Shown: piece after piece, positions 1 to 64,000 of the stretch | Position numbering within the stretch: the stretch's first letter is position 1 | Layout of the letters: each line of letters opens with the position of its first letter | Source: Streptomyces sp. NBC_01498 | Lineage (GTDB): Bacteria > Actinomycetota > Actinomycetes > Streptomycetales > Streptomycetaceae | Assembly: GCF_036327775.1 (NCBI RefSeq) | Contig: NZ_CP109598.1 | Location: 6,026,001-6,090,000 of the forward strand | Length of the DNA: 64,000 bases | Direction: 5' to 3' | Program-made: the position numbers and the translations under genes | The notes under the pieces: generated by a model | The model's database searches: none | Told to the model about the DNA's origin: nothing | What the model saw: the letters and a program-made list of their open reading frames with translations, nothing else

Positions 1-1362
1 GACTTCGCCGCCGGGGAGAAACGGTCCTGGCTGCGCGAGCGCGGGGTGCGGTTCTTCCCCGTCGTCGGCTGGGCCGAGCGCGGCGGCTACGGCGCGAGCG
101 GGCACGGCAACTCGGTGCCGCGCTTCCACATCACCTGGGGGACCGGCCCCGGAGTGGTCGAGCCGTTCGAGCGGGCGGTGCGCGAGGGCGTCGCCAAGGG
201 CCTGGTGACCTTCCGCTTCCGGCACCGCGTCACCGCGCTCGGCACGACGGCGGGCGCCGTCGACACCGTGACCGGCGAGGTGCTGGAGCCGAGCGACGCC
301 GCACGCGGCACGGCCAGCAGCCGGGCCACGGCCGGTTCCTTCACGCTCCGCGCACAGGCCGTGATCGTGACCTCCGGCGGCATCGGCGGCAACCACGACC
401 TCGTACGCGCCCAGTGGCCCGCCCGCCTCGGCACCCCGCCCGCGACGATGCTCTCCGGCGTGCCCGCCCATGTCGACGGGCTGATGCTCGGCATCACGGA
501 GGAGGCCGGCGCCCACCACATCAACCGGGACCGGATGTGGCACTACACGGAGGGCATCCAGAACTGGGACCCGATCTGGGCCCGGCACGGTATCCGCATC
601 CTGCCGGGGCCCTCGTCGCTGTGGTTCGACGCGCGCGGCAGGCGGCTGCCGGTGCCGCTGTTCCCCGGCTTCGACACCCTCGGCACGCTGGAGCACATCA
701 CGCACTCGGGCCACGACCACACCTGGTTCGTGCTCAACCGGCGCATCATCGGCAAGGAGTTCGCGCTCTCGGGATCCGAGCAGAACCCGGACCTCACGGG
801 GAAGTCCGTCCGGGGCGTGATCGACCGGGCGCGCGCCGACGTGCCCGGACCGGTTCAGGCGTTCATGGACAACGGCGCCGACTTCGTCGTGGAGAAGGAC
901 CTGGCCTCGCTCGTACGCGGCATGAACGCGCTCACCGGGGAGCCGCTGATCGACGAGGCGGAGCTGCGCCGGGAGATCGTCGCCCGCGACCGGGAGGTCG
1001 CCAACCCGTTCACCAAGGACCTCCAGATCACGGCCGTACGCGGGGCGCGCGCCTATCTGGGCGACAAGCTGATCCGTACGGTGGCGCCGCACCGCGTCCT
1101 CGACCCCGGGGCCGGGCCGCTGATCGCCGTACGGCTGCGGGTCCTGACCCGCAAGTCGCTCGGCGGGCTGGAGACGGACCTGTCGTCGCGGGTGCTGCGG
1201 GCGGACGGCACGCCGCTGCCCGGGGTGTACGCGGCGGGGGAGGCGGCCGGGTTCGGCGGGGGCGGCATGCACGGGTACCGGTCGCTGGAGGGGACGTTCC
1301 TCGGCGGCTGCGTGTTCTCCGGGCGCGCGGCGGGGCGGGCGGCGGCGGAGGCGGTCGCCTGA
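1..1362 (+). CDS. FAD-binding dehydrogenase, 5'-truncated by window edge
   Basis: The reading frame is open from base 1, so the true start lies outside the window; 453 residues remain. The C-terminus carries the glycine-rich FAD-contact segment (GVYAAGEAAGFGGGGMHG, then SLEGTFLGGC) typical of the fumarate reductase/3-ketosteroid-1-dehydrogenase-like flavoprotein family. These enzymes oxidise or reduce carbon-carbon bonds next to a carbonyl, but the natural substrate cannot be read from the sequence. A GTG at 46 could be mistaken for a start, yet conserved-looking sequence precedes it. The next gene starts 108 bp downstream on the same strand, so co-transcription is possible but not shown. Confidence 0.85.
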   Translation, partial: DFAAGEKRSWLRERGVRFFPVVGWAERGGYGASGHGNSVPRFHITWGTGPGVVEPFERAVREGVAKGLVTFRFRHRVTALGTTAGAVDTVTGEVLEPSDAARGTASSRATAGSFTLRAQAVIVTSGGIGGNHDLVRAQWPARLGTPPATMLSGVPAHVDGLMLGITEEAGAHHINRDRMWHYTEGIQNWDPIWARHGIRILPGPSSLWFDARGRRLPVPLFPGFDTLGTLEHITHSGHDHTWFVLNRRIIGKEFALSGSEQNPDLTGKSVRGVIDRARADVPGPVQAFMDNGADFVVEKDLASLVRGMNALTGEPLIDEAELRREIVARDREVANPFTKDLQITAVRGARAYLGDKLIRTVAPHRVLDPGAGPLIAVRLRVLTRKSLGGLETDLSSRVLRADGTPLPGVYAAGEAAGFGGGGMHGYRSLEGTFLGGCVFSGRAAGRAAAEAVA

Positions 1363-1470
1363 GGGTCCGGGGGTCCGGGGCCGGACCGGGTGGCTGTGAG
1401 ACATCTGACGAAACCATGACGGGCGCCGCCGGGCCTGGCTTCTGGACCCCCGTGGTGTTCGAATCGACGG

Positions 1471-2196
1471 GTGACCACTCCAGAGACCGGACCGGAGGGC
1501 CCGCCCGTCGGGCGGCGCCTGGTGCTCTCCATGCTGGGTCTCGGCGCCGCCGGACTCGTCACCGCGCCGTATCTCCAGCGGGGGCTCGAAGCCTTCCTCG
1601 GCGCGGCCTCCGACCGCGACCCGACGGGCCTGACCGGACTGCTGCCCAACGGGGGCGGCTTCCGCTACTACTCGGTGGCCACCTCCGTCCCCCGCAAGGG
1701 CCCCGGGAACTACCGGCTGACCGTGGACGGACTGGTCGACCGGCCCACCACGTACACGCTCGACGACCTGCGGAGCCTGCCGCAGACCCGCATGGTCCGT
1801 GACGTGCAGTGCGTCACCGGCTGGCGGGTGCCGGACACGGCGTTCGAGGGCGTACGGCTGTCGCGGGTCCTCGACGCGGCGGGGGTACGGCCGGGCGCCG
1901 GGGCTGTCCGCTTCACCTGCTTCGACGGCACCTACAGCGAGAGCCTCACCATGGAGCAGGCCCGGCGACCCGATGTACTCGTGGCCCTGCGGATGGGCGA
2001 CAAACCGGTCGAGCACGCGCACGGCGGCCCGGTACGGCTCTATGTGGCACCCATGTACTTCTACAAATCGGCGAAGTGGCTGTCGGGGATCTCGGTCACC
2101 TCCGACGTCCGCCCCGGCTACTGGGAGGAACGCGGCTATGACGTCGACGCCTGGGTCGGGCGGTCCAACGGCCGTACCGACACCCCGACCGTCTGA
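1471..2196 (+). CDS. Sulfite-oxidase-like molybdopterin-dependent oxidoreductase
   Basis: A 241-residue protein with a hydrophobic N-terminal stretch (LVLSMLGLGAAGLV, about residues 17-30) suggesting a membrane anchor or twin-arginine-like export, followed by an oxidoreductase molybdopterin-binding fold. Cys114 in DVQCVTGW is at the position of the cysteine that ligates molybdenum in the sulfite oxidase/MsrP (YedY) family. The GTG start gives the export-like N-terminus; no strong ribosome site precedes it. The following gene overlaps it by 59 bp and encodes a b-type cytochrome, so the pair probably forms a quinone-linked periplasmic/exported reductase or oxidase. The substrate is unknown. Confidence 0.85.
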   Translation: MTTPETGPEGPPVGRRLVLSMLGLGAAGLVTAPYLQRGLEAFLGAASDRDPTGLTGLLPNGGGFRYYSVATSVPRKGPGNYRLTVDGLVDRPTTYTLDDLRSLPQTRMVRDVQCVTGWRVPDTAFEGVRLSRVLDAAGVRPGAGAVRFTCFDGTYSESLTMEQARRPDVLVALRMGDKPVEHAHGGPVRLYVAPMYFYKSAKWLSGISVTSDVRPGYWEERGYDVDAWVGRSNGRTDTPTV

Positions 2197-2887
2197 GCGT
2201 CCGGACGCGTCCGACCTGCCGGACCGGTCCGATGCGCCGGGCCCGCCCACGCGTTCCCCGCTGCGGCGGCGGTTCAGCCGCGCGGAGCGGCTGGTGCACC
2301 GGACGACGGCCGGGCTGGCGCTGCTGTGCGTGGCGACGGCGGCCTGTCTGTACGTACCGCAGCTCGCCGAACTCGTCGGCCGCCGGGCGCTGGTGGTGAC
2401 CCTGCACCAATGGTCGGGGCTGCTGCTGCCCGCGCCGTTCCTGGCGGGGCTCCTGTCCCCGTCGTTCCGCGCCGATCTGCGGCGGCTGAACCGGTTCGCG
2501 CCGTACGACCGGGAGTGGCTGCGGGCGGCACGGCGACGGGACTCCCGGCCCGGCGCGCGCCCGGCGGGCAAGTTCAACGCGGGGCAGAAGCTGTACGGCG
2601 GCTGGATCGCCGGAGCCGTACTGGTCATGCTCGCGACGGGCCTGCTGATGTGGTTCACGTGGCTGACGCCGCTGGTGTGGCGCACCAGCGCCACCTTCGT
2701 CCACGACTGGCTGTCGCTGGCCGTCGGCCTGGTGCTCGCCGGGCACATCGGTATGGCGTACGCCGACCCGGAGGCGCGGCGCGGGATGCGGACGGGGTCG
2801 GTGGAACGGCCGTGGGCGGAGCGGGAGCACCCTCATTGGGAGGAAGAGAAAGAAGAGAAGAAGAAAGTGGACGAAGCGGAGGAGTGA
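2138..2887 (+). CDS. Membrane b-type cytochrome, partner of the molybdoenzyme
   Basis: I place the start at an ATG 9 bases after GGGAGG, giving 249 residues and a 59-bp overlap with the upstream molybdoenzyme. Four hydrophobic helices follow a Pro-rich N-terminal tail; His54, His90, His189 and His203 lie in or near these helices and are good candidates for axial ligands of two haems, as in cytochrome b561/MsrQ-like subunits. The extreme C-terminus is a charged tail rich in Glu and Lys. The tight overlap supports translational coupling and a role passing electrons between the quinone pool and the molybdenum subunit. Family assignment is from helix and His layout only. Confidence 0.78.
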   Translation: MTSTPGSGGPTAVPTPRPSERPDASDLPDRSDAPGPPTRSPLRRRFSRAERLVHRTTAGLALLCVATAACLYVPQLAELVGRRALVVTLHQWSGLLLPAPFLAGLLSPSFRADLRRLNRFAPYDREWLRAARRRDSRPGARPAGKFNAGQKLYGGWIAGAVLVMLATGLLMWFTWLTPLVWRTSATFVHDWLSLAVGLVLAGHIGMAYADPEARRGMRTGSVERPWAEREHPHWEEEKEEKKKVDEAEE

Positions 2888-2946
2888 CGGCGCCCGGCCG
2901 GGCCGCTCGGCCGCCGCCCCGCGCGTACCCGGCCGGGGGGATCTCC

Positions 2947-2971
2947 GTACCCGGCCGGGTGATCCGGGTAC
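2947..2971. terminator. Candidate terminator between convergent genes
   Basis: Arms TACCCGG (2948-2954) and CCGGGTA (2964-2970) can form a hairpin between the convergent cytochrome and gntP genes. GTACCCGGCCGGG also occurs as a direct repeat at 2925 and 2947. There is no U-tract, which is normal in Streptomyces. Confidence 0.4.
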
Positions 2972-2975
2972 CGCG

Positions 2976-4382
2976 CTAGACGATCAGCGAGAGCAGCATC
3001 ACGAAGCCGAGCCCGACGACGGAGATGATCGTCTCCATCACCGACCAGGTCTTGATCGTCTGGCCGACGTCCAGCCCGAAGTACTCCTTCACCAGCCAGA
3101 ATCCCGCGTCGTTGACATGGCTGAAGAAGAGCGAACCGGCGCCGATCGCCAGGACCAGCAGCGCGGCGTGCGAGGTCGACATGTCGGCGGCCAGCGGCGC
3201 GGCGAGACCGGCGGCGGAGATCGTCGCGACGGTCGCCGAACCGGTCGCCAGCCGGATCGCCACCGCGATCAGCCAGCCGAGCAGCAGCGCGGGGATCGAC
3301 CAGTCCTCGGAGAAGTCCAGGATCATCTGCCCGACGCCCGCGTCGATCAGGGTCTGTTTGAAGCCGCCGCCCGCCGCGACGATCAGCAGCACACCGGCGA
3401 TGGGCGCGAAGGACTTCTCGACGGTGGAGGCGAGCCGGTCCTTGGTGAACCCGGCGGCGCGTCCCAGGGTGAACATCCCGACCAGTACGGCGGCGAGCAG
3501 CGCGATCAGCGGGGAGCCGACGACATCGGCGACCTTCTGGACCTGGTTCTCCGGGTCGTCCACGACGATGTCGACCAGGGCCTTGACCAGCATCAGGACG
3601 ACCGGCAGCAGCACGGTCGCGACGGTGGCGCCGAAGTTCGGGCGGCGCTCGGCCTCGTCGGAGGGCCGCTTCTCCAGCGTCTGGAGCATCCGCTCGGGCG
3701 GCTGTACGTCCACCCAGCGGGCGGCGTACCGCGAGAACAGCGGACCGGCGATGATCACCGTGGGTATGGAGACCAGCAGACCCAGCGCGAGGGTGACGCC
3801 GAGGTCCGCGCCGATGGCGTCGATCGCGACCAGCGGGCCGGGGTGCGGCGGAATCAGACCGTGCATGACGGAGAGCCCGGCCAGCGCCGGGATGCCGATC
3901 CGCATCAGGGAGTAATTGCCGCGCTTGGCGACCAGCAGCACCACGGGTATCAGCAGCACGATGCCGACCTCGAAGAACAGCGGCAGGCCGATCACCGAGG
4001 CGATGAGGACCATCGCCCAGGGCATGGCACGGCCGCTCGCCCGGCTGAGGATCGTGTCGACTATCTGGTCGGCGCCGCCCGAGTCCGCGAGCAGCTTGCC
4101 GAGTATCGCGCCGAGCGCGATCAGGACACCGACGCCCGCGACCGTGGAGCCGAGACCGGCCGAGAAGCTGAGGATCGTGTCGCCCAGGGACGCGCCGGCG
4201 AAGGCGCCGAGCGCCAGGGTGCCGATGGTCAGGGCGAGGAAGGCGTGCAGTTTGAACCGGGTGATGAGGACGACGATGACGGCGATACCGGCGAGAACGG
4301 CGATGCCCAGCTGCGTGTTGCCGGCCGTGGTGATCGGTTCTGCGGCGTCCGCTGCCAGCGTCTCGACGCTGAGACTGGTCAC
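2976..4382 (-). CDS. gntP: Gluconate:H+ symporter (GntP family)
   Basis: A 468-residue polytopic membrane protein, the usual length of GntP permeases, with about a dozen hydrophobic segments and the family's GLSVMHGLIPPHPGP stretch near the middle. It imports gluconate with protons for phosphorylation by the neighbouring gluconokinase. The GTG start at 4382 sits six bases after AAGGA. It lies 147 bp downstream of gntK on the same strand; the order gntK-gntP with divergent gntR is the standard gluconate operon. Repression by GntR, relieved by gluconate, is inferred from family knowledge. Confidence 0.93.
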   Translation of the reverse strand: MTSLSVETLAADAAEPITTAGNTQLGIAVLAGIAVIVVLITRFKLHAFLALTIGTLALGAFAGASLGDTILSFSAGLGSTVAGVGVLIALGAILGKLLADSGGADQIVDTILSRASGRAMPWAMVLIASVIGLPLFFEVGIVLLIPVVLLVAKRGNYSLMRIGIPALAGLSVMHGLIPPHPGPLVAIDAIGADLGVTLALGLLVSIPTVIIAGPLFSRYAARWVDVQPPERMLQTLEKRPSDEAERRPNFGATVATVLLPVVLMLVKALVDIVVDDPENQVQKVADVVGSPLIALLAAVLVGMFTLGRAAGFTKDRLASTVEKSFAPIAGVLLIVAAGGGFKQTLIDAGVGQMILDFSEDWSIPALLLGWLIAVAIRLATGSATVATISAAGLAAPLAADMSTSHAALLVLAIGAGSLFFSHVNDAGFWLVKEYFGLDVGQTIKTWSVMETIISVVGLGFVMLLSLIV

Positions 4383-4479
4383 GGGAATTCCTTGTTCGGG
4401 GAGGGGAAGGGGGAGGGGGCGATCCGCGCGTGTTGACGGATCATCAGTGAGTCCGACGCGAGGCGCAGTTGGCGGGCCG

Positions 4480-4524
4480 ACAGGCTCCGCACGTCAACCG
4501 ACTGGCTCCGCGCGTCAGTTGACG
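4480..4524. repeat. Short repeats between gntK and gntP
   Basis: The 147-bp gap between gntK and gntP contains two imperfect copies of GGCTCCGCxCGTCA (about 4482 and 4504) and an inverted repeat CGTCAAC (4492-4498)/GTTGACG (4518-4524). This could be a processing or attenuation element or an internal regulatory site; no function can be shown from sequence. Confidence 0.35.
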
Positions 4525-4529
4525 CACCG

Positions 4530-5057
4530 TCAAGAAGGCGCGGCATCCGGGCGGTCGAGATCCCGCAGCGCGGCGGCACTCCTCGCGGTGATCTCCTCGG
4601 GAGTGCCCGCCACATCGACGGCGACCCCCGCCTCGTCGTCCTCCAGCCCCCGCAATGTGGCGAACTGCGAGTCCAGCAGGGCGGGGGGCATGAAGTGGCC
4701 CGTACGGCCCGCCATCCGCCGTTCGATCAGCGCGCGTTCGCCCGTCAGATGCAGGAAGACGGCGCCGGGCGCCGCCGCCCGCAGCCGGTCGCGGTAGCCG
4801 CGCTTGAGCGCCGAACAGCTGACCACCCCGCCGAGCCCGGCCCGGCCGTGCGCCCAGCGCCCGATCGCGTCGAGCCAGGGCCACCGGTCGGCGTCGTCCA
4901 GCGGCGTGCCGGCGGACATCTTGGCGATGTTCGCCGGGGGATGGAAGTCGTCGCCCTCGGCGTACGGGACGCCCAGGGCGGCGGCCAGCAGGGGGCCGAC
5001 GGTGGTCTTGCCGGTCCCTGCCACGCCCATCACCACGACCACGTGGGGGGTGTTCAT
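4530..5057 (-). CDS. gntK: Gluconokinase
   Basis: A 175-residue kinase with a P-loop GVAGTGKTT at residues 10-18 and the GntK-type motif SCSALKRGYRDRLR in the middle. It phosphorylates gluconate to 6-phosphogluconate, feeding the pentose phosphate pathway. I chose the ATG at 5057 because it puts the P-loop close to the N-terminus, as in characterised gluconokinases, and GAGG lies about 6 bases upstream; an alternative ATG at 5078 adds seven residues. It is divergent from gntR across a 151-bp intergenic region with candidate GntR sites. Confidence 0.92.
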   Translation of the reverse strand: MNTPHVVVVMGVAGTGKTTVGPLLAAALGVPYAEGDDFHPPANIAKMSAGTPLDDADRWPWLDAIGRWAHGRAGLGGVVSCSALKRGYRDRLRAAAPGAVFLHLTGERALIERRMAGRTGHFMPPALLDSQFATLRGLEDDEAGVAVDVAGTPEEITARSAAALRDLDRPDAAPS

Positions 5058-5110
5058 CCGATGCCTCGCTGTCCTCATGTGCTCCGCTGCCTTCGCGCTA
5101 CTGAAACTCA

Positions 5111-5152
5111 TATGTACGACGTATTCAAGAGTTCGTAGCCAACACGTCATAC
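5111..5152. promoter_or_regulatory. Candidate GntR operator pair
   Basis: TATGTACGACGTA (5111-5123) has the symmetric pattern TA-n-GT-nnn-AC-n-TA expected for FadR-subfamily GntR regulators, whose sites centre on GT-N3-AC. A second GTCATAC core lies at 5146-5152, 32 bp (about three helical turns) away on the same face. Both lie between gntK and gntR and could control both. Binding is inferred. Confidence 0.5.
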
Positions 5153-5208
5153 TTTTTGTTCACCAGGGCCGCGCCCGTTCCGCCGGGCCCGCGCCGTAGG
5201 CTTCCGCC

Positions 5209-5910
5209 ATGACCACTGAAGACCGGGGCCTGCACACCCAGGTGCTCGACACCCTCGGTCTCGCCATCACGGGGGGCGAGTACCCCGAAGGCGGCGTCGT
5301 GCGCACCGACGAGGTCGCGCGGCGCTTCGACGTCTCGCGCACCGTCGTACGGGAAGTGATCCGCGTCCTGGAGTCGATGCGCCTCGTCCGGTCCCGGCGC
5401 CGCGTCGGTGTGACGGTGCTGCCCGCCCGCGAGTGGAACGTCTACGACCCCCGGGTCATCCGCTGGCGGCTCGCCGGCGACGACCGGCCCCGCCAGTTGC
5501 GTTCACTGACGGTGCTGCGCTCCGCGATCGAACCGGTCGCCGCCGGGCTCGCGGCCCGCCACGCCACCCCCGAGCAGTGCGCCGCCCTCACCGAACAGGC
5601 CCTCGGCATGGTCGCCACCTCGCGCGGCCATCAGTTGGAGGGCTATCTGCGCCACGACATCGCCTTTCACCGGGTGATCCTCGACGCGTCGGGCAACGAG
5701 ATGTTCGCGCGCCTCGGGGACGTGGTGGCGGAGGTCCTGACCGGCCGTACCCGCCACGACGTGATGTTCCACGACCCGGACCCCGCGGCCGTGACCCTGC
5801 ACGTGCGGGTCGCGGAGGCCGTACGGGAACGGGACGCCGCCCGTGCCGAGGAGCTGACCCGGCGGATCGCGGTCGGCGCGCTCGAGGAACTGGACGTGCT
5901 CGCGCCCTGA
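5209..5910 (+). CDS. gntR: FadR-subfamily GntR transcriptional regulator of gluconate genes
   Basis: A 233-residue regulator with an N-terminal winged helix (roughly residues 8-75, core [21 protein letters not shown]) and a C-terminal FCD helical effector domain with metal/effector-type residues around DIAFHRVI. It is divergent from gntK-gntP, so gluconate or 6-phosphogluconate is the likely effector. The start is supported by the length of the winged helix before the recognition helix. The name follows position and family; the effector is inferred. Confidence 0.88.
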
Positions 5911-6031
5911 CCGGCTGTCGACCCTCCGGGCCGGCGCCCGGCGGGACGACCATGACCCGTCCGGGGCGGCCCGGGGCCGGGCGCGGTGTCAGACTTGGCC
6001 CTTCAGGCTCGATGGAGAGGCAGGTCCTGGC

Positions 6032-7117
6032 ATGTCCCAGCAGGTGCGAGGCGTCGTGGCGCCCGGCAAGAACGAGTCGGTGCGGGTCGAGACGATCGTG
6101 ATCCCCGACCCCGGCCCCGGCGAGGCCGTGGTGAAGATCCAGGCGTGCGGGGTCTGCCACACCGATCTGCACTACAAGCAGGGCGGGATCGGCGACGACT
6201 ATCCCTTCCTGCTCGGTCATGAGGCGTCGGGCGTGGTCGAGTCGGTGGGCGCGGGCGTCACCGATGTCGCCCCCGGTGACTTCGTGATCCTCAACTGGCG
6301 TGCTGTCTGCGGCAGTTGCCGGGCCTGTCTGCGGGGCCGGCCCTGGTACTGCTTCAACACCCACAACGCCGGGCAGAAGATGACACTGCTCGACGGAACC
6401 GAACTCTCCCCCGCGCTGGGCATCGGCGCCTTCGCCGAGAAGACCCTGGTCGCCGCCGGGCAGTGCACCAAGGTCGACCCGGCCGTCTCACCCGCCGTCG
6501 CCGGACTGCTCGGCTGCGGTGTGATGGCGGGCATCGGCGCGGCCATCAACACCGGCAACGTCGGCCGGGGCGACTCCGTCGCGGTCATCGGCTGCGGCGG
6601 GGTCGGCGACGCGGCGATCGTCGGCTCCCGGCTCGCGGGCGCGGCACGGATCATCGCCGTCGACATCGACGACCGCAAGCTGGCGACGGCGACGTCCATG
6701 GGGGCCACCCACACCGTCAACTCCCGCTCCACCGACCCCGTCGAAGCGATCCGCGAACTGACCGGCGGCTTCGGCGCCGACGTCGTCATCGAGGCGGTCG
6801 GCCGCCCGGAGACGTACCAGCAGGCGTTCTACGCCCGCGACCTGGCCGGCACCGTCGTCCTGGTCGGCGTCCCCACCCCGGAGATGACGCTCGAACTGCC
6901 GCTCCTGGACGTCTTCGGCCGCGGCGGCTCGCTCAAGTCGTCCTGGTACGGCGACTGTCTGCCGTCCCGCGACTTCCCCCTGCTCATCGACCTGCACCAG
7001 CAGGGCCGTATCGACCTGGCCGCGTTCGTCACCGAGACCGTCGGACTGGGCGACGTGGAGGCGGCGTTCACGCGGATGCACGAGGGCGACGTGCTGCGTT
7101 CGGTGGTGACGCTCTGA
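6032..7117 (+). CDS. mscR: S-(hydroxymethyl)mycothiol dehydrogenase
   Basis: A 361-residue zinc alcohol dehydrogenase that oxidises the formaldehyde adduct of mycothiol to S-formylmycothiol with NAD+. The catalytic zinc site is visible as GVCHTD (Cys42) and GHE (His63); [15 protein letters not shown] supplies structural-zinc cysteines; the Rossmann segment is [12 protein letters not shown]. The start ATG gives the common MSQxVRGVVA N-terminus of actinobacterial enzymes. Its stop overlaps the next gene's ATG (ATGA), a coupled arrangement with a metallo-beta-lactamase-fold hydrolase that I know from other actinobacteria. Confidence 0.93.
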
Positions 7118-7746
7118 TGGCCGCCCGTATCGACCACCTCGTCACCGCGGGCACGTTCTCGCTCGACGGCGGCACCTGGGACGTCGAGAACAACGTCTGG
7201 ATCATCGGCGACGACACCGAGGCGATCGTCATCGACGCCGCCCACGACGCCACCGCCATCGAGGCGGCACTCGCCGGGCGCACCCTGCGCGCCATCGTCT
7301 GCACCCACGCGCACAACGACCACATCGACGCGGCGCCCGCGCTCGCCGACGCCACCGGCGCGCCGATCCTGCTGCACCCGGACGACCTGCCGCTGTGGAA
7401 GCAGACCCACCCGGACCGGCTCCCGGACGGTGAACTGGCCGACGGGCAGGAGCTGTCCGTCGCCGGCACCACCCTCACGGTGCTGCACACCCCCGGCCAC
7501 GCGCCCGGCGCGGTCTGTCTGCACAGCCCCGCCCTGTCCACCGTCTTCACCGGTGACACGCTCTTCCAGGGCGGCCCCGGAGCCACCGGACGCTCCTTCT
7601 CGCACTTCCCGACGATCATCGACTCGATCCGGGAGCGCCTGCTGACGCTGCCGCCCGGGACGGTCGTCCGTACGGGCCACGGCGACTCGACCACCGTCGG
7701 CACCGAGGCACCGCACCTGGACGAATGGATCCGCACGGGCGGCTGA
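7117..7746 (+). CDS. Metallo-beta-lactamase-fold hydrolase coupled to mscR
   Basis: A 209-residue single-domain hydrolase with the metal motif THAHNDH (His64, His66, Asp68, His69), a further metal His in HTPGHAPG, the bridging Asp in FTGDTLF and a late GHGD. It overlaps mscR by 4 bp, so the two are translated together. Family members of this glyoxalase II-like group hydrolyse thioesters; acting on S-formylmycothiol made by MscR is a reasonable inference. The operon ends in the strong hairpin directly after its stop codon. Confidence 0.88.
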   Translation: MAARIDHLVTAGTFSLDGGTWDVENNVWIIGDDTEAIVIDAAHDATAIEAALAGRTLRAIVCTHAHNDHIDAAPALADATGAPILLHPDDLPLWKQTHPDRLPDGELADGQELSVAGTTLTVLHTPGHAPGAVCLHSPALSTVFTGDTLFQGGPGATGRSFSHFPTIIDSIRERLLTLPPGTVVRTGHGDSTTVGTEAPHLDEWIRTGG

Positions 7747-7799
7747 ACATGCCGGGAGGCCCGGACACCCGTGGGGGTGTCCGGGCCTCCCGGCATGTT
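7746..7799 (+). terminator. Perfect 25-bp hairpin terminator
   Basis: Bases 7746-7770 are exactly complementary to 7775-7799, with a 4-base loop (GTGG). It begins at the last base of the hydrolase stop codon and separates this operon from the convergent DUF4190-type gene, so it may work in both directions. Confidence 0.9.
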
Positions 7800-7878
7800 C
7801 CGTGCGCGAGGACCGGGATCCGTACCCCGGCCCTTTGACCTCACGCGCCGTCGGTCCACGACCGGTCGACTCGCCCGG

Positions 7879-8304
7879 TCAGTTGGTGTCCTCGACGGTC
7901 TGCTCGAAGTCCTTGGCGCACTGGTCCCGCTCGCTCTGGCTGTTGGCGTGCTCCATGCAGTCGCCGAAGTTCTGGAACTCGTCCGAGTTGAGCACCGACA
8001 CCCCGACGATCAGGATCACGGCCGAGGCGACGAGACCCAGCGCGCCGAGCACCGTGCCGACGATCGACATGGTCCGGTGCGGCGCGCGGCCACCACGGGC
8101 CCGGCGTATGCCCAGGATGCCGAACACCACGGCCAGCAGGCCCAGGACGATCCCGCCCGCGACCGTCCAGAAGAGCAGACACGCGATGATGCCCAGCACC
8201 AGCGCGGTCACCGCGAGCGGATTGCTCCGCGCGGGGGCCGGCTCGGGCGACCCGTACGGCGAGGCACTGTCGGCCGCCTGTTGGGGGTAGTGAGGCATGG
8301 ACAT
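7879..8304 (-). CDS. Small membrane protein, DUF4190-like
   Basis: A 141-residue protein with a short Pro/Ala-rich N-terminus, two hydrophobic spans (about residues 30-62 and 74-101) separated by RRARGGRAPHR, and a hydrophilic C-terminus with two cysteines (FGDCMEHANS and DQCAKDF). This is the layout of DUF4190/DUF1707-type membrane proteins common in Streptomyces; no biochemical role is known. Of three in-frame ATGs at 8298, 8304 and 8310, the one at 8304 has the best spacing (9 bases) from GGAGGG. It is divergent from the LEA-like gene across a palindrome. Confidence 0.75.
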   Translation of the reverse strand: MSMPHYPQQAADSASPYGSPEPAPARSNPLAVTALVLGIIACLLFWTVAGGIVLGLLAVVFGILGIRRARGGRAPHRTMSIVGTVLGALGLVASAVILIVGVSVLNSDEFQNFGDCMEHANSQSERDQCAKDFEQTVEDTN

Positions 8305-8324
8305 CGACATCACCCTCCGTAGTC

Positions 8325-8343
8325 GAACCTGTCTGTCAGGTTC
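8325..8343. promoter_or_regulatory. Perfect 7-bp-arm palindrome in divergent promoter region
   Basis: GAACCTG-TCTGT-CAGGTTC forms a perfect inverted repeat of 19 bp, 20 bp upstream of the DUF4190-like start and about 130 bp upstream of the LEA-like gene. The size and position fit a dimeric repressor site. The regulator is not identifiable. Confidence 0.45.
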
Positions 8344-8470
8344 ACCGTGCGCGTGCCCCCGAAAAGGCGGCGGACACGTGCCGTTCCGGCGGGAGCCGCC
8401 GCCGATTGCGCCGCCGGAGAGGCCGCACGACACTGGACTCGCGGGGCCGTGCCCAATGAGGAGGTGCCGT

Positions 8471-9481
8471 ATGACCGGGAACGACGACGACAGGAACGCG
8501 TACGACGCGGAGAACGTGGAGGACGCGGAGGTCGTCTCGGAGGATCCGGCCGAATACGACGACGAGTACGACGACGAGGACACGACCGGCGAAGTCGCCC
8601 AGAAGGATCCCGATGTCTATCTCGATGTACCGGTACTGAATATCGACGAGATCGAATTGAATGTGCGGGACCTGCGGGCCCATGTCTCCCTCCAGGCCGA
8701 GGTCCTCGATCTGCTGAAACTCAATGTCGGTGCGGATGTCGCGCTCGGCTCGGTCGATCTCGATGTCAAAGGTGTAGAGGCGCAGGCCCAGTTGAAGGTC
8801 CGCCTGCACAATGTCGCGACGATCGTCAATCGTGTGCTCACGACGATCGACCGCAATCCGCAGATCCTGGAGCAGTTGACCAGGAGTGTGGGCCGGACGG
8901 TCGAAGAGGTCGGTTCGGGTGCGGGAGAGGCCGTTCAGGAGATCGGCCGGGGCACGGGCGACGCCGCGGAGAGCGTGGGCCGGGGGGCCGGGGAGGCGGT
9001 GGAGCACGTCGGGCACGGGGCGGGCGAAGCCGTGGAGGACGTGGGCGAAGGCGCCGGCGGCGCGGTCGAGAATGTCGGCGAAGGCGCTGGTGGAGCCGTC
9101 GAGAACGTCGGCGAGGGGGCCGGTGACGCCACCCGCGATGTCGGGAGGAGCGCCGGTGACGCGGTGGGGGAGACGGGGAGGAGCGCGGGGGACGCGGTCG
9201 GGCACACGGCGGGAAGTGCCGGTGACGCGGCCGGGCAGGCCGGCAAGGAGGTCGGCGGGACGGCGGCCGACGCGGCCGGGCGCGCGGGAGAGACCGCCGG
9301 GGAGGCCACCGAAAGCGGTGCGGCCGGGGACGTCGGCGAAGCCGCCGGGACCGGTGGGGCGGCGAAGAACGGGCGGAAGCCGGTCCGCGCGCCCGAGGTG
9401 GCGGGCGGCGGATCGAAGGAGCGGCGGCGGAGTCCCCGCGGCGACAGGAGCGCCCGGCGCCGCGACGCGTACAAGCGCTGA
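8471..9481 (+). CDS. LEA-like 11-mer repeat protein with acidic N-terminus and basic tail
   Basis: The ATG follows GAGGAGG by six bases, giving 336 residues. Residues 1-48 are acidic; 49-140 form a conserved-looking domain (DVPVLNIDEIELNVRDLRA, then NVGADVALGSVDLDVKGVEA); residues 144-286 hold thirteen 11-residue repeats of the type VENVGEGAGGA; residues 300-336 are strongly basic. Repeats of this length and amphipathic character are the hallmark of group 3 LEA proteins, which protect proteins and membranes during drying, but the Gly content here is high, so the comparison is structural rather than proven homology. It heads a same-strand set with two Gls24-type genes and an SRPBCC gene. Confidence 0.75.
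   Translation: MTGNDDDRNAYDAENVEDAEVVSEDPAEYDDEYDDEDTTGEVAQKDPDVYLDVPVLNIDEIELNVRDLRAHVSLQAEVLDLLKLNVGADVALGSVDLDVKGVEAQAQLKVRLHNVATIVNRVLTTIDRNPQILEQLTRSVGRTVEEVGSGAGEAVQEIGRGTGDAAESVGRGAGEAVEHVGHGAGEAVEDVGEGAGGAVENVGEGAGGAVENVGEGAGDATRDVGRSAGDAVGETGRSAGDAVGHTAGSAGDAAGQAGKEVGGTAADAAGRAGETAGEATESGAAGDVGEAAGTGGAAKNGRKPVRAPEVAGGGSKERRRSPRGDRSARRRDAYKR
8900..9328 (+). repeat. Thirteen tandem 33-bp units coding 11-mer repeats
   Basis: Translation gives units such as VEEVGSGAGEA, VEHVGHGAGEA, VEDVGEGAGGA and VENVGEGAGGA. Units five to seven are the most alike at DNA level (around 9032-9130) and the last three units are degenerate, indicating expansion from the centre. Confidence 0.85.
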
Positions 9482-9504
9482 ATTACGCACTCCCGGACGC
9501 GACT

Positions 9505-9575
9505 CACCCGAATGGCGTTTTCGGGATGCGCGGAGCAGAGTGGAGGGGGGCGCGGTCGCCCGAGCGATTCTCCCG
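9505..9575 (+). promoter_or_regulatory. Upstream region of first Gls24 gene, duplicated at 11828
   Basis: The stretch beginning CACCCGAATGGCGTT and running through CGGAGCAGAGTGGA to GGTCGCCCG closely matches 11828-11893, which lies at a comparable distance from the second Gls24 gene. Its conservation over flanking sequence suggests a shared promoter or leader. I cannot place -10 and -35 elements with confidence. Confidence 0.5.
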
Positions 9576-9677
9576 CGACCGCGAGAACGCTCCTCCGGTT
9601 CCTCTCTCCGGAGACACCGGAGGAATTCACTTCGGGAAGCTCCGGAAAGCTCTCTATTCCAGGAGGACGGATCGGTC

Positions 9678-10118
9678 ATGGCAGTCAACGAAGCCACGTC
9701 GAAAGCGAAGCCCGACGGTCGTCGTCATCACGGTGACGTCGAGGGAAAGACAATGATCGCCGATTCGGTGGTCGCCTCCATCGCGGGTATCGCGACGCGT
9801 GAGGCGTCCGGTGTCTATGCGATGGGCGGCGGGATCTCCCGGACCCTGGGCGCCGCGCGGAACAAGATGTCGGGTTCCGACGACGTCACCCGTGGTGTGC
9901 GGGTCGAGGTCGGCGAGAAGCAGGCCGCCGTGGATCTCGACGTGGTCGTGGAGTACGGATATCCCATCACCCGGACCACCGACGACATCCGCTCGGGTGT
10001 CGCCGACGCCGTCGAGACCATGACCGGCCTTGAGGTCGCCGAGGTGAACATCGACGTTCTCGATGTCCATCTGGAGGGTTCGGACGACGACGGCGACGAC
10101 GAGCCGCGCGCCCGCTGA
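9678..10118 (+). CDS. Asp23/Gls24 family envelope stress protein, copy 1
   Basis: A 146-residue protein consisting of one Asp23/Gls24 domain: IADSVVASIAGIATREASGV, then the alternating V/D segment VRVEVGEKQAAVDLDVVVEYGYP and GLEVAEVNIDVLDVHL. Such proteins in Gram-positive bacteria are linked to envelope stress and can be very abundant; the molecular role is unknown. AGGAGG lies 11 bases before the ATG, a long spacing shared with copy 2. About 85% of residues match the second copy at 11951, so a local duplication is evident. A short acidic DDDGDDE tail ends the protein. Confidence 0.88.
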   Translation: MAVNEATSKAKPDGRRHHGDVEGKTMIADSVVASIAGIATREASGVYAMGGGISRTLGAARNKMSGSDDVTRGVRVEVGEKQAAVDLDVVVEYGYPITRTTDDIRSGVADAVETMTGLEVAEVNIDVLDVHLEGSDDDGDDEPRAR

Positions 10119-10171
10119 CGGGCGACTGAGCGGGGGCGACGCACGCGAGACCCGGCGAAGGTGGATCACTC

Positions 10172-10870
10172 ATGGAAGACCAGACGAAACTCACCCTGGC
10201 CACGGCCGTCCTCGGCGGTTACGTGCTGGGCCGGACCAAGAAGGGCCGTCTCGCGCTGACGGTCGCCACGCTGGTGGCCGGCAGGGGACTCGGTTACGGC
10301 CCCCGGCAGTTGGCCGCCGAGGGAGCCCGCAGGCTCGGCGACGTGCCGCAGATCGCGGGGTTGCAGGACCAGTTCCGTGACCAGGGTGTGGAGGCCGCGC
10401 GCGGCGCGCTGTCGGCGGTCGCCGACCGTGGCATGGGCTCGCTGGCCGACGCGATCAGCGGCCGGGCGACGGCGCTCATCTCGAAGGACGACGGAGCCGA
10501 CGAGGACGACGAGAGCGACGAGGACGCCGCCGAGAACGAGGCGGAGGAGCCGGACGAGGGCGAAGAGGCCGAGGGCGAGGACACGGAGCCCGAGGACGAC
10601 GCCTCGGAGGAGGAGCCGGAGGACGACGAGTCCGAGCCCGAAGGCGAAGCCTCCGAGGAGGAACCCGAGGACGACGAGTCCGAGCCCGAGGAGGAACCGC
10701 CGTCCGCGAGGCGCCGGCGGGGCTCCGAACGCCGGGGCAAGCGCCCGGCGCCGAAGAAGAAGGCCCCGGCCAAGAAGGCTCCGGCCAAACCGGCCGCCAA
10801 GAAGACGGCGGCACCCGCGAAGAGGACGGCGAAGAAGACCGCTTCGGCCCGCTCCAGCCGTCGGAGGTGA
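10172..10870 (+). CDS. Acidic/basic two-block protein, resembling a gas-vesicle cluster accessory protein
   Basis: A 232-residue protein in three blocks. Residues 1-105 include LTLATAVLGGYVLGRTKKGRL and a helical stretch; residues about 108-170 are extremely acidic with an internal repeat (SEEEPEDDESEPE occurs twice); residues about 175-232 are Lys/Arg/Ala/Pro rich (KKKAPAKKAPAKPAAKK), like histone H1-type tails. The N-terminal block resembles, from memory, a protein usually annotated as DNA primase inside Streptomyces gas-vesicle clusters (the gvpY position); I see no primase motif. It sits 7 bp before the SRPBCC gene, so the two are probably co-translated. Confidence 0.7.
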   Translation: MEDQTKLTLATAVLGGYVLGRTKKGRLALTVATLVAGRGLGYGPRQLAAEGARRLGDVPQIAGLQDQFRDQGVEAARGALSAVADRGMGSLADAISGRATALISKDDGADEDDESDEDAAENEAEEPDEGEEAEGEDTEPEDDASEEEPEDDESEPEGEASEEEPEDDESEPEEEPPSARRRRGSERRGKRPAPKKKAPAKKAPAKPAAKKTAAPAKRTAKKTASARSSRRR

Positions 10871-10876
10871 CCGCGT

Positions 10877-11800
10877 ATGACCAGCACCCAGGAGGACACC
10901 GACACGTCGGCGCCCTCGAACGTCGAACGGCTCCGTGCGGAGATCACCCACTACGCGGGAGCGCAACTGGACCGTGTGGTGGACCGCGTCGGCGGCAAAC
11001 TGACCGATGTGACCGGTAAGTTGACCGACATCGCCGAGAACGGCGGTCAGCTGCCCGCGATCGGCTCCCGCATCCTGCACGGTGAGTCGCCGATCCGCTC
11101 CGTGGTCTCCGAGAAGGCGAAATCCGTCAAGGACTCCGTGACCGACAAGGCCAAGGATCTGACGGGCGCCGGAGGCAAGCCGGGCAGCGGGGACGTGAAG
11201 GTGACGAACATCGTCGAAGTCCTGGACGTGGGAGTGCCGTTGAGGACGGCGTACGACCACTGGACCGCGTACGACAAGTTCGCCGGGTTCACCAAGGGTG
11301 TCGGCAACGTCTCCAAGGACAAGGACGACGAGACCACCAGCAACTGGACGGCCAAGGTGGGCCCGTCGAGCCGGAGCTTCAAGGCCACCGTCCTGGAACA
11401 GATCCCCGACGACCGCATCGTCTGGGAGTCCGAGGGCTCGAAGGGCACGACCCAGGGCGCCATCAGCTTCCACGAGATGGCGCCGAATCTCACCAGGATC
11501 GTGCTTGTCGTCGAGTACAGCCCGGCCGGTTTCTTCGAGAAGACCGGCAACATCTGGCGTGCCCAGGGCCGTCGGCTGCGGCTCGACTTCAAGAACTTCC
11601 AGCGGTACGTGACCCTCACCGACGAGGAGCCGGAGGCATGGCGCGGTGAGATCCGGGACGGCGAGGTCGTCCGGACCCATGAGGAGGTCATGGAAGAGGA
11701 GGAGAACCAGCACGAGGAGGAGGACCAGGATCCGGAGGACGACGAGGGGGAGGAGACCGAGCCGGACGAGGACGGGGACGAGGACACCGAACGGGAGTGA
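10877..11800 (+). CDS. SRPBCC (START-like) family protein with acidic tail
   Basis: A 307-residue protein: N-terminal helical region (about 1-95), then an SRPBCC/polyketide-cyclase-like domain (about 110-270) with TNIVEVLDVGVPLRTAYDHW, DRIVWESEG and RIVLVVEYSPAGFFEKTGN, and a final run of Glu/Asp. This fold binds hydrophobic ligands, but no catalytic set is apparent. From memory the same arrangement occurs in SRPBCC proteins of Streptomyces gas-vesicle clusters (the gvpZ position), yet no gvpA, gvpJ, gvpK, gvpF or gvpL is present here. It starts 7 bp after the preceding gene. Confidence 0.78.
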   Translation: MTSTQEDTDTSAPSNVERLRAEITHYAGAQLDRVVDRVGGKLTDVTGKLTDIAENGGQLPAIGSRILHGESPIRSVVSEKAKSVKDSVTDKAKDLTGAGGKPGSGDVKVTNIVEVLDVGVPLRTAYDHWTAYDKFAGFTKGVGNVSKDKDDETTSNWTAKVGPSSRSFKATVLEQIPDDRIVWESEGSKGTTQGAISFHEMAPNLTRIVLVVEYSPAGFFEKTGNIWRAQGRRLRLDFKNFQRYVTLTDEEPEAWRGEIRDGEVVRTHEEVMEEEENQHEEEDQDPEDDEGEETEPDEDGDEDTERE

Positions 11801-11827
11801 GCCTCCCCCCCGACCGCTCGCCTCGAC

Positions 11828-11893
11828 CACTCGAATGGCGTTGTCCGGACGTACGGAGCACAGTGGAAGGAGGGCGGGAGGTCGCCCGGGGAA
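11828..11893 (+). promoter_or_regulatory. Upstream region of second Gls24 gene, duplicate of 9505
   Basis: Near copy of the sequence before the first Gls24 gene (CACTCGAATGGCGTTGTC..., CGGAGCACAGTGGA, GGTCGCCCG). Both coding region and leader were therefore duplicated together. Confidence 0.5.
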
Positions 11894-11950
11894 GAACTCG
11901 GGTGACCGTGAAATCGCTCCTCTGATTCTCTCCAGGAGGATGGGTCGGCC

Positions 11951-12394
11951 ATGGCAGTCAACGAAGCAGCGTCAAAGACAATGTCGAACGGTCATCACCA
12001 CCACGGTGACGTCAAGGGCACGACGACGATCGCCGATTCGGTGGTGGCCTCCATCGCCGGCATCGCCACCCGTGACGCGAACGGTGTGTACGCGATGGGC
12101 GGCGGAATCTCCCGGACCCTGGGTGCCGCGCGCGACAAGATGGCCCGGTCCGACGACGTCACCCGGGGCGTGAAGGTGGAAGTCGGCGAGAAGCAGGCCG
12201 CCGTGGACATCGATGTGGTGGTGGAGTACGGGTATCCCATCACCCGCACCACCGACGACATCCGCTCGGGCGTGGCCGACGCCGTCGAGAGCATGACCGG
12301 CCTTGAGGTCGCCGAGGTCAACATCGACGTGCTCGACGTGCATCTGCCGGGGTCGGACGACAGCGACGACGGCGGGGGATCCCGCACCCGCTGA
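11951..12394 (+). CDS. Asp23/Gls24 family envelope stress protein, copy 2
   Basis: A 147-residue paralogue of the protein at 9678; it differs mainly in the N-terminal 20 residues (His-rich GHHHHGDVKG here, GRRHHGDVEG there) and the C-terminal tail. The Asp23 domain is intact through GLEVAEVNIDVLDVHL. The GAGGATGGGTCGGCC leader before its ATG parallels that of copy 1. The gene ends the cluster and is followed by a perfect palindromic terminator. Whether the copies differ in expression or partner cannot be told from sequence. Confidence 0.88.
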   Translation: MAVNEAASKTMSNGHHHHGDVKGTTTIADSVVASIAGIATRDANGVYAMGGGISRTLGAARDKMARSDDVTRGVKVEVGEKQAAVDIDVVVEYGYPITRTTDDIRSGVADAVESMTGLEVAEVNIDVLDVHLPGSDDSDDGGGSRTR

Positions 12395-12420
12395 ACGACC
12401 GGAACCACCTCCGCGACAGC

Positions 12421-12462
12421 CGACGAGGTCCCGCCCCTTGTACAAGGGGCGGGACCTCGTCG
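12421..12462. terminator. 42-bp perfect palindrome, terminator of the Gls24 cluster
   Basis: Bases 12421-12441 are exactly complementary to 12442-12462, with the centre at TTGT/ACAA. It begins 27 bp after the second Gls24 stop codon. The right arm runs directly into a 9-bp tandem repeat. Confidence 0.8.
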
Positions 12463-12509
12463 TCCTCGTCGTCCTCGTCGTCCTCGTCGTCCTCGTCGTC
12501 CTCGTCGTA
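12456..12509. repeat. Six 9-bp tandem repeats (CTCGTCGTC)
   Basis: Units start at 12456, 12465, 12474, 12483, 12492 and 12501, the last ending in a variant base. Read on the minus strand it would encode Asp-Asp-Glu runs, but no supported gene covers it. Copy number probably varies by slippage. Confidence 0.8.
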
Positions 12510-12753
12510 CACGAAGGCGTCACGCGGGGCCGCGCCCACGTGACGCCGATCGGTGAGGAACGGGGTCCACCGCGGCCGACTCCGCCCGCGTGCAGGGCCG
12601 TCGGCGGCGAAGGCGCCGAGCGTGCCGCCCGTGCGCCCTTGTGAAAGGCCATCCCGTCCGCGTCACCGTGGCGGGAGCGTGTCGTCGAAGCGGTACGGGC
12701 CGCCGAAGCACGGGTACGGCGAGGCACGCGCCGGGGCTGAGAACGGGGAAGCG

Positions 12754-12909
12754 GTGTCCTCTCGGCAACCGAACGCACGGCTCGCGCGGCTTCTCGCGGA
12801 GGCGGGATGGACCGCGGCCCAGTGTGCCCGCGCCGTGTCGTCGGTCGCCTCCGAACACGGCCACGACCTCACCGTGAACCGCTCGACGGTGACCCGCCGG
12901 CTCGCGGTA
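12754..12909 (+). pseudogene. Truncated helix-turn-helix regulator N-terminus
   Basis: From a GTG preceded by GGGGAA, the frame reads PNARLARLLAEAGWTAAQCA and DLTVNRSTVTRRLAV, the start of a Streptomyces-type Xre-like regulator in which NxRLxxLIxEAGW and YDxTSVxRWLxG are typical. Homologues continue for several hundred residues; here recognisable sequence stops at about 12906 and runs in a different frame into a P450 tail. I read it as a deletion remnant. Confidence 0.6.
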
Positions 12910-13039
12910 CGAGGCTCTCTTCACCCGTTTCCCCACCCTGTTCCCGGCCGTCCCCGAACGCGACATCCCCTGGGAACTCGACCTGTTCTTCACCAAGCCG
13001 GCGGTGCTCCCCGTGGCCCGGGGCCCGGCACCCCGCTGA
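12905..13039 (+). pseudogene. C-terminal remnant of a cytochrome P450
   Basis: One frame, ending at the TGA at 13037, reads LFTRFPTLFPAVPERDIPWE then LDLFFTKPAVLPV. This is the C-terminal signature of actinomycete P450s (ALFxRFPxLRLAVPxxxIPW and a final LPV). The haem-binding Cys loop and everything before it are absent. The joint with the preceding regulator fragment is abrupt, suggesting a single deletion. Confidence 0.6.
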
Positions 13040-13191
13040 CCGCGACGCCCCGGCGGCTTCGGTGAGGTGGCCGCGCGCGGGACGTCAACGCCACGTGAAC
13101 GCCGCGCCCACCAAGGGATCAAAGGGCGCCGGGGGGAGGAATCCGGGGTCGGATGTCGACGGCACCGCACCCTCTTCGACAGGAGCTCGAC

Positions 13192-13620
13192 ATGCGTATC
13201 CGCTTCGCGGCCACCGCGGCCGGACTGACCATGGCCGTCGCGCTGACCGGCATCGGCGCCAGCGCCGCCACCGACACCACCGGTGTGCGGACGGCGACGG
13301 ACCGGACGACCGTCAACACCCCCTTCCGCAGCGCCGAATCGGCCGTGGCGCCGGCCGCCCTGCGCTGTCCGCGCGGCACCTTCTGCGCGTACATCCACGC
13401 CAACTACAGCGGCGAGCTGATGAGGTCGTCGGCCGGCCGGGGTTCGCGGGTGCAGGTGAGCGGCGGGACGTCGTCGGGCTCCAACAACACGGGGAACCAG
13501 TGGGTGGGAGTCAACGAGATTCCCGGTCCCGACGACGACGTCTGGAAGTGGGCCCCGTATTCGGAGGGGAACGTCAGCTCGGCGGCGAACGACAAGATCA
13601 ATCACTTCGACGTGAAGTAG
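13192..13620 (+). CDS. Secreted peptidase inhibitor family I36-like protein
   Basis: The ATG lies six bases after AGGAG. The 142-residue product begins with a signal peptide (MRIRFAATAAGLTMAVAL, likely cleavage after ASA at about residue 25), followed by a spacer and a domain opening RCPRGTFCAYIHANYSGEL, the cysteine-containing entry to the I36 (SMI-like) beta-gamma-crystallin-like inhibitor fold, and ending ANDKINHF. In Streptomyces these are abundant secreted proteins, some inhibiting metalloproteases; target unknown. It is an isolated unit closed by its own terminator. Confidence 0.82.
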   Translation: MRIRFAATAAGLTMAVALTGIGASAATDTTGVRTATDRTTVNTPFRSAESAVAPAALRCPRGTFCAYIHANYSGELMRSSAGRGSRVQVSGGTSSGSNNTGNQWVGVNEIPGPDDDVWKWAPYSEGNVSSAANDKINHFDVK

Positions 13621-13642
13621 GCGTGCGGTAGTTGTCACACCC

Positions 13643-13673
13643 ACGGGGGTGCCGGTCTCCCCGGCGCCCCCGT
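13643..13673 (+). terminator. Hairpin terminator after the I36-like gene
   Basis: ACGGGGGTGCCGG (13643-13655) pairs with CCGGCGCCCCCGT (13661-13673) with one G-U pair and a 5-base loop, followed by TTCTT. It lies 23 bp after the stop codon. Confidence 0.8.
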
Positions 13674-13717
13674 TCTTGACGACATGTCAGGTTGCCGGCC
13701 TTGACGGGAGAAGGACG

Positions 13718-14608
13718 ATGCCGGGTTTCACCGTGGCGGCCCTGACGGCCGTGTCGCTCATGCTGGCTGTCGGATCCGCCGGCTGCGCGCGGAGTTCGGA
13801 GGCAGCCGCTGTTCCCGACCGCTTCCGCCAGCTCGTGGATCGGCCCGCCGTACTCGACGAGACCGAGAACCGGTTGATCGCGCGGTGCATGGAACAGGCG
13901 GGACTGGGCTATCCGAAGGTGCCCGCCCCGCGAGACGACCGGCCGATGAGCGGGCTGCTCAGAGGCGCGACACCGCTGCACGCCGAGACCGCACGGCAAC
14001 ACGGCTATCCCGACAGGTGGATGACCCGTGCCCGTGATCCGGGGAAGGGTCCGGTCGACAGATACGCCGATTCGCTGCCCGCCGACACCAGAGAGCGGTT
14101 CCATCGCCTGCTCCTCGGCGAAGGCGGCAACGACGTACGGGTGGTGCTGCCGGGGAACTTCGAGGTGGCCGCGGCTTCCTCGGGCTGCGTGGGCAGCGCC
14201 CGGCGGCGGCTCTACGGATCGGTGGAGAACTACCTGACCGTGTACTACCTGCCCGAACTCGTGCAGCGGCAGGCATCCGCGGCCGACGAAGACCCCGACG
14301 TACGCGACGCCCACGCGGCCTTCGCCCGGTGCATGGCGGCCAAGGGCTACGACACGGCGACGCCGGACGACGCCGTCGCCCTGGCCGCCACGTACTACCC
14401 CGACGGCCGGCGCGGGCGCGCGGGGGCGGACGAGAAGACGCTCGCTGCCGGGGACGCGGAGTGCCAGACGACGGTGCGACTGCGTGAGCGGCGTGCCGCC
14501 GCGGTCGATCGCCTCGCCCGGCGCTGGCTGGCCGACAACGAAGCCGCTGTGTCGAGGACTTACGAGGTACTGCGATCCGCTCTCGCGGAAGCGAGAACGA
14601 AGGGGTAG
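13718..14608 (+). CDS. Putative secreted lipoprotein of unknown function
   Basis: A 296-residue protein. The ATG after GGGAGAAGG opens a signal peptide (TVAALTAVSLMLAVGSAGC) whose Cys at residue 24 could be lipidated, although the position -3 residue is not the usual Leu. The mature part contains repeated CMxxKGY/CMEQAGLGYP-type patterns: RCMEQAGLGYP near residue 55 and RCMAAKGYDT near residue 205, plus further cysteines and long helical stretches. Similar Cys-Met motif lipoproteins are common uncharacterised Streptomyces proteins. A GTG-type upstream extension is possible but would bury the signal peptide. Confidence 0.7.
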   Translation: MPGFTVAALTAVSLMLAVGSAGCARSSEAAAVPDRFRQLVDRPAVLDETENRLIARCMEQAGLGYPKVPAPRDDRPMSGLLRGATPLHAETARQHGYPDRWMTRARDPGKGPVDRYADSLPADTRERFHRLLLGEGGNDVRVVLPGNFEVAAASSGCVGSARRRLYGSVENYLTVYYLPELVQRQASAADEDPDVRDAHAAFARCMAAKGYDTATPDDAVALAATYYPDGRRGRAGADEKTLAAGDAECQTTVRLRERRAAAVDRLARRWLADNEAAVSRTYEVLRSALAEARTKG

Positions 14609-14694
14609 ACGCGAAGGCGTGGCGGGCGGCGATGTCTTCGCGGTGTCCCCTGCGGGTCCTGTGGGCGGGTTCCCGCCCGACGGTGGTCATGCCG

Positions 14695-14739
14695 GTGCCC
14701 CGTCGGCCACGAGAGACTCGGGCGAGGCCGACGGGGCAC
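14695..14739. terminator. 14-bp stem terminator between convergent genes
   Basis: GTGCCCCGTCGGCC (14695-14708) pairs exactly with GGCCGACGGGGCAC (14726-14739), loop 17 bases. A second small hairpin, GGGCGGG/CCCGCCC, sits at 14663-14678. They separate the lipoprotein gene from the convergent SH3-like gene. Confidence 0.75.
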
Positions 14740-14785
14740 TGTCCTACGGGAACACCGGGATCAACTGGCGCCGGTGCTCAGTGAG

Positions 14786-15172
14786 TCACGGGCACTCGCC
14801 GGGCGCCGCCCCGATGTTCTCGACCCAGCGGGCGGCGACCCAGTGGCGCTCACCCGGCAGCTTGTACCAACGGCGATTTCCTTCCACGACCTCGCCGTTG
14901 GTCTTGCATTCCAGCTCGATGACGGTGCCGAACGGGATGGAGCCGACGGGCGGCCTGCTGGTGTTCGGGTCCTTCCGCACGTTGAGCGACGGCTGCGCGA
15001 TGACCCGGCCCTTGAACACGACAGCGGCGGGGGACTGGGCGGCCTCGGCGGAGGACGGCGCGGAGCCGGTCCGGTGGTCGGTGGCGACGGCGGGGGCGGC
15101 CAGTGCCGTACCGGCCAGCAGGACTCCGGCGAGCACGGAGACGATCCGGTGCCCGGTGTGCGGTGCGCTCAT
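14786..15172 (-). CDS. Secreted SH3-like domain protein
   Basis: A 128-residue protein with a signal peptide (IVSVLAGVLLAGTALAAPAV) and a bacterial SH3-type domain: LNVRKDPNTSRPPVGSIPFG, IELECKTNGE and WVAARWVENIG. The start is chosen at the ATG at 15172, eight bases after AGAGGAA, which puts the signal peptide at the N-terminus. SH3_3-like domains bind cell-wall peptides; the two cysteines (LECK and the C-terminal GECP) may form a disulfide. It is transcribed toward the lipoprotein gene. Confidence 0.8.
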   Translation of the reverse strand: MSAPHTGHRIVSVLAGVLLAGTALAAPAVATDHRTGSAPSSAEAAQSPAAVVFKGRVIAQPSLNVRKDPNTSRPPVGSIPFGTVIELECKTNGEVVEGNRRWYKLPGERHWVAARWVENIGAAPGECP

Positions 15173-15512
15173 GGCGGATTCCTCTTGTTGTCGGTGAGCA
15201 TCCGGGGGGCTTCCCGGTGGTGCCCCCTTCATGGCACGAGCAGGGGCGGTGAACCCTGCCCCCGCGCCGGAAACGCGGACTCTCACCCGGACGGGCGTAC
15301 GTGTTCGGGGTCCGTACGACCGATCCGGGACGCAGGGCCTCGGGGCGGGCCGATGTCGTACGGCGGGTCAATAACGGTCAGGGGTCGGCGGGTTCGGGTT
15401 CGGGCTCGGGTGTGCGCGCGGGGTGCGGGGTGCCGGCTCGGACGCGGCTTCGGGTCCGCCGGCGGTGTGCCGTACCGGCCGCGATCCCGCTCACTCGCCT
15501 CACCACCGGGGC
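15173..15512. other. 340-bp intergenic stretch, upstream of the SH3-like gene and after lanC
   Basis: I see no gene. The interval has CGTACG at 15296 and 15313 flanking GTGTTCGGGGTC, and a short run of GGTTCG/GGGCTCGGG repeats near 15395-15415. Any lanC terminator and the promoter of the SH3-like gene must lie here, but I cannot place them. Confidence 0.5.
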
Positions 15513-16820
15513 TCAGGCCAGCAGCAGGGCCATGTCCCATTCGGTCGTGGTGCGGCCGTCCGCGTAGGCGTCGAGTGCGAGCGCGGTTCCCGTGGCGCCC
15601 TCCAGGAAGGCGGGAACGTCGGTGCCCTGCGGGGCGCTTGTGAGGGGGGACCGGAAACCGAACCGGTACCCGGGGCGGAACTGGGCGAGCGTGCGCGCCG
15701 CCATCGTGTCGGTGAGGTCGGTCAGGCGCTTGTCGCCGATGGTCTCGTTCAGCACGGCGAGCAGGTGCATCATCCCGCTCCACCCGTGGCACACGGTGGG
15801 GTTGTCGATGTTCCAGCCGTCCGGATCGGTGGTCAGGAAGGGCAGCAGGGAACGGTGGGCCAGGCCGAGCCAGTCGGCACGGTCGAAGGCGAGCCCCGCG
15901 AGCTGCACCGCTCGGGAGATCCCCGGGGCGCCGTAACACCAGGACGGGCGCTGGCGCGGCGGCGCGACACCCGGTCCGTCCGCCCAGTGTTCGAGGGTCA
16001 GATGCGCGGGCCACCGTGGTCCGTCGGGGCTCTCGTAGGCCCACCGCTGGAGGAGCCCGACCAGCCGCTCGACAGCCTCGCGCTGCCCGTCCACGACCAC
16101 GCCCCGCTGCCGGGCCAGCGACAGCAGGGCGAGCGGTCCCGCCACGCCGTGCGAGAGTCCGAGGTTCAGATGCCCGTCGGGCATCTCGACCTCCTGCCCC
16201 AGTTTGGGCGCCGCCCAGGTCCACCAGCGGGGCACCCGATGGCCCCGGTGGGTGATCTCGCCGTGCGCCATGCGCGTCAAGTAGGTGAGGACGAGGCGCA
16301 GTTCCTCCTCGCACCGCTCCCGGCGCGCCAGCAGATAGCGGCCGACCCCGCTCATGCCCCGGACCACCTCGAACTCGCCGTTGGTCGGGGCCGGGACGGA
16401 GCGGACGTCGGGCAGCGCGCGGCGGATCAGCCGGCGCTGGTGGTCGTCGAGCCGGTCGAGAGCGGAACGGTAGCCGCCCGTGGCGCGGTGCGCGACGAGG
16501 ACGGCGAAGGCGACGGCGCCCGGACCGTTGTAGATGCCGCCCGGGGGGTGGGCGCCGGCGGCCATGGCGCGCATGGCGCGGACGAGATAGGCGTGCGCCC
16601 GCGCGGCGTCGGCGGGTCCGCCGCGTGCCGTGTACGCCAGGGACACTCCGGGATAGCCGCAGGAGAGGGACAACTCCTCCCACAGAGGCGCCCGCAGGGC
16701 GACCTGCGGCCCGTCGTCCGGGACACGGGTGTCGGCGGCGGTCGCCTCCGGGTCGGTGAGCCGGCCGAAGACCTGCGCGGCGACGTCCCGGGCCTCGTCC
16801 GCGTACCGGGGGGCGGTCAT
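15513..16820 (-). CDS. Lanthionine synthetase C-like cyclase (LanC)
   Basis: A 435-residue class I cyclase that adds cysteine thiols onto dehydrated Ser/Thr in the precursor peptide. The zinc-binding signature is intact: WCYG with Cys295 and CHG with Cys344 and His345; the GLSHGVAG loop typical of LanC is also present. The start ATG overlaps the lanB stop by 4 bp (ATGA), so it is translationally coupled. Length is typical for the family. The cluster has no dedicated protease or transporter around it. Confidence 0.92.
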   Translation of the reverse strand: MTAPRYADEARDVAAQVFGRLTDPEATAADTRVPDDGPQVALRAPLWEELSLSCGYPGVSLAYTARGGPADAARAHAYLVRAMRAMAAGAHPPGGIYNGPGAVAFAVLVAHRATGGYRSALDRLDDHQRRLIRRALPDVRSVPAPTNGEFEVVRGMSGVGRYLLARRERCEEELRLVLTYLTRMAHGEITHRGHRVPRWWTWAAPKLGQEVEMPDGHLNLGLSHGVAGPLALLSLARQRGVVVDGQREAVERLVGLLQRWAYESPDGPRWPAHLTLEHWADGPGVAPPRQRPSWCYGAPGISRAVQLAGLAFDRADWLGLAHRSLLPFLTTDPDGWNIDNPTVCHGWSGMMHLLAVLNETIGDKRLTDLTDTMAARTLAQFRPGYRFGFRSPLTSAPQGTDVPAFLEGATGTALALDAYADGRTTTEWDMALLLA

Positions 16821-19800
16821 CCGGTCTGCTCCCTGTGCTTGTTCTCTTCCGGGGTGCGGGCGTGCGCCAGGCGGCCCTGGTGCTCGCGGGCGACGCCGCG
16901 CAGCACGGCGTAACCGGTGTCCTCGCCGGTCCTGTCGATGCCGAGCAGCCGGTTGTGCTGCATGTGCAGCAGCGCCATGACCGCTTCGGCGTGCTGGTCG
17001 GTACCGGGCGCGCGCCCCGGGTCGGACAGCAGCAGCGCACCGTACTTCCCGGTCTCCGGCGTGCCGCTCCACAGACGCGCGAGGGGCTCGCCCAGTACCG
17101 GGGCCGCGCTCCGGGCGGTGTGTCCGGGCACGATCAGCGACATGGCCTGCTCCCGGTGGGTCCGGTACGCCGCGTGGGCGGGCCCCTTGGGCAGGACACG
17201 GCTGATCCAGGCCGACCAGTCCCAGTCGCCGAGCGATTCCAGCAGGAGCGCGTGGTTGACGGCGGCGAGCACCGGCGCGGGCAGGGCCAGGGCGCCCCGC
17301 GCGCGCAGGCCGAGCTGGGCCAGTGCCGATTGGCTGTCCACACAGAACATCCGTTCCGCGTGGGCGAGCGCCTCGGGTCCGCCGTAGCGGTCGGTCTCGG
17401 GCCGGTAGGTGTCCAGGACCATGCCCTTGATCAGCCCTGTCTCCTGCCACTTCCGGCTCACGGCGGCGAGTTGGGGCAGGACCGTGGTGCGCAGGGCCTC
17501 GGCCGCGCCGTGCAGGCGCAGCCGGACGTGGGGTTCGGGATCGCGGTACCGGAGGAAGTGCCAGCCGCGCAGGTCGTCGCCCACCGCGCGTACGAGGGTG
17601 GGAAGTCCGGTGTGCAGCAACTCGTCGTGCGTGTCCGGCGTTCCGTACAACTTGACGTAGAGCCATTCCTCGCCCGGCAGGTGCTGAACGGTGTGGTCCG
17701 TGGGCCGCGGGGCGAGCGGGCGGCGGGCCCGGCGGGAGGTCTCGTCGTGCCGGTCGGGTGGCGTGGCCCGGGTGAGCGGAACGACGACTTCGGCGCCGTG
17801 CCCGCCGGACCAGCCCAGCGCGCGTCCGCCGTCGGTGAGGTCCTCCATGATCGCCAGCGAGCCGCCGCCGCGCACTTCCTGGCGGAACACCTCGCGGCGC
17901 CAGGGGTCGGTGAGGTCCACCCGGTACGTACGGTCCCACCGGGCGAGGTTCACCTCGGCGGGCACCCGGTAGCGCTCCCGCCACGCCTCGACGGCCCGCT
18001 CCCACCCGGACGGGTCCTCCACCGCCGCACGCAGATGCCGGTCCGGCACCCAGCGCCGGGGGAAGATCGTGACACGGCCGTACGTCACGGCGGGGAGGTA
18101 CGGCAGTGACTCCAGCCCGCACCAGTTCCAGCCCGTCCACGTCCTGGCCCGGCCGCACGCGAGCTCCACCAGGAGCCGGGCGACCGGTGGCGCCTCCCGG
18201 CCGAGAGCGAGCATGTGCGGGACGACGGGCAGGACTTCACGCCCGTCGTCCGGCAGGATCAGCCGCAGTCCGTGAGGCCCGAGGGTGACGAGGAGCCGCC
18301 GCCAGTCGAGCGTGCCCGGCGCGTTCCGGTCGGCGTACACGCCCACCGGAATCGAGTGCGGCAACAGGCGGGGAACCTGGGCCATGTTGAGCCCGCGCAC
18401 CGTGTGCGGGCGGTACACCACCTGGGCCGGGACGGTCTCCGGGTCGCCGAGACCGCCCAGGAGGGACGCCAACTCGCCCTCCATACCGACGAGTCCGGCG
18501 AATCGCCCGACGGTCGCCCCGGCCAGCCAGGAACCCGGGTACGCCGGCGACAGGAGCCGGAAGTCGCCCCGGTCGACGGCTTGTTCGCTCCCGGCCAGCA
18601 GCTGGAAGCAGAGTTCCAGCGACCTCGGCGGGGGAACGGACTCGTCGCTCGTGCGTCCGGCGGCCAGCCGGTCGACGAGGCCGGGGGTGAGCCGGACCTC
18701 GGCGTCGCCGCTCAGCAGCGCCTCCTGCACCAGGTCGTGGGTGAGGAGGCGGCGTTCCCTGGGGAGCGGTTCCGGTTCCTGGCCCCGCGCGGGCTCGCCG
18801 CCGGCCCGCTCGCCGTAGCCGGGCGGGAATCCGATGCCCCGGTGCGGGTCGACGAGCCGGCCGAGGGGGACCACTCCGCCGGTGCCGTACGCCTCCACGA
18901 ACCGGTCCTGGTACGTACGCATATGGGCGTGGGTCTGCCACTCCCCGGAGAGTTCCCACATGGCGGAGGCGTAGCGGGCGGCCTCCTCGGTGACCACCCG
19001 TGAGATCCGCACGTCGGCGTCCATGCGCAGGTCGACGTGGACGGGCGGCCTTGCGGCGGTGCCCCCGGGGTCGGTCAGCCGCATCAGCCCCTGCCAGGCC
19101 GCGCGGCCCTCGCCGGGCGTCGTTGTGGCGTAGGCGGCCAACGCGGCGCGTACGCGGGCGAATTCGGCCCCCGCCTCCGGCGCGGCCGTGAGGGCCGCCG
19201 CGATGCGGTCGTACAGGTCCTCGTCCAAATCCTGCGGGGTGAGGGAGGTCAGCAGGAAGCCGTGGCGTACCAGCGGGAACAGCGCGGCGTCCAGCCGGTC
19301 GGGAGTCAGAGGGGGGAAGGCGGCGGACGCCCGCTCCAGGAGTACGGCGTAGCCGACGGGCGCCGTCGCGTGCTCGCGCACCCAGGTCACCAGGGCCGTG
19401 TCGCGGACGGAGACCTCGCTCCCGTTGCCGGGGACGACGAACCGTTCGCCGCGGGTGCGGCACAGGTCGTTCAGCACGACGTCCACGCGGTGCCGTACGC
19501 CGGGCAGTTCGAGCCATTCGGCGACGCGCCGGGTCAGCCAGGCGGCGTCCAGCCGTACCGACTTCGCGCCGGGGCCGGACAGCGTCACCCGTGTGGTGTC
19601 CGCCGCCCGCGCGGGCGCGACCCCGGCGAAGAGTCCGAACGGTGTCGGCCGGGTCTCCGCCCGCAGCGCGTACCGGGAGAGGGCGAGCGCCGTACGGCGC
19701 AGTCGTTTGGCTCCGAGTTCGGCCCCGGCGTCGAGCCGGTCCAGGGAGCCGGCGAGGCTGCCGCTGGCGACGTGCAACGCCTCGCGCAGCAGCGGATCGG

Positions 19801-19921
19801 CGGCGGCCTCGCGCACCTGGGCGGCCGAGTCGCCGAGCGGACGGCCGCCCGGTCCGGAGCGGGGCGTCGCCGTTGCGCGGACGAACAGGCAGTCCCGCGG
19901 TGTGTAGTGATCGTCCCGCAC
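16817..19921 (-). CDS. Full-length class I lanthipeptide dehydratase (LanB)
   Basis: About 1034 residues, containing both LanB parts: a glutamylation domain (roughly residues 1-660, beginning YTPRDCLFVRATATP) and an elimination domain (about 751-1034, EEWLYVKLYG, then FLRYRDPEPHVRLRLHG). The enzyme uses glutamyl-tRNA to activate and eliminate water from Ser/Thr. I prefer the GTG at 19921, nine bases after GGGGAG, which places YTPRDCLFVR near the N-terminus as in known LanBs. A GTG at 19960 adds 13 residues but would lie against a hairpin without a ribosome site. Confidence 0.9.
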   Translation of the reverse strand: MRDDHYTPRDCLFVRATATPRSGPGGRPLGDSAAQVREAAADPLLREALHVASGSLAGSLDRLDAGAELGAKRLRRTALALSRYALRAETRPTPFGLFAGVAPARAADTTRVTLSGPGAKSVRLDAAWLTRRVAEWLELPGVRHRVDVVLNDLCRTRGERFVVPGNGSEVSVRDTALVTWVREHATAPVGYAVLLERASAAFPPLTPDRLDAALFPLVRHGFLLTSLTPQDLDEDLYDRIAAALTAAPEAGAEFARVRAALAAYATTTPGEGRAAWQGLMRLTDPGGTAARPPVHVDLRMDADVRISRVVTEEAARYASAMWELSGEWQTHAHMRTYQDRFVEAYGTGGVVPLGRLVDPHRGIGFPPGYGERAGGEPARGQEPEPLPRERRLLTHDLVQEALLSGDAEVRLTPGLVDRLAAGRTSDESVPPPRSLELCFQLLAGSEQAVDRGDFRLLSPAYPGSWLAGATVGRFAGLVGMEGELASLLGGLGDPETVPAQVVYRPHTVRGLNMAQVPRLLPHSIPVGVYADRNAPGTLDWRRLLVTLGPHGLRLILPDDGREVLPVVPHMLALGREAPPVARLLVELACGRARTWTGWNWCGLESLPYLPAVTYGRVTIFPRRWVPDRHLRAAVEDPSGWERAVEAWRERYRVPAEVNLARWDRTYRVDLTDPWRREVFRQEVRGGGSLAIMEDLTDGGRALGWSGGHGAEVVVPLTRATPPDRHDETSRRARRPLAPRPTDHTVQHLPGEEWLYVKLYGTPDTHDELLHTGLPTLVRAVGDDLRGWHFLRYRDPEPHVRLRLHGAAEALRTTVLPQLAAVSRKWQETGLIKGMVLDTYRPETDRYGGPEALAHAERMFCVDSQSALAQLGLRARGALALPAPVLAAVNHALLLESLGDWDWSAWISRVLPKGPAHAAYRTHREQAMSLIVPGHTARSAAPVLGEPLARLWSGTPETGKYGALLLSDPGRAPGTDQHAEAVMALLHMQHNRLLGIDRTGEDTGYAVLRGVAREHQGRLAHARTPEENKHREQTG

Positions 19922-19960
19922 GTGTTCTGGCTCCCCCTCGATCCCGGCGACTGGCACCAC

Positions 19961-19996
19961 CCGCGTGGGGCGGGGTACGGACCCCGCCCCACGCGG
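19961..19996 (-). terminator. 16-bp stem hairpin between lanthipeptide precursor and LanB
   Basis: Bases 19961-19976 pair perfectly with 19981-19996 around a 4-base loop. Placed 12 bp after the precursor stop codon, it fits a partial terminator that lets the precursor be made in excess over LanB, a common arrangement in lantibiotic operons. Its 3' side abuts the upstream candidate lanB start. Confidence 0.75.
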
Positions 19997-20008
19997 GCTG
20001 GAGGACGC

Positions 20009-20167
20009 CTACGCGCAACAGATGTTGCAGGGCGACCCGAAGGTGCTGGGCGAGGTGGCACCGCCGGCCGCGTACGCGGTGCCCTCCGCCTCCGTCTCGG
20101 CGATCTGGATGTCGAGGTCGAGCTCGACGAGGTCGGTGGTGTCTTCCAGCAGAAGGTTGGTGCTCAT
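20009..20167 (-). CDS. Class I lanthipeptide precursor, FxLD-like leader
   Basis: A 52-residue peptide whose ATG follows GGAGGAG. The leader contains VELDLDIQIAE, matching the FxLD-type leader box with Leu in place of Phe (L16-D17-L18-D19). The C-terminal part after G35-G36 is ATSPSTFGSPCNICCA: five Ser/Thr (38, 39, 41, 42, 45) and three Cys (47, 50, 51), enough for up to three lanthionine or methyllanthionine rings. The cleavage point is uncertain; the double Gly is suggestive only. LanB and LanC follow directly downstream. I do not recognise the core as a known lantibiotic. Confidence 0.88.
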   Translation of the reverse strand: MSTNLLLEDTTDLVELDLDIQIAETEAEGTAYAAGGATSPSTFGSPCNICCA

Positions 20168-20212
20168 GAGACTCCTCCGGTCATTGGCTCGCCGACGTCG
20201 GTTGGACGTTGG

Positions 20213-20238
20213 CGAAACGTTTCGGTTCTGTTTGAACC
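20213..20238. promoter_or_regulatory. Adjacent palindromes in lanthipeptide/FAD-oxidase divergent region
   Basis: CGAAACGTTTCG (20213-20224) is a perfect 12-bp palindrome and touches GGTTC-TGTTT-GAACC (20224-20238). Both lie about 46-70 bp upstream of the precursor ATG, a position typical for operators. The remaining stretch to 20577, upstream of the FAD oxidase, holds no gene; an imperfect hairpin CGCCCTTCCC/GGGGGAAAAGGGCG lies near 20340-20367. Confidence 0.45.
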
Positions 20239-20577
20239 AGACCGGAGCATATGCAGGGTGCATGCAAAACATCACGTGCGGTTACGCAAGTTGACCGGAA
20301 TAAGCGCTCCGTGACGCCACATGACTGACTGTTCCCACGGCGCCCTTCCCGCTGGGGGAAAAGGGCGGTCCGGCGTGCGGCCCGTGCCCGGCGATTCTCT
20401 GGCGCGACGGTGATTTCGCGCCACGAGGAAGACAGTTCGCGGGCCCCGGACGGCGGCGGCCCGCGCCGGCCGTGCACGACGGGTCGCGGGAAATCCCGTT
20501 GCGCCGTCCCGCCGGTGAACCGACAGTGTCTCTACGGCCGTGGCCCGAGCGGTCGTTGGCCTGTCGAAAAGGACCTC

Positions 20578-21612
20578 ATGTCAGCCGTTGTCGTCGTCGG
20601 CGCGGGAATCGTCGGTTCCTCCGTGGCCTACCACCTGGCACGCCGGGGCGTCCCGGTCACCCTGATCGAGCGGGGACCCGCACCGGCCGCCGGGGTCACC
20701 GGGGCGTCCTTCGCCTGGATCGGCGGCGCGGGAGGTCATTGGCCCGGTGGTGCGCGCGACCTCCGCGAGTACGTCCTGGCGGACTACCGACGCCTGGAGG
20801 GCGAACTGCCCCACGTCACGGTCCGCCGGTGCGGCTCGCTGTCTCCGGCGCACCGGACGGGGACGCACGGCCGGAGGCGGGTCAGCTCCGCGTCGGACGA
20901 CGTGACATCGCGGCGCTGGAGCCCAACCTCCGGCGCCCGCCCGAGCAAGCCGTCCACATCCCGAGCGACGCGGGGCGTCGACCCGACGGCGCTGGCCCGG
21001 ACGCTCGTGACAGCCGCCGCCGACCACGGAGCAACCGCCCTCCACGACACCGCGGTTACCTCCCTGCGGGTGACCGGCGGACGTGTGGACGGAGTGCTGA
21101 CGTCGACCGGACCCCATGCCGCCGGCACCGTGGTGCTCACGGCGGGCACCGACATCCCCGAGCTCTGCGAGCCCCTGTCGGCGGACCTCCCCGTCGTGGC
21201 ATCCCCGGCCGCCGTCGCGCGGGTCGCGGCTCCGCCCGGCCTGGTCAGGACCGTCGTGGCGAGCCCCGCCTTCGAGGTCCGGGAAGTCCGGGACGGCGAG
21301 CTCCTGCTGGGTCTGCCGCACGCCGAGGGCAGAGCGGCCCTCGATCGGGCCGCGCGTGACACGCTCCAGCGTCTGAAGGCCGCCTTCCGGGGGAGCGGGC
21401 AGTGCCGCCTGCTCGGCTATCGCACCGGCAGACGCCCCATGCCCGCGCACGGACCCGTCATCGGCTACGCGACGGACGATCGATCCGTCTACGTCGCCGT
21501 CATGCACTCCGCCGTCACCCTGGCGCCCACGGCCGGACGGCTCGTCGCGGACGAACTCGTGACCGGCAGACCGGCCCCCGAGCTGCGGCACTGCCGCCCG
21601 CGCACCCGCTGA
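20578..21612 (+). CDS. FAD-dependent amino acid oxidase-type protein with a frameshifted middle segment
   Basis: The ATG follows AAGGA by five bases; 344 residues. The N-terminus is a clean DAO-type FAD fold (VVVVGAGIVGSSVAYHLARRG, then GASFAWIGG) and the C-terminus has GYRTGRRPMPAHGPVIGYA. Between about 20840 and 20972 the frame reads an unlikely Ser/Arg-rich stretch, while the next frame reads LRVGRRDIAALEPNLRRPPE and EQAVHIPSDAG, which is what the family has there. Two compensating indels are the simplest explanation: about 44 residues are out of frame. This may be a sequencing error or a real lesion that could abolish activity. Substrate unknown. Confidence 0.7.
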   Translation: MSAVVVVGAGIVGSSVAYHLARRGVPVTLIERGPAPAAGVTGASFAWIGGAGGHWPGGARDLREYVLADYRRLEGELPHVTVRRCGSLSPAHRTGTHGRRRVSSASDDVTSRRWSPTSGARPSKPSTSRATRGVDPTALARTLVTAAADHGATALHDTAVTSLRVTGGRVDGVLTSTGPHAAGTVVLTAGTDIPELCEPLSADLPVVASPAAVARVAAPPGLVRTVVASPAFEVREVRDGELLLGLPHAEGRAALDRAARDTLQRLKAAFRGSGQCRLLGYRTGRRPMPAHGPVIGYATDDRSVYVAVMHSAVTLAPTAGRLVADELVTGRPAPELRHCRPRTR

Positions 21613-21683
21613 CCTCGCGTCTCCACGACATCGATCAGGAGGAACGGAGCGAGAACCTGGCCGACGGGGCGCCGAACATTCGC

Positions 21684-23018
21684 TCAGAGGGCGGCGAAGG
21701 CTTCTTCCACCGCTTCGCAGGTGATGGCCAGTTCGTCCTCCGTCACAGTCGCGGCGACGAACCAGCAGGCCATGCCGTAGGCGTTGGCGTGCACTCCGCG
21801 TTTGAGGAGTTCGTGACGGAAGGCGTGGTAGCGGGCCTGGTCGGCGTGGAGGAGGTCCCGGTACTGGCGGGTCGGCGCGCCGTCGGGGGTGAAGACCGTC
21901 TGGAACATGGCACCGACGCCTTGCACCGCGCACGGAATGCGCCGGTCGTGCGCGGCGCGCCGGATCGTCTCCATGATGCGGCGACCGCTGTCGTCGATGC
22001 GTTCGGTGGTCTCGGGCCGGTTCAGACCGCGGAGGGTGACCAGGGCCGATGTGGCGCACAGAGGTGAGGAGTTGTACGTCCCGCCGTGCTTGACGAGGCC
22101 GCGTGCCAGGGGTTCCATCACGTGCCGCTGCCCCGCGAAGGCGGCGATGGGCAGGCCGCCGCCCAGGGCCTTGGAGAAGACGGCGATGTCCGGCGTGACG
22201 TCGAACATGGTCTGGGCGCCGCCGGGTCCGGTGCGGAATCCGGTGCAGACTTCGTCGAAGATGAGCACGATCTCGCGTGCGGTGCATTCGTCTCGCAGCA
22301 GGTCCAGGTAGCCCGGGTCGGGCATGGTGCAGGCGTTGTTGGCGACGATCGGCTCGCAGATGACCGCTGCGAGTTCCCCGCGGTGGGCGTCGAGGGCCGT
22401 GCGGAGAGCCGCGGGATCGTTCCACGGGCAGACGACGACGTCGTCGACGACCCCGGCGGGTATGCCGGGGGAGTGGGGCACGGGGTGGGGCGCGGCGTAG
22501 GGGCCGGCCTCGGCGGCACCGGGGCGGTTGGAGACGGCGAGTGTGTCGGACCAGCCGTGGTAGTGGCCTTCGAACTTGAGGATCTTCGAGTGTCCGGTGT
22601 ACCCGCGGGCGGCGCGCACCGCCCCCTGCACCGCTTCGCTGCCCGAGTTGGCGAAGCGGACGAGTTCCGCGCAGGGCACCATGTCGCGGATCAGCTCGGC
22701 GAGTTCGACCTCCGGGGTGTTGCAGGTGCCGAACATCGTGCCGGTGTGCAGGACCGCCGTGAGTGCCTCGGTGAGTTGTGGCGGGGCGTGTCCCAGCACC
22801 GCGCTGCCGTAGGAGATGAGGTAGTCGATGTAGTCGTTGCCGTCGACGTCGCGGATACGCGTACCGGAGCCGCTGGCCATGTAGAGGGGATAGGGGTGCG
22901 GGCCTGTCGACGTCAGCCGGGAGGAGGAGCTGATGCCGCCGGCGAGTGACGCCTGGGCCCGGTCGAACCAGGCCCTGCTGCCTTCGGTTCCGCCCAACGC
23001 CTGTATGTGGCCATTCAT
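21684..23018 (-). CDS. HemL-like class III aminotransferase
   Basis: A 444-residue PLP enzyme resembling glutamate-1-semialdehyde aminomutase: NSGSEAVQGAVRAARGYTGH, FEGHYHGW, IFDEVCTGFR (Asp255) and the Schiff-base lysine in VFSKALGGGLP (Lys283). The start at 23018 follows AGGAG by seven bases. It is unlikely to be the housekeeping hemL, because it sits among SDR, dioxygenase and oxidase genes rather than haem genes; HemL-like enzymes also act in natural-product pathways as aminotransferases or aminomutases. It is divergent from the SDR gene with only 83 bp between them. Substrate unknown. Confidence 0.88.
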   Translation of the reverse strand: MNGHIQALGGTEGSRAWFDRAQASLAGGISSSSRLTSTGPHPYPLYMASGSGTRIRDVDGNDYIDYLISYGSAVLGHAPPQLTEALTAVLHTGTMFGTCNTPEVELAELIRDMVPCAELVRFANSGSEAVQGAVRAARGYTGHSKILKFEGHYHGWSDTLAVSNRPGAAEAGPYAAPHPVPHSPGIPAGVVDDVVVCPWNDPAALRTALDAHRGELAAVICEPIVANNACTMPDPGYLDLLRDECTAREIVLIFDEVCTGFRTGPGGAQTMFDVTPDIAVFSKALGGGLPIAAFAGQRHVMEPLARGLVKHGGTYNSSPLCATSALVTLRGLNRPETTERIDDSGRRIMETIRRAAHDRRIPCAVQGVGAMFQTVFTPDGAPTRQYRDLLHADQARYHAFRHELLKRGVHANAYGMACWFVAATVTEDELAITCEAVEEAFAAL

Positions 23019-23101
23019 GTGCGGCTCCTGTTTCGGTGAGGGGCGGTTGGGCACGCTCGGAATGCCTTTCGTACGCGTGGATGTGCTGGTGGAGAGGACG
23101 G

Positions 23102-23857
23102 GTGGGCGTGGACGGAAGAACGGTGCTCGTCACCGGGGCGGGCAGCGGGATCGGGCGGGCCTGTGCGCTGGGTCTGCTGGACGACGGCTGGACCGTGATT
23201 CTGGTCGGCAGACGCCGGGAGCCGCTGGAGGAGACGGTCGCCTCGGCCCCCGCCGCCCTTCGTGGTCGGGCGGTCCCGTTCCCGGCCGACATCACCGATC
23301 CCGCCGCCGTGGACGCCCTGTTCGGACATGTCGTGGACCGCTTCGGCCGGCTGGACGTGCTGTTCAACAACGCCGCCGACACCATGGCGTACACCCCGAC
23401 GGAGGACGTGGGCATCGAGGACTGGCACCGTGTGATGGACTCCATCGCCACCGGAACGTTCCTCTGCTCCCGTGCCGCCTTCCGGGTGATGAAGCGGCAG
23501 ACCCCGCGCGGGGGGCGGATCATCAACAACGGGGCGCCCTCGGCCCAGGTACCCCGGCCGGACTCCGTGGCGTTCACCGCCGCCAAGCACGCGGTGGCCG
23601 GATTGACGCGCTCGCTGTCCCTGGACGGCCGCCCTCACGACATCTCGTGCGGGCAGATCGACATCGGCAACGTCACTCCGCCCGACCGTCCGCAGCCGGC
23701 GGTTCTCCAGGCGGACGGTTCACGGCGGGTCGAAGCCACCATGGACGTGAGGCATGTCGTCGACATGGTGCGGACCATGGCCGGTCTGCCCCCGGGGGTG
23801 AACATCCAGTCCGTCCTGGTCATGCCCAGCACCATGCCGTACGTGGGCCGGGGATAG
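23102..23857 (+). CDS. Short-chain dehydrogenase-like protein lacking catalytic Ser and Tyr
   Basis: A 251-residue SDR with an intact cofactor motif (TGAGSGIG) and NNAA in place of NNAG. At the active site, homologues of this type read NNGS...PYTxxKHA; here the sequence reads INNGAPSAQVPRPDSVAFTA then AKHAV: the serine is Ala (GCG) and the tyrosine is Phe (TTC), while the lysine remains. It may therefore bind NAD(P) without normal SDR catalysis. The GTG start follows GAGAGG; GTG at 23108 is an alternative. The 3' end overlaps the convergent gene by 138 bp. Confidence 0.85.
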   Translation: MGVDGRTVLVTGAGSGIGRACALGLLDDGWTVILVGRRREPLEETVASAPAALRGRAVPFPADITDPAAVDALFGHVVDRFGRLDVLFNNAADTMAYTPTEDVGIEDWHRVMDSIATGTFLCSRAAFRVMKRQTPRGGRIINNGAPSAQVPRPDSVAFTAAKHAVAGLTRSLSLDGRPHDISCGQIDIGNVTPPDRPQPAVLQADGSRRVEATMDVRHVVDMVRTMAGLPPGVNIQSVLVMPSTMPYVGRG

Positions 23858-24370
23858 ACCGGCCGCGTACGCCTCGAACCAGTTGCCGGACACCAGCTGT
23901 CCGGTCTGAGCCCAAGCGAGCATGCGGTGCAGCCCGTCCAGGTGAATCAGCCCCGAACGGACCGTCAAGGACGCGTAGTCGGGCCCCGAAACCGGCCGGG
24001 TACTCAGAAACAGGGGAAGACGGACCGCTGAGCGCTGTCTGGCGAGTTTGAACGCGCACAGCGGATTGGAGCGCTCGTACGCCGGACCGAGCATCGCGGC
24101 CCGGTCCGCGGCGGCGGCCACGCTGAGCCCGGTCGGGGGGACGAGTTCCACCTCGCCGCCCTCCCCCAGGTGCCAGGGAAGTATCACGCCCCGCACTTCC
24201 GGCCCCTCCAGCAGGACCCGGTGCCAACTGCCGCCCAACTCGTCATGCGCGTTGCGGACATGCCCCTCGGCCTCGTCGTTGGTGTTGGCCTCGTCGGAGG
24301 CGACGAAGGGATGCTCACGGACGAAGCGGCGCATGACCTCGTCGAACGGGACTGCCCCAAGGATCCTCAT
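23720..24370 (-). CDS. Unknown protein, possibly DUF6309-like, coupled to a dioxygenase
   Basis: A 216-residue frame starting at an ATG that overlaps the upstream dioxygenase stop (ATGA). Recognisable structure: FDEVMRRFVREHPFVASDEA, WHRVLLEGPEVRGVILPWH and LIHLDGLHRMLAWAQTG. The last 45 or so residues are antisense to the SDR gene and look like shadow sequence, so the original protein may have ended earlier and lost its stop. I have a weak recollection of this N-terminal pattern as DUF6309, a Streptomyces family with no known function. The LDGLHRMLAW segment hints at a ParB/sulfiredoxin-like or metabolite-binding site, without proof. Confidence 0.6.
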   Translation of the reverse strand: MRILGAVPFDEVMRRFVREHPFVASDEANTNDEAEGHVRNAHDELGGSWHRVLLEGPEVRGVILPWHLGEGGEVELVPPTGLSVAAAADRAAMLGPAYERSNPLCAFKLARQRSAVRLPLFLSTRPVSGPDYASLTVRSGLIHLDGLHRMLAWAQTGQLVSGNWFEAYAAGLSPAHVRHGAGHDQDGLDVHPRGQTGHGPHHVDDMPHVHGGFDPP

Positions 24371-25188
24371 GCACTGCTCCTCCGCGCCGCTTCGTACTCG
24401 CTGAAATGCCGTTCGCAGAACAGCTCCGGCCGCCCCGCGCCCAGACCGCGCGCCCGGGCCACCGCCAACACCTGCCGCCAGTACGGCTTGACCGGCGGCC
24501 ACAAGGTACCCGTGCGGCAGTAGGAGCCGTCGATCATGTAACGGCTGCCCGCGTTCCCCCGCGAGGGGCGCGCGGCGCGGCGGGCGTGAAAGAGCGCCGA
24601 GTGAAGGACGACGGTCGACCCCGGCGGCAGGTCGTCGATGACCACTTCGCCCGGCAGCACGTCCGTGCCCGCATGTCTTCGCGCGTCCTTCTCGGCGACT
24701 TCCCGCTGCGAACCGGGCAGCACCGCCAGTCCACCCAGCTCCGGCCGGAGCCCGCCTATGTAGTGCAGCGCGTGGATCATCGGGAAGCGGCGGTCGCGCT
24801 GCGGTCGTTGTTCGTAGTCGTGATGCCAGCTCTTGCCCGCTCCGCCGACCGGTCGCCGGTCGCTGTGCAGGTGGTGGAAGACGAAGGAGCCGCCCAGCAG
24901 TTCGGGGCTGCGGAGCAGATCCAACAGCGGCGGATACACCGCCAGTTCACCGTGCGCCTCCAGGTCCAGCTCGACCATTCGCGGCGGCGGGCCACCCACG
25001 TCCGCACACGCGTCGATGGACCGCTGACGCCACCCCGTCTCCACCCATCGGTCGACTTCCGGAACAAGGCGGCCGACCAGGCCGGCCGGAAGAAAGCCCG
25101 GTAGCACGAGGAAGCCGTCCTCGGCGAAGTTCCCTGTCCGACCGTCGTTGGCGCGGTTACCTCTCACGTTTCGGAACCCCCGGTTCAC
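24367..25188 (-). CDS. PhyH-type Fe(II)/2-oxoglutarate dioxygenase
   Basis: A 273-residue protein of the phytanoyl-CoA dioxygenase-like family. The iron ligands are visible as His-x-Asp in SWHHDYEQ and the distal His in HSALFHARRA, with a downstream Arg candidate for 2-oxoglutarate binding (GNAGSRYMIDGSY). Such enzymes hydroxylate or halogenate small molecules in natural-product pathways. The GTG at 25188 gives the longest product; a GTG at 25167 is also plausible. It is co-transcribed with the unknown gene downstream and ends the divergent half of this small cluster. Confidence 0.85.
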   Translation of the reverse strand: MNRGFRNVRGNRANDGRTGNFAEDGFLVLPGFLPAGLVGRLVPEVDRWVETGWRQRSIDACADVGGPPPRMVELDLEAHGELAVYPPLLDLLRSPELLGGSFVFHHLHSDRRPVGGAGKSWHHDYEQRPQRDRRFPMIHALHYIGGLRPELGGLAVLPGSQREVAEKDARRHAGTDVLPGEVVIDDLPPGSTVVLHSALFHARRAARPSRGNAGSRYMIDGSYCRTGTLWPPVKPYWRQVLAVARARGLGAGRPELFCERHFSEYEAARRSSA

Positions 25189-25474
25189 TCGGCTGACGCC
25201 TCACGGATGCCACTGCGCTCGGCGTTTCTGTCCCAGACAGGTACCAGTCATGCCCATGGCATGGATAATGGCCGAAATGCGGCAACCGAGTACGGGAACG
25301 CCGACGGCCGGCACCTGAAATGAACCGGGGACGAACCGGCCGAACGACACCGTCGGGCGCCGTCGGCGGGCCGCTGCCCGGCAAGATCCCCGCACACACG
25401 AAGAACTCCCAGCCCGGACGAATCCGTGCTGGGAGTTCTGTGAAGCCAACCGGGGCAACTACGTGAGCTACCCG

Positions 25475-25562
25475 TGGTGTCCGAGGGGGGACTTGAACCC
25501 CCACGCCCGATAAAGGGCACTAGCACCTCAAGCTAGCGCGTCTGCCATTCCGCCACCCGGAC
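25475..25562 (-). tRNA. tRNA-Leu (anticodon GAG)
   Basis: Read on the minus strand it starts GTCCGGGTGGCGGAATGGC and ends CTCGGACACCA, with CCA encoded at 25475-25477. The acceptor stem pairs fully (one G-U). The anticodon arm is CTAGC-TTGAGGT-GCTAG, anticodon GAG at 25527-25529. A long variable arm (TGCCCTTTATCGGGCG) marks it as a class II tRNA-Leu, and GGTTCAAGTCC is the T loop. Confidence 0.96.
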
Positions 25563-25689
25563 AAGGTGTCCGCCGGACGACCCGTGGCCGTTCCGACGTG
25601 GAAAACCATAGCAAACATCGGGCACGGTCCGATCCCGCCCCGGTGGGAGGATGGGCCGACCACCGGTACCCACAGCGGGAGTGAGCAGC

Positions 25690-27015
25690 GTGAGCAAGCC
25701 GAACACGGGCGGGACCGTCTCGGGCGAGGACGAGGTCGTGGATCTCTGCCGCGATCTGATCCGGATCGACACCAGCAACTACGGGGACCACTCCGGCCCC
25801 GGCGAACGGCTCGCCGCCGAGTACGTGGCGGAGAAGCTCGCCGAGGTGGGGCTGGAACCGCGGATCTTCGAGTCCCACAAGGGCCGCGCCTCCACCGTCG
25901 CCCGGATCGCCGGTGAGGACCCGTCCCGGCCCGCGCTGCTCATCCACGGCCACACCGACGTCGTCCCGGCCAATGCCGACGACTGGACGCACGACCCGTT
26001 CGCCGGCGAGATCGCCGACGGCTGCCTCTGGGGGCGCGGCGCCGTCGACATGAAGGACATGGACGCCATGACCCTCGCCGTGGTGCGGGACAGGCTGCGC
26101 AGCGGGCGCAAGCCCCCGCGCGACATCGTCCTGGCGTTCCTGGCCGACGAGGAGGCGGGCGGTACGTACGGGGCGCGGTACCTGGTCGACAACCACCCCG
26201 GGCTCTTCGAAGGTGTCACCGAGGCGATCAGCGAGGTCGGCGGCTTCTCCTTCACCGTCAACCAGAACCTGCGGCTCTATCTGGTCGAGACGGCGCAGAA
26301 GGGCATGCACTGGATGCGGCTGACCGTGGACGGCACCGCCGGGCACGGCTCGATGACCAACAAGGACAACGCCATCACCGAACTCTGCGAGGCGGTGGCC
26401 CGGCTCGGCCGTCACGAGTGGCCGGTGCGGATGACCAAGACCGTACGGTCCTTCCTCGACGAGCTGTCCGACGCGCTGGGCGTGCCGCTCGACCCGGAGG
26501 ACATGGAGGGCACGCTCGCCACCCTCGGCGGCATCGCGAAGATGATCGGCGCCACCCTGCGCAACTCCGCCGCCCCCACCATGCTCGGCGCGGGCTACAA
26601 GGTGAACGTGATCCCCGGCCAGGCCACCGCCCATGTCGACGGCCGCTTCCTGCCCGGCCACGAGGAGGAGTTCCTCACCGAGCTCGACCGCATCCTCGGC
26701 CCGCGCGTGAGGCGCGAGGACGTGCACGGCGACAAGGCGCTGGAGACCACGTTCGACGGCAGGCTCGTGGAGGCCATGCAGACCGCGCTCGTCGCGGAGG
26801 ACCCGATCGCGCGGGCCGTGCCGTACATGCTCTCGGGCGGTACGGACGCCAAGTCCTTCGACGACCTCGGCATCCGCGGCTTCGGCTTCGCGCCGCTCAA
26901 GCTCCCGCCGGAGCTGGACTTCGCCGGGATGTTCCACGGGGTGGACGAGCGGGTGCCGCTGGACGGGCTGCGCTTCGGCGTGCGGGTCCTGGACCGCTTC
27001 ATCGACGCCTGCTGA
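25690..27015 (+). CDS. M20 family metallopeptidase
   Basis: A 441-residue dinuclear zinc hydrolase. Visible metal motifs are HGHTDVVP, the bridging Asp in GRGAVDMKDMD, DEEAGG with the catalytic Glu, and the late SGGTDAKSF; the dimerisation insert lies between. I chose the GTG at 25690, eight bases after GGGAG; an earlier GTG lies at 25681. Family members include dipeptidases, deacetylases and succinyl-diaminopimelate desuccinylase-like enzymes; length and motifs fit the M20 dipeptidase-like group common in actinobacteria. It sits between the tRNA and chpH. Confidence 0.88.
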   Translation: MSKPNTGGTVSGEDEVVDLCRDLIRIDTSNYGDHSGPGERLAAEYVAEKLAEVGLEPRIFESHKGRASTVARIAGEDPSRPALLIHGHTDVVPANADDWTHDPFAGEIADGCLWGRGAVDMKDMDAMTLAVVRDRLRSGRKPPRDIVLAFLADEEAGGTYGARYLVDNHPGLFEGVTEAISEVGGFSFTVNQNLRLYLVETAQKGMHWMRLTVDGTAGHGSMTNKDNAITELCEAVARLGRHEWPVRMTKTVRSFLDELSDALGVPLDPEDMEGTLATLGGIAKMIGATLRNSAAPTMLGAGYKVNVIPGQATAHVDGRFLPGHEEEFLTELDRILGPRVRREDVHGDKALETTFDGRLVEAMQTALVAEDPIARAVPYMLSGGTDAKSFDDLGIRGFGFAPLKLPPELDFAGMFHGVDERVPLDGLRFGVRVLDRFIDAC

Positions 27016-27078
27016 GGGGCGGCGGTAATCGCCAGCGCGTGCGTATGGGACTGAGAAGAGTGAATGCGACCATACGCT

Positions 27079-27106
27079 CGTAGCCTCATTACTTACTCCT
27101 CGTTAC
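27079..27106 (+). promoter_or_regulatory. Candidate sigma-BldN promoter of chpH
   Basis: CGTAGC (27079-27084) and CGTTAC (27101-27106) are exactly 16 bp apart. The sigma-BldN consensus as I recall it is CGTAAC-N16-CGTTGA, and chaplin genes are known BldN targets. A leader hairpin follows (TGCGGTCC 27112-27119 with GGACCGCA 27127-27134) before the AACGAGGAGG ribosome site. Confidence 0.6.
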
Positions 27107-27155
27107 AGAGGTGCGGTCCGAGGTTGGGACCGCATTTGCCAACGAGGAGGAAATA

Positions 27156-27389
27156 ATGATCAAGAAGGTCGTCGCCGCTGCGGCTGCCACCGGTGGTCTC
27201 GTGCTCGCGAGCGCGGGCATGGCCGTCGCCGACGCCGGGGCCCAGGGCGCCGCTGTGGGCTCCCCCGGTGTGCTCTCGGGCAACGTCATCCAGGTGCCCG
27301 TTCACGTTCCGGTGAACGTGTGCGGCAACACGATCTCCGTGATCGGTCTGCTGAACCCCGCCTTCGGCAACACCTGCGTCAACGCGTGA
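27156..27389 (+). CDS. chpH: Short chaplin ChpH
   Basis: A 77-residue secreted amphipathic protein that assembles on the hyphal surface to lower surface tension for aerial growth. After a signal peptide (about 1-27) it has one chaplin domain: SPGVLSGNVIQVPVHVPVNV, CGNTISVIGLLNPAFGNTCV, with two cysteines for the disulfide. It matches ChpH in sequence and in its position before a long chaplin. AACGAGGAGG provides a strong ribosome site. Likely expressed at aerial hyphae formation from the promoter at 27079. Confidence 0.95.
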   Translation: MIKKVVAAAAATGGLVLASAGMAVADAGAQGAAVGSPGVLSGNVIQVPVHVPVNVCGNTISVIGLLNPAFGNTCVNA

Positions 27390-27426
27390 CGTCGTCACTC
27401 AACCCGTGAGGGTCTGAGCCCTGTGG

Positions 27427-27455
27427 CCCCGGAGCGCGTGCCTTGCGCTCCGGGG
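27427..27455 (+). terminator. Hairpin terminator between chpH and chpC
   Basis: CCCCGGAGCGC (27427-27437) pairs with GCGCTCCGGGG (27445-27455), 7-base loop. It lies 38 bp after the chpH stop. Confidence 0.8.
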
Positions 27456-27521
27456 TCGCGGGGCATTGAGCCCCAGGCGTCGTGCCGGGGGTATCCGGAA
27501 TGCAGAAGGCAGGAACAAGCT

Positions 27522-28268
27522 ATGAGACAGGTCACGCGCAAAGGCCTGATCACCGTGGCGGCGGCCGGCGGCGTACTCGCCCTCGGCGGCGGTCACGCGC
27601 ACGCGGACTCGGGTGCCGCCGGTACGGCGGCGAACTCGCCGGGCGTGCTGTCCGGCAACAACGTCCAGGTCCCGGTGCACGTCCCGGTCAACGTCTGCGG
27701 CAACACCGTCGACGTCGTCGGGGCCCTGAACCCGGCGTTCGGCAACGGCTGCGTCAACGCGTCCGACGGCGGAGCCCCGCAGGGCGGCTCGGGCGGCGGC
27801 GGCTCCAACGGCGGCGGCTCCCAGGGCGGTGGCTCCAACGGAGCCGGCCCGCAGAGCGGCTCGGGAGGCGGCGGCGCACACGCGGAAGGCGGCGCGGGCA
27901 ACTCGCCCGGCGTCGGCTCCGGCAACGTCGTCGAGGTCCCGGTCGACATCCCGGTGAACATCTGCGGCAACACCGTCGATGTCGTCGGAGTCCTGAACCC
28001 GGCGTTCGGCAACGGCTGCGAGAACATCGAGCCCGGCACTCCCGAGCCTCCGACCGAGGAACGGCCCGAGGAGCCGGGCACCCCCGAGCCTCCGACCGAG
28101 GTGACCCCGCCGTCCCCGAACACCCCGGGGACACAGTCGGTCGACCCGAAGGGCACCGAGGCCCTGGCCATGACCGGCGCCGACGGACTGGGCCTGGCGA
28201 TTCCGGCCGGTGCGGCCCTGCTCCTCGCGGGCGGGTTCATCTACCGCCGCGCCCGCGCCGCCGCGTAA
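27522..28268 (+). CDS. chpC: Long chaplin ChpC with sorting signal
   Basis: A 248-residue cell-wall-anchored chaplin: signal peptide (about 1-29), chaplin domain 1 (about 37-80), a Gly/Ser linker (about 81-123), chaplin domain 2 (about 125-170), a Pro-rich wall-spanning region, and a sortase signal LAMTG (215-219) followed by a hydrophobic helix and RRARAAA. LAxTG is the motif for Streptomyces class E sortases. The long chaplin anchors short chaplins such as ChpH. It follows chpH with its own leader; the terminator between them suggests separate or attenuated transcription. Confidence 0.94.
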   Translation: MRQVTRKGLITVAAAGGVLALGGGHAHADSGAAGTAANSPGVLSGNNVQVPVHVPVNVCGNTVDVVGALNPAFGNGCVNASDGGAPQGGSGGGGSNGGGSQGGGSNGAGPQSGSGGGGAHAEGGAGNSPGVGSGNVVEVPVDIPVNICGNTVDVVGVLNPAFGNGCENIEPGTPEPPTEERPEEPGTPEPPTEVTPPSPNTPGTQSVDPKGTEALAMTGADGLGLAIPAGAALLLAGGFIYRRARAAA

Positions 28269-28308
28269 AGGCGCGCGCATACCGCACACCCGTTCGTCCC
28301 GGTTGCGG

Positions 28309-28339
28309 GGGCGGGCCTCCGCCGCGCGGAGGCCCGCCC
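28309..28339. terminator. 12-bp stem terminator between chpC and a convergent gene
   Basis: GGGCGGGCCTCC (28309-28320) pairs with GGAGGCCCGCCC (28328-28339) with a 7-base loop; placed to serve both convergent genes. Confidence 0.8.
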
Positions 28340-28347
28340 TCTCGCCG

Positions 28348-28536
28348 TCACCAGGTGGCGCGTACCTGGCGGATGATGCGTCTGCGCAGCCGCACTCTGC
28401 GGCTGCCGTCCCGGTGCAGGCTCAGGCGGTCCATCTCCCAGTGCCCGTACTCGGCGTGGTCGGTCAGCAGGCGGGTCGCTTCGCCGCGGGTCACCCCGCG
28501 CGGCACGTACACGTCGACAAATTCGTATTCCGGCAT
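28348..28536 (-). CDS. Small DUF5703-like protein
   Basis: A 62-residue protein, MPEYEFVDVYVPRGVTRGEA at the start, then a His/Trp-containing middle (DHAEYGHWEMDRLS) and a basic C-terminus (RRVRLRRRIIRQVRATW). Full length for this small actinobacterial family, which has no known function. It is divergent from the next gene with only 47 bp between starts, so promoters must overlap. Confidence 0.8.
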   Translation of the reverse strand: MPEYEFVDVYVPRGVTRGEATRLLTDHAEYGHWEMDRLSLHRDGSRRVRLRRRIIRQVRATW

Positions 28537-28583
28537 CGCATCTATTGTGCGGGCAGAGGCCCGGTACGGATAGCGTCTGCTCC

Positions 28584-29252
28584 ATGTCTGATGCTGCGCA
28601 GCCCACGGCTGCCGAGGTACGTGCCGCCGCCGAGGCGGTCAAGGTCGCGCTGGACCGTCACCTCGCGGCGGTCGAACGCCGCACCGGGGAGGACGACCCG
28701 GCGGTCTCCGAGGCGTTCAACGCCCTCGCCACGGCGGCGGAGGAGTACGACGAGCGGCTCTACGACCTCTACGACGAAGTCACCCCTTTCGAGATCCCCG
28801 GCACGGACGACTCCCTGCCGCCCTACACGGGCCCGGAGGAGCCGAACGCGCTCAGTGTGCTCATCCGCCGCGACTACGCGGTGGCGGAGCCCCGGAGACT
28901 GCTCGCACAGGCACAGCGCATCGCCGACGTCGACGGGGACGCCGAGACCGTCGCGGTCGTCGGCTCCAGCGTGCACGCCGCCGTGGGCGTGCTCTTCGGT
29001 GAGTACGAACCGGACGAGATCGCGTCCCGGCACAAGGAGTTCGGCCTGGAGGAGGGCGACTCCACCCTCTGGGTGTCGGCCACCGACGACCTTCCCGAGC
29101 CCGGCGAATGGCTCGGCGCACCCTTCGAACAGGCCGATCCGCAGCAGGTCGTCTGCCGCTTCGACGTCAGCTCGGTCTTCGACGACGAGGACTTCGACGG
29201 CTCCCGCCCGCACGACAGAGACCTGGGCGACCTGGAGGAACAGGACGCCTGA
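28584..29252 (+). CDS. Conserved actinobacterial hypothetical protein
   Basis: A 222-residue soluble protein, no signal or membrane segment. It begins with an Ala/Glu-rich helix (AAEVRAAAEAVKVALDRHLA), followed by acidic segments and PYTGPEEPNALSVLIRRDYAV in the middle, and ends in a run of acidic residues. I do not recognise a catalytic motif. It usually keeps company with the chaplin/helicase-like region in Streptomyces (recollection). Start chosen at the ATG at 28584, which avoids an implausible Cys-rich extension. Confidence 0.75.
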   Translation: MSDAAQPTAAEVRAAAEAVKVALDRHLAAVERRTGEDDPAVSEAFNALATAAEEYDERLYDLYDEVTPFEIPGTDDSLPPYTGPEEPNALSVLIRRDYAVAEPRRLLAQAQRIADVDGDAETVAVVGSSVHAAVGVLFGEYEPDEIASRHKEFGLEEGDSTLWVSATDDLPEPGEWLGAPFEQADPQQVVCRFDVSSVFDDEDFDGSRPHDRDLGDLEEQDA

Positions 29253-29362
29253 CCCGCACCCGCACCCCCACCCGCATCCCTTCCCCGGCCCGCCCGCGAC
29301 CCTCGCGCGCGGGCCGCGCTCGTCCCCGTCCCGCCCCGTGCGGGTCGGGTCCGTGCGGCGGG

Positions 29363-29382
29363 CGCACCAATTTTCTGGTGCG
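29363..29382. terminator. Candidate terminator between convergent genes
   Basis: CGCACCA (29363-29369) pairs with TGGTGCG (29376-29382), loop ATTTTC; between the hypothetical gene and the helicase-like gene. Confidence 0.55.
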
Positions 29383-29398
29383 GGCTGGGCCGTTCCGG

Positions 29399-31732
29399 TT
29401 ACGGCACGGGGGTCAGCAGGCCCTCCAGCAGGGGACGGAGGCGCGTCGTGCGGTCGGCGGCGGGGACGTCCGACACCGCGCGGGGGAGTGCCTGGTCGAC
29501 GCCGTGGACCACGGACAGGTGCCGTTCGCCCCGCCCGAAGGCCGTGTAGACCCACGGCCGGCTCAGACCCGGCGCCGCGTCGCCCGGCAGGACCACGACG
29601 GCGGCGGGCCACCGCATCCCCGCCGCCTGGTGCGCGGTGAGCGCCCAGCCGTGCCGTACGACCGAGTCGACCAGCTCCCTCGGCACCACGACGGGCACCC
29701 CGTCGCAGTCCAGCCGCAGACCCTCCGCGTCCGCCGACACCACCGAGCCCGTCAGGGCCCGGCCCGGCGCGGGCACATAGGCGATCCGGTCGTCCGGGTC
29801 GAAGCCGCCGAACCGGCCGGGCCCGGGGTTCAGCCGCTCCTTGAGCGCGGCGTTCAGGACACGGGTGCCCGCCGCCCCGCCGTGGCCGACCGTGATCACC
29901 TGTGTCTGACCGGACGGCACGCCGATGACGCGCGGCACCGAGTCGGCGACGAGCTGGACCGTACGGTGCACCGCCTCGCCCGCGTCGCGCACGGGCACGA
30001 TCACGACCTCCTTGCCGGGCGCCCCGACCTGGCTCAGCTCGCCGATGCCGATGCCGGAGACCAGCTCGCCGATCGGCCCGGGGTCCGGCGTCCGTGAGGC
30101 GATCCGCGGGCACACCCGGGCCGCCAGCAGATCCCCGAAGACCCGGCCCGCGCCCGCCGACCACAGCACACCGGGGTCACCGCCGAGGACCAGCCGCGCA
30201 CCGTCGGGCAGCGCCTCCACGAGCTCCGCCGCCGTCTCGACGTCCAGCTGGGGAGCGTCCAGGACGACGAGCAGGTCCAGGGCCAGCGCGCCGTCCGTGT
30301 CCCGTCCCGGTCCCTCGGCGCCCGAGAGCAGCCCCGCCACCGTCACGGCGCCCGCGCCCAGCCGACGCCGTCCGTTCTCGCTGTGCGCGGCCAGCACCGG
30401 GCGCAGACCCAGCGCGCGGGCGCTCTCCACCAGCGCCACCGGCTCCGCGCGCGCGGCCTCGCCGCCCGTGTGGATCACCAGACCGTGTCCGGCGACCGCC
30501 CGGACCAGTTCGGCCGCCGAGGGCGACGGGGCCCCCTCGGCCGCCTCCTCCCAGGACCCCTGGGCCGACCCGTGTGCCGCCCCCTGAGCCGTCTTCACCA
30601 GCCGGGCCAGACCGTCGGCCAGGCTCTCCTCCGCCAGCGCGTACCGGTCGAGCCCGAGCAGGACCGGCACCGCCGGACCGTCCTCCGCGGCCCCGTCCGC
30701 CGACGCGTCCGCCGCTTCGTCGTCCGGCTCCCCGGCCGCCTCGGGGACGCCGTCCTGGAACACCAGCACCACCCCTTCCGCGATGGCGTGCCGAAGCGCC
30801 TCGTCGGGATCCGGCACCGACCGCTCCGCCAGCGCGGCCCGCACCTCGGGAAAGGCGAGCGCGGTGTGGCCCTGCCCGGCCGCCCGCTCCAGCAGCCAGC
30901 CGACCAGGGCGGCGGCCCGCCGTTCGTCACCCGGCCCGCAGCCGTCGCCGAGCAGCGCGCGGGCGAAACCGTCGGCCTGCTCGGGCCGGACACCGGGTAC
31001 CGACAGCAGCAGCCACGGATCGTCCCGCAGGGCGTCCCCGGCCCGTTCCCCGAGCGAGGCCGCGACCCGCGGTGCCAGCGTCCGAGGCGCGCCACCCTCG
31101 GCGAGTACGGCCCCGACGGCCGCCACCACGGCCTCCGGAGCGGTCACGGAGGACCCGCCGGCGATCCGGGCGGGCGCGGGCTCCCGCGGACGGTGCTGCG
31201 GCGGTACGGCGGCTGCCACGGCGGCCGGCGGGGGAGCGGGGGCCACCGGACGGGCCGGGGCCGGTTCGCCGTTCTCCATGGCCCGTACGGCGGCGAGCAG
31301 GTGCGCCGCCTGGCCGCTCAGCTTGGCGCCCGCCGCGATGGGCCCCTCCTTCTCGGCCTTGCGCCGCGCGATCCGCTCACGCAGCTCGCGCTGCGCGGCG
31401 ATCTCCGCCTCGGCCTCGGACGGCTGCGCCGCCTCCGTACCCCCGGCGGCGGGAGCCCCGTCCGCCGCCCCGTCCACGGCGTCCGCCGCCTCGCCGTCGA
31501 CCGGGGTGCCGTCTCCGGGCGCCGCCTCGCTCCCGACGGCCTCCGCGCCGTCCGCCGCGCCGTCACCGGCAGACCCGGGCGTGTCCGCCGCGCCGTCGCC
31601 CGCCGTCCCCGGGAGTTCCCCGGGCGCGGCCGGGGAGCCGGACTCCGCCACCTCCCCGCTCTCCTCCGCGACCGCCGCGTCGCGGTCCTCGGCGGGGGAG
31701 CCGGGGGTCGTCCCCCGGGAAGGCACAGTCAC
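29399..31732 (-). CDS. Helix-hairpin-helix, RecD-like protein with eroded ATPase motifs
   Basis: A 777-residue protein with a low-complexity Ala/Gly/Glu N-terminus (about 1-200), a helix-hairpin-helix-like region (about 205-290, WLLLSVPGVRPEQADGFARA) and a RecD2/UvrD-like C-terminal half. Where RecD2 has TGGPGTGKTTT, this protein has HTGGEAARAEPVALV (about residue 418), lacking the Walker A Lys; the Walker B region reads LLVVLDAPQLD rather than VDEASM. Late helicase-like motifs remain (DDRIAYVP, GWALTAHQAAG). It may bind DNA without ATPase activity. Its stop codon overlaps the start of the aldo/keto reductase upstream in the operon (ATGA at 31729-31732 as seen on the plus strand). Confidence 0.75.
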   Translation of the reverse strand: MTVPSRGTTPGSPAEDRDAAVAEESGEVAESGSPAAPGELPGTAGDGAADTPGSAGDGAADGAEAVGSEAAPGDGTPVDGEAADAVDGAADGAPAAGGTEAAQPSEAEAEIAAQRELRERIARRKAEKEGPIAAGAKLSGQAAHLLAAVRAMENGEPAPARPVAPAPPPAAVAAAVPPQHRPREPAPARIAGGSSVTAPEAVVAAVGAVLAEGGAPRTLAPRVAASLGERAGDALRDDPWLLLSVPGVRPEQADGFARALLGDGCGPGDERRAAALVGWLLERAAGQGHTALAFPEVRAALAERSVPDPDEALRHAIAEGVVLVFQDGVPEAAGEPDDEAADASADGAAEDGPAVPVLLGLDRYALAEESLADGLARLVKTAQGAAHGSAQGSWEEAAEGAPSPSAAELVRAVAGHGLVIHTGGEAARAEPVALVESARALGLRPVLAAHSENGRRRLGAGAVTVAGLLSGAEGPGRDTDGALALDLLVVLDAPQLDVETAAELVEALPDGARLVLGGDPGVLWSAGAGRVFGDLLAARVCPRIASRTPDPGPIGELVSGIGIGELSQVGAPGKEVVIVPVRDAGEAVHRTVQLVADSVPRVIGVPSGQTQVITVGHGGAAGTRVLNAALKERLNPGPGRFGGFDPDDRIAYVPAPGRALTGSVVSADAEGLRLDCDGVPVVVPRELVDSVVRHGWALTAHQAAGMRWPAAVVVLPGDAAPGLSRPWVYTAFGRGERHLSVVHGVDQALPRAVSDVPAADRTTRLRPLLEGLLTPVP

Positions 31733-32712
31733 AGCGTGCTCCAGTCCTGATCGGGATAGCGGTGCACGGGCGCCGACACATCGTCGAGCGCCCGGCAGAT
31801 CTCGTCGGGAAGCCTAAGGCTCTCCACCGACAACGCGGCCGTGAGCTGCCGCGCGTTGCGGGCCCCGACGATCGGCGCGACCACCCCCGGCCGGTCCCGC
31901 ACCCACGCCAGCGCCACCTCCAGCGCGGTCGTCGCCAGCCCGTCCGCCGCCGTCACCACCGCGTCCACGATGCGGCTCGCCGGCTCGTCCAGATACGGCT
32001 CCACGAACGGCGCCAACTGCTCCGAGGCCCCACGGGAGCCGGCGGGCGTGGAGTGCCGGTACTTGCCCGTCAGCACCCCCCGGCCCAGCGGCGACGACGG
32101 GAGCAGCCCCACCCCCAGATCCACGGCCGCCGGCAACACCTCGCGCTCGACGCCCCGTTGCAACAAGGAGTACTCCATCTGGGTACTGGCCAGCCGGGTC
32201 CGCACCCCGGGCGAGGCCAGCTGCCAGGTCGCCGCCTTGGCGAGCTGCCACCCCGAGAAGTTCGACACCCCCGCGTACCGGGCCCGGCCGCTGCTCACGG
32301 CTATGTCGAGTGCCTGGAGCGTCTCCTCCAGCGGCGTCCCGGGGTCGAACGCGTGGATCTGCCACAGATCGACATGGTCCGTGCCCAGCCGCTCCAGCGA
32401 GGCGTCCAGGGCGGCGAGCAGATGCCCGCGCGAGCCGTCGAAGCGCCGCCACGGATCGGGCACGCTGCCCGCCTTGGTGGCGATCACCAGATCCCGGCGC
32501 GGCACGAGTCTCTCCACGAGCTGTCCGAGCAGATACTCCGCCTCCCCGCCGCCGTACACGTCGGCGGTGTCGACAAGGGTGCCGCCCGCCTCCCAGAACG
32601 CCTTCAACTGGTCGGCCGCGTCGTGCTCGTCGGTGTCCCGCCCCCAGGTCAGCGTGCCGAGCCCGATCCGGGACACTCGCAGGCCGGTACGGCCCAGATG
32701 CCTCTGCTCCAT
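31729..32712 (-). CDS. Aldo/keto reductase
   Basis: A 327-residue NADPH-dependent oxidoreductase of TIM-barrel type: RTGLRVSRIGLGTLTWG at the N-terminus, catalytic Asp/Tyr in VDTADVYGGGEAE, Lys in VIATKAGS and His in DLWQIHAFD, so the DYKH tetrad is complete; the C-terminal GARNARQL contacts the cofactor. The ATG at 32712 gives the usual MEQRHLGRTGLRVS start. It precedes and overlaps the helicase-like gene. The physiological carbonyl substrate is unknown. Confidence 0.92.
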   Translation of the reverse strand: MEQRHLGRTGLRVSRIGLGTLTWGRDTDEHDAADQLKAFWEAGGTLVDTADVYGGGEAEYLLGQLVERLVPRRDLVIATKAGSVPDPWRRFDGSRGHLLAALDASLERLGTDHVDLWQIHAFDPGTPLEETLQALDIAVSSGRARYAGVSNFSGWQLAKAATWQLASPGVRTRLASTQMEYSLLQRGVEREVLPAAVDLGVGLLPSSPLGRGVLTGKYRHSTPAGSRGASEQLAPFVEPYLDEPASRIVDAVVTAADGLATTALEVALAWVRDRPGVVAPIVGARNARQLTAALSVESLRLPDEICRALDDVSAPVHRYPDQDWSTL

Positions 32713-32838
32713 GAGCGCTGAGATTACTGGCCGGGGCCCCAACCGCAGTGAGCCTGTGGACAACCGGCCGCCGCGGGCCGTCCACCGGTGCCCCTGACGG
32801 ATGTCCGCGCCGCGCGCTAGAGTCCCGGCACAGGGACG

Positions 32839-32852
32839 TTACTGATCAGTAA
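32839..32852. promoter_or_regulatory. 14-bp perfect palindrome before the F420-type oxidoreductase
   Basis: TTACTGATCAGTAA is fully symmetric and ends 10 bp before the ATG, directly against the AAGGGAG ribosome site. The AT-rich arms resemble TetR-family operators. No regulator gene is adjacent. Confidence 0.5.
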
Positions 32853-32862
32853 GGGAGTGGTT

Positions 32863-33915
32863 ATGCGGCTCGGCATCAATCTCGGCTACTGGGGCGCCGG
32901 CATGGACGGCGACAACCTCGCCGTCGCCCAGGAGGCCGACCGGCTCGGCTACAACGTCTGCTGGGCCGCCGAGGCGTACGGCTCCGACGTCCCCACCGTG
33001 CTGAGCTGGGTCGCCGCCCAGACGGAGAGCATCGACGTCGGCTCGGCCATCCTCCAGATCCCGGCCCGCCAGCCCGCCATGACCGCGATGACCGCCGCCA
33101 CCCTGGACTCGCTCTCCGGCGGCCGGTTCCGGCTCGGGCTCGGCGTCTCCGGACCGCAGGTCTCCGAGGGCTGGTACGGGGTGAAGTTCGACAAGCCGCT
33201 CGCCCGCACCCGCGAGTACGTCGAGATCGTCCGCCGCGCCATGTCCCGCGAACGCCTCTCCTACGAAGGCGAGCACTGGACCCTCCCGCTCCCCGACGGC
33301 CCCGGCAAGCCGCTCAAGCTCACCGTCCACCCCCAGCGCGAGCACATCCCCCTCTACATCGCCGCGATCGGCCCCAGGAATCTGGAGCAGACCGGCGAGA
33401 TCGCCGACGGCGCCCTGCTGATCTTCCCCTCGGCGGACCATCTGGAGGAGACCGCGATCGGGCCCCTGCGCGCGGGCCGGGAGAAGGCCGGGCTGACCAT
33501 GGACGGCTTCGACGTCTGCCCGACCCTGCCGATCGCGCTGGGCGACGACATCGAGGCGCTGGCGGACACGTTCCGCCCGTACACGGCCCTCTACGTGGGC
33601 GGCATGGGCAGCCGCCGGCAGAACTTCTACAACCAGCTGGCGGGCCGCATGGGCTACGAGCAGGAGGCCGCCGACATCCAGGACCGGTACCTCTCCGGAG
33701 ACAAGGACGGGGCGGCGGCTGCCGTACCGCACCGGCTGATCGACTCGACCACGCTGCTCGGACCGGTGGAGCGGATCGCCGACCGGATGGCGGCGTACGC
33801 GGCGGCCGGGGTCACCACGCTCACGCTCTCCCCGGCGGGCTTCACCCTCGACGAGCGCCTCGCGGCCCTGCGCGCGGGCACCGAGGCGCTGGAGCGGGCG
33901 GGTCTCGTCAGCTGA
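32863..33915 (+). CDS. LLM-class F420-dependent oxidoreductase
   Basis: A 350-residue luciferase-like monooxygenase-fold protein. Family features: GINLGYWGAG at the start, ATLDSLSGGRFRLGLGVSGP, the family segment HIPLYIAAIGPRNLE and C-terminal AAGVTTLTLSPAGF. Members of this actinobacterial group use coenzyme F420 in hydride transfers. The ATG at 32863 is five bases from GGGAG; a GTG six bases earlier is possible. It is divergent from the aldo/keto reductase with a palindromic site between. Substrate unknown. Confidence 0.88.
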   Translation: MRLGINLGYWGAGMDGDNLAVAQEADRLGYNVCWAAEAYGSDVPTVLSWVAAQTESIDVGSAILQIPARQPAMTAMTAATLDSLSGGRFRLGLGVSGPQVSEGWYGVKFDKPLARTREYVEIVRRAMSRERLSYEGEHWTLPLPDGPGKPLKLTVHPQREHIPLYIAAIGPRNLEQTGEIADGALLIFPSADHLEETAIGPLRAGREKAGLTMDGFDVCPTLPIALGDDIEALADTFRPYTALYVGGMGSRRQNFYNQLAGRMGYEQEAADIQDRYLSGDKDGAAAAVPHRLIDSTTLLGPVERIADRMAAYAAAGVTTLTLSPAGFTLDERLAALRAGTEALERAGLVS

Positions 33916-34251
33916 CCGGCACCCCGCCGGCGGGGACACGGGACGAGGGTGCGGGGCGGGGGTGCGCGGCGCCGCGAAGGTCCGCGGCCGTGGTGGGGGC
34001 TCGGGGGGTCTTCCCCGCCACGGCCGTCGTGCGGGACAACGCCCGGCCGGGCGCCCGGTTACGCCCGCCCGCATCCGTACGGACGTGCCCCCGCGTCGTT
34101 CCTCCGCTCCCGTCCGCCGCTCCTGCCCCGCCGTCCCCGCTTCCTCCCTTCGGCCGAGTGCGGACCCTGAGCTGTTGCCTGTTCCCCTATGTCGCATTTG
34201 ACTCCTTTGTGCGGGTGTCTGCGGCGGACACCGGCATGGAGGTGGCATCCG
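33916..34251. other. 336-bp intergenic stretch
   Basis: No gene is supported. A 14-bp palindrome CCCCGCCGGCGGGG at 33922-33935 just after the oxidoreductase stop may terminate it. TCCGTACGGA at 34074-34083 is a small palindrome. The promoter of the ferritin-like gene probably lies in the less GC-rich segment 34170-34215. Confidence 0.5.
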
Positions 34252-35034
34252 ATGCTCTCGGCCCGAGGTCTGTTCGAGGAAATCCTCGACAACGACGAGT
34301 CGTTCCAGCTCTTCTGCTCCATCGCGGCCAGCGGCGAGGCCCAGGGCGGCTGGGAGAACGGCCGTATCGCCGCGCTGGTCCCCGAGGGGATGCGGGACCT
34401 CGCGCCCAAGATCGCCCGGCACGGGGCCGACGAGGACAAGCACGGCAGGATCTTCCACGCCCTGCTGAAGCGGCGCGGTCTGCCACCGGTCGACATCCCG
34501 CCCGCCACCGACTACACGATGCTCCTCGAACAGCGCGGCATCGGACTCCCGCACGACAAGCTGCGCCGGAACACCCCGCTCACCGAGCAGGACGTCGTCG
34601 TCTACCTCTCGCACAGCCGTGTGACCGAACAGCGCGCCGCCGACCAGATGGAGATGCTCGTCGGGCACTTCGGCGACCACCCGCTCGTCGGCAACGCCGT
34701 CAAGATCATCAGCGCCGACGAGGACAACCACCTCGCCTACTGCCACGAGGAGTTGCTGCGCCTCGCCCGGCTCGGTCACGGCCGCACCATCCACCGGGTG
34801 CTCCAGGAGAGCGCGCGGGCCGAGGTCCGCATCTACCGCGACGTGAGCTTCGCCGTCATGGACCGGATGGGCCGGATCCTGGGCTGGCCCCGCCCCAAGT
34901 CGGCGCTGCTGAAGGCCGGAATCGCCGGACTGTACGGGATGGAGCGGGCGGGCGGGTGGCGGCGCATGGTCAGCCTGAGCATGCCGGAGCGCCGCGACGC
35001 GCTGGGCGGCCCGGCGACCGCCGCCGCCTTCTGA
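34252..35034 (+). CDS. Ferritin-like superfamily protein
   Basis: A 260-residue helical protein with two carboxylate/His motifs characteristic of di-iron ferritin-like folds: RHGADEDKHGRIFHALL and ISADEDNHLAYCHEELL, spaced about 95 residues apart, plus an upstream Glu (ASGEAQGGWENG). GGAGG lies nine bases before the ATG at 34252. It may store iron or catalyse oxygen-dependent chemistry; the actinobacterial group is uncharacterised to my knowledge. Transcribed alone, convergent with the CorA-type gene. Confidence 0.8.
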   Translation: MLSARGLFEEILDNDESFQLFCSIAASGEAQGGWENGRIAALVPEGMRDLAPKIARHGADEDKHGRIFHALLKRRGLPPVDIPPATDYTMLLEQRGIGLPHDKLRRNTPLTEQDVVVYLSHSRVTEQRAADQMEMLVGHFGDHPLVGNAVKIISADEDNHLAYCHEELLRLARLGHGRTIHRVLQESARAEVRIYRDVSFAVMDRMGRILGWPRPKSALLKAGIAGLYGMERAGGWRRMVSLSMPERRDALGGPATAAAF

Positions 35035-35050
35035 CGCCGTCCTCCGACCG

Positions 35051-35068
35051 GGGCCCGCCGCCGGGCCC
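35051..35068. terminator. Weak candidate terminator between convergent genes
   Basis: GGGCCCG (35051-35057) and CGGGCCC (35062-35068) with a 4-base loop lie between the ferritin-like and CorA-type genes. Confidence 0.4.
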
Positions 35069-35097
35069 GGGGCGGATCCGACCCGCCGCCGGCCCGG

Positions 35098-36114
35098 TCA
35101 GAGCCAGCCGTTGCGCTTGAACAGCCGGTGCAGCAGGAACACCGCGCCGACCATCAGGGCCAGCGCCGCCGGATACCCCCACTCCTGGCTCAGCTCCGGC
35201 ATGTGCGCGAAGTTCATGCCCCAGACGCCCGCGAGCAGGGTGGGCACCGCCGCCATCGCCGCCCACGCCGAGATCTTGCGCATGTCGTCGTTCTGCCGCA
35301 CGCCCATCTGCGCGAGATGGGCGGACAGGATGTCCGAGAGGAGCCGGTCGAGCCCGTCCACCTGTTCGTTGACCCGCGTCAGATGGTCGTCCACGTCCCG
35401 GAAGAACGGCTGCGACCGTTTCTGCACGAACGGCACCCCCGCCTGCGAGAGCCGCGAGATGGGCGCCGCCAGCGGCCCGGCCGCCCGGCGGAACTCCAGC
35501 ACCTGCCGCTTGAACGTGTAGATCCGCTCCGCCGCCGGCTGGTCGCCCGCCTCCTGCTTGCGGCCCGAGCCGCTCTCATTGGGGGAGAAGACCTGCGCCT
35601 CCAGCTCCTCCAGGTCGACCTGGAGCTCGGCGCCGACGTCGATGTAGTGGTCCACCACCGCGTCGCTCACCGCGTAGAGCACCGCCGTGGGGCCGTGCCT
35701 GAGCACCTGCGGCTCCGACTCCAGCCGCTGCCGCACGGCGTGCAGCGGCGCGCCCTCGCCGTGCCGGACCGTCACCACGAACGAGTCGCCGATGAAGACC
35801 ATCAGCTCCCCGCTGGAGACGGTGTCCTGGGCGGAGTCGTACACCACCGGTTTCAGCACCATGAACAGCGAGTCCTCGTACACCTCCAGCTTCGGCCGCT
35901 GGTGGGCCTTGAGCGAGTCCTCCACGGCCAGCGGATGCATGCCGAACTCGTTGCTGACCAGCTCGAACTCCTGCTCCGTCGGCTCGTGGAGCCCGACCCA
36001 CAGGAAGGCGTTCCCGTCCGCCCGCGCCTCGGCGAGGGCGTCGGAGAGATCGGCGGGCCCGTCGGTACGGCGCCCGTCGCGGTAGATGGCACGGTCGACG
36101 ATCACCCCGTCCAT
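35098..36114 (-). CDS. CorA-type divalent cation transporter
   Basis: A 338-residue protein with a large cytoplasmic N-terminal domain, a long helix, and two C-terminal membrane helices; the GMN selectivity motif is present (GVWGMNFAHMPE, about residue 299). The basic C-terminus KRNGWL is typical. It carries Mg2+ or Co2+ across the membrane. The ATG at 36114 is chosen because sequence further upstream is low-complexity Arg/Gly. It is divergent from the histidine phosphatase gene. Confidence 0.92.
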   Translation of the reverse strand: MDGVIVDRAIYRDGRRTDGPADLSDALAEARADGNAFLWVGLHEPTEQEFELVSNEFGMHPLAVEDSLKAHQRPKLEVYEDSLFMVLKPVVYDSAQDTVSSGELMVFIGDSFVVTVRHGEGAPLHAVRQRLESEPQVLRHGPTAVLYAVSDAVVDHYIDVGAELQVDLEELEAQVFSPNESGSGRKQEAGDQPAAERIYTFKRQVLEFRRAAGPLAAPISRLSQAGVPFVQKRSQPFFRDVDDHLTRVNEQVDGLDRLLSDILSAHLAQMGVRQNDDMRKISAWAAMAAVPTLLAGVWGMNFAHMPELSQEWGYPAALALMVGAVFLLHRLFKRNGWL

Positions 36115-36281
36115 TCTTCCCGGGCGACACGCTTTGACGCACCTCTGCCGCACCCCCGGCCGGCCCGCGCCGCACCCCCGCGCCGTCCGGGCCGCCCGCC
36201 CCGGCCCCGCGCGGCACCGCCCCGACCGCCCGCCGTACGGGTGACCGCCACCCCGTCGGCGCACCGTTTAGGCTGACCCGC

Positions 36282-36989
36282 ATGGCCACCCTGATCCTCG
36301 TACGGCACGGACGCTCCACCGCCAACACCTCGGGCGTCCTCGCCGGCCGGACCCCCGGCGTCGCGCTCGACGAACGGGGCACCGCCCAGGCCGCCGCCCT
36401 CCCGGGACGCCTCGCGGACCTGCCCCTCGCCGCCGTCGTCAGCAGCCCCCTCCAGCGCTGTCTGGAGACCGTCCGGCCCCTGGTCGACGCCCGCCCCGGC
36501 GCCGAGATCCACCAGGAGGACCGGATCAACGAGTGCGACTACGGCGACTGGTCCGGCCGCAAGCTCGCCGAACTCGCCGACGACCCCCTGATGTCGGTCG
36601 TGCAGCAGCACCCCTCGTCCGCGGCGTTCCCCGGCGGCGAGTCGATGCGCGCCATGCAGGCCCGCGCCGTGGAGGCCGTACGGGACTGGAACGCCCGCGT
36701 CGAGGCGGAGCACGGCGAGGACGCCGTCTTCCTGATGTGCTCGCACGGCGACATCATCAAGTCCCTGGTCGCGGACGCGCTCGGCATGCACCTCGACCTG
36801 TTTCAGCGCCTGCACGCCGACCCCTGCTCGGTCACCGTCGTCCGGTACACGCGGCTGCGCCCGTTCCTGCTGCGGCTGGGGGAGACCGGCGATCTCGGTT
36901 CCCTGACACCGCGTGAGACCGGCGCGGGGGGCAAGAAGAAGGACGGGGACGCCGACGCCGTCGTGGGAGGCTCCACCGGCACCGCGTGA
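36282..36989 (+). CDS. Histidine phosphatase family protein
   Basis: A 235-residue phosphatase: catalytic LILVRHGRSTAN at the N-terminus, SSPLQRCLETV, proton donor in ECDYGDWSG, and second catalytic His in MCSHGDIIKS. In actinobacteria this gene regularly precedes the DUF3090 gene and mshC; the group is often called MSMEG_4193-type phosphomutase. The last 35 residues are low complexity (GGKKKDGDADAVVGGS). It starts a four-gene same-strand set leading to mshC. Substrate unknown. Confidence 0.9.
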   Translation: MATLILVRHGRSTANTSGVLAGRTPGVALDERGTAQAAALPGRLADLPLAAVVSSPLQRCLETVRPLVDARPGAEIHQEDRINECDYGDWSGRKLAELADDPLMSVVQQHPSSAAFPGGESMRAMQARAVEAVRDWNARVEAEHGEDAVFLMCSHGDIIKSLVADALGMHLDLFQRLHADPCSVTVVRYTRLRPFLLRLGETGDLGSLTPRETGAGGKKKDGDADAVVGGSTGTA

Positions 36990-37103
36990 TCTCCGCGCGC
37001 AGTAGGCTGGTCGGGCCGTCCGCGTCACGGCGGAGGTTCGCTCCCCGGGCGTCGTCGGCCCGTCGCATTCCGTCATTCCGTCACTTCCCAAGGGAGACAG
37101 GAC

Positions 37104-37694
37104 GTGTCCCGTCAGGTGTTCCTCTACGACCCGCCGGACCGCTTCGTGGCCGGTACGGTCGGGCTGCCTGGCCGCCGTACGTTCTTCCTCCAGGCATCCG
37201 CCTCGGGCCGCGTCACCAGCGTGGCCCTGGAGAAGACCCAGGTCGCCGCGCTCGCCGAGCGCATCGATGAACTGCTGGACGAGGTCGTACGGCGTACCGG
37301 GGGCAACGCCCCGGTGCCCGCCATGGCCCCCACGGACGTCGCCGACTCCGCGCCGCTCGACTCGCCCGTCGAGGAGGAGTTCCGGGTCGGCACCATGGCC
37401 CTGGCCTGGGACGGCGACGAACAGCGCATGATCGTCGAGGCGCAGGCCCTGGTCGAACTCGACGCGGACACCGACGAGGACCTCGCCGACGCCGAGGAAC
37501 GCCTGCTCCAGGACGAGGAGAACGGCCCGCCGATGCTCCGCGTCCGGCTGTCCGGCGCCCAGGCGCGGGCCTTCGCCAAACGCGCCCTGGACGTGGTCAA
37601 CGCCGGGCGCCCGCCGTGCCCGCTGTGCAGCCTGCCGCTCGACCCGGAGGGACACGTGTGCCCGCGCCAGAACGGATACCGCCGCGACGCATGA
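37104..37694 (+). CDS. DUF3090 family protein
   Basis: A 196-residue conserved actinobacterial protein starting with GTG after AGGGAGACAGG. The N-terminus SRQVFLYDPPDRFVAGTVG is highly characteristic; the C-terminus has a CPLC...VCP cysteine set (GRPPCPLCSLPLDPEGHVCP) that probably binds zinc. It overlaps the next gene by 4 bp. The stable association with mshC suggests but does not prove a role linked to mycothiol or to the phosphatase. Confidence 0.93.
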   Translation: MSRQVFLYDPPDRFVAGTVGLPGRRTFFLQASASGRVTSVALEKTQVAALAERIDELLDEVVRRTGGNAPVPAMAPTDVADSAPLDSPVEEEFRVGTMALAWDGDEQRMIVEAQALVELDADTDEDLADAEERLLQDEENGPPMLRVRLSGAQARAFAKRALDVVNAGRPPCPLCSLPLDPEGHVCPRQNGYRRDA

Positions 37695-38491
37695 GCACGC
37701 CCGCGCTCGACCTGATCACCAAGGGCGAGCTGACCGTGCAAGGCCGGATCAGCGGGGCCTCCAACGCGGTCCTGTACTGCGCCGTGTCGTACGAGGGCGA
37801 GGAGGCGTTCTGCGTCTACAAGCCCGTCGCGGGGGAGCGGCCCCTCTGGGACTTCCCCGACGGGACGCTCGCGCAGCGCGAGGTCGCCGCGTACGAGCTG
37901 TCCCGGGCGACCGGCTGGGACCTGGTCCCGCCCACGGTGCTGCGTGACGGACCGTACGGCGAGGGCATGTGCCAGCTGTGGATCGAGGCCGACGGGAGCG
38001 GGAGCGCGCCCCAACTCCTCGCCCTGGTCGAGGAGGAGGAGCCGGCCGACGGCTGGAAGGCGATCGGCCTCGCCGACGTGGGGGAGGGCCGTACAGCGCT
38101 GCTGGTGCACGCCGACGACCCCCGGCTGCGGCGCCTCGCCGTCCTCGACGCCGTCGTCAACAACGGCGACCGCAAGGGCGGCCATCTGCTGACCGGGACC
38201 GACGGACAGCTGTACGCCATCGACCACGGTGTCACCTTCCACGTGGACGACAAGCTCCGCACCCTGCTCTGGGGCTGGGCGGGCGAGCCGCTGCCCGAGG
38301 AGGCCCTGACCGTCCTGGAGCGGCTGGCCGGTGAACTCGCCGAAGGCACCCCGCTGTCCACCCGGTTGGCCGAACTGATCACACCCGCCGAGGCCGAGGC
38401 CGTACGCTCCCGGGTCCGGGAACTGCGCCGTACGGGCCGCCACCCGGAGCCGTCCGGCCAGTGGCCCGCGATCCCCTGGCCGCCGGTCTGA
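37691..38491 (+). CDS. SCO1664 family kinase-like protein
   Basis: A 266-residue protein with a distant PI3/PI4-kinase-like or HipA-like fold: ATP-site lysine region FCVYKPVAGERPLWDFPDG, and catalytic-loop-like NNGDRKGGHLL followed by AIDHGVTFH, matching the D-x-x-x-N and DH/DFG pattern. ATGA overlap with the DUF3090 gene indicates co-translation. The substrate is unknown; kinase activity is an inference from these motifs. Confidence 0.88.
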   Translation: MSTPALDLITKGELTVQGRISGASNAVLYCAVSYEGEEAFCVYKPVAGERPLWDFPDGTLAQREVAAYELSRATGWDLVPPTVLRDGPYGEGMCQLWIEADGSGSAPQLLALVEEEEPADGWKAIGLADVGEGRTALLVHADDPRLRRLAVLDAVVNNGDRKGGHLLTGTDGQLYAIDHGVTFHVDDKLRTLLWGWAGEPLPEEALTVLERLAGELAEGTPLSTRLAELITPAEAEAVRSRVRELRRTGRHPEPSGQWPAIPWPPV

Positions 38492-38632
38492 CCCGCCACC
38501 CGGCCGGGGACCGTCCCGGCCGGTGAGCCCCGCCGGGCACGCACCGGCACCCCGATCGCGCAAGAGCGCCCAACCGGACAACAGCGCCGGTCCGGTTCGT
38601 ATCCGGAAGCAACGTCCGGTTACGCTCATGAC

Positions 38633-39862
38633 ATGCATGCCTGGCCCGCTTCCGACGTCCCCGCCCTGCCCGGCAAGGGCCGCGACCTCCGGATTCACGA
38701 CACCGCGACCGGTGGCCCCGTCACCCTCGATCCCGGTCCCGTCGCCCGCATCTACGTCTGCGGCATCACGCCGTACGACGCGACCCACCTCGGGCACGCG
38801 GCGACCTACAACGCGTTCGACCTCGTGCAGCGCGTCTGGCTCGACACGAAGCGGCAGGTCCACTACGTCCAGAACGTCACCGACATCGACGACCCGCTGC
38901 TGGAGCGGGCCGCGCGCGACGGCGAGGACTGGACCGGCCTCGCCGAACGCGAAACCGCCCTCTTCCGCGAGGACATGACGGCGCTGCGGATGCTCCCGCC
39001 GCGCCACTACATCGGCGCGGTCGAGGCCATACCGGGCATCGTGCCGCTCGTGGAGCGGCTGTGCGACAGCGGCGCCGCCTACGTCCTGGACGGCGACGTC
39101 TACTTCTCCGTCGACGCCGACCCGCACTTCGGCGAGGTCTCGCACCTCGACGCCGAGGCCATGCGGCTGCTCTCCGCCGAGCGCGGCGGCGACCCCGACC
39201 GCCCCGGCAAGAAGAACCCGCTCGACCCGATGCTCTGGATGGCGGCCCGCGAGGGCGAGCCGCACTGGGACGGCGCCGGCCTCGGCCCCGGCCGGCCTGG
39301 CTGGCACATCGAGTGCGTCGCCATCGCCCTCGACCACCTCGGCATGGGCTTCGACGTGCAGGGCGGCGGCAGCGATCTGGCCTTCCCGCACCACGAGATG
39401 GGCGCCTCGCACGCGCAGGCACTGACCGGCGAACACCCGTTCGCCAAGGCGTACGTGCACGCCGGGATGGTCGGGCTCGACGGCGAGAAGATGTCCAAGT
39501 CCAAGGGCAACCTGGTCTTCGTCTCGACGCTGCGCCGGGCCGGCGTGGACCCGGCCGCGATCCGCCTCGCGCTGCTCGCGCACCACTACCGCGCCGACTG
39601 GGAGTGGACGGACCAGGTGCTCGACACGGCCGTCGGACGCCTCGCGCGCTGGCGCGCCGCCGTGTCCCGGCCGGACGGCCCCCCGGCGGAGGCGCTGGTG
39701 GAGGAGGTACGCGAGGCCCTGTCGAACGATCTGGACGCCCCGGCCGCCCTGGCGGCGGTCGACCGCTGGGCCGCGCTCCAGGACACCACGGGCGGTACGG
39801 ACGAGGGGGCACCCGGAGTGGTGTCCCGAACGGTGGACGCGCTGCTGGGCGTCGCGCTGTAG
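38633..39862 (+). CDS. mshC: Cysteine:GlcN-Ins ligase, mycothiol biosynthesis
   Basis: A 409-residue paralogue of cysteinyl-tRNA synthetase that joins cysteine to glucosaminyl-inositol, the third committed step in mycothiol synthesis. The zinc-binding Cys43 in [16 protein letters not shown], the HIGH-like THLGH (51-55) and KMSKS (286-290, KMSKSKGN) are present; the tRNA-binding C-terminus of CysS is missing, as expected for MshC. It comes 141 bp after the kinase-like gene with its own short leader (direct repeat GTCCGGTT at 38590 and 38614). Confidence 0.96.
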
Positions 39863-40690
39863 GACGGTGCGACGGGGAGGACCCCGGTGGGTTCCTCGTC
39901 TTGTCCGCACGAGCGCGGGACGCCGGGTGGGCCGTGTATACGGCCTGCCCGGCGTTCTCGCGTACGCGCGGCGATCTGATTGCGGCCCGGAGGCGGGGCG
40001 GGGCGCAGGACGGTACGTCGGACGGCCTGGCACCGGCCGGGTACTGGGCCGACGGCCCCCGCCCCGTAGGACCAGGCCCTCTGCCCCCTACGCGCGGCGA
40101 CTTGTGGTGACCCGGTGCCCCGGCTCGATGGGCTTTCGCCGGCTGAGCGGGGCGTAGGACGGCCCGGCACCGGCCGGGGGCGGGGGTATGGGGCCGCGCC
40201 CGGTGGGTATCCGCGAGCGGGCCGGGGGGCTTGGGCCCGGAGCGCCCGGTCCGGCGCCTCGCCGGCCGGGCGGAGCCGCCCCGTACGGCCGGGTCATGTA
40301 CCGCCCCGGGCGGGCGTGGGCGGTACGTCGGACGTCCTGGCACTGGCCGGGGGCTTGGGCCCGGAGCGCCCGGTCCGGCGCCTCGCCGGCCGGGCGGAGC
40401 CGCCCCCGTACAGGAGCCGGGCCCGCCCGCCATGCCGTACGGGGAGGCACCGCCGCACGTGACCGTGGCATCAGCCGCTCAGCGGCGGGCCGGCCCGGAC
40501 CGTCCGGGAGGAACCGCCGAAGCGGACCCGCCGAGGCCGGAGCCCCGCCGGGCACGCCCTCAGCGACGGGCATGCCGCTCCGTGGGTCCCCGCCGTGCGG
40601 CACCCGCCGGGCAGGCCCGCCGCCGAGGGCCATGTCTGCGCCCCGGACAGCCCCCGTGCGCCCCGTCCGACCGTTCCCAGCCGGCGGCCG
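39863..40690. other. Degenerate repeat region after mshC
   Basis: No gene is supported. A block of about 57 bp, from CTTGGGCCCGGAGCGCCC to GGCGGAGCCGCCCC, occurs at about 40229 and 40353. A second motif, GGTACGTCGGACG...CTGGCAC.GGCCGGG, recurs near 40012 and 40320, with a worn copy near 40157. The open frames crossing it shift between copies and have no codon structure. It looks like an older, decayed version of the array that follows. Confidence 0.6.
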
Positions 40691-41193
40691 GACCGGAGCC
40701 CCGGCACCTGACCGGACCTCGCCGAGCTATCAGGTACGCGCACGTACCTCCGGTGCGCGGGCCCCGTTCCCGCCGGACCGGAGCCCCGGCACCTGACCGG
40801 ATCTCGCCGAGCTATCAGGTACGCGCACGTACCTCCGGTGCGCGGGCCCCGTTCCCGCCGGACCGGAGCCCCGGCACCTGACCGGATCTCGCCGAGCTGT
40901 CAGGTACGCGCACGTACCTCCGGTGCGCGGGCCCCGTTCCCGCCGGACCGGAGCCCCGGCACCTGACCGGATCTCGCCGAGCTGTCAGGTACGCGCACGT
41001 ACCTCCGGTGCGCGGGCCCCGTTCCCGCCGGACCGGAGCCCCGGCACCTGACCGGATCTCGCCGAGCTGTCAGGTACGCGCACGTACCTCCGGTGCGCGG
41101 GCCCCGTTCCCGCCGGACCGGAGCCCCGGCACCTGACCGGATCTCGCCGAGCTGTCAGGTACGCGCACGTACCTCCGGTGCGCGGGCCACCCG
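40691..41193. repeat. Six tandem copies of an 85-bp repeat
   Basis: Copies start at 40691, 40776, 40861, 40946, 41031 and 41116; the last diverges in its final bases. Copies 3-5 are identical; copies 1 and 2 carry CTATC where later copies have CTGTC, and copy 1 has a further change (GACCTC for GATCTC). Each unit contains a hairpin AGGTACG-CGCA-CGTACCT. 85 is not a multiple of three, so it does not encode a repeated peptide. There are no spacers, so it is not a CRISPR array. It lies between mshC and parJ, facing both 3' ends. Confidence 0.92.
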
Positions 41194-41236
41194 CCCTGCG
41201 AGGCACGTACCGGACGCCGTGGGGCGGTCCGACGTG

Positions 41237-42304
41237 CTAATCCTCCGACGAATCCCCGTCGTCCGGTGAGCCGTCCTTGCCCTCGGGGGCGTCGTCCGGG
41301 GCGTCACCCGGTGTCTCGTCGGGTGCCGTGCCGGGCCCGGGGGCGCGCTCCGGGCGGGGGCCCCGCGGTGGTCTGCCGCGACCCGGGCCCGACGTGTCGC
41401 GCAGATACGTCGCCGAGCCCTCGCCGGTCTCCGTGGCGTGCCCGCCGGGTGACTGTCCCGGGCCGCCGTCCCGCCGCCGCAGATACCGCTCGAACTCCCG
41501 CGCGATCGCCTCGCCCGACGCCTCCGGCAGCTCCGCGGTGTCCCGCGCCTCCTCCAGCGACTGGACGTACTCCGCCACCTCGCTGTCCTCGGCGGCCAGT
41601 TGGTCCACCCCGAGCTGCCACGCCCGCGCGTCCTCCGCCAGTTCGCCCAGCGGGATCCGCAGCCCGATCAGGTCCTCCAGCCGGTTCAGCAGGGCCAGCG
41701 TCGCCTTCGGGTTGGGCGGCTGCGAGACGTAGTGCGGTACGGCGGCCCACAGGCTCACCGCCGGCACGCCCGCGTGGGTGCACGCCTCCTGGAGGACGCC
41801 GACGATGCCGGTCGGCCCCTCGTACCGCGACTCCTCCAGGTCCATCGTCCTGGCCAGGTCCGCGTCCGAGGTCACGCCGCTCACCGGTACCGGGCGGGTG
41901 TGCGGGGTGTCGCCGAGCAGCGCGCCCAGGATCACCACCATCTCCACACCCAGCTCGTGCGCGAAGCCCAGGATCTCGTTGCAGAAGGAGCGCCAGCGCA
42001 TGGACGGCTCGATGCCCCGGACCAGCACCAGGTCACGGGGCTTCTCCCCGCCGACCCGCACCACGGAGAGCCGGGTCGTCGGCCAGACGATCTTCCGTAC
42101 CCCGGCGTCCAGCCAGACCGTGGGCCGGTTGACCTGGAAGTCGTAGTAGTCCTCGGCGTCCAGCGCCGCGAACACCTCGCCCTTCCATTCGCTGTCCAGA
42201 TGCCCGACCGCCGTGGAGGCGGCGTCGCCGGCGTCGTTCCAGCCCTCGAACGCGGCCACCATGACCGGGTCGATCAGCTCGGGTACCCCCTCGAGCTCGA
42301 TCAC
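41237..42304 (-). CDS. parJ: PAC2 family protein, ParJ-like
   Basis: A 355-residue protein with a PAC2 domain (residues about 1-220: PELIDPVMVAAFEGWNDAGD, LGALLGDTPHTRPVPVSG, EGPTGIVGVLQEA) and a disordered Pro/Glu/Asp tail. The GTG at 42304 follows AAGGAGG by six bases and yields the family's VIELEGVPELIDP start. From memory the S. coelicolor orthologue next to mshC, SCO1662, is ParJ, a regulator of ParA polymerisation in sporulation septation; that naming rests on synteny. In this window it no longer adjoins glpD: the fucose-type cluster lies between. Confidence 0.88.
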   Translation of the reverse strand: MIELEGVPELIDPVMVAAFEGWNDAGDAASTAVGHLDSEWKGEVFAALDAEDYYDFQVNRPTVWLDAGVRKIVWPTTRLSVVRVGGEKPRDLVLVRGIEPSMRWRSFCNEILGFAHELGVEMVVILGALLGDTPHTRPVPVSGVTSDADLARTMDLEESRYEGPTGIVGVLQEACTHAGVPAVSLWAAVPHYVSQPPNPKATLALLNRLEDLIGLRIPLGELAEDARAWQLGVDQLAAEDSEVAEYVQSLEEARDTAELPEASGEAIAREFERYLRRRDGGPGQSPGGHATETGEGSATYLRDTSGPGRGRPPRGPRPERAPGPGTAPDETPGDAPDDAPEGKDGSPDDGDSSED

Positions 42305-42510
42305 CCAGGGCCTCCTTCCGAAGTGTTCTCTGAACGTACGCACCAACCTTACGGCTTCTCAGCCGCCCGCCAGCAGCCCTCACCCACGCGTGGGTGAACT
42401 TCCCCGTCACTGGGCAGGGCTGGGGATGCCTCCCCGGCAATCACGGAATTCATCCGAGCTGTGACCGTAATTTTTGTTCCGCCCCTGGACGTTTACCCGT
42501 CAACGACGCT

Positions 42511-42540
42511 ATACATCGGATGACCGAAGAGGTCCGATGT
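42511..42540 (+). promoter_or_regulatory. Candidate FadR-type operator of the fucose cluster
   Basis: ATACATCGGATG (42511-42522) and TCCGATGT (42533-42540) match halves of the perfect palindrome ATACATCCGATGTAT upstream of the FadR-type regulator at 49298. They lie just upstream of the fuconate dehydratase start, so the regulator probably controls both. Confidence 0.6.
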
Positions 42541-42558
42541 TCTTTCAGGGGGCGTGCA

Positions 42559-43878
42559 GTGAGTCAGACCGTCACGGAGTTCGGGGTACACGACATCCGT
42601 TTCCCCACCTCGGAACAGCTCGACGGCTCGGACGCGATGAACCCCGACCCCGACTACTCCGCCGCGTACGTGGTCCTGCGCACCGGTGACGGCGCCGAGG
42701 GCCACGGCTTCTGCTTCACCATCGGCCGCGGCAACGACGTACTCGCCGCCGCCATCGAGGCCCTGCGCCCGTACGTCGTCGGCCGCCGGGCACCGCGTAC
42801 CGCCGCCGAACTCGCCGCGCTGCACATCGAGTTGACCCACGACTCGCAACTGCGCTGGCTCGGCCCGGAGAAGGGCGTCATGCACATGGCCGCGGGCGCC
42901 GTCATCAACGCGGCCTGGGACTACGCGGCCAGGGCCGCGGGCCTGCCCGTCTGGGAGTTCCTGGCCCGCATGACACCCGAGGAGCTCGTCTCCCTCGTGG
43001 ACTTCCGCTACCTCACCGACGCCCTCACCCCCGCCGAGGCGCTGGAGATCCTGCGCGCCGCCGAACCCGGCCGCGCCGAGCGCGCCGCCCGGCTGCGCGC
43101 CGAGGGCTACCCCGCGTACACCACGTCACCGGGCTGGCTGGGCTACTCCGACACCAAACTCGTCACCCTCGCCGAACAGGCCGTCGCCGACGGCTTCGAG
43201 CAGATCAAGCTCAAGGTGGGCGGCGACCTGGAGGACGACGTACGGCGGATGAAGCTGGCCCGCGCGGCCGTCGGCCCCGACATCCGGATCGCCGTCGACG
43301 CCAACCAGCGCTGGGACGTCCCCGAGGCGATCCGCTGGATGACCGCGCTCGCCCCGCACGAACCGCACTGGATCGAGGAGCCCACCAGCCCCGACGACAT
43401 CCTCGGCCACGCCGCCGTCCGGGCCGGACAACCCGTCAAGGTCGCCACCGGCGAACACGGCGCCAACCGCGTCCTGTTCAAACAGCTCCTCCAGGCCGAG
43501 GCCGTCGACTTCGTCCAGATCGACGCCGCCCGCGTCGCCGGCGTCAACGAGAACCTCGCGATCCTTCTCCTCGCCGCCAAATACGGCAAACCGGTCTGCC
43601 CGCACGCCGGCGGCGTCGGACTGTGCGAACTGGTCCAACATCTCGCGATGTTCGACTACGTTGCCGTCTCGGGCACCTGGGAGGACCGCGTGATCGAGTA
43701 CGTCGACCATCTGCACGAGCACTTCACCGACCCCGTCGTGATCGACTCCGGCCGCTACGTCGCACCGGACGCCCCCGGCTTCTCCGCGCGGATGCGACCC
43801 GATTCCATCACCGAGCACCGCTACCCCGACGGGCCCGTCTGGCAGGCCCGCCGCACCACCGAGGAGACCCACTCATGA
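42559..43878 (+). CDS. L-fuconate dehydratase, enolase superfamily
   Basis: A 439-residue mandelate-racemase-group enolase-superfamily enzyme. Catalytic Lys-x-Lys in QIKLKVGGD, metal ligands in AVDANQRW and [10 protein letters not shown], and the base in [11 protein letters not shown] are intact, and length and motifs match L-fuconate dehydratases, which convert L-fuconate to 2-keto-3-deoxy-L-fuconate. The GTG follows CAGGGGG. Its stop overlaps the next gene's ATG. Together with a sugar dehydrogenase-type SDR and an ABC importer it forms a non-phosphorylated fucose-type pathway. Confidence 0.9.
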
Positions 43879-44660
43879 GCGCCGCACCGGACACAGGAGA
43901 CTTCGCGGGCCTGAACGCCCTGGTCACCGGCGGCGCCTCCGGGATCGGCGCGGCCGTCGCGACCCTGCTGCTCTCCCGGGGCGCCCGCGTCACCGTCCTG
44001 GACCGCGACATCTCCGCCGCCCCCGCGGGCGCCCTGGCCCTCAAGGCCGACGTCACCGACGACGACGCCGTCCGCGCGGCGGTCGACGCGGCGGCGGCCG
44101 AGTTCGGCGCCCTGCACACGGTCGTCTCCAACGCCGGGATCGGTGCCATCGGCACCGTCGCCGACAACGACGACGCCGAATGGCACCGGGTCCTCGACAT
44201 CAACGTCCTCGGCATGGTCCGCACCGCGCGCCACGCCCTGCCCCATCTGCGCCGCGCCGCCGCCGAACGGCCCGGCTGCGTGTCCATCACCCACACCTGC
44301 TCCATCGCCGCCACCGCCGGGCTGCCCCAGCGCGCGCTCTACAGCGCCAGCAAGGGCGCGGTGCTGTCGCTGACCCTCGCGATGGCCGCCGACCACGTCC
44401 GTGAGGGCATCCGCGTCAACTGCGTCAACCCCGGTACCGCCGACACCCCCTGGGTCGGCCGCCTGCTCGACCAGGCGCCCGACCCGGCTGCCGAACGCGC
44501 CGCCCTCGAAGCGCGCCAGCCCACGGGACGGCTGGTCGGCGCCGACGAGATCGCCGCCGCGGTCGCCTACCTCGCCGGCCCGTCCGCCGCCGCCGTCACG
44601 GGCACGGCACTCGCGGTCGACGGCGGCATGCAGGGCCTGCGTCTGCGCCCCGCCAACTGA
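43875..44660 (+). CDS. SDR family oxidoreductase of the fucose-type pathway
   Basis: A 261-residue classical SDR with intact active site: TGGASGIG cofactor loop, NAGIG, Ser in [11 protein letters not shown] and YSASK. It overlaps the dehydratase by 4 bp. In such pathways an SDR oxidises the sugar or 2-keto-3-deoxy-L-fuconate; which step this one does is not decidable from sequence. It contrasts with the inactive-looking SDR at 23102. Confidence 0.88.
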
Positions 44661-44776
44661 CCAGGCCCCGCCCCACGACTCCGCTCGCCTGCACCCCCCT
44701 CGACCAGGCCGCGTCGTCCCACTCCGATCCCTCCGACCCGGTCCGAGCCGACACCCACCCAAGGACGGAACTCCCA

Positions 44777-45850
44777 ATGCCGCAAAACCCTGTGGGGCGA
44801 TCCCCACGCACCGCACTGCGTACGAGCGCCGCGGCCTGCGCCGCGCTGCTCGCCGTCACCGCCCTCGCGGGCTGCAACCGTGACTCGGGGAGCGGGGACG
44901 CCGAAGGCGGCGGCAAGGTCGGTATCGACCTGCCGCGCAGCGACAGCGACTTCTGGAACTCCTACCAGCAGTACATCGAGTCCGGCATCAAGGACGAGGG
45001 CATCGACGCGCTGTCGCTGACCAACTCGCAGAACGACATCGGCAAACTCGTCTCCAACGTCCAGGCGTTCACCGACCAGGGCGCCAAGGCCGTGGTCATG
45101 GCCCCGCAGGACACCGGCGCGATAGCCGAGACGCTGGCCGACCTCAACGAGAAGAAGATCCCCGTCGTCAGCGTCGACACCCGCCCCGACAAGGGCGACG
45201 TCTACATGGTCGTCCGGGCCGACAACCGCGCGTACGGCCAGAAGGCGTGCGAGTACCTCGGCGAGCAGCTGGGCGGCAAGGGCAAGGTCGCCGAGTTCCA
45301 GGGAGACCTGGCCTCCATCAACGGCCGGGACCGCTCCGAGGCGTTCAAGACCTGCATGGACGAGAAGTTCCCGGACATCGAGGTCTTCGAGCTGGCCACC
45401 GAGTGGAAGGGCGAGGTGGCGTCCGCCAAGCTCCAGTCCACCCTCGCCGCGCACCCGGACCTCAACGGCATCTACATGCAGGCCGGCGGCGTCTTCCTCC
45501 AGCCCACGCTCGCCCTCCTGGAGCAGAAGAAGCTCCTCAAGCCGGCGGGGGAGAAGGGCCACATCACCATCATCTCCAACGACGGCATCCCGGAGGAGCT
45601 GGACGCCATCCGGGCGGGCACCATCGACGCCACGATCTCGCAGCCCGCGGACCTGTACGCCAAGTACGCGCTGTACTGGGCGAAGGAGTCGCTGGCCGGC
45701 ACGGAGCCGAAGGAGGGCCCGACCGACCACGACTCCACCATCATCAAGATCCCGAACGGCTTCGAGGACCAGCTGCCCGCGCCCCTGGTGACCAAGGACA
45801 ACGTGGACGACAAGGCGCTGTGGGCCAACCAGCTGGAGAAGAAGAGCTAG
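44777..45850 (+). CDS. Sugar ABC transporter substrate-binding lipoprotein
   Basis: A 357-residue lipoprotein with signal and lipobox LAGC (Cys33), followed by a periplasmic-binding-protein-1-like fold (Peripla_BP_4): DSDFWNSYQQYIESG, GAKAVVMAPQDTGAIA, PVVSVDTRPDKGDVYMVV. This is the RbsB/rhamnose-type binder that delivers a monosaccharide to the importer encoded directly downstream. Likely ligand by context is L-fucose or a related deoxysugar or acid. Confidence 0.92.
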   Translation: MPQNPVGRSPRTALRTSAAACAALLAVTALAGCNRDSGSGDAEGGGKVGIDLPRSDSDFWNSYQQYIESGIKDEGIDALSLTNSQNDIGKLVSNVQAFTDQGAKAVVMAPQDTGAIAETLADLNEKKIPVVSVDTRPDKGDVYMVVRADNRAYGQKACEYLGEQLGGKGKVAEFQGDLASINGRDRSEAFKTCMDEKFPDIEVFELATEWKGEVASAKLQSTLAAHPDLNGIYMQAGGVFLQPTLALLEQKKLLKPAGEKGHITIISNDGIPEELDAIRAGTIDATISQPADLYAKYALYWAKESLAGTEPKEGPTDHDSTIIKIPNGFEDQLPAPLVTKDNVDDKALWANQLEKKS

Positions 45851-45852
45851 TC

Positions 45853-47415
45853 ATGGACCAGGCACCTGCGGCCGGAGCGCCGGCAGCGGCGGCGCCCGCC
45901 GTCCACGCGGAGGGCATCGTCAAGCGCTTCGGTCCCACCGTGGCACTCGACGGTGTCCGGCTTACCGTCGCGCCCGGCGAGTCCCACGCACTCGTCGGGC
46001 GCAACGGCGCCGGCAAGTCCACCCTCGTCAGCGTCCTCACCGGACTGCACGAGGCCGACGCGGGAAAGGTGAGCTTCGGCGGTGAACCGGCGCCCGCCTT
46101 CGGCGACATCACGGCCTGGCAGTCCAAGGTCGCCTGCGTCTACCAGAAGTCGATGGTCGTCCCCGACCTGACCGTCGCCGAGAACCTCTTCCTCAACAAC
46201 TACGGCCTGGACAAAGGGCGTTCCGGGATCGGCGGCCGGCTCATCAGCTGGCGCCGGCTCCGCGCCCGCGCCGAGGAACTGCTCGCCGAGTACGGCGTGA
46301 GTGTCGACCCCGACACCCGGGCCAAGGATCTCGCCGTCGAACAGCGGCAGTTCGTGGAGATCGCCCGCGCCCTGTCCTTCGGTGCCCGGCTGATCATCCT
46401 GGACGAGCCGACCGCACAGCTCGACGCGCGCGGCATCGACAGCCTCTTCGAGAAGCTCCGCGACCTCCGGAGCCAGGGGGTGGCGTTCCTCTTCATCTCG
46501 CACCACCTCCAGGAGGTGTACGAGCTGTGCTCCACCGTCACCGTCTACCGCGACGCCCGCCACGTCCTGACGGCGCCGGTCGCCGATCTGGCCAAGGCGG
46601 ACCTCGTCACGGCCATGACGGGCGACTCGGCGGGCTCGGCCGCCGCCTGGCACGCCGCCCGCGCGGTCGTGCCGGACAGCACGGCGCAGCCCGTACTGAC
46701 CACCGAAGGGCTCACCCTGGAGGGCGAGTTCGAACCGCTCGACCTCCAGGTACGGCCCGGTGAGGTCCTCGGCCTCGCCGGCTCGGCGGCCAGCGGCAAC
46801 ACGGCGCTCGGCGAGACCCTCGCCGGGATGCGCAAGGCGACCGGCGGCCGGATCGCCGTACGCGACCGGACCGTCCGGCCCGGCAGCGTGCCGCACGCGC
46901 TGGACGCCGGGATCGGCTACATCCCCGAGGACCGGCACCTCCAGGGGCTCGTACTGAACCGCAGCGTCGCCGAGAACGCCACGCTCACCGTCGCCGACCA
47001 GCTCGGCCCGTGGGGGACCGTACTGCCCTCCCGCACCAGGGAGTTCGCCCGGTCCATGATCGCTTCGCTGGACATCAAGACGACCGGGCCGGAACAGCCG
47101 GTGGCGGGCCTGTCCGGCGGCAACCAGCAGAAGGTGGTCGTCGCCCGCGCCCTGGCCCGCGCGCCCAGTGTGCTGGTGGCGCTGCGTCCCACGGCGGGCG
47201 TGGACGTCAAGTCGAAGGACTCGCTGCTCGGCGTCGTACGCCGGGTGGCGGACGAGGGAAACGCGGCCGTGATCATCTCCGACGAACTGGATGATCTGCG
47301 GGTCTGCGACCGCGTACTGGCCCTGTTCCACGGGCGAGTGGTGGCAACGTTCGGGAGCGGGTGGACCGACCGGGAACTGGTCGCCGCCATGGAAGGTGTG
47401 GGGGAGAACCGATGA
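45853..47415 (+). CDS. Sugar ABC transporter ATPase with two nucleotide-binding domains
   Basis: A 520-residue RbsA/MglA-type ATPase. NBD1 has Walker A GRNGAGKST and Walker B LIILDEPTAQL; NBD2 has a degenerate P-loop (GSAASGNTALGE) and an intact signature LSGGNQQK, as is usual in this family. The gene begins 2 bp after the binding-protein stop and overlaps the permease by 4 bp, so the importer is one translational unit. Confidence 0.93.
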   Translation: MDQAPAAGAPAAAAPAVHAEGIVKRFGPTVALDGVRLTVAPGESHALVGRNGAGKSTLVSVLTGLHEADAGKVSFGGEPAPAFGDITAWQSKVACVYQKSMVVPDLTVAENLFLNNYGLDKGRSGIGGRLISWRRLRARAEELLAEYGVSVDPDTRAKDLAVEQRQFVEIARALSFGARLIILDEPTAQLDARGIDSLFEKLRDLRSQGVAFLFISHHLQEVYELCSTVTVYRDARHVLTAPVADLAKADLVTAMTGDSAGSAAAWHAARAVVPDSTAQPVLTTEGLTLEGEFEPLDLQVRPGEVLGLAGSAASGNTALGETLAGMRKATGGRIAVRDRTVRPGSVPHALDAGIGYIPEDRHLQGLVLNRSVAENATLTVADQLGPWGTVLPSRTREFARSMIASLDIKTTGPEQPVAGLSGGNQQKVVVARALARAPSVLVALRPTAGVDVKSKDSLLGVVRRVADEGNAAVIISDELDDLRVCDRVLALFHGRVVATFGSGWTDRELVAAMEGVGENR

Positions 47416-48443
47416 CCGACACGATACGACCGCCGGTGCCGGCCAAGGCACGCGACGACGACCATCCGCTGAACCGGCTCAAGCTCATCCGGTGGAGCGA
47501 CTTCTCCCTGGTGCCGGTGATCCTGGTGCTGTTGGTGATCGGTTTCATCGTCTCGCCGGTCTTCCTCACCTCCAACAACCTGATCAGCGTCGTCCAGCAG
47601 TCGTCCGAACTGAGCCTGCTGGTGCTCGGCCAGGCGCTGATCCTGATCTGCGGCCGGATGGACCTGTCGCTGGAGTCGACCATCGGCATCGCGCCGGTCG
47701 TCGCCATGTGGATGGTGCTGCCGTCCGAGGGCGGCCGGTTCGCCGGTCTCGACCTGCTGCCCGTCTGGTCGGCCATCCCGCTCTGTCTGCTGGTCGGCCT
47801 GGTCGTGGGCGTGATCAACGGCTTCCTGATCCTGAAGCTGCGGGTCAACGGCTTCATCGCCACCCTCGGCATGCTCACCATGCTGCGCGGTCTCCAGATC
47901 GGCATCACCGAGGGCAAGTCGATCACCGATGTCCCGGAGTCCTTCCGCTACCTCGGCAAGACCGACTGGCTCGGGGCGCCCGCCGCCGTCTGGATCTGTC
48001 TCGCGCTGTTCGCGCTCGGTGGCGCCGCCCTGGCCTGGCTGCGGCACGGGCGCGCGCTGTACGCGATCGGCGGCAACCCGGAGGCGGCGCGCGCCGCCGG
48101 GGTCCGGGTGGACCGGATCACCTGGATCGTGCTCGCCATCGGCGGTGTCCTCGCGGCCTTCGCCGGTGTCCTCTACACGGGCCACTACGGTTCCGTGGCC
48201 GCCACCCAGGGCAACGGCTGGATCTTCCAGGTCTTCGCCGCGGCCGTGATCGGCGGCATCAGCCTCAAGGGCGGGCGCGGCACGCTGTTCGGCGCGCTGA
48301 CCGGTGTGCTGACGCTCCAGCTGGTCGTGAACGTGATGACGCTGGGCGGGGTGCCCGCGCTCTGGAACCAGTTCCTGAACGGCGCGATCATCATCGTCGC
48401 CCTGGTGATCTCGCGGTTCGCGAGCGGCGAGAAACAGGACTGA
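47412..48443 (+). CDS. Sugar ABC transporter permease
   Basis: A 343-residue RbsC-like permease with about ten membrane segments and the EAA-like motif AIGGNPEAARAAGVRVDR. It has a cytoplasmic N-terminal extension of about 25 residues. Only one permease is encoded, so it presumably acts as a homodimer. A strong terminator follows at 48489, closing the five-gene operon that starts at the dehydratase. Confidence 0.93.
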   Translation: MTDTIRPPVPAKARDDDHPLNRLKLIRWSDFSLVPVILVLLVIGFIVSPVFLTSNNLISVVQQSSELSLLVLGQALILICGRMDLSLESTIGIAPVVAMWMVLPSEGGRFAGLDLLPVWSAIPLCLLVGLVVGVINGFLILKLRVNGFIATLGMLTMLRGLQIGITEGKSITDVPESFRYLGKTDWLGAPAAVWICLALFALGGAALAWLRHGRALYAIGGNPEAARAAGVRVDRITWIVLAIGGVLAAFAGVLYTGHYGSVAATQGNGWIFQVFAAAVIGGISLKGGRGTLFGALTGVLTLQLVVNVMTLGGVPALWNQFLNGAIIIVALVISRFASGEKQD

Positions 48444-48488
48444 CCGGCCGCTGCCCGCGCGTGACGAGTCGGGCGCCGGCCACGGACA

Positions 48489-48528
48489 ACGGGCCTGTCG
48501 GGAGGGGTGTCTCTCCCGGCAGGCCCGT
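48489..48528. terminator. 16-bp stem terminator of the fucose-type operon
   Basis: Bases 48489-48504 pair with 48513-48528 (one G-T mismatch position) around an 8-base loop, between the permease gene and the convergent regulator. Confidence 0.85.
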
Positions 48529-48614
48529 ACGTGTGCGCGCCGGGGGTCGTACGGGCACCGTGTACGGCCCCGCACTCCCGCCCGGCGCCGTACGCGTCGC
48601 CCCTCACGTCCCGC

Positions 48615-49286
48615 TCAGAGCGTCGAGCGCAGCCACTGCTCCACGCTCGCGACATGCACCGTCGCCCACGACCTGGCCGCCTCCGGGTCCCGGTCGCGCA
48701 GTGCCGCCAGGATCGCCCGGTGCTCGTGCAGGGTGCGGCTGACCGCGTCCTCCTGGGTCAGCCCGCGCCACACCCGGGCCCGCGTCGTCGGCCCGGACAG
48801 CCCGTCGAGCAGCGAGCAGAGGACGGAGTTCCCCGACGCCTGCACGATGCCCCGGTGGAACTCCAGGTCCGCCGCGACCAGCTCCTCCACCGACGGCTCC
48901 GCCCCCAGCGCGTCCAACTGGGCTCCCAGCGCCTCCAGTTCGGCCTCCCTGATCCGGGAGGCGGCCATCGCCGTCGCGGCCGGCTCCAGAATCCGCCGGA
49001 CCGCCAGGAACTCCAGCACCGTGTCGTCGCGGTGGAAGTCGACCACGAAACTCAGCGCTTCGAGGAGCAGTTGGGGATCGAGGCTGGTGACGTACGTCCC
49101 GTCGCCCTGCCGTACGTCGAGAATGCGGATCAGCGACAGGGCGCGTACCGCCTCGCGCAGCGAGTTGCGCGACAGGCCCAGTTCGGCGGCGAGCTCGCTC
49201 TCCTTGGGAAGACGGTCCCCCGGGCGCAGCGCGCCCGAGACGATCATCCCCTTGATCTTCTCGATGGCCTCGTCGGTGACAGCCAT
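48615..49286 (-). CDS. FadR-subfamily GntR regulator of the fucose-type cluster
   Basis: A 223-residue regulator with winged helix (LPKESELAAELGLSRNSLREAVRALS, about residues 24-50) and FCD domain (LEFHRGIVQASGN). GGAGG stands eight bases before the ATG at 49286. A perfect 15-bp palindrome in its own leader matches half-sites at the dehydratase promoter, pointing to autoregulation plus control of the cluster, with a sugar acid such as fuconate as plausible effector. It is convergent with the operon it would regulate. Confidence 0.88.
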   Translation of the reverse strand: MAVTDEAIEKIKGMIVSGALRPGDRLPKESELAAELGLSRNSLREAVRALSLIRILDVRQGDGTYVTSLDPQLLLEALSFVVDFHRDDTVLEFLAVRRILEPAATAMAASRIREAELEALGAQLDALGAEPSVEELVAADLEFHRGIVQASGNSVLCSLLDGLSGPTTRARVWRGLTQEDAVSRTLHEHRAILAALRDRDPEAARSWATVHVASVEQWLRSTL

Positions 49287-49297
49287 GGGCGACCTCC

Positions 49298-49312
49298 ATA
49301 CATCCGATGTAT
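49298..49312 (-). promoter_or_regulatory. Perfect 15-bp operator of the FadR-type regulator
   Basis: ATACATC-C-GATGTAT is fully symmetric and ends 12 bp upstream of the regulator start. Half-sites with the same ATACATC and GATG cores recur at 42511-42540. Confidence 0.7.
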
Positions 49313-49377
49313 CGGCCTCCATTATGCGTCTCCGCAGGGCCCCGGCGCCCCCTCCCACCGGAGTTCTCCGAGAACGG

Positions 49378-49412
49378 CGGCGCCGGGGGCGGTGCTGCCG
49401 CCCCCGGCGCCG
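49378..49412 (-). terminator. 15-bp stem terminator of the glycerol operon
   Basis: CGGCGCCGGGGGCGG (49378-49392) pairs exactly with CCGCCCCCGGCGCCG (49398-49412), 5-base loop, 28 bp past the glpD stop codon. Confidence 0.85.
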
Positions 49413-49440
49413 TACCGGATCGTGTGGCCGGGCGGGTGGA

Positions 49441-51054
49441 TCAGTCCCGCCGCTGGTCCAGCAACTGCTGGACCCGGGAGCGGATGGCGTCCGTGGCCAG
49501 ACCCCGGATCGTCAGTGTCGTACGGCGCCGCAGCACGTCGTCCGCCGTCTCGGCCCACTCGTGGTCGCCCGCGTACACGACCTGCGCCCAGATCTCCGGG
49601 GCCTCCGGGTGGATGCGCTCGGCCAGCTCCGGCCGCTCGTACGCCAGGCGCGCGATGTCGAAGGCCAGCGACCCGTAGTGGCGGGCCAGATGGTGCGCGG
49701 TGTCGTGCGCCATGCCGTCGCCGTGCGCGCCGCCGTCGATCAGCAGCCGGTGCGTCACCGCGTGCGGGTTGGCGATGCCCGGCAGCGGCAGCAGCTTCGG
49801 CAGCCGCGAGGTCGGCTCGATGTCGGAGCCCAGCGGCCGGCCGGGCAGGGTCTCCAGCTTGTCCAGCACCGTACGGCCGATGTGCCGGAACGTCGTCCAC
49901 TTGCCGCCGGCGACCGACAGCATGCCGCCGCTGCCCTCGGTGACGACCGTCTCCCGCTTGGCGGTGGACGGGTCGCCGGGACCGCCGGGCAGCACCCGGA
50001 GCCCCGCGAACGAGTAGGTGATCAGGTCCCGCGAGAGCTGCTGGTCCCGGACGGAGAGCGACGCCTCGTCCAGGATCTGGTGGATGTCCGCGTCGGTGAC
50101 CGCCACGTCCGCCGGGTCGCCCTCGTACGTCTCGTCGGTCGTACCGAGCAGCAGCATGTCCTCCCAGGGGAGGGCGAAGGTGATGCGGAACTTGTCGATG
50201 GGTGTGGCGAGCGCCGCGTTCCACGGCGCGGTGCGTCTGAGCACCAGGTGCGCGCCCTTGGAGAGCCGGATGGACGGCTCGGACCGGGGGTCCTCCATGG
50301 TGCGCAGCCGGTCGACCCAGGGGCCGGTGGCGTTGAGCACGAGCCGGGCGTCGACCCCGAACTCGGTGCCGTCCAGCGCGTCCTTGAGTTCGGCGCCGGT
50401 CACCCGCCCGCCGGTGAAGCGAAGCCCGGTCACCTGCGCGTGGTTGAGGACGGCCGCGCCCGACTCGACGGCGGCCCGGACGGTCATGACGGCCATCCGC
50501 GCGTCGTTCATCTGGTCGTCGCCGTAGACGGCCACGGCCCGCAGATTGTCCGTCCGCAGCTCGGGCACCGCGCGCCGCGCCTTCGCCGGGCTCAGCAGAT
50601 GGCCGACGCCGTCGCCGAACGCGGAGAGCGCGGAGTACGCGAACACCCCCGCGCCCAGCTTGGCGGCGCTGTGCGGCCCGTCCTTGTAGACGGGCAGATA
50701 GAACGTGAGCGGGTTGGCCAGGTGCGGTGCCACCCGGCGGGCGACCGCGCGGCGCTCGAAGTGGTTCTCCGCGACCAGCCGGACCTCGCCGGTCTGGAGG
50801 TAGCGCAGACCGCCGTGGAGCAGTTTGGAGGAGGCGGACGAGGTGGCTCCCGCGAAGTCGCCCCCGTCCACCAGGGCCACCCGCAGTCCCGACTGGGAGG
50901 CGTGCCAGGCGGTGGAGATGCCCAGGATGCCGCCGCCGATGACCAGCAGGTCGTAGGTGGCGCGGGACAGCTGCTCCCGGGTCTCCGCGCGGCTCGGGAG
51001 GGAGCCGCCGGAGGGGTGCGTGCCCAGGGCGGGACCGCTGTGCAGGGTGGTCAT
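49441..51054 (-). CDS. glpD: Aerobic glycerol-3-phosphate dehydrogenase
   Basis: A 537-residue FAD enzyme that oxidises glycerol-3-phosphate to dihydroxyacetone phosphate, passing electrons to the quinone pool. FAD motif VIGGGILGISTAWHASQSG, family motif SSASSKLLHGGLRYL, and AGGKWTTFRHIG near the C-terminal third. The ATG follows GAAGGAG by six bases. It is the last gene of glpF-glpK-glpD, 75 bp after glpK. The conserved C-terminal DAO_C domain is complete. Confidence 0.95.
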   Translation of the reverse strand: MTTLHSGPALGTHPSGGSLPSRAETREQLSRATYDLLVIGGGILGISTAWHASQSGLRVALVDGGDFAGATSSASSKLLHGGLRYLQTGEVRLVAENHFERRAVARRVAPHLANPLTFYLPVYKDGPHSAAKLGAGVFAYSALSAFGDGVGHLLSPAKARRAVPELRTDNLRAVAVYGDDQMNDARMAVMTVRAAVESGAAVLNHAQVTGLRFTGGRVTGAELKDALDGTEFGVDARLVLNATGPWVDRLRTMEDPRSEPSIRLSKGAHLVLRRTAPWNAALATPIDKFRITFALPWEDMLLLGTTDETYEGDPADVAVTDADIHQILDEASLSVRDQQLSRDLITYSFAGLRVLPGGPGDPSTAKRETVVTEGSGGMLSVAGGKWTTFRHIGRTVLDKLETLPGRPLGSDIEPTSRLPKLLPLPGIANPHAVTHRLLIDGGAHGDGMAHDTAHHLARHYGSLAFDIARLAYERPELAERIHPEAPEIWAQVVYAGDHEWAETADDVLRRRTTLTIRGLATDAIRSRVQQLLDQRRD

Positions 51055-51129
51055 GGTGTCTCCTTCACTCGCGGGCCGCCACGTGGGTCGGACCTCGTGG
51101 CGGCCCCGTCGCTCGGTCGGACCGGCCCG

Positions 51130-52680
51130 TCAGCTGTCGTCCTCGTCCACCCAGCCCTTGGTCCGTTCCACGGCCTTGAGCCAGCTCTTGTACTCGCGGT
51201 CGCGCTTGGCGGCGTCCATGTCCGGCGTCCACTCGGCGTCCTTGCGCCAGTTGGCGCGCAGGGCCTCGGTGTCCGGCCAGAAGCCGACGGCGAGCCCGGC
51301 GGCGTAGGCGGCGCCCAGACAGGTGGTCTCGGCGACCACCGGGCGGACGACGGGTGCGTCGAGGACGTTGGAGAGCGTCTGCATCAGCAGGTTGTTGGCG
51401 GTCATGCCGCCGTCGACCTTCAGGGACGTCAGCTCGACCTTGGAGTCCTTGGTCATCGCGTCGCTGATCTCGCGGGTCTGCCAGGCCGTGGCCTCCAGCA
51501 CCGCGCGGGCCAGGTGCGCCTTGGTGACGTAACCGGTGAGACCGGCGATGACCCCGCGCGCCGCCGAGTCCCAGTGGGGCGCGAACAGCCCGGAGAAGGC
51601 GGGGACGAAGTACGCGCCGCCGTTGTCCTCGACGGAGGCGGCGAGCGCCTCGATCTCGGGGGCGGAGTTGATCAGGCCCAGCTGGTCGCGCAGCCACTGC
51701 ACGAGCGCGCCGGTGACGGCGATGGAGCCCTCCAGCGCGTACACGGCCGGCTCGTCGCCGATCCGGTAACCGACCGTGGTGACCAGCCCGTTGTAGGAGT
51801 TGATGGGCTTGTGCGCGGTGTTCATCAGCATGAACGTGCCCGTGCCGTACGTCGACTTGGCCTCGCCCTCGGCGAAGCACGTCTGGCCGAACAGGGCGGC
51901 CTGCTGGTCGCCGAGCGCCGAGGCGACCGGGATGCCGTGCAGCGGGCCGCCCTTGGCGGTGCCGTACACCTCGGAGGAGGAGCGGATCTTCGGCAGCACG
52001 GCGGTCGGGACACCGATGGACGCGCAGATCTTCGGGTCCCACTCCAGGGTGTCGAGGCGCATCAGCATCGTGCGGGAGGCGTTGGTGACGTCCGTGACGT
52101 GCACGCCGCCGTCGACGCCGCCGGTGAGGTTCCAGATGACCCAGGAGTCCATGGTGCCGAAGAGGATGTCGCCGCTCTCGGCGCGCTCGCGCAGCCCCTC
52201 GACGTTGTCCAGCAGCCAGCGGGCCTTCGGTCCGGCGAAGTAGGTCGCCAGCGGCAGTCCGGTGTCGCGCCGGAACCGGTCCTGGCCGACGTTGCGGCCC
52301 AGTTCCCGCACCAGCCCGCTGGTACGGGTGTCCTGCCAGACGATGGCGTTGTGGACCGGCTCTCCGGTCTTCCGGTCCCAGAGCATGGTGGTCTCGCGCT
52401 GGTTGGTGATGCCGATCGCCAGCACGTCGGCCTTGGTGACGCCCGCCTTCTCGACGGCGTTCGCCACGACTTCCTGGACGTTGGTCCAGATCTCCTTGGC
52501 GTCGTGCTCCACCCAGCCGGGCTTGGGGAAGATCTGCTGGTGTTCCTTCTGGTCGACGGCGACGATGCGCCCCTCGACGTCGAAGATGATGCAGCGGCTC
52601 GACGTGGTGCCCTGGTCGATGGCCGCGATGAAGGGTCCGCTGCCGCGGGAGGAAGTCCCGGTGCTCTGTGCGTCACTCAC
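51130..52680 (-). CDS. glpK: Glycerol kinase
   Basis: A 516-residue FGGY-family kinase. ATP-site [14 protein letters not shown] near the N-terminus, QTRET-like [10 protein letters not shown], the FGGY signature region [14 protein letters not shown] and [15 protein letters not shown] start with AGGAG eight bases upstream; upstream extension has no supporting features. It phosphorylates glycerol taken up by GlpF, giving the substrate for GlpD. Confidence 0.95.
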
Positions 52681-52718
52681 GGTGTCTGCTCCTGCTCGGT
52701 CGGGGGGAAGGCGGAGGC

Positions 52719-53510
52719 TTACTTGAACGCCCAGTTGTAGAGGCCGGCCGCGGCGGCGCCGCCGATCAGCGGGGCGACGACCGGGACCCAGGCGTACGTC
52801 CAGTCGGAGCCGCCCTTGTTGGGCAGTGGCAACAGGGAGTGCACGATGCGGGGGCCGAGGTCGCGTGCCGGATTGATGGCGTAACCGGTGGGGCCACCGA
52901 GCGAGAAACCGATGCCGGCGACGACGAGGGCCGTGATCAGCACGCCGAGTACGCCCAGGCCGTTGCCCGAGTCGTTGAGGCCCTGGGTGAGGATCGCGAT
53001 CACCAGCACGAAGGTGGCGATGACCTCGGTGAGCACGTTCTGCCAGTAGTGCCGGATCTCCGGGCCCGTCGAGAAGACACCGAGCACCGGGCCGGCCTTG
53101 GGGGCGGTCTTCTGGTCGACCAGGCCCTCGACCCTCGGCTGGGACCCGATGATCTCCGGGTCGGTGAGATGGGCCTTGAACTGGCCCATGTACGCGACCC
53201 AGACCAGGAAGGCGCCGACGATCGCACCGGCCAGCTGGCTGGCCATGTAGAGGGGGACGTCGCCCCACTCGGTGGTGCCCGCTATCGCCAGACCGAGGGT
53301 GACCGCCGGGTTCAGATGCGCCCCGGAGACGCCCGCGGCGAGGTAGGCGCCGGTGAGGACGGCGAAACCCCATCCGAAGCTGATGGCGACCCAGCCCGCG
53401 CCGGTGGATTTGGAACGTTTGAGAACCACGCCCGCGACCACACCACCGCCGAGCAGGAGCAGCAGAGCGGTGCCCACGAACTCGCCGATGAAGATGTCGT
53501 AATGAGACAC
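52719..53510 (-). CDS. glpF: Glycerol facilitator (aquaglyceroporin)
   Basis: A 263-residue MIP channel with six membrane helices and both pore motifs: HLNPAVTLG and AINPARDLG. The Asp after the second NPAR is the mark of glycerol facilitators as opposed to pure water channels. GTG start six bases after AAGGAG. First gene of the glycerol operon; a GylR-like site lies upstream at 53632. Confidence 0.95.
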
Positions 53511-53631
53511 CCGAGACTCCTTCGTCCAGGGGAAGGCGGACCCGCGGCTCGCACGCGTGATCCGCGCCCTCGGATGAGGGCATTCCCGGCCCTTGGCGTT
53601 GTCGCCACTCACACGAGGGACCGTCGATCAG

Positions 53632-53650
53632 TGTTCGACAATGCCGACCG
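53632..53650 (-). promoter_or_regulatory. Candidate GylR operator at the glycerol operon
   Basis: TGTTCGACAATGCCGACCG matches the palindromic site upstream of gylR (54527) at 15 of 19 positions. It lies 122 bp upstream of the glpF start. Confidence 0.6.
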
Positions 53651-53736
53651 TCGAACGGCAGTTCATCGCGTGATGGTTACCCCGTCAAGGGCCCGGTAGT
53701 CGGAACGTGTTCTGCTCAGATCATCGGGCAAACTTC

Positions 53737-54501
53737 TCAAAACCGCCCGGCGCCGACATCCCTCGACACCGAACGGGCGCACGCGCGCACCGCCGCGATC
53801 AGTTCCGGACGAATCCCGCCGTCCTCGCACAGCCGCTCCACCGCGCCGGTCACCGCGACGGCCCCCACCGGCATCCGGCGCCGGTCATGGATCGGCGCGG
53901 CCACCGCCGCCACCCCCTCCCACGTCTCCTCGACATCGGCCGCCCACCCCCGCTCCCTGGTCCCGTCGAGAATCGCCTCGAACTGCTCCAGTCCGGTGAC
54001 GGTGCGCGCGGTGAGCCGCTCCCGGGTGCCCCGTACGGCCCGCTCCCGGGCCACCGGGTCGTACGCCGCCAGCACCTTCCCCAGCGCCGTCGAGTGCAGC
54101 GGCTGCATGGCGCCGACCTCCAGGACCTGCCGGCCGTCGTCGGGCCGGAAGACATGGTGCGTGACCAGCACCCCGTCCAGGTGGAACACCCCCAGATGGA
54201 CGCTCTCACCGGTGGAGCGCGCCAGGTCGTCCGTCCACACCAGGGCGCGCGAGCGCAGCTCGTGCACATCCAGATAGCTGCTCCCCAGCCGCAGCAGCTC
54301 CGCCCCCAGCTGATAGCGCCCGGACGCGGCGTCCTGCTCCACCAGGCCCTCCTCCAGGAGGGTGCGCAGAATCCCGTGCGCCGTCCCCTTCGCCAGCCCC
54401 AGGGAGGAGGAGATCTCGGACAGACCGAGCCGGCGCTCGCCGCCCGCCAGAAGCCGCAGCACCGCCGCGGCACGCTGGAGCGACTGAATGCTCTTCGCCA
54501 T
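53737..54501 (-). CDS. gylR: IclR-family glycerol operon regulator GylR
   Basis: A 254-residue IclR-type repressor: winged helix (LSEISSSLGLAKGTAHGILRTL, about residues 24-45) and an effector-binding domain with STALGKVLAAYDP and VAAPIHDRRR. GAGGAGG lies nine bases before the ATG at 54501. In S. coelicolor GylR represses the glycerol operon and itself, with glycerol-3-phosphate as probable effector; the matching operators here support that. Confidence 0.93.
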   Translation of the reverse strand: MAKSIQSLQRAAAVLRLLAGGERRLGLSEISSSLGLAKGTAHGILRTLLEEGLVEQDAASGRYQLGAELLRLGSSYLDVHELRSRALVWTDDLARSTGESVHLGVFHLDGVLVTHHVFRPDDGRQVLEVGAMQPLHSTALGKVLAAYDPVARERAVRGTRERLTARTVTGLEQFEAILDGTRERGWAADVEETWEGVAAVAAPIHDRRRMPVGAVAVTGAVERLCEDGGIRPELIAAVRACARSVSRDVGAGRF

Positions 54502-54526
54502 CGACCGGAACCTCCTCATTCGCCGC

Positions 54527-54545
54527 TGTTCGGCAATGCTGAACA
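54527..54545 (-). promoter_or_regulatory. Palindromic GylR site upstream of gylR
   Basis: TGTTCGGCAATGCTGAACA has arms TGTTC/GAACA with symmetric inner GC positions. Located 26 bp upstream of the gylR start, it is suited to autoregulation. Confidence 0.65.
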
Positions 54546-54633
54546 TTATCGGCCCATGCCGACGCTCCGTTTCGGACACAGTGGTCCCTATTGAGGCGGA
54601 CACGCGTCCGCCCCGTGAAACGCCGCACCCCTC

Positions 54634-54684
54634 GTAGCCGGGCCCGGCTACCCTTGCCGGGTGCGCCCTCCACCGGAGGGCGCA
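54634..54684 (+). other. Two perfect hairpins in the metH leader
   Basis: GTAGCCGGGCCCGGCTAC (54634-54651) is an 18-bp palindrome, and TGCGCCCTCC (54662-54671) pairs with GGAGGGCGCA (54675-54684) over a 3-base loop. Both lie within 90 bp upstream of metH. I see no cobalamin, SAM or SAH riboswitch core. They may be attenuation elements or an operator plus leader hairpin. Confidence 0.5.
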
Positions 54685-54719
54685 AAGCCGACAGCCGTCG
54701 CACCTCCGGGAGTATTCAC

Positions 54720-57700
54720 ATGGCCCCGTCCTCCAGCGTTTCCCCCGACAGCCGGACCCGAATCGACGCGCTGCGCGAGGCGCTCGCCACCCGGGTGGTG
54801 GTGGCCGACGGGGCGATGGGGACGATGCTCCAGGCGCAGGAGCCGACCATGGCGGACTTCCAGGACCTGGAAGGCTGCAACGAGATCCTCAACGTGACCC
54901 GCCCCGACATCGTGCGCTCGGTCCACGAGGAGTACTTCGCGGTCGGTGTCGACTGCGTGGAGACGAACACCTTCGGCACGAACTTCGCCGCGCTGGCCGA
55001 GTACGACATCCCCGAACGCGTCTTCGAACTCTCCGAGGCCGGCGCGCGCATCGCCCGCGAGACCGCCGACGAGTTCACCGTCTCGACCGGACAGCAGCGC
55101 TGGGTCCTCGGCTCGATGGGCCCCGGCACCAAGCTGCCGACCCTGGGCCACGTCGACTACCTGACCCTGCGCGACGCCTACCAGCGCAACGCCGAGGGCA
55201 TGATCGCCGGCGGCGCCGACGCGCTGCTGGTCGAGACGACCCAGGACCTGCTCCAGACGAAGGCGGCCGTCCTCGGCGCCCGCCGCGCGCTCGACGCCAC
55301 CGGCGGCAACCTGCCGATCATCTGCTCGGTGACCGTCGAGACGACCGGCACGATGCTGCTCGGCTCCGAGATCGGCGCGGCACTGACGGCGCTGGAGCCC
55401 CTGGGCATCGACATGATCGGCCTGAACTGCGCCACGGGCCCGGCGGAGATGACCGAGCACCTGCGCTACCTGGCCCGCCACTCCCGTATCCCCCTCTCCT
55501 GCATGCCCAACGCCGGACTGCCCGTCCTCGGCAAGGACGGCGCGCACTACCCGCTGAGCGCGGGCGAACTCGCCGACGCGCAGGAGAACTTCGTCCGCGA
55601 GTACGGGCTCTCCCTGGTCGGCGGCTGCTGCGGTACGACCCCGGAGCATCTGCGGCAGGTCGTGGAGCGGGTACGGGGCACCGCCCTCACCGCGCGGGAC
55701 CCGCGGCCCGAGCCGGGCGCCGCGTCGCTCTACCAGACGGTGCCGTTCCGGCAGGACACCTCGTACCTGGCGATCGGCGAGCGCACCAACGCCAACGGGT
55801 CGAGGAAGTTCCGCGAGGCCATGCTGGAGGGCCGCTGGGACGACTGCGTCGAGATGGCCCGCGAGCAGATCCGCGAGGGCGCCCACCTGCTGGACCTGTG
55901 CGTCGACTACGTCGGCCGGGACGGTGTCGCCGACATGGCGGAGCTGGCGGGCCGCTTCGCCACCGCCTCGACGCTGCCGATCGTGCTGGACTCCACGGAG
56001 CTGCCGGTCCTGCGGGCCGGACTGGAGAAGCTGGGCGGGCGCGCGGTCATCAACTCCGTCAACTACGAGGACGGCGACGGGCCCGAGTCCCGGTTCGCCA
56101 AGGTGACCGCCCTGGCCGCGGAGCACGGAGCGGCGCTGATCGCGCTGACCATCGACGAGGAGGGCCAGGCCCGTACCGCCGAGCACAAGGTCGCGGTCGC
56201 CGAGCGGCTGATCGCCGACCTGACCGGCAACTGGGGCGTCCACGAGTCGGACATCCTCATCGACACCCTCACCTTCACGATCTGCACCGGCCAGGAGGAG
56301 TCCCGCAAGGACGGCATCGCCACCATCGAGGCGATCCGCGAGCTGAAGAGGCGCCACCCCGACGTCCAGACCACCCTCGGCCTGTCCAACATCTCCTTCG
56401 GCCTCAACCCCGCCGCCCGCATCGTCCTCAACTCGGTCTTCCTCGACGAGTGCGTGAAGGCCGGCCTGGACTCGGCGATCGTGCACGCCTCCAAGATCCT
56501 GCCCATCGCCCGGCTGGAGGAGGAACAGGTCACGGTCGCGCTCGACCTCATCCACGACCGCCGCGCCGAGGGCTACGACCCGCTCCAGAAACTGATGGAG
56601 CTGTTCGAGGGCGTCAACACCAAGTCCATGAAGGACGGCAGGGCCGAGGAACTGCTGGCGCTGCCCCTGAACGAGCGGCTGGAACGGCGCATCATCGACG
56701 GCGAGAAGAACGGCCTGGAGGCCGACCTCGCCGAGGCCCTGGAGAGCCGTCCCGCACTGGAGATCGTCAACGACACCCTCCTCAACGGCATGAAGGTCGT
56801 CGGTGAGCTGTTCGGCTCCGGCCAGATGCAGCTGCCGTTCGTCCTCCAGTCCGCCGAGGTGATGAAGAAGGCCGTGGCGTTCCTCGAACCCCACATGGAG
56901 AAGACCGACGACGACGGCAAGGGCACCATCGTCCTCGCCACCGTCCGCGGCGACGTGCACGACATCGGCAAGAACCTCGTCGACATCATCCTCTCCAACA
57001 ACGGCTACACCGTCGTCAACCTCGGCATCAAGCAGCCCGTCTCCGCGATCCTCGAAGCCGCCGAGGAGCACCGGGCCGACGTCATCGGCATGTCCGGCCT
57101 CCTCGTCAAGTCCACGGTGATCATGAAGGAGAACCTCCAGGAGCTCAACCAGCGCAAGATGGCGGCCGACTTCCCCGTCATCCTCGGCGGCGCCGCCCTC
57201 ACCCGCGCCTACGTCGAACAGGACCTGCACGAGATCTACGAGGGCGAAGTCCGCTACGCGCGCGACGCGTTCGAGGGTCTGCGCCTCATGGACGCGCTGA
57301 TCGGCATCAAGCGCGGCGTCCCCGGCGCCGTACTCCCCGAACTCAAGCAGCGCCGCGTCAAGCCCGTCGCGACCGTCGCCGTCGAGGAACACCCCGACGA
57401 GGGCGCCGTGCGCTCGGACGTCTCGACCACCAACCCCGTCCCGGAGCCGCCGTTCCGGGGCACCCGCGTCATCAAGGGCATCCAGCTCAAGGAGTACGCC
57501 TCCTGGCTGGACGAGGGCGCCCTGTTCAAGGGCCAGTGGGGACTGAAGGAGGCCCGCAAGGGCGGACCCGGCTACGAGGAACTGGTCGAGTCCGAGGGCC
57601 GGCCGAGGCTGCGCGGCTGGCTGGAGAAACTGCACACCGACAACCTGCTCGAAGCGGCCGTGGTGTACGGCTACTTCCCCTGCGTCTCCAAGGGCGACGA

Positions 57701-58229
57701 CCTCATCCTGCTCCACGAGGACGGCTCCGAGCGCACCCGGTTCACCTTCCCGCGCCAGCGCCGCGGCCGGCGGCTCTGCCTGGCCGACTTCTTCCGCCCC
57801 GAGGAGTCCGGCGAGACGGATGTCGTGGGCCTCCAGATCGTCACCGTCGGGTCGAGGATCGGCGTCGCGACGGCGGAACTGTTCGAGCAGAACGCCTACC
57901 GGGACTACCTCGAACTGCACGGCCTGTCGGTCCAGCTGGCCGAGGCCCTCGCCGAGTACTGGCACGCCCGGGTCCGCTCCGAGCTGGGTTTCGCGGGCGA
58001 GGACCCGTCCGACGTCGAGTCGATGTTCGCCCTGAAGTACCGGGGCGCCCGATTCTCGCTCGGTTACGGCGCCTGCCCCAACCTGGAGGACCGGGCGAAG
58101 ATCGCCGACCTCCTGGAGCCGGGCCGGATCGGTGTCGAGCTGTCCGAGGAGTTCCAGCTGCACCCCGAGCAGTCCACCGACGCCATCGTGCTCCACCATC
58201 CCGAGGCGAAGTACTTCAACGCCCGGTAG
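54720..58229 (+). CDS. metH: Cobalamin-dependent methionine synthase
   Basis: A 1169-residue four-module enzyme. Homocysteine domain with zinc ligands Cys237 (GLNCATG) and Cys303-Cys304 (GGCCGTTPEH); pterin domain (FREAMLEGRWDDC onward); B12 cap and binding domain with His747 in DVHDIG; and a complete C-terminal SAM/activation domain (YRGARFSLGYGACPNLEDR). It transfers methyl from methyltetrahydrofolate to homocysteine. The ATG at 54720 lies after CTCCGGGAG and matches the usual N-terminus. Divergent from gylR. Confidence 0.96.
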   Translation: MAPSSSVSPDSRTRIDALREALATRVVVADGAMGTMLQAQEPTMADFQDLEGCNEILNVTRPDIVRSVHEEYFAVGVDCVETNTFGTNFAALAEYDIPERVFELSEAGARIARETADEFTVSTGQQRWVLGSMGPGTKLPTLGHVDYLTLRDAYQRNAEGMIAGGADALLVETTQDLLQTKAAVLGARRALDATGGNLPIICSVTVETTGTMLLGSEIGAALTALEPLGIDMIGLNCATGPAEMTEHLRYLARHSRIPLSCMPNAGLPVLGKDGAHYPLSAGELADAQENFVREYGLSLVGGCCGTTPEHLRQVVERVRGTALTARDPRPEPGAASLYQTVPFRQDTSYLAIGERTNANGSRKFREAMLEGRWDDCVEMAREQIREGAHLLDLCVDYVGRDGVADMAELAGRFATASTLPIVLDSTELPVLRAGLEKLGGRAVINSVNYEDGDGPESRFAKVTALAAEHGAALIALTIDEEGQARTAEHKVAVAERLIADLTGNWGVHESDILIDTLTFTICTGQEESRKDGIATIEAIRELKRRHPDVQTTLGLSNISFGLNPAARIVLNSVFLDECVKAGLDSAIVHASKILPIARLEEEQVTVALDLIHDRRAEGYDPLQKLMELFEGVNTKSMKDGRAEELLALPLNERLERRIIDGEKNGLEADLAEALESRPALEIVNDTLLNGMKVVGELFGSGQMQLPFVLQSAEVMKKAVAFLEPHMEKTDDDGKGTIVLATVRGDVHDIGKNLVDIILSNNGYTVVNLGIKQPVSAILEAAEEHRADVIGMSGLLVKSTVIMKENLQELNQRKMAADFPVILGGAALTRAYVEQDLHEIYEGEVRYARDAFEGLRLMDALIGIKRGVPGAVLPELKQRRVKPVATVAVEEHPDEGAVRSDVSTTNPVPEPPFRGTRVIKGIQLKEYASWLDEGALFKGQWGLKEARKGGPGYEELVESEGRPRLRGWLEKLHTDNLLEAAVVYGYFPCVSKGDDLILLHEDGSERTRFTFPRQRRGRRLCLADFFRPEESGETDVVGLQIVTVGSRIGVATAELFEQNAYRDYLELHGLSVQLAEALAEYWHARVRSELGFAGEDPSDVESMFALKYRGARFSLGYGACPNLEDRAKIADLLEPGRIGVELSEEFQLHPEQSTDAIVLHHPEAKYFNAR

Positions 58230-58240
58230 CGGACATTGGT

Positions 58241-58298
58241 ACGCCGGCGGCCGGGGACGACGTACGGGGACGGGGACGGCGTCCCCGGCCGCCGGCGT
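58241..58298 (+). terminator. 18-bp stem terminator after metH
   Basis: Bases 58241-58258 pair exactly with 58281-58298 around a 22-base loop, 11 bp after the metH stop codon. The remainder of the 332-bp gap to the next gene holds a second palindrome at 58499. Confidence 0.85.
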
Positions 58299-58498
58299 GG
58301 ACAGATGACGCGGACAGGCGAGACGGACAGGAACCGGACACGGGCCCCGGCGGACGTCGGCCAGGGGCCCGGCGGCGGGGACAGCGAGCCGCTCGGCGGC
58401 GGGACCACGAGCCCGGCAGAGGCGAGCTGTCGCGCTCACCGGGCGCTTCGCCGGGGCGAGCCGTACACTTGTCGGTCCAGTGCGGGCCGGTCCCCGGA

Positions 58499-58520
58499 CC
58501 CGGCGGGAATTCCCGCCGGG
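58499..58520 (+). other. 22-bp perfect palindrome in the HAD gene leader
   Basis: CCCGGCGGGAA and its mirror TTCCCGCCGGG meet at the centre between 58509 and 58510. It lies 41 bp upstream of the HAD-type gene; TACACT at about 58464 could be a -10 element, placing the palindrome in the transcript. Confidence 0.5.
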
Positions 58521-58561
58521 AAAGGTGACCGGCCCTCTCGTCCCTCCCGGAGGTGCGCCGC

Positions 58562-59263
58562 ATGACCAGTACGGTTCCCGCGTCCCTGACCCGTACGGCC
58601 GAAGGCTCGACCCTTCAGGCCGTGCTGCTCGACATGGACGGCACCCTGGTCGACACCGAGGGCTTCTGGTGGGACACCGAGGTCGCCGTCTTCAAGGACC
58701 TCGGCCACCCCCTGGACGAGGCATGGCGCGACATCGTCGTCGGCGGCCCCATGACCAGGAGCGCCGGCTATCTCATCGAGGCCACCGGGGCGGACATCAC
58801 CCTGGACGAGCTGACCGTCCTGCTCAACGACCGCTTCGAGGAGCGCATCGGCCTCGACGTCCCGCTGATGCCCGGCGCGGCCCGGCTCCTCGCCGAACTC
58901 GCCCGGCACGGCGTGCCCACCGCCCTGGTCTCCGCCTCCCACCGGCGCATCATCGACCGGGTGCTGGAATCCGTCGGCCGCCACCACTTCGCCCTCACCG
59001 TGGCCGGTGACGAGGTGATGAACACCAAGCCGCACCCCGACCCGTATCTGCTCGCCGCGCGCCGGCTCGGCGCCACCCCCTCCAGATGCGCCGTCGTCGA
59101 GGACACCGCGACCGGGGTGGCGTCCGCCGAGGCCGCCGGCTGCCGGGTGGTCGCCGTCCCGTCCGTCGCGCCCATCGCGCCCGCCGAGGGCCGGGTCGTC
59201 GTTCGCTCGCTCGAAGACGTCGATCTGGAATTCCTGCGTGGTCTGATGACGCGGCGAGACTGA
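58562..59263 (+). CDS. HAD-superfamily phosphatase
   Basis: A 233-residue HAD hydrolase, beta-phosphoglucomutase-like subfamily: nucleophile motif LLDMDGTLVDTEG, motif II LVSASHRR, motif III lysine in NTKPHPDPYL and motif IV VVEDTATGVASAEAAG. GGAGG is eight bases before the ATG. Substrate is probably a sugar phosphate or phosphoglycolate-like compound; not determinable. It usually follows metH in Streptomyces (recollection). Confidence 0.9.
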   Translation: MTSTVPASLTRTAEGSTLQAVLLDMDGTLVDTEGFWWDTEVAVFKDLGHPLDEAWRDIVVGGPMTRSAGYLIEATGADITLDELTVLLNDRFEERIGLDVPLMPGAARLLAELARHGVPTALVSASHRRIIDRVLESVGRHHFALTVAGDEVMNTKPHPDPYLLAARRLGATPSRCAVVEDTATGVASAEAAGCRVVAVPSVAPIAPAEGRVVVRSLEDVDLEFLRGLMTRRD

Positions 59264-59312
59264 TAGGCATACAGAGCGTGGCCCCTGAAATTATCGAAAG
59301 CCCAGGGTATTC

Positions 59313-59362
59313 GGTAAGCGCTTGCCACGACTCTCTGTTGATCACTTGGGGGGTGATCAACA
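59313..59362. promoter_or_regulatory. LacI-type palindrome and adjacent inverted repeat
   Basis: GGTAAGCGCTTGCC (59313-59326) has the AAGCGCTT core of LacI-family operators. Ten bases further, TGTTGATCAC (59336-59345) and GTGATCAACA (59353-59362) form a perfect 10-bp inverted repeat. GTGAC-TTAT-GTCAC follows at 59382-59395. The 445-bp interval 59264-59708 holds no gene I can support; these sites probably serve the binding-protein gene. Confidence 0.45.
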
Positions 59363-59708
59363 AAAGCCGAGGGGAAATCGGGTGACTTATGTCACTCTCC
59401 GTGCTCTCGCCAAAAGTGATCACGCCCGTTCCGCCGCACGGCGCTGCCCGCGGGCTTCATCGAAGCGGGCACCCATGCGTCCTGGTTTGCCACCCGATGC
59501 GCGAATTCTTCTCCGAGGGTGCCCCCGCATTCGGGCAATTCCCGATCACTCCGCGATTACGCCCGAAGTGGGCCCGGTTCATCACATCCGCACCTGAGGA
59601 CTAATCTCATCGCGAGAACTTCGCCACTCGTTCACCGCCTCCACGGTCTGTTCCGACGGTCATCACGTCGCGAGATTCTCAACCACCGTTGGAACGCAGG
59701 GTGTTCGG

Positions 59709-61331
59709 ATGAGGAGTACGTCCAGGATGATGCGCAAGAGTCTCGTGCTGCCGGTGATCGCCGGTCTGCTCGCCCCGGTGCTCGTCGCCTGCGGCGGTTC
59801 GAACGGCTCCGACGGCGGCGGAGACGCCATAGTCGTCGGCACCACGGACCAGTTCACCGCCACCGAGGAGACGCCGGCGCCGCTCGACCCGGCGTTCGCC
59901 TACGACACCGGCTCCTGGAACATCCTGCGCCAGTCCCTCCAGACGCTCATGCACATCCCGCGCGGCGGCGGCGCCCCCGTCCCCGACGCCGCCTCCAACT
60001 GCGCGTTCTCGGACAAGCAGAACCAGAGCTACCGCTGCGAACTGCGCGAGGGACTGACCTTCGCCGGTGGCACCGAGATCACCTCGGAGGACGTGAAGTT
60101 CTCCATCGAGCGCGTCCTCACCATCAACTCCGAGGCCGGCGCCGTGGGCCTCTTCAAGAACATCGACACCGTCGAGACGCCCAGCGACACCGAGGTCGTC
60201 TTCCACCTGAAGACCCCCGACGCCACCTTCCCGTACAAGCTCTCCACCCCCGTCGCGGGCATCGTCGACCCCGCCTCCTACGACGGCAAGAAGCTCCGCG
60301 ACGGCTTCGAGGTGAACGGCTCGGGCCCCTACACCTTCAAGGCCGAGGTGGACGGCGACCACATCACCAAGGCCGTCTTCACCAGGAACGACGCGTACAA
60401 GGGCGACCTCAAACTCAGCAACAGCAAGGTCGAACTGCGCCCCTTCGCCGACGCCGCCGCCATGGGCAAGGCGCTCGACTCCGGCGAGATCGACGTCATG
60501 GCCCGCACCATGTCGCCCGAACAGATCGTCTCCATGGTGACCAAGCCCGACGACAGCGTCGAACTCACCCAGATGCCCGGGGTGGAGATCCGCTACCTCG
60601 TCTTCGACACCGACGAGCCCGTCGTGAAGGACAAGGCCGTACGCCAGGCCGTCGCCTCCCTCGTGGACCGGGGCCAGATCGCCTCCGAGGTGTACGGCTC
60701 CATGGCCCAGCCGCTCTACTCGCTGATCCCGGCGACGATCACCACGCACACCAACTCGTTCTTCAACAAGTACGGCGAGCCCGACCGGGCCGAGGCCGCC
60801 CGGCTCCTCGAAGAGGCCGGCGTCGAGACGCCCGTCACCTTCACCCTGAACTACACCACCGACCACTACGGCGAGGCCACCGCCAAGGAGTTCAAGACGC
60901 TCCAGCAGCAGCTCAACTCCAGCGGCCTCTTCAAGGTCGACATCAAGGGCACCGAGTGGTCCAAGTTCCGTCCCGCGCAGACCCGGGGCGACTACACCGT
61001 CTACGGCATGGGCTGGTTCCCCGACTTCCCGGACCCGGACAACTACGTCGCGCCGTTCCTCGACACGGACAACTTCCTCAACTCGCCCTACTCGAACAAG
61101 AAGATCAGTGACGAGCTGATCCCGCTGTCCCGCCGCGAGGCCGAGCGCAGCGCCGCCGTCAAACCGTTCACGGAGATACAGGACATCGTCGCCGAGGACG
61201 TGCCGGTCCTGCCGCTCTGGCAGGGCAAGCAGTACGTCGCCGCCGCCGACGACATCTCCGGCGTCGAATGGGCCCTCAACCCCTCGGGCGAACTGCTCCT
61301 GTGGGAACTGGGCACCGGCAGCGCCGTCTGA
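59709..61331 (+). CDS. Peptide/nickel-type ABC transporter substrate-binding lipoprotein
   Basis: A 540-residue solute-binding protein of family 5 (DppA/OppA-like). Lipobox LVAC with Cys28; domain landmarks REGLTFAGGTEITSEDVKFS, VNGSGPYTFKAE and AVRQAVASLVDRGQIASEVYG. Two starts are plausible: ATG at 59709, or the ATG-ATG at 59727/59730 with GAGGAG upstream. No permease or ATPase gene follows, so partners are elsewhere. The regulatory repeats at 59313 suggest control by nutrient status. Confidence 0.88.
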   Translation: MRSTSRMMRKSLVLPVIAGLLAPVLVACGGSNGSDGGGDAIVVGTTDQFTATEETPAPLDPAFAYDTGSWNILRQSLQTLMHIPRGGGAPVPDAASNCAFSDKQNQSYRCELREGLTFAGGTEITSEDVKFSIERVLTINSEAGAVGLFKNIDTVETPSDTEVVFHLKTPDATFPYKLSTPVAGIVDPASYDGKKLRDGFEVNGSGPYTFKAEVDGDHITKAVFTRNDAYKGDLKLSNSKVELRPFADAAAMGKALDSGEIDVMARTMSPEQIVSMVTKPDDSVELTQMPGVEIRYLVFDTDEPVVKDKAVRQAVASLVDRGQIASEVYGSMAQPLYSLIPATITTHTNSFFNKYGEPDRAEAARLLEEAGVETPVTFTLNYTTDHYGEATAKEFKTLQQQLNSSGLFKVDIKGTEWSKFRPAQTRGDYTVYGMGWFPDFPDPDNYVAPFLDTDNFLNSPYSNKKISDELIPLSRREAERSAAVKPFTEIQDIVAEDVPVLPLWQGKQYVAAADDISGVEWALNPSGELLLWELGTGSAV

Positions 61332-61364
61332 CCCGCCCCCGGCGGTCCCACCCCCGACGACAGA

Positions 61365-61395
61365 GGTCCCCGGCATCCACACGATGCCGGGGACC
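61365..61395. terminator. 13-bp stem terminator
   Basis: GGTCCCCGGCATC (61365-61377) pairs exactly with GATGCCGGGGACC (61383-61395), 5-base loop, followed by CTTCCT. It serves the binding-protein gene and possibly the convergent response regulator. Confidence 0.85.
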
Positions 61396-61481
61396 CTTCC
61401 TCACGCCGCACCACGCCACGTCACGTCACGCGCCCGCCGTACGGGTCGCGGCGACCACGGCCGCGCCCGCGCCCCACCGTC

Positions 61482-62153
61482 CTACTGGGCGCCCGGCCGC
61501 ACCAGACCGCTCTCGTACGCGTACACCGCCGCCTGCACCCGGTCCCGCAGACCCAGCTTCGTCAGCACATGGCCCACATGCGTCTTCACCGTCGTCTCGC
61601 TGACGAACAGGTCCGCCGCGATCTCCGCGTTCGACAGCCCCCGCGCCACCAGCTTCAGCACCTCGACCTCCCGGTCGGTCAGCGTGTGCAGCGTGTCCGG
61701 CACCCGCTCCTCGCCCGACGGCAGATGATCCGCGTACTTGTCCAGCAGCCTGCGGGTGACACTCGGCGCCAGCATCGCCTCACCGGCGGCCACCACCCGG
61801 ATCGCCTGCACCAGCTCGTTCGCCGGCGCGTCCTTCAGCAGAAAACCGCTGGCCCCGGCGCGCAGCGCCTCCACCACGTACTCGTCCAGGTCGAACGTGG
61901 TCAGCACCAGCACCTTCGCGGGACCGTCCTTGCCCGGACCGGTGATCTGGCGCGTCGCCTCCACCCCGTCCATCCTCGGCATCCGGATGTCCATCAGTAC
62001 GACGTCGGGCTGGAGCGCCCGGACCTGATCGATGGCCTGAAGGCCGTCCCCGGCCTCACCGACGACCGCGATCTCCTGCTCGGCCTCCAGGATCATCCGG
62101 AAACCGGTGCGCAGCAGTGGCTGGTCGTCGACCAGTAGGACGCGGATCGCCAC
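61482..62153 (-). CDS. LuxR/NarL-family response regulator
   Basis: A 223-residue two-component regulator. Receiver domain with VLLVDDQPLLRTGFR, phospho-acceptor Asp in VVLMDIRMPRMDG and switch Lys in LLKDAP; C-terminal LuxR helix-turn-helix LTDREVEVLKLVARGLSN and VSETTVKTHV. The GTG at 62153 follows AAGGAG by five bases. No histidine kinase gene lies next to it in the window, so its partner is either beyond the window or distant. Confidence 0.92.
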   Translation of the reverse strand: MAIRVLLVDDQPLLRTGFRMILEAEQEIAVVGEAGDGLQAIDQVRALQPDVVLMDIRMPRMDGVEATRQITGPGKDGPAKVLVLTTFDLDEYVVEALRAGASGFLLKDAPANELVQAIRVVAAGEAMLAPSVTRRLLDKYADHLPSGEERVPDTLHTLTDREVEVLKLVARGLSNAEIAADLFVSETTVKTHVGHVLTKLGLRDRVQAAVYAYESGLVRPGAQ

Positions 62154-62237
62154 GGGAACTCCTTCGCTGGGACAGATCCCGGACCATTCTGCCCTGCGCG
62201 CCCGGCCACCCCGGCGGCGGGCACGCACGACCGCCCC

Positions 62238-63152
62238 TCACACCCCCCGGACCGGCTCCACCGGGACGCCCTCTCCCTCCGGCACCGCCACCGGCGGCCC
62301 CGGCTCCGTGACCGGCGACGGCTCCGTACCCTGCCGGGGCGGCACCGTCAGCGGATACACCGGCGGCGTCCCGCCGAACTCCGGACACACCGCCTGATGA
62401 TCACACCAGCCGCACAGCTTCGTCGGCCGAGGCCGCCAGTCACCCGTCCGGGTCGCCTCCCGGATCGCCTCCCACAACGCCAGCAACTTCCGCTCCACCC
62501 GCTCCAGATCCTCCGGCACCGGGTCGTACGTCACCACGTCGCCACTGCCCAGATACACCAGCTGAAGCCGCCGCGGCACCACCCGCTTCCACCGCCACAC
62601 CACCAGCGCGTAGAACTTCATCTGGAACAGCGCCCCCTCCGCGTACTCCGGACGCGGCGCCTTCCCCGTCTTGTAGTCCACGATCCGCACCTCACCCGAC
62701 GGCGCCACATCCACCCGGTCGATCACCCCCCGCAACCGCAGCCCCGACTCCAGCTCCGTCTCCACGAACAACTCGCGCTCGGCCGGCTCCAGACGCGTCG
62801 GGTCCTCCAACGAGAACCACCGCTCCACCAGCAGCTCCGCCTCCGACAGCCAGCGCCCCAGCCGCTCACCCCCCTCGTCCCCCGCGAACAGCCCGGCCAG
62901 CTCCGGCCTCGACTCCAGCAACCGCTCCCACTGCCCCGGGACCAACGACCGGGCACGCGGCGCCGTACGCTCGACAGCGGGAGCATCGAACAGCCGCTCC
63001 AGTACCGCGTGCACCAGCGTCCCCCGCGTCGCCGCCTCACTCGGCCGCTCCGGCAACTTGTCGATCACCCGGAACCGGTACAGCAGAGGGCACTGCATGA
63101 AGTCACTCGCACGCGACGGCGAGAGCGAACTGGGCTGCTGACTCGTACTCAT
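62238..63152 (-). CDS. RecB-like PD-(D/E)XK nuclease
   Basis: A 304-residue nuclease domain protein. Motifs: LSPSRASDFMQCPLLYRFRV, GTLVHAVLERLF, GVIDRVDVAPSGEVRIVDYKTGK (split as GVIDRVD and IVDYKTGK) carrying the catalytic Asp and Lys, and C-terminal CGWCDHQAVC. The first Cys with the three C-terminal ones is arranged like the Fe-S-cluster-containing AddB/Cas4-type nucleases. It probably acts in DNA repair; no CRISPR genes or helicase subunit are nearby. Divergent from the site-2 protease gene. Confidence 0.9.
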   Translation of the reverse strand: MSTSQQPSSLSPSRASDFMQCPLLYRFRVIDKLPERPSEAATRGTLVHAVLERLFDAPAVERTAPRARSLVPGQWERLLESRPELAGLFAGDEGGERLGRWLSEAELLVERWFSLEDPTRLEPAERELFVETELESGLRLRGVIDRVDVAPSGEVRIVDYKTGKAPRPEYAEGALFQMKFYALVVWRWKRVVPRRLQLVYLGSGDVVTYDPVPEDLERVERKLLALWEAIREATRTGDWRPRPTKLCGWCDHQAVCPEFGGTPPVYPLTVPPRQGTEPSPVTEPGPPVAVPEGEGVPVEPVRGV

Positions 63153-63259
63153 GACGCAGACCCTACGGCTCGCCACTGACAGCGAGCGGAATACCATCGA
63201 CCCGAGACCGCGCACCCACGACCACCGAGCGAGCGAACACGCCGCGACGAAGGGACGAC

Positions 63260-64000
63260 GTGAAAAAGGACGACGAGAGCGGCGACAGCGGAAGGCCGCA
63301 GTCCGGTCCTGAGGACACGCCCCCCGACAAGAGGCGCAAACGACCCGACGACCCCGGCGGCGGCATCCTCATGGGCCGCCCCTTCGGCGTGCCCGTCTAC
63401 GTCGCCCCCAGCTGGTTCCTCGTCGCGGCCCTCATCACCTGGGTCTTCGGCGGCCAACTCGACCGCGTACTCCCCGAACTCGGCGGCATCCGCTACCTCG
63501 TCGCCCTCTTCTTCGCCGTCGCCTTCTACGCCTCCGTGCTCGTTCACGAACTCGCCCACACCGTCGTCGCCCTCCACTACAAACTCCCCGTACGCCGCAT
63601 CCAGCTCCAGTTCTTCGGCGGCGTCTCCGAGATCGAGAAAGAGTCCGAGACCCCCGGCCGCGAATTCACGCTCGCCTTCGTCGGCCCCCTCCTCTCCCTC
63701 GTCCTCGCCGGTTTCTTCTACCTCACCCTCGGCGCCGTCCGGCCCGGCACCGTCCCCGCCGTGCTCCTCGCCGGACTGATGATCTCCAACCTCATCGTCG
63801 CCGCCTTCAACCTCCTGCCCGGCCTTCCCCTCGACGGCGGTCGCATGCTCCGCGCAGTCGTCTGGAAGATCACCGGCAAACCCATGGCCGGCACCGTCGC
63901 CGCCGCCTGGGTCGGCCGCGCCCTCGCCGTCGCCGTCCTCATCGGCCTCCCCCTCCTCACCCACACCGGAGCCCTCGGCAACTCCACCAAGGACATCGGC
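63260..64000 (+). CDS. Site-2 protease family membrane metallopeptidase, truncated by window end
   Basis: From a GTG preceded by GAAGGGA, 247 residues are visible and the frame is still open at base 64000. After a hydrophilic, charged N-terminus come membrane helices with HELAH (His96, Glu97, His100) and the third metal ligand in LPGLPLDGGR (Asp192), the hallmarks of M50 intramembrane proteases. Homologues of this type often carry C-terminal CBS domains, which would lie outside the window. Substrate unknown, commonly anti-sigma factors or membrane stress signals. Confidence 0.9.
   Translation, partial: MKKDDESGDSGRPQSGPEDTPPDKRRKRPDDPGGGILMGRPFGVPVYVAPSWFLVAALITWVFGGQLDRVLPELGGIRYLVALFFAVAFYASVLVHELAHTVVALHYKLPVRRIQLQFFGGVSEIEKESETPGREFTLAFVGPLLSLVLAGFFYLTLGAVRPGTVPAVLLAGLMISNLIVAAFNLLPGLPLDGGRMLRAVVWKITGKPMAGTVAAAWVGRALAVAVLIGLPLLTHTGALGNSTKDIG

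Follow-up and report, generated by a model that had tools for sequence, protein, structure and literature searches.

Within the window, i.e., the 64,000-nucleotide stretch of Streptomyces sp. NBC_01498 DNA that was analyzed, we studied a locus of three adjacent genes, the features of which are collected in Table 1. Judged by its sequence, it is a minimal class I lanABC locus, and all three genes look real and functional. The first-pass annotation, which had described a precursor, a full-length LanB and a zinc-complete LanC next to each other on one strand, was correct in both the arrangement and the coordinates: the three minus-strand reading frames lie within 15513-20167, and lanB and lanC overlap by 4 bases. 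Three features that mark class I lanthipeptide loci were found, namely a full-length LanB that is separate and has the residues for glutamylation and elimination, a separate zinc LanC, and an adjacent precursor with an FxLD-like box (LDLD) and a core of Ser, Thr and Cys residues.

Table 1. Positions of the genes, RNA elements and surrounding region of the lanABC locus in the window
Feature	Position	Strand	Description
Strain-specific region	7118..25650	.	18.5 kb, contains the cassette; flanked by an alcohol-dehydrogenase gene and an M20 peptidase gene
lanC	15513..16820	-	zinc cyclase; predicted ligands C295, C344, H345; conserved H224
lanB	16817..19921	-	full-length dehydratase of the tRNA-Glu type; GTG 19921 gives 1034 aa, GTG 19960 would give 1047 aa
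Stem-loop	19960..19997	-	between lanA and lanB; 17 pairs counted; attenuator-like; z -4.4; 5/17 pairs changed on both sides
lanA	20009..20167	-	52-aa precursor; LDLD box in leader; C-terminal ATSPSTFGSPCNICCA; 7 close homologues
Possible 5' hairpin or inverted repeat	20189..20215	-	upstream of the lanA ribosome-binding site; position conserved

The lanA product is identical to an existing database protein (P0004). A search of a 5.8-billion-protein database with the precursor, which had been proposed in the first-pass annotation, returned eight matches including its own, and the other seven are 75-88% identical; four of these seven carry the database name "class II lantibiotic LanA", contrary to their enzymes. 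Since seven similar proteins exist, and since the same reading frame directly precedes lanB-lanC in seven named Streptomyces records and on one plasmid, the 52-aa lanA frame is not a chance one. The named records, found in a scan of genome contigs, are S. acidicola, S. torulosus, S. oryzae, S. smyrnaeus, S. spirodelae, S. palmae and one Streptomyces MAG; the plasmid is a linear one of S. anthocyanicus. Thus, the orthologous three-gene set that the annotation suggested looking for is present in eight further Streptomyces records, and the order lanA-lanB-lanC is kept in 9/9 loci (the window and L015-L022). The pN/pS values for the window versus the eight orthologues were 0.21-0.71 for lanA (the top value comes from one pair and 52 codons only), 0.31-0.42 for lanB and 0.31-0.45 for lanC.

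The enzymes have strong Pfam matches: Lant_dehydr_N (E 6e-161) and Lant_dehydr_C (E 8e-46) for LanB, and LANC_like (E 1.3e-48) for LanC. GTG 19921 is the more likely start of LanB, compared to GTG 19960, because position 19960 marks the border of the conserved stem-loop and because, in three of the seven orthologous loci (L015, L017 and L018), the open frame contains no start codon upstream of the position that matches 19921, whereas the frames of the other four are open further up. A purine-rich stretch lies 5' of GTG 19921.

We aligned LanB of the window to NisB (4wd9). Residues Y97, R100, R104 and T106 correspond to NisB Y80, R83, R87 and T89; W637 corresponds to W616; R813 and R815 to R784 and R786; E855, R858 and Y859 to E823, R826 and Y827; and H999 to H961. 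R28 lies outside the reach of the alignment and is likely to be the equivalent of NisB R14. The effects of mutating NisB Y80, R83, R87, W616, R786, R826 and H961 are described in the available parts of PMC4341554 and PMC4979651. The loss of glutamylation residues, which had been named as an outcome that would speak against the locus, is therefore not what the alignment indicates. Among 25 LanB proteins including that of the window, R28 is present in 21 and the Y97-T106 group in 24, and all 25 have the remaining mapped residues; it should be noted that the differences are gaps only, and that the gap at the Y97-T106 group belongs to L090, which was incompletely read. In LanC, C295, C344 and H345 align with the zinc site of NisC, where the corresponding residues are the zinc ligands, and H224 aligns with the conserved SHG/AHG motif; the description of LanC as zinc-complete thus holds. 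The Cys-Cys-His triad is also given in the available text of PMC11672506.

The lanA-lanB spacer of the window folds at -58.4 kcal/mol, and 0/200 shuffles were as good. A strong stem was predicted in 12/12 folded spacers (-47 to -69 kcal/mol, lengths 88-120). In the nine aligned loci the number of pairs with changes on both sides was equalled by 1/500 shuffles, the covariation score was reached by 0/500 shuffles and all six slid versions scored lower, with an imperfect fit in which 85% of cells are paired. Attenuation between precursor and enzymes is common in lantibiotic operons, and the stem-loop may act in this way here. The hairpin upstream of lanA is offered as possible only, because its folding energy (z -1.0, 37/200 shuffles as good) and its covariation (no better than shuffles) are unremarkable. 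A Rfam scan of 15000-25500 gave no match at the gathering score.

Residues T38, S39, S41, T42, S45, C47, C50 and C51 (five Ser/Thr and three Cys) are invariant across the eight precursors aligned, whereas the last residue (A/F/W) and the residue before TSPST (A/F/Y) vary. The precursor had no match in the Pfam copy used; in the protein database, all eight matches carry PF27905. The NCBIfam model of the SCO0268 family, TIGR04451, scored the precursor at 26.3 bits (E 5.8e-6) in a direct comparison and 24.6 bits in a genome search, both below the cut-off of 40 bits; the model had matches in 4/199 genomes, with that of the window below the cut-off. The precursor was found in 8/392 Streptomyces genomes including its own, as four close (78-100%) and four distant SCO0268-like (30-36%) matches. 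LanB searches returned 19/199 Streptomyces genomes (E<=1e-100) and 49/394 genomes from the class as a whole (E<=1e-60), own genome included in both, and fifteen regions around near LanB relatives were taken for comparison. Three related kinds of TSPS core can be distinguished: (i) the window type, TSPST[FY]GSPCN[IL]CCx, from which S. palmae (L021) departs at two places; (ii) the Embleya type, TSPSTYGVQSRCPxCCx (L023, L077); (iii) the SCO0268 type, [TS]SPSSYAIGTRCPxCC (L024, L079, L080, L083, L088, L091). In L078, LanB is 52-53% identical and the core is different. A LanB tree with 25 rows groups all nine window-type loci in a single branch (support 100/100) and places the six SCO0268-type proteins in another (100/100), with the LanB of the window outside the latter; the two Embleya-type loci and L078 adjoin the window branch, in an order that is not settled. 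By LanB phylogeny, the locus is thus a branch of its own beside embleporicin-like and SCO0268-family cassettes.

Of these relatives, SCO0268-SCO0270 of S. coelicolor was already described as LanA-LanB-LanC in an in silico survey of 2010 (PMC3091789, available part). The SCO0268 family shares with the window an LDLD-like leader, the gene order, the absence of any other widely conserved gene, and a comparable spacing of Ser/Thr and Cys in the last part of its core ([TS]SPSSY...TRCPxCC). However, its LanB proteins are only 47-52% identical to that of the window, and its core ends with GTRCPxCC versus GSPCNICCA. The PEAQxS motif, named for this family in the available text of PMC11672506, is absent from the window precursor; the SCO0268-type precursors compared also lack that spelling (four have PEQA.. 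and two have other letters). The same text describes embleporicin, a relative from Embleya with an LDLD leader and a SxCxxCCx-type core, which was made cell-free and, after furin treatment, inhibited Micrococcus luteus; it is said there to have four Cys, and its cluster is reported to include a P450 and a TetR regulator. Embleporicin and the Embleya/G185 relatives (L023, L077) resemble the window in the LDLD leader, the TSPSTYG..SxCxxCCx core and a three-gene core without LanP. They differ in LanB (54-57% identical) and in a longer core (GVQSRCPLCCA); the GVQSxCxxCCx motif of the group is present in L023 and L077, but the window has FGSPCNICCA. No product of the window-type subfamily and no match to the core strings of the family were found in the open-licence PMC literature searched.

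These comparisons modify the first-pass annotation, in which the core was called unrecognised. This is not supported, given the public homologues (four of seven named), the NCBIfam match to the SCO0268 family, although below its cut-off, and the cell-free production of the related embleporicin. Likewise, LDLD does take the place of the FxLD box in the leader, but such leaders were already known from microbisporicin and embleporicin. The locus is, in short, a distinct and well-conserved subfamily of an already recorded lanthipeptide family.

Microbisporicin (NAI-107) has LDLD in its leader (PMC3930743, Table 2, available part; prepropeptide sequence from the available text of PMC10715042), and it shares with the window a C-terminal TSP-x(2-3)-GSxCxxCC; its MibB (5ehk, E 1.2e-95) is the closest solved LanB structure. 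The C-terminal half of microbisporicin, TSPGGGSNCSFCC, aligns with TSPSTFGSPCNICC of the window with a score that 9/5000 shuffles reached, in a comparison chosen after the likeness had been noticed. The same post hoc test, with shuffle counts uncorrected for that choice throughout, gave 16, 121, 22, 62, 52 and 35 for six relatives, and 463 for L078 with its differing core. The window peptide is without the N-terminal half of microbisporicin and its two Cys. In microbisporicin, the Ser two positions before the penultimate Cys forms AviCys. This position is N48 in the window, and Ser is found there only in L021 of the nine loci; because Asn replaces Ser, an AviCys ring cannot form in the predicted peptide. 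Of the microbisporicin-type pair, i.e., this Ser and a LanD, the window thus has N48 in the first case and no LanD domain among 20 reading frames in the second. Nisin has the same catalytic residues in NisB and NisC as the window enzymes, but an FNLD box instead of LDLD and an unrelated core; it also has NisT and NisP, whereas the window cassette is without a dedicated export gene.

The 20 neighboring reading frames, of which at least two are probably not genes, had no Pfam match to transporter-ATPase/ABC transporter, subtilisin or methyltransferase domains, in agreement with the first-pass statement that LanP, LanT and methyltransferase are missing nearby, and none to halogenase or P450 domains. 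Elsewhere in the genome, far off, there are one other Lant_dehydr_N gene and two other LANC_like stretches. We also compared the reading frames of 25 loci all against all, with frames inside lanABC removed and flanks from <1 kb to about 12 kb, bounded by contig ends in several loci. Outside lanABC, no gene family was shared by more than 4/17 TSPS-core loci; thus, the conserved unit is lanABC plus the very stable stem-loop. One of the families at 4/17 loci is that of the alcohol dehydrogenase at 6032-7117.

The M20 peptidase gene at 25651 is present in 31/31 genomes including its own. In two of seven relatives compared (L122 and L124), the alcohol-dehydrogenase gene is about 1.9 kb from the M20 gene, versus 18.5 kb in the window, and the cassette is therefore assigned to a strain-specific region. 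The distance in L121 is about 8.5 kb; the alcohol-dehydrogenase gene was not seen in the stretches of L120, L123 and L125, and L126 has a weak match only. None of the matches listed for the regions of the seven relatives has more than 40% identity to lanABC. The site is variable, the cassette lies within a strain-specific region, and lanABC apparently passes from genome to genome with no gene of its own for export or cleavage.

We consider it very probable that the locus is a self-contained class I lanthipeptide cassette. With the LDLD box of the leader as its guide, LanB would glutamylate Ser and Thr of the core using Glu-tRNA and then eliminate the glutamate, leaving dehydro residues; LanC would add C47, C50 and C51 to these residues. 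As many as three overlapping thioether rings, with a number and pattern that we infer, would thereby arise in the C-terminal stretch TSPSTFGSPCNICCA, which has five Ser/Thr and three Cys. For ATSPSTFGSPCNICCA, the calculated [M+H]+ is 1558.633 without modification and 1504.602, 1486.591 and 1468.581 after 3, 4 and 5 dehydrations; if GG is retained, the latter three values become 1618.645, 1600.634 and 1582.624. Read-through is probably restricted by the stem-loop that follows lanA, and precursor would then be made in excess of enzyme. The cassette has no gene for leader removal or export, which are probably general host functions, i.e., a putative host protease and exporter; in this case the three genes can move as a unit between Streptomyces genomes.

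Alternatively, the locus might be the degenerating remains of a once larger lantibiotic cluster that has lost its transporter, protease and immunity genes and no longer makes its product. The lack of LanT, LanP or similar genes among the neighbors tested and the position in a variable region are what decay would leave behind; however, eight other records keep three open genes with pN/pS <1 in differing surroundings, and the SCO0268-type and Embleya-type relatives likewise have only A-B-C in common, so that this explanation appears improbable. It is harder still to credit a class II-like peptide in which the invariant GG before the core is the cleavage site of a C39 peptidase (LanT). G35-G36 is indeed invariant in the eight close homologues (our guess for the core boundary is after this GG), and both the database names and the TIGR04451 label of class II agree with such a peptide, but the modifying enzymes beside lanA are LanB and LanC, not LanM, and the GG is not kept in the aligned SCO0268-type members, which have GT before the core. 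A search of the complete genome for a C39 peptidase gave nothing (0 matches in one contig; the search control was positive in 8/14 genomes), and the GG is thus unlikely to be a C39-type site here. Very unlikely, too, is a pathway in which LanB and LanC act together with an adjacent tailoring enzyme (the FAD oxidoreductase at 20410-21612, an aminotransferase or PhyH). These genes are adjacent and the FAD gene is divergent to lanA, but none of their families is among those common to 4/17 cassettes and, among the matches listed for the seven named loci, there is only a 25% aminotransferase match in L016. The FAD oxidoreductase, which is rare (3/61 genomes including its own), and the downstream SH3 protein (4/61, including its own) were rejected as pathway partners; neither is among the families common to the cassettes.

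Returning to the class I cassette, its gene set, active-site residues, conservation, stem-loop and strain-specific setting are evident at the sequence level, and the predicted peptide may have an antibacterial or signalling role. More tentatively, the lanABC of this clade might be a portable plug-in module that uses a general Streptomyces exporter and protease, and its compact peptide, with three overlapping rings (C47, C50 and C51 onto S39, S41/T42 and S45), might represent a new pattern, the isolated second half of microbisporicin; we regard this combination as possible but doubtful. Public records label these class I precursors as class II. If the peptide is made, the cassette raises the testable question of what protease and exporter the host provides for cassettes lacking both, and it would be a very small complete lanthipeptide gene set, useful for cell-free work.

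The genes that border the lanthipeptide cassette region, encoding an alcohol dehydrogenase and an M20 peptidase, are separated by approximately 1.9 kb in two of the seven relatives compared at this site (loci L122 and L124), versus 18.5 kb in the window. Genes for an FAD oxidoreductase, an aminotransferase, a DUF6309 protein and a PhyH dioxygenase, recognised in a domain search of neighbouring open reading frames, also lie in this strain-specific region. This gene group is perhaps a separate small-molecule cluster; in the genome search, its FAD amine-oxidase-like gene was found in only 3 of 61 genomes, including the strain's own. It should be noted that a small ORF adjoins the gene of the chaplin-domain protein and matches the same backbone site in relatives.

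Features in and beside the strain-specific region (window coordinates)
Feature	Coordinates	Length	Basis
Strain-specific region	7118-25650	18.5 kb	comparison with seven relatives
Adjoining FAD amine-oxidase-like, glutamate-1-semialdehyde-aminomutase-like aminotransferase, DUF6309 and PhyH dioxygenase genes	20410-25188		
Small ORF	27111-27389		
Protein with two ChpA-C (chaplin) domains	27423-28268		domain search

Elsewhere in the strain's genome, there is a second LanB-like gene (L026, C1:4413103-4415142; 145 bits to Lant_dehydr_N), as well as two more LANC_like stretches (L002, C1:700929-701927, and L003, C1:6830028-6830327), each located inside an open frame of over 900 codons.

The precursor of the SCO0268-type locus L024 (7716-7877; NCBIfam TIGR04451, a family itself named class II) lies beside LanB and LanC, yet it is annotated as a "class II lanthipeptide", a label that conflicts with the class I enzymes of its locus. 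Likewise, four of the seven window-type homologues carry the class II name despite class I enzymes. The precursor leaders of L024 and three other SCO0268-type loci (L079, L080 and L091) have PEQA.., not PEAQxS, the leader motif given for the SCO0268 family in the embleporicin paper (PMC11672506). In L078 (genome G050), a related locus outside the TSPS-core kinds, LanB is 52-53% identical to the window LanB, while the adjoining core differs, with the C-terminal sequence TSTSTCNSWGGHFSRCWNCN; the dehydratase branch may handle diverse cores.
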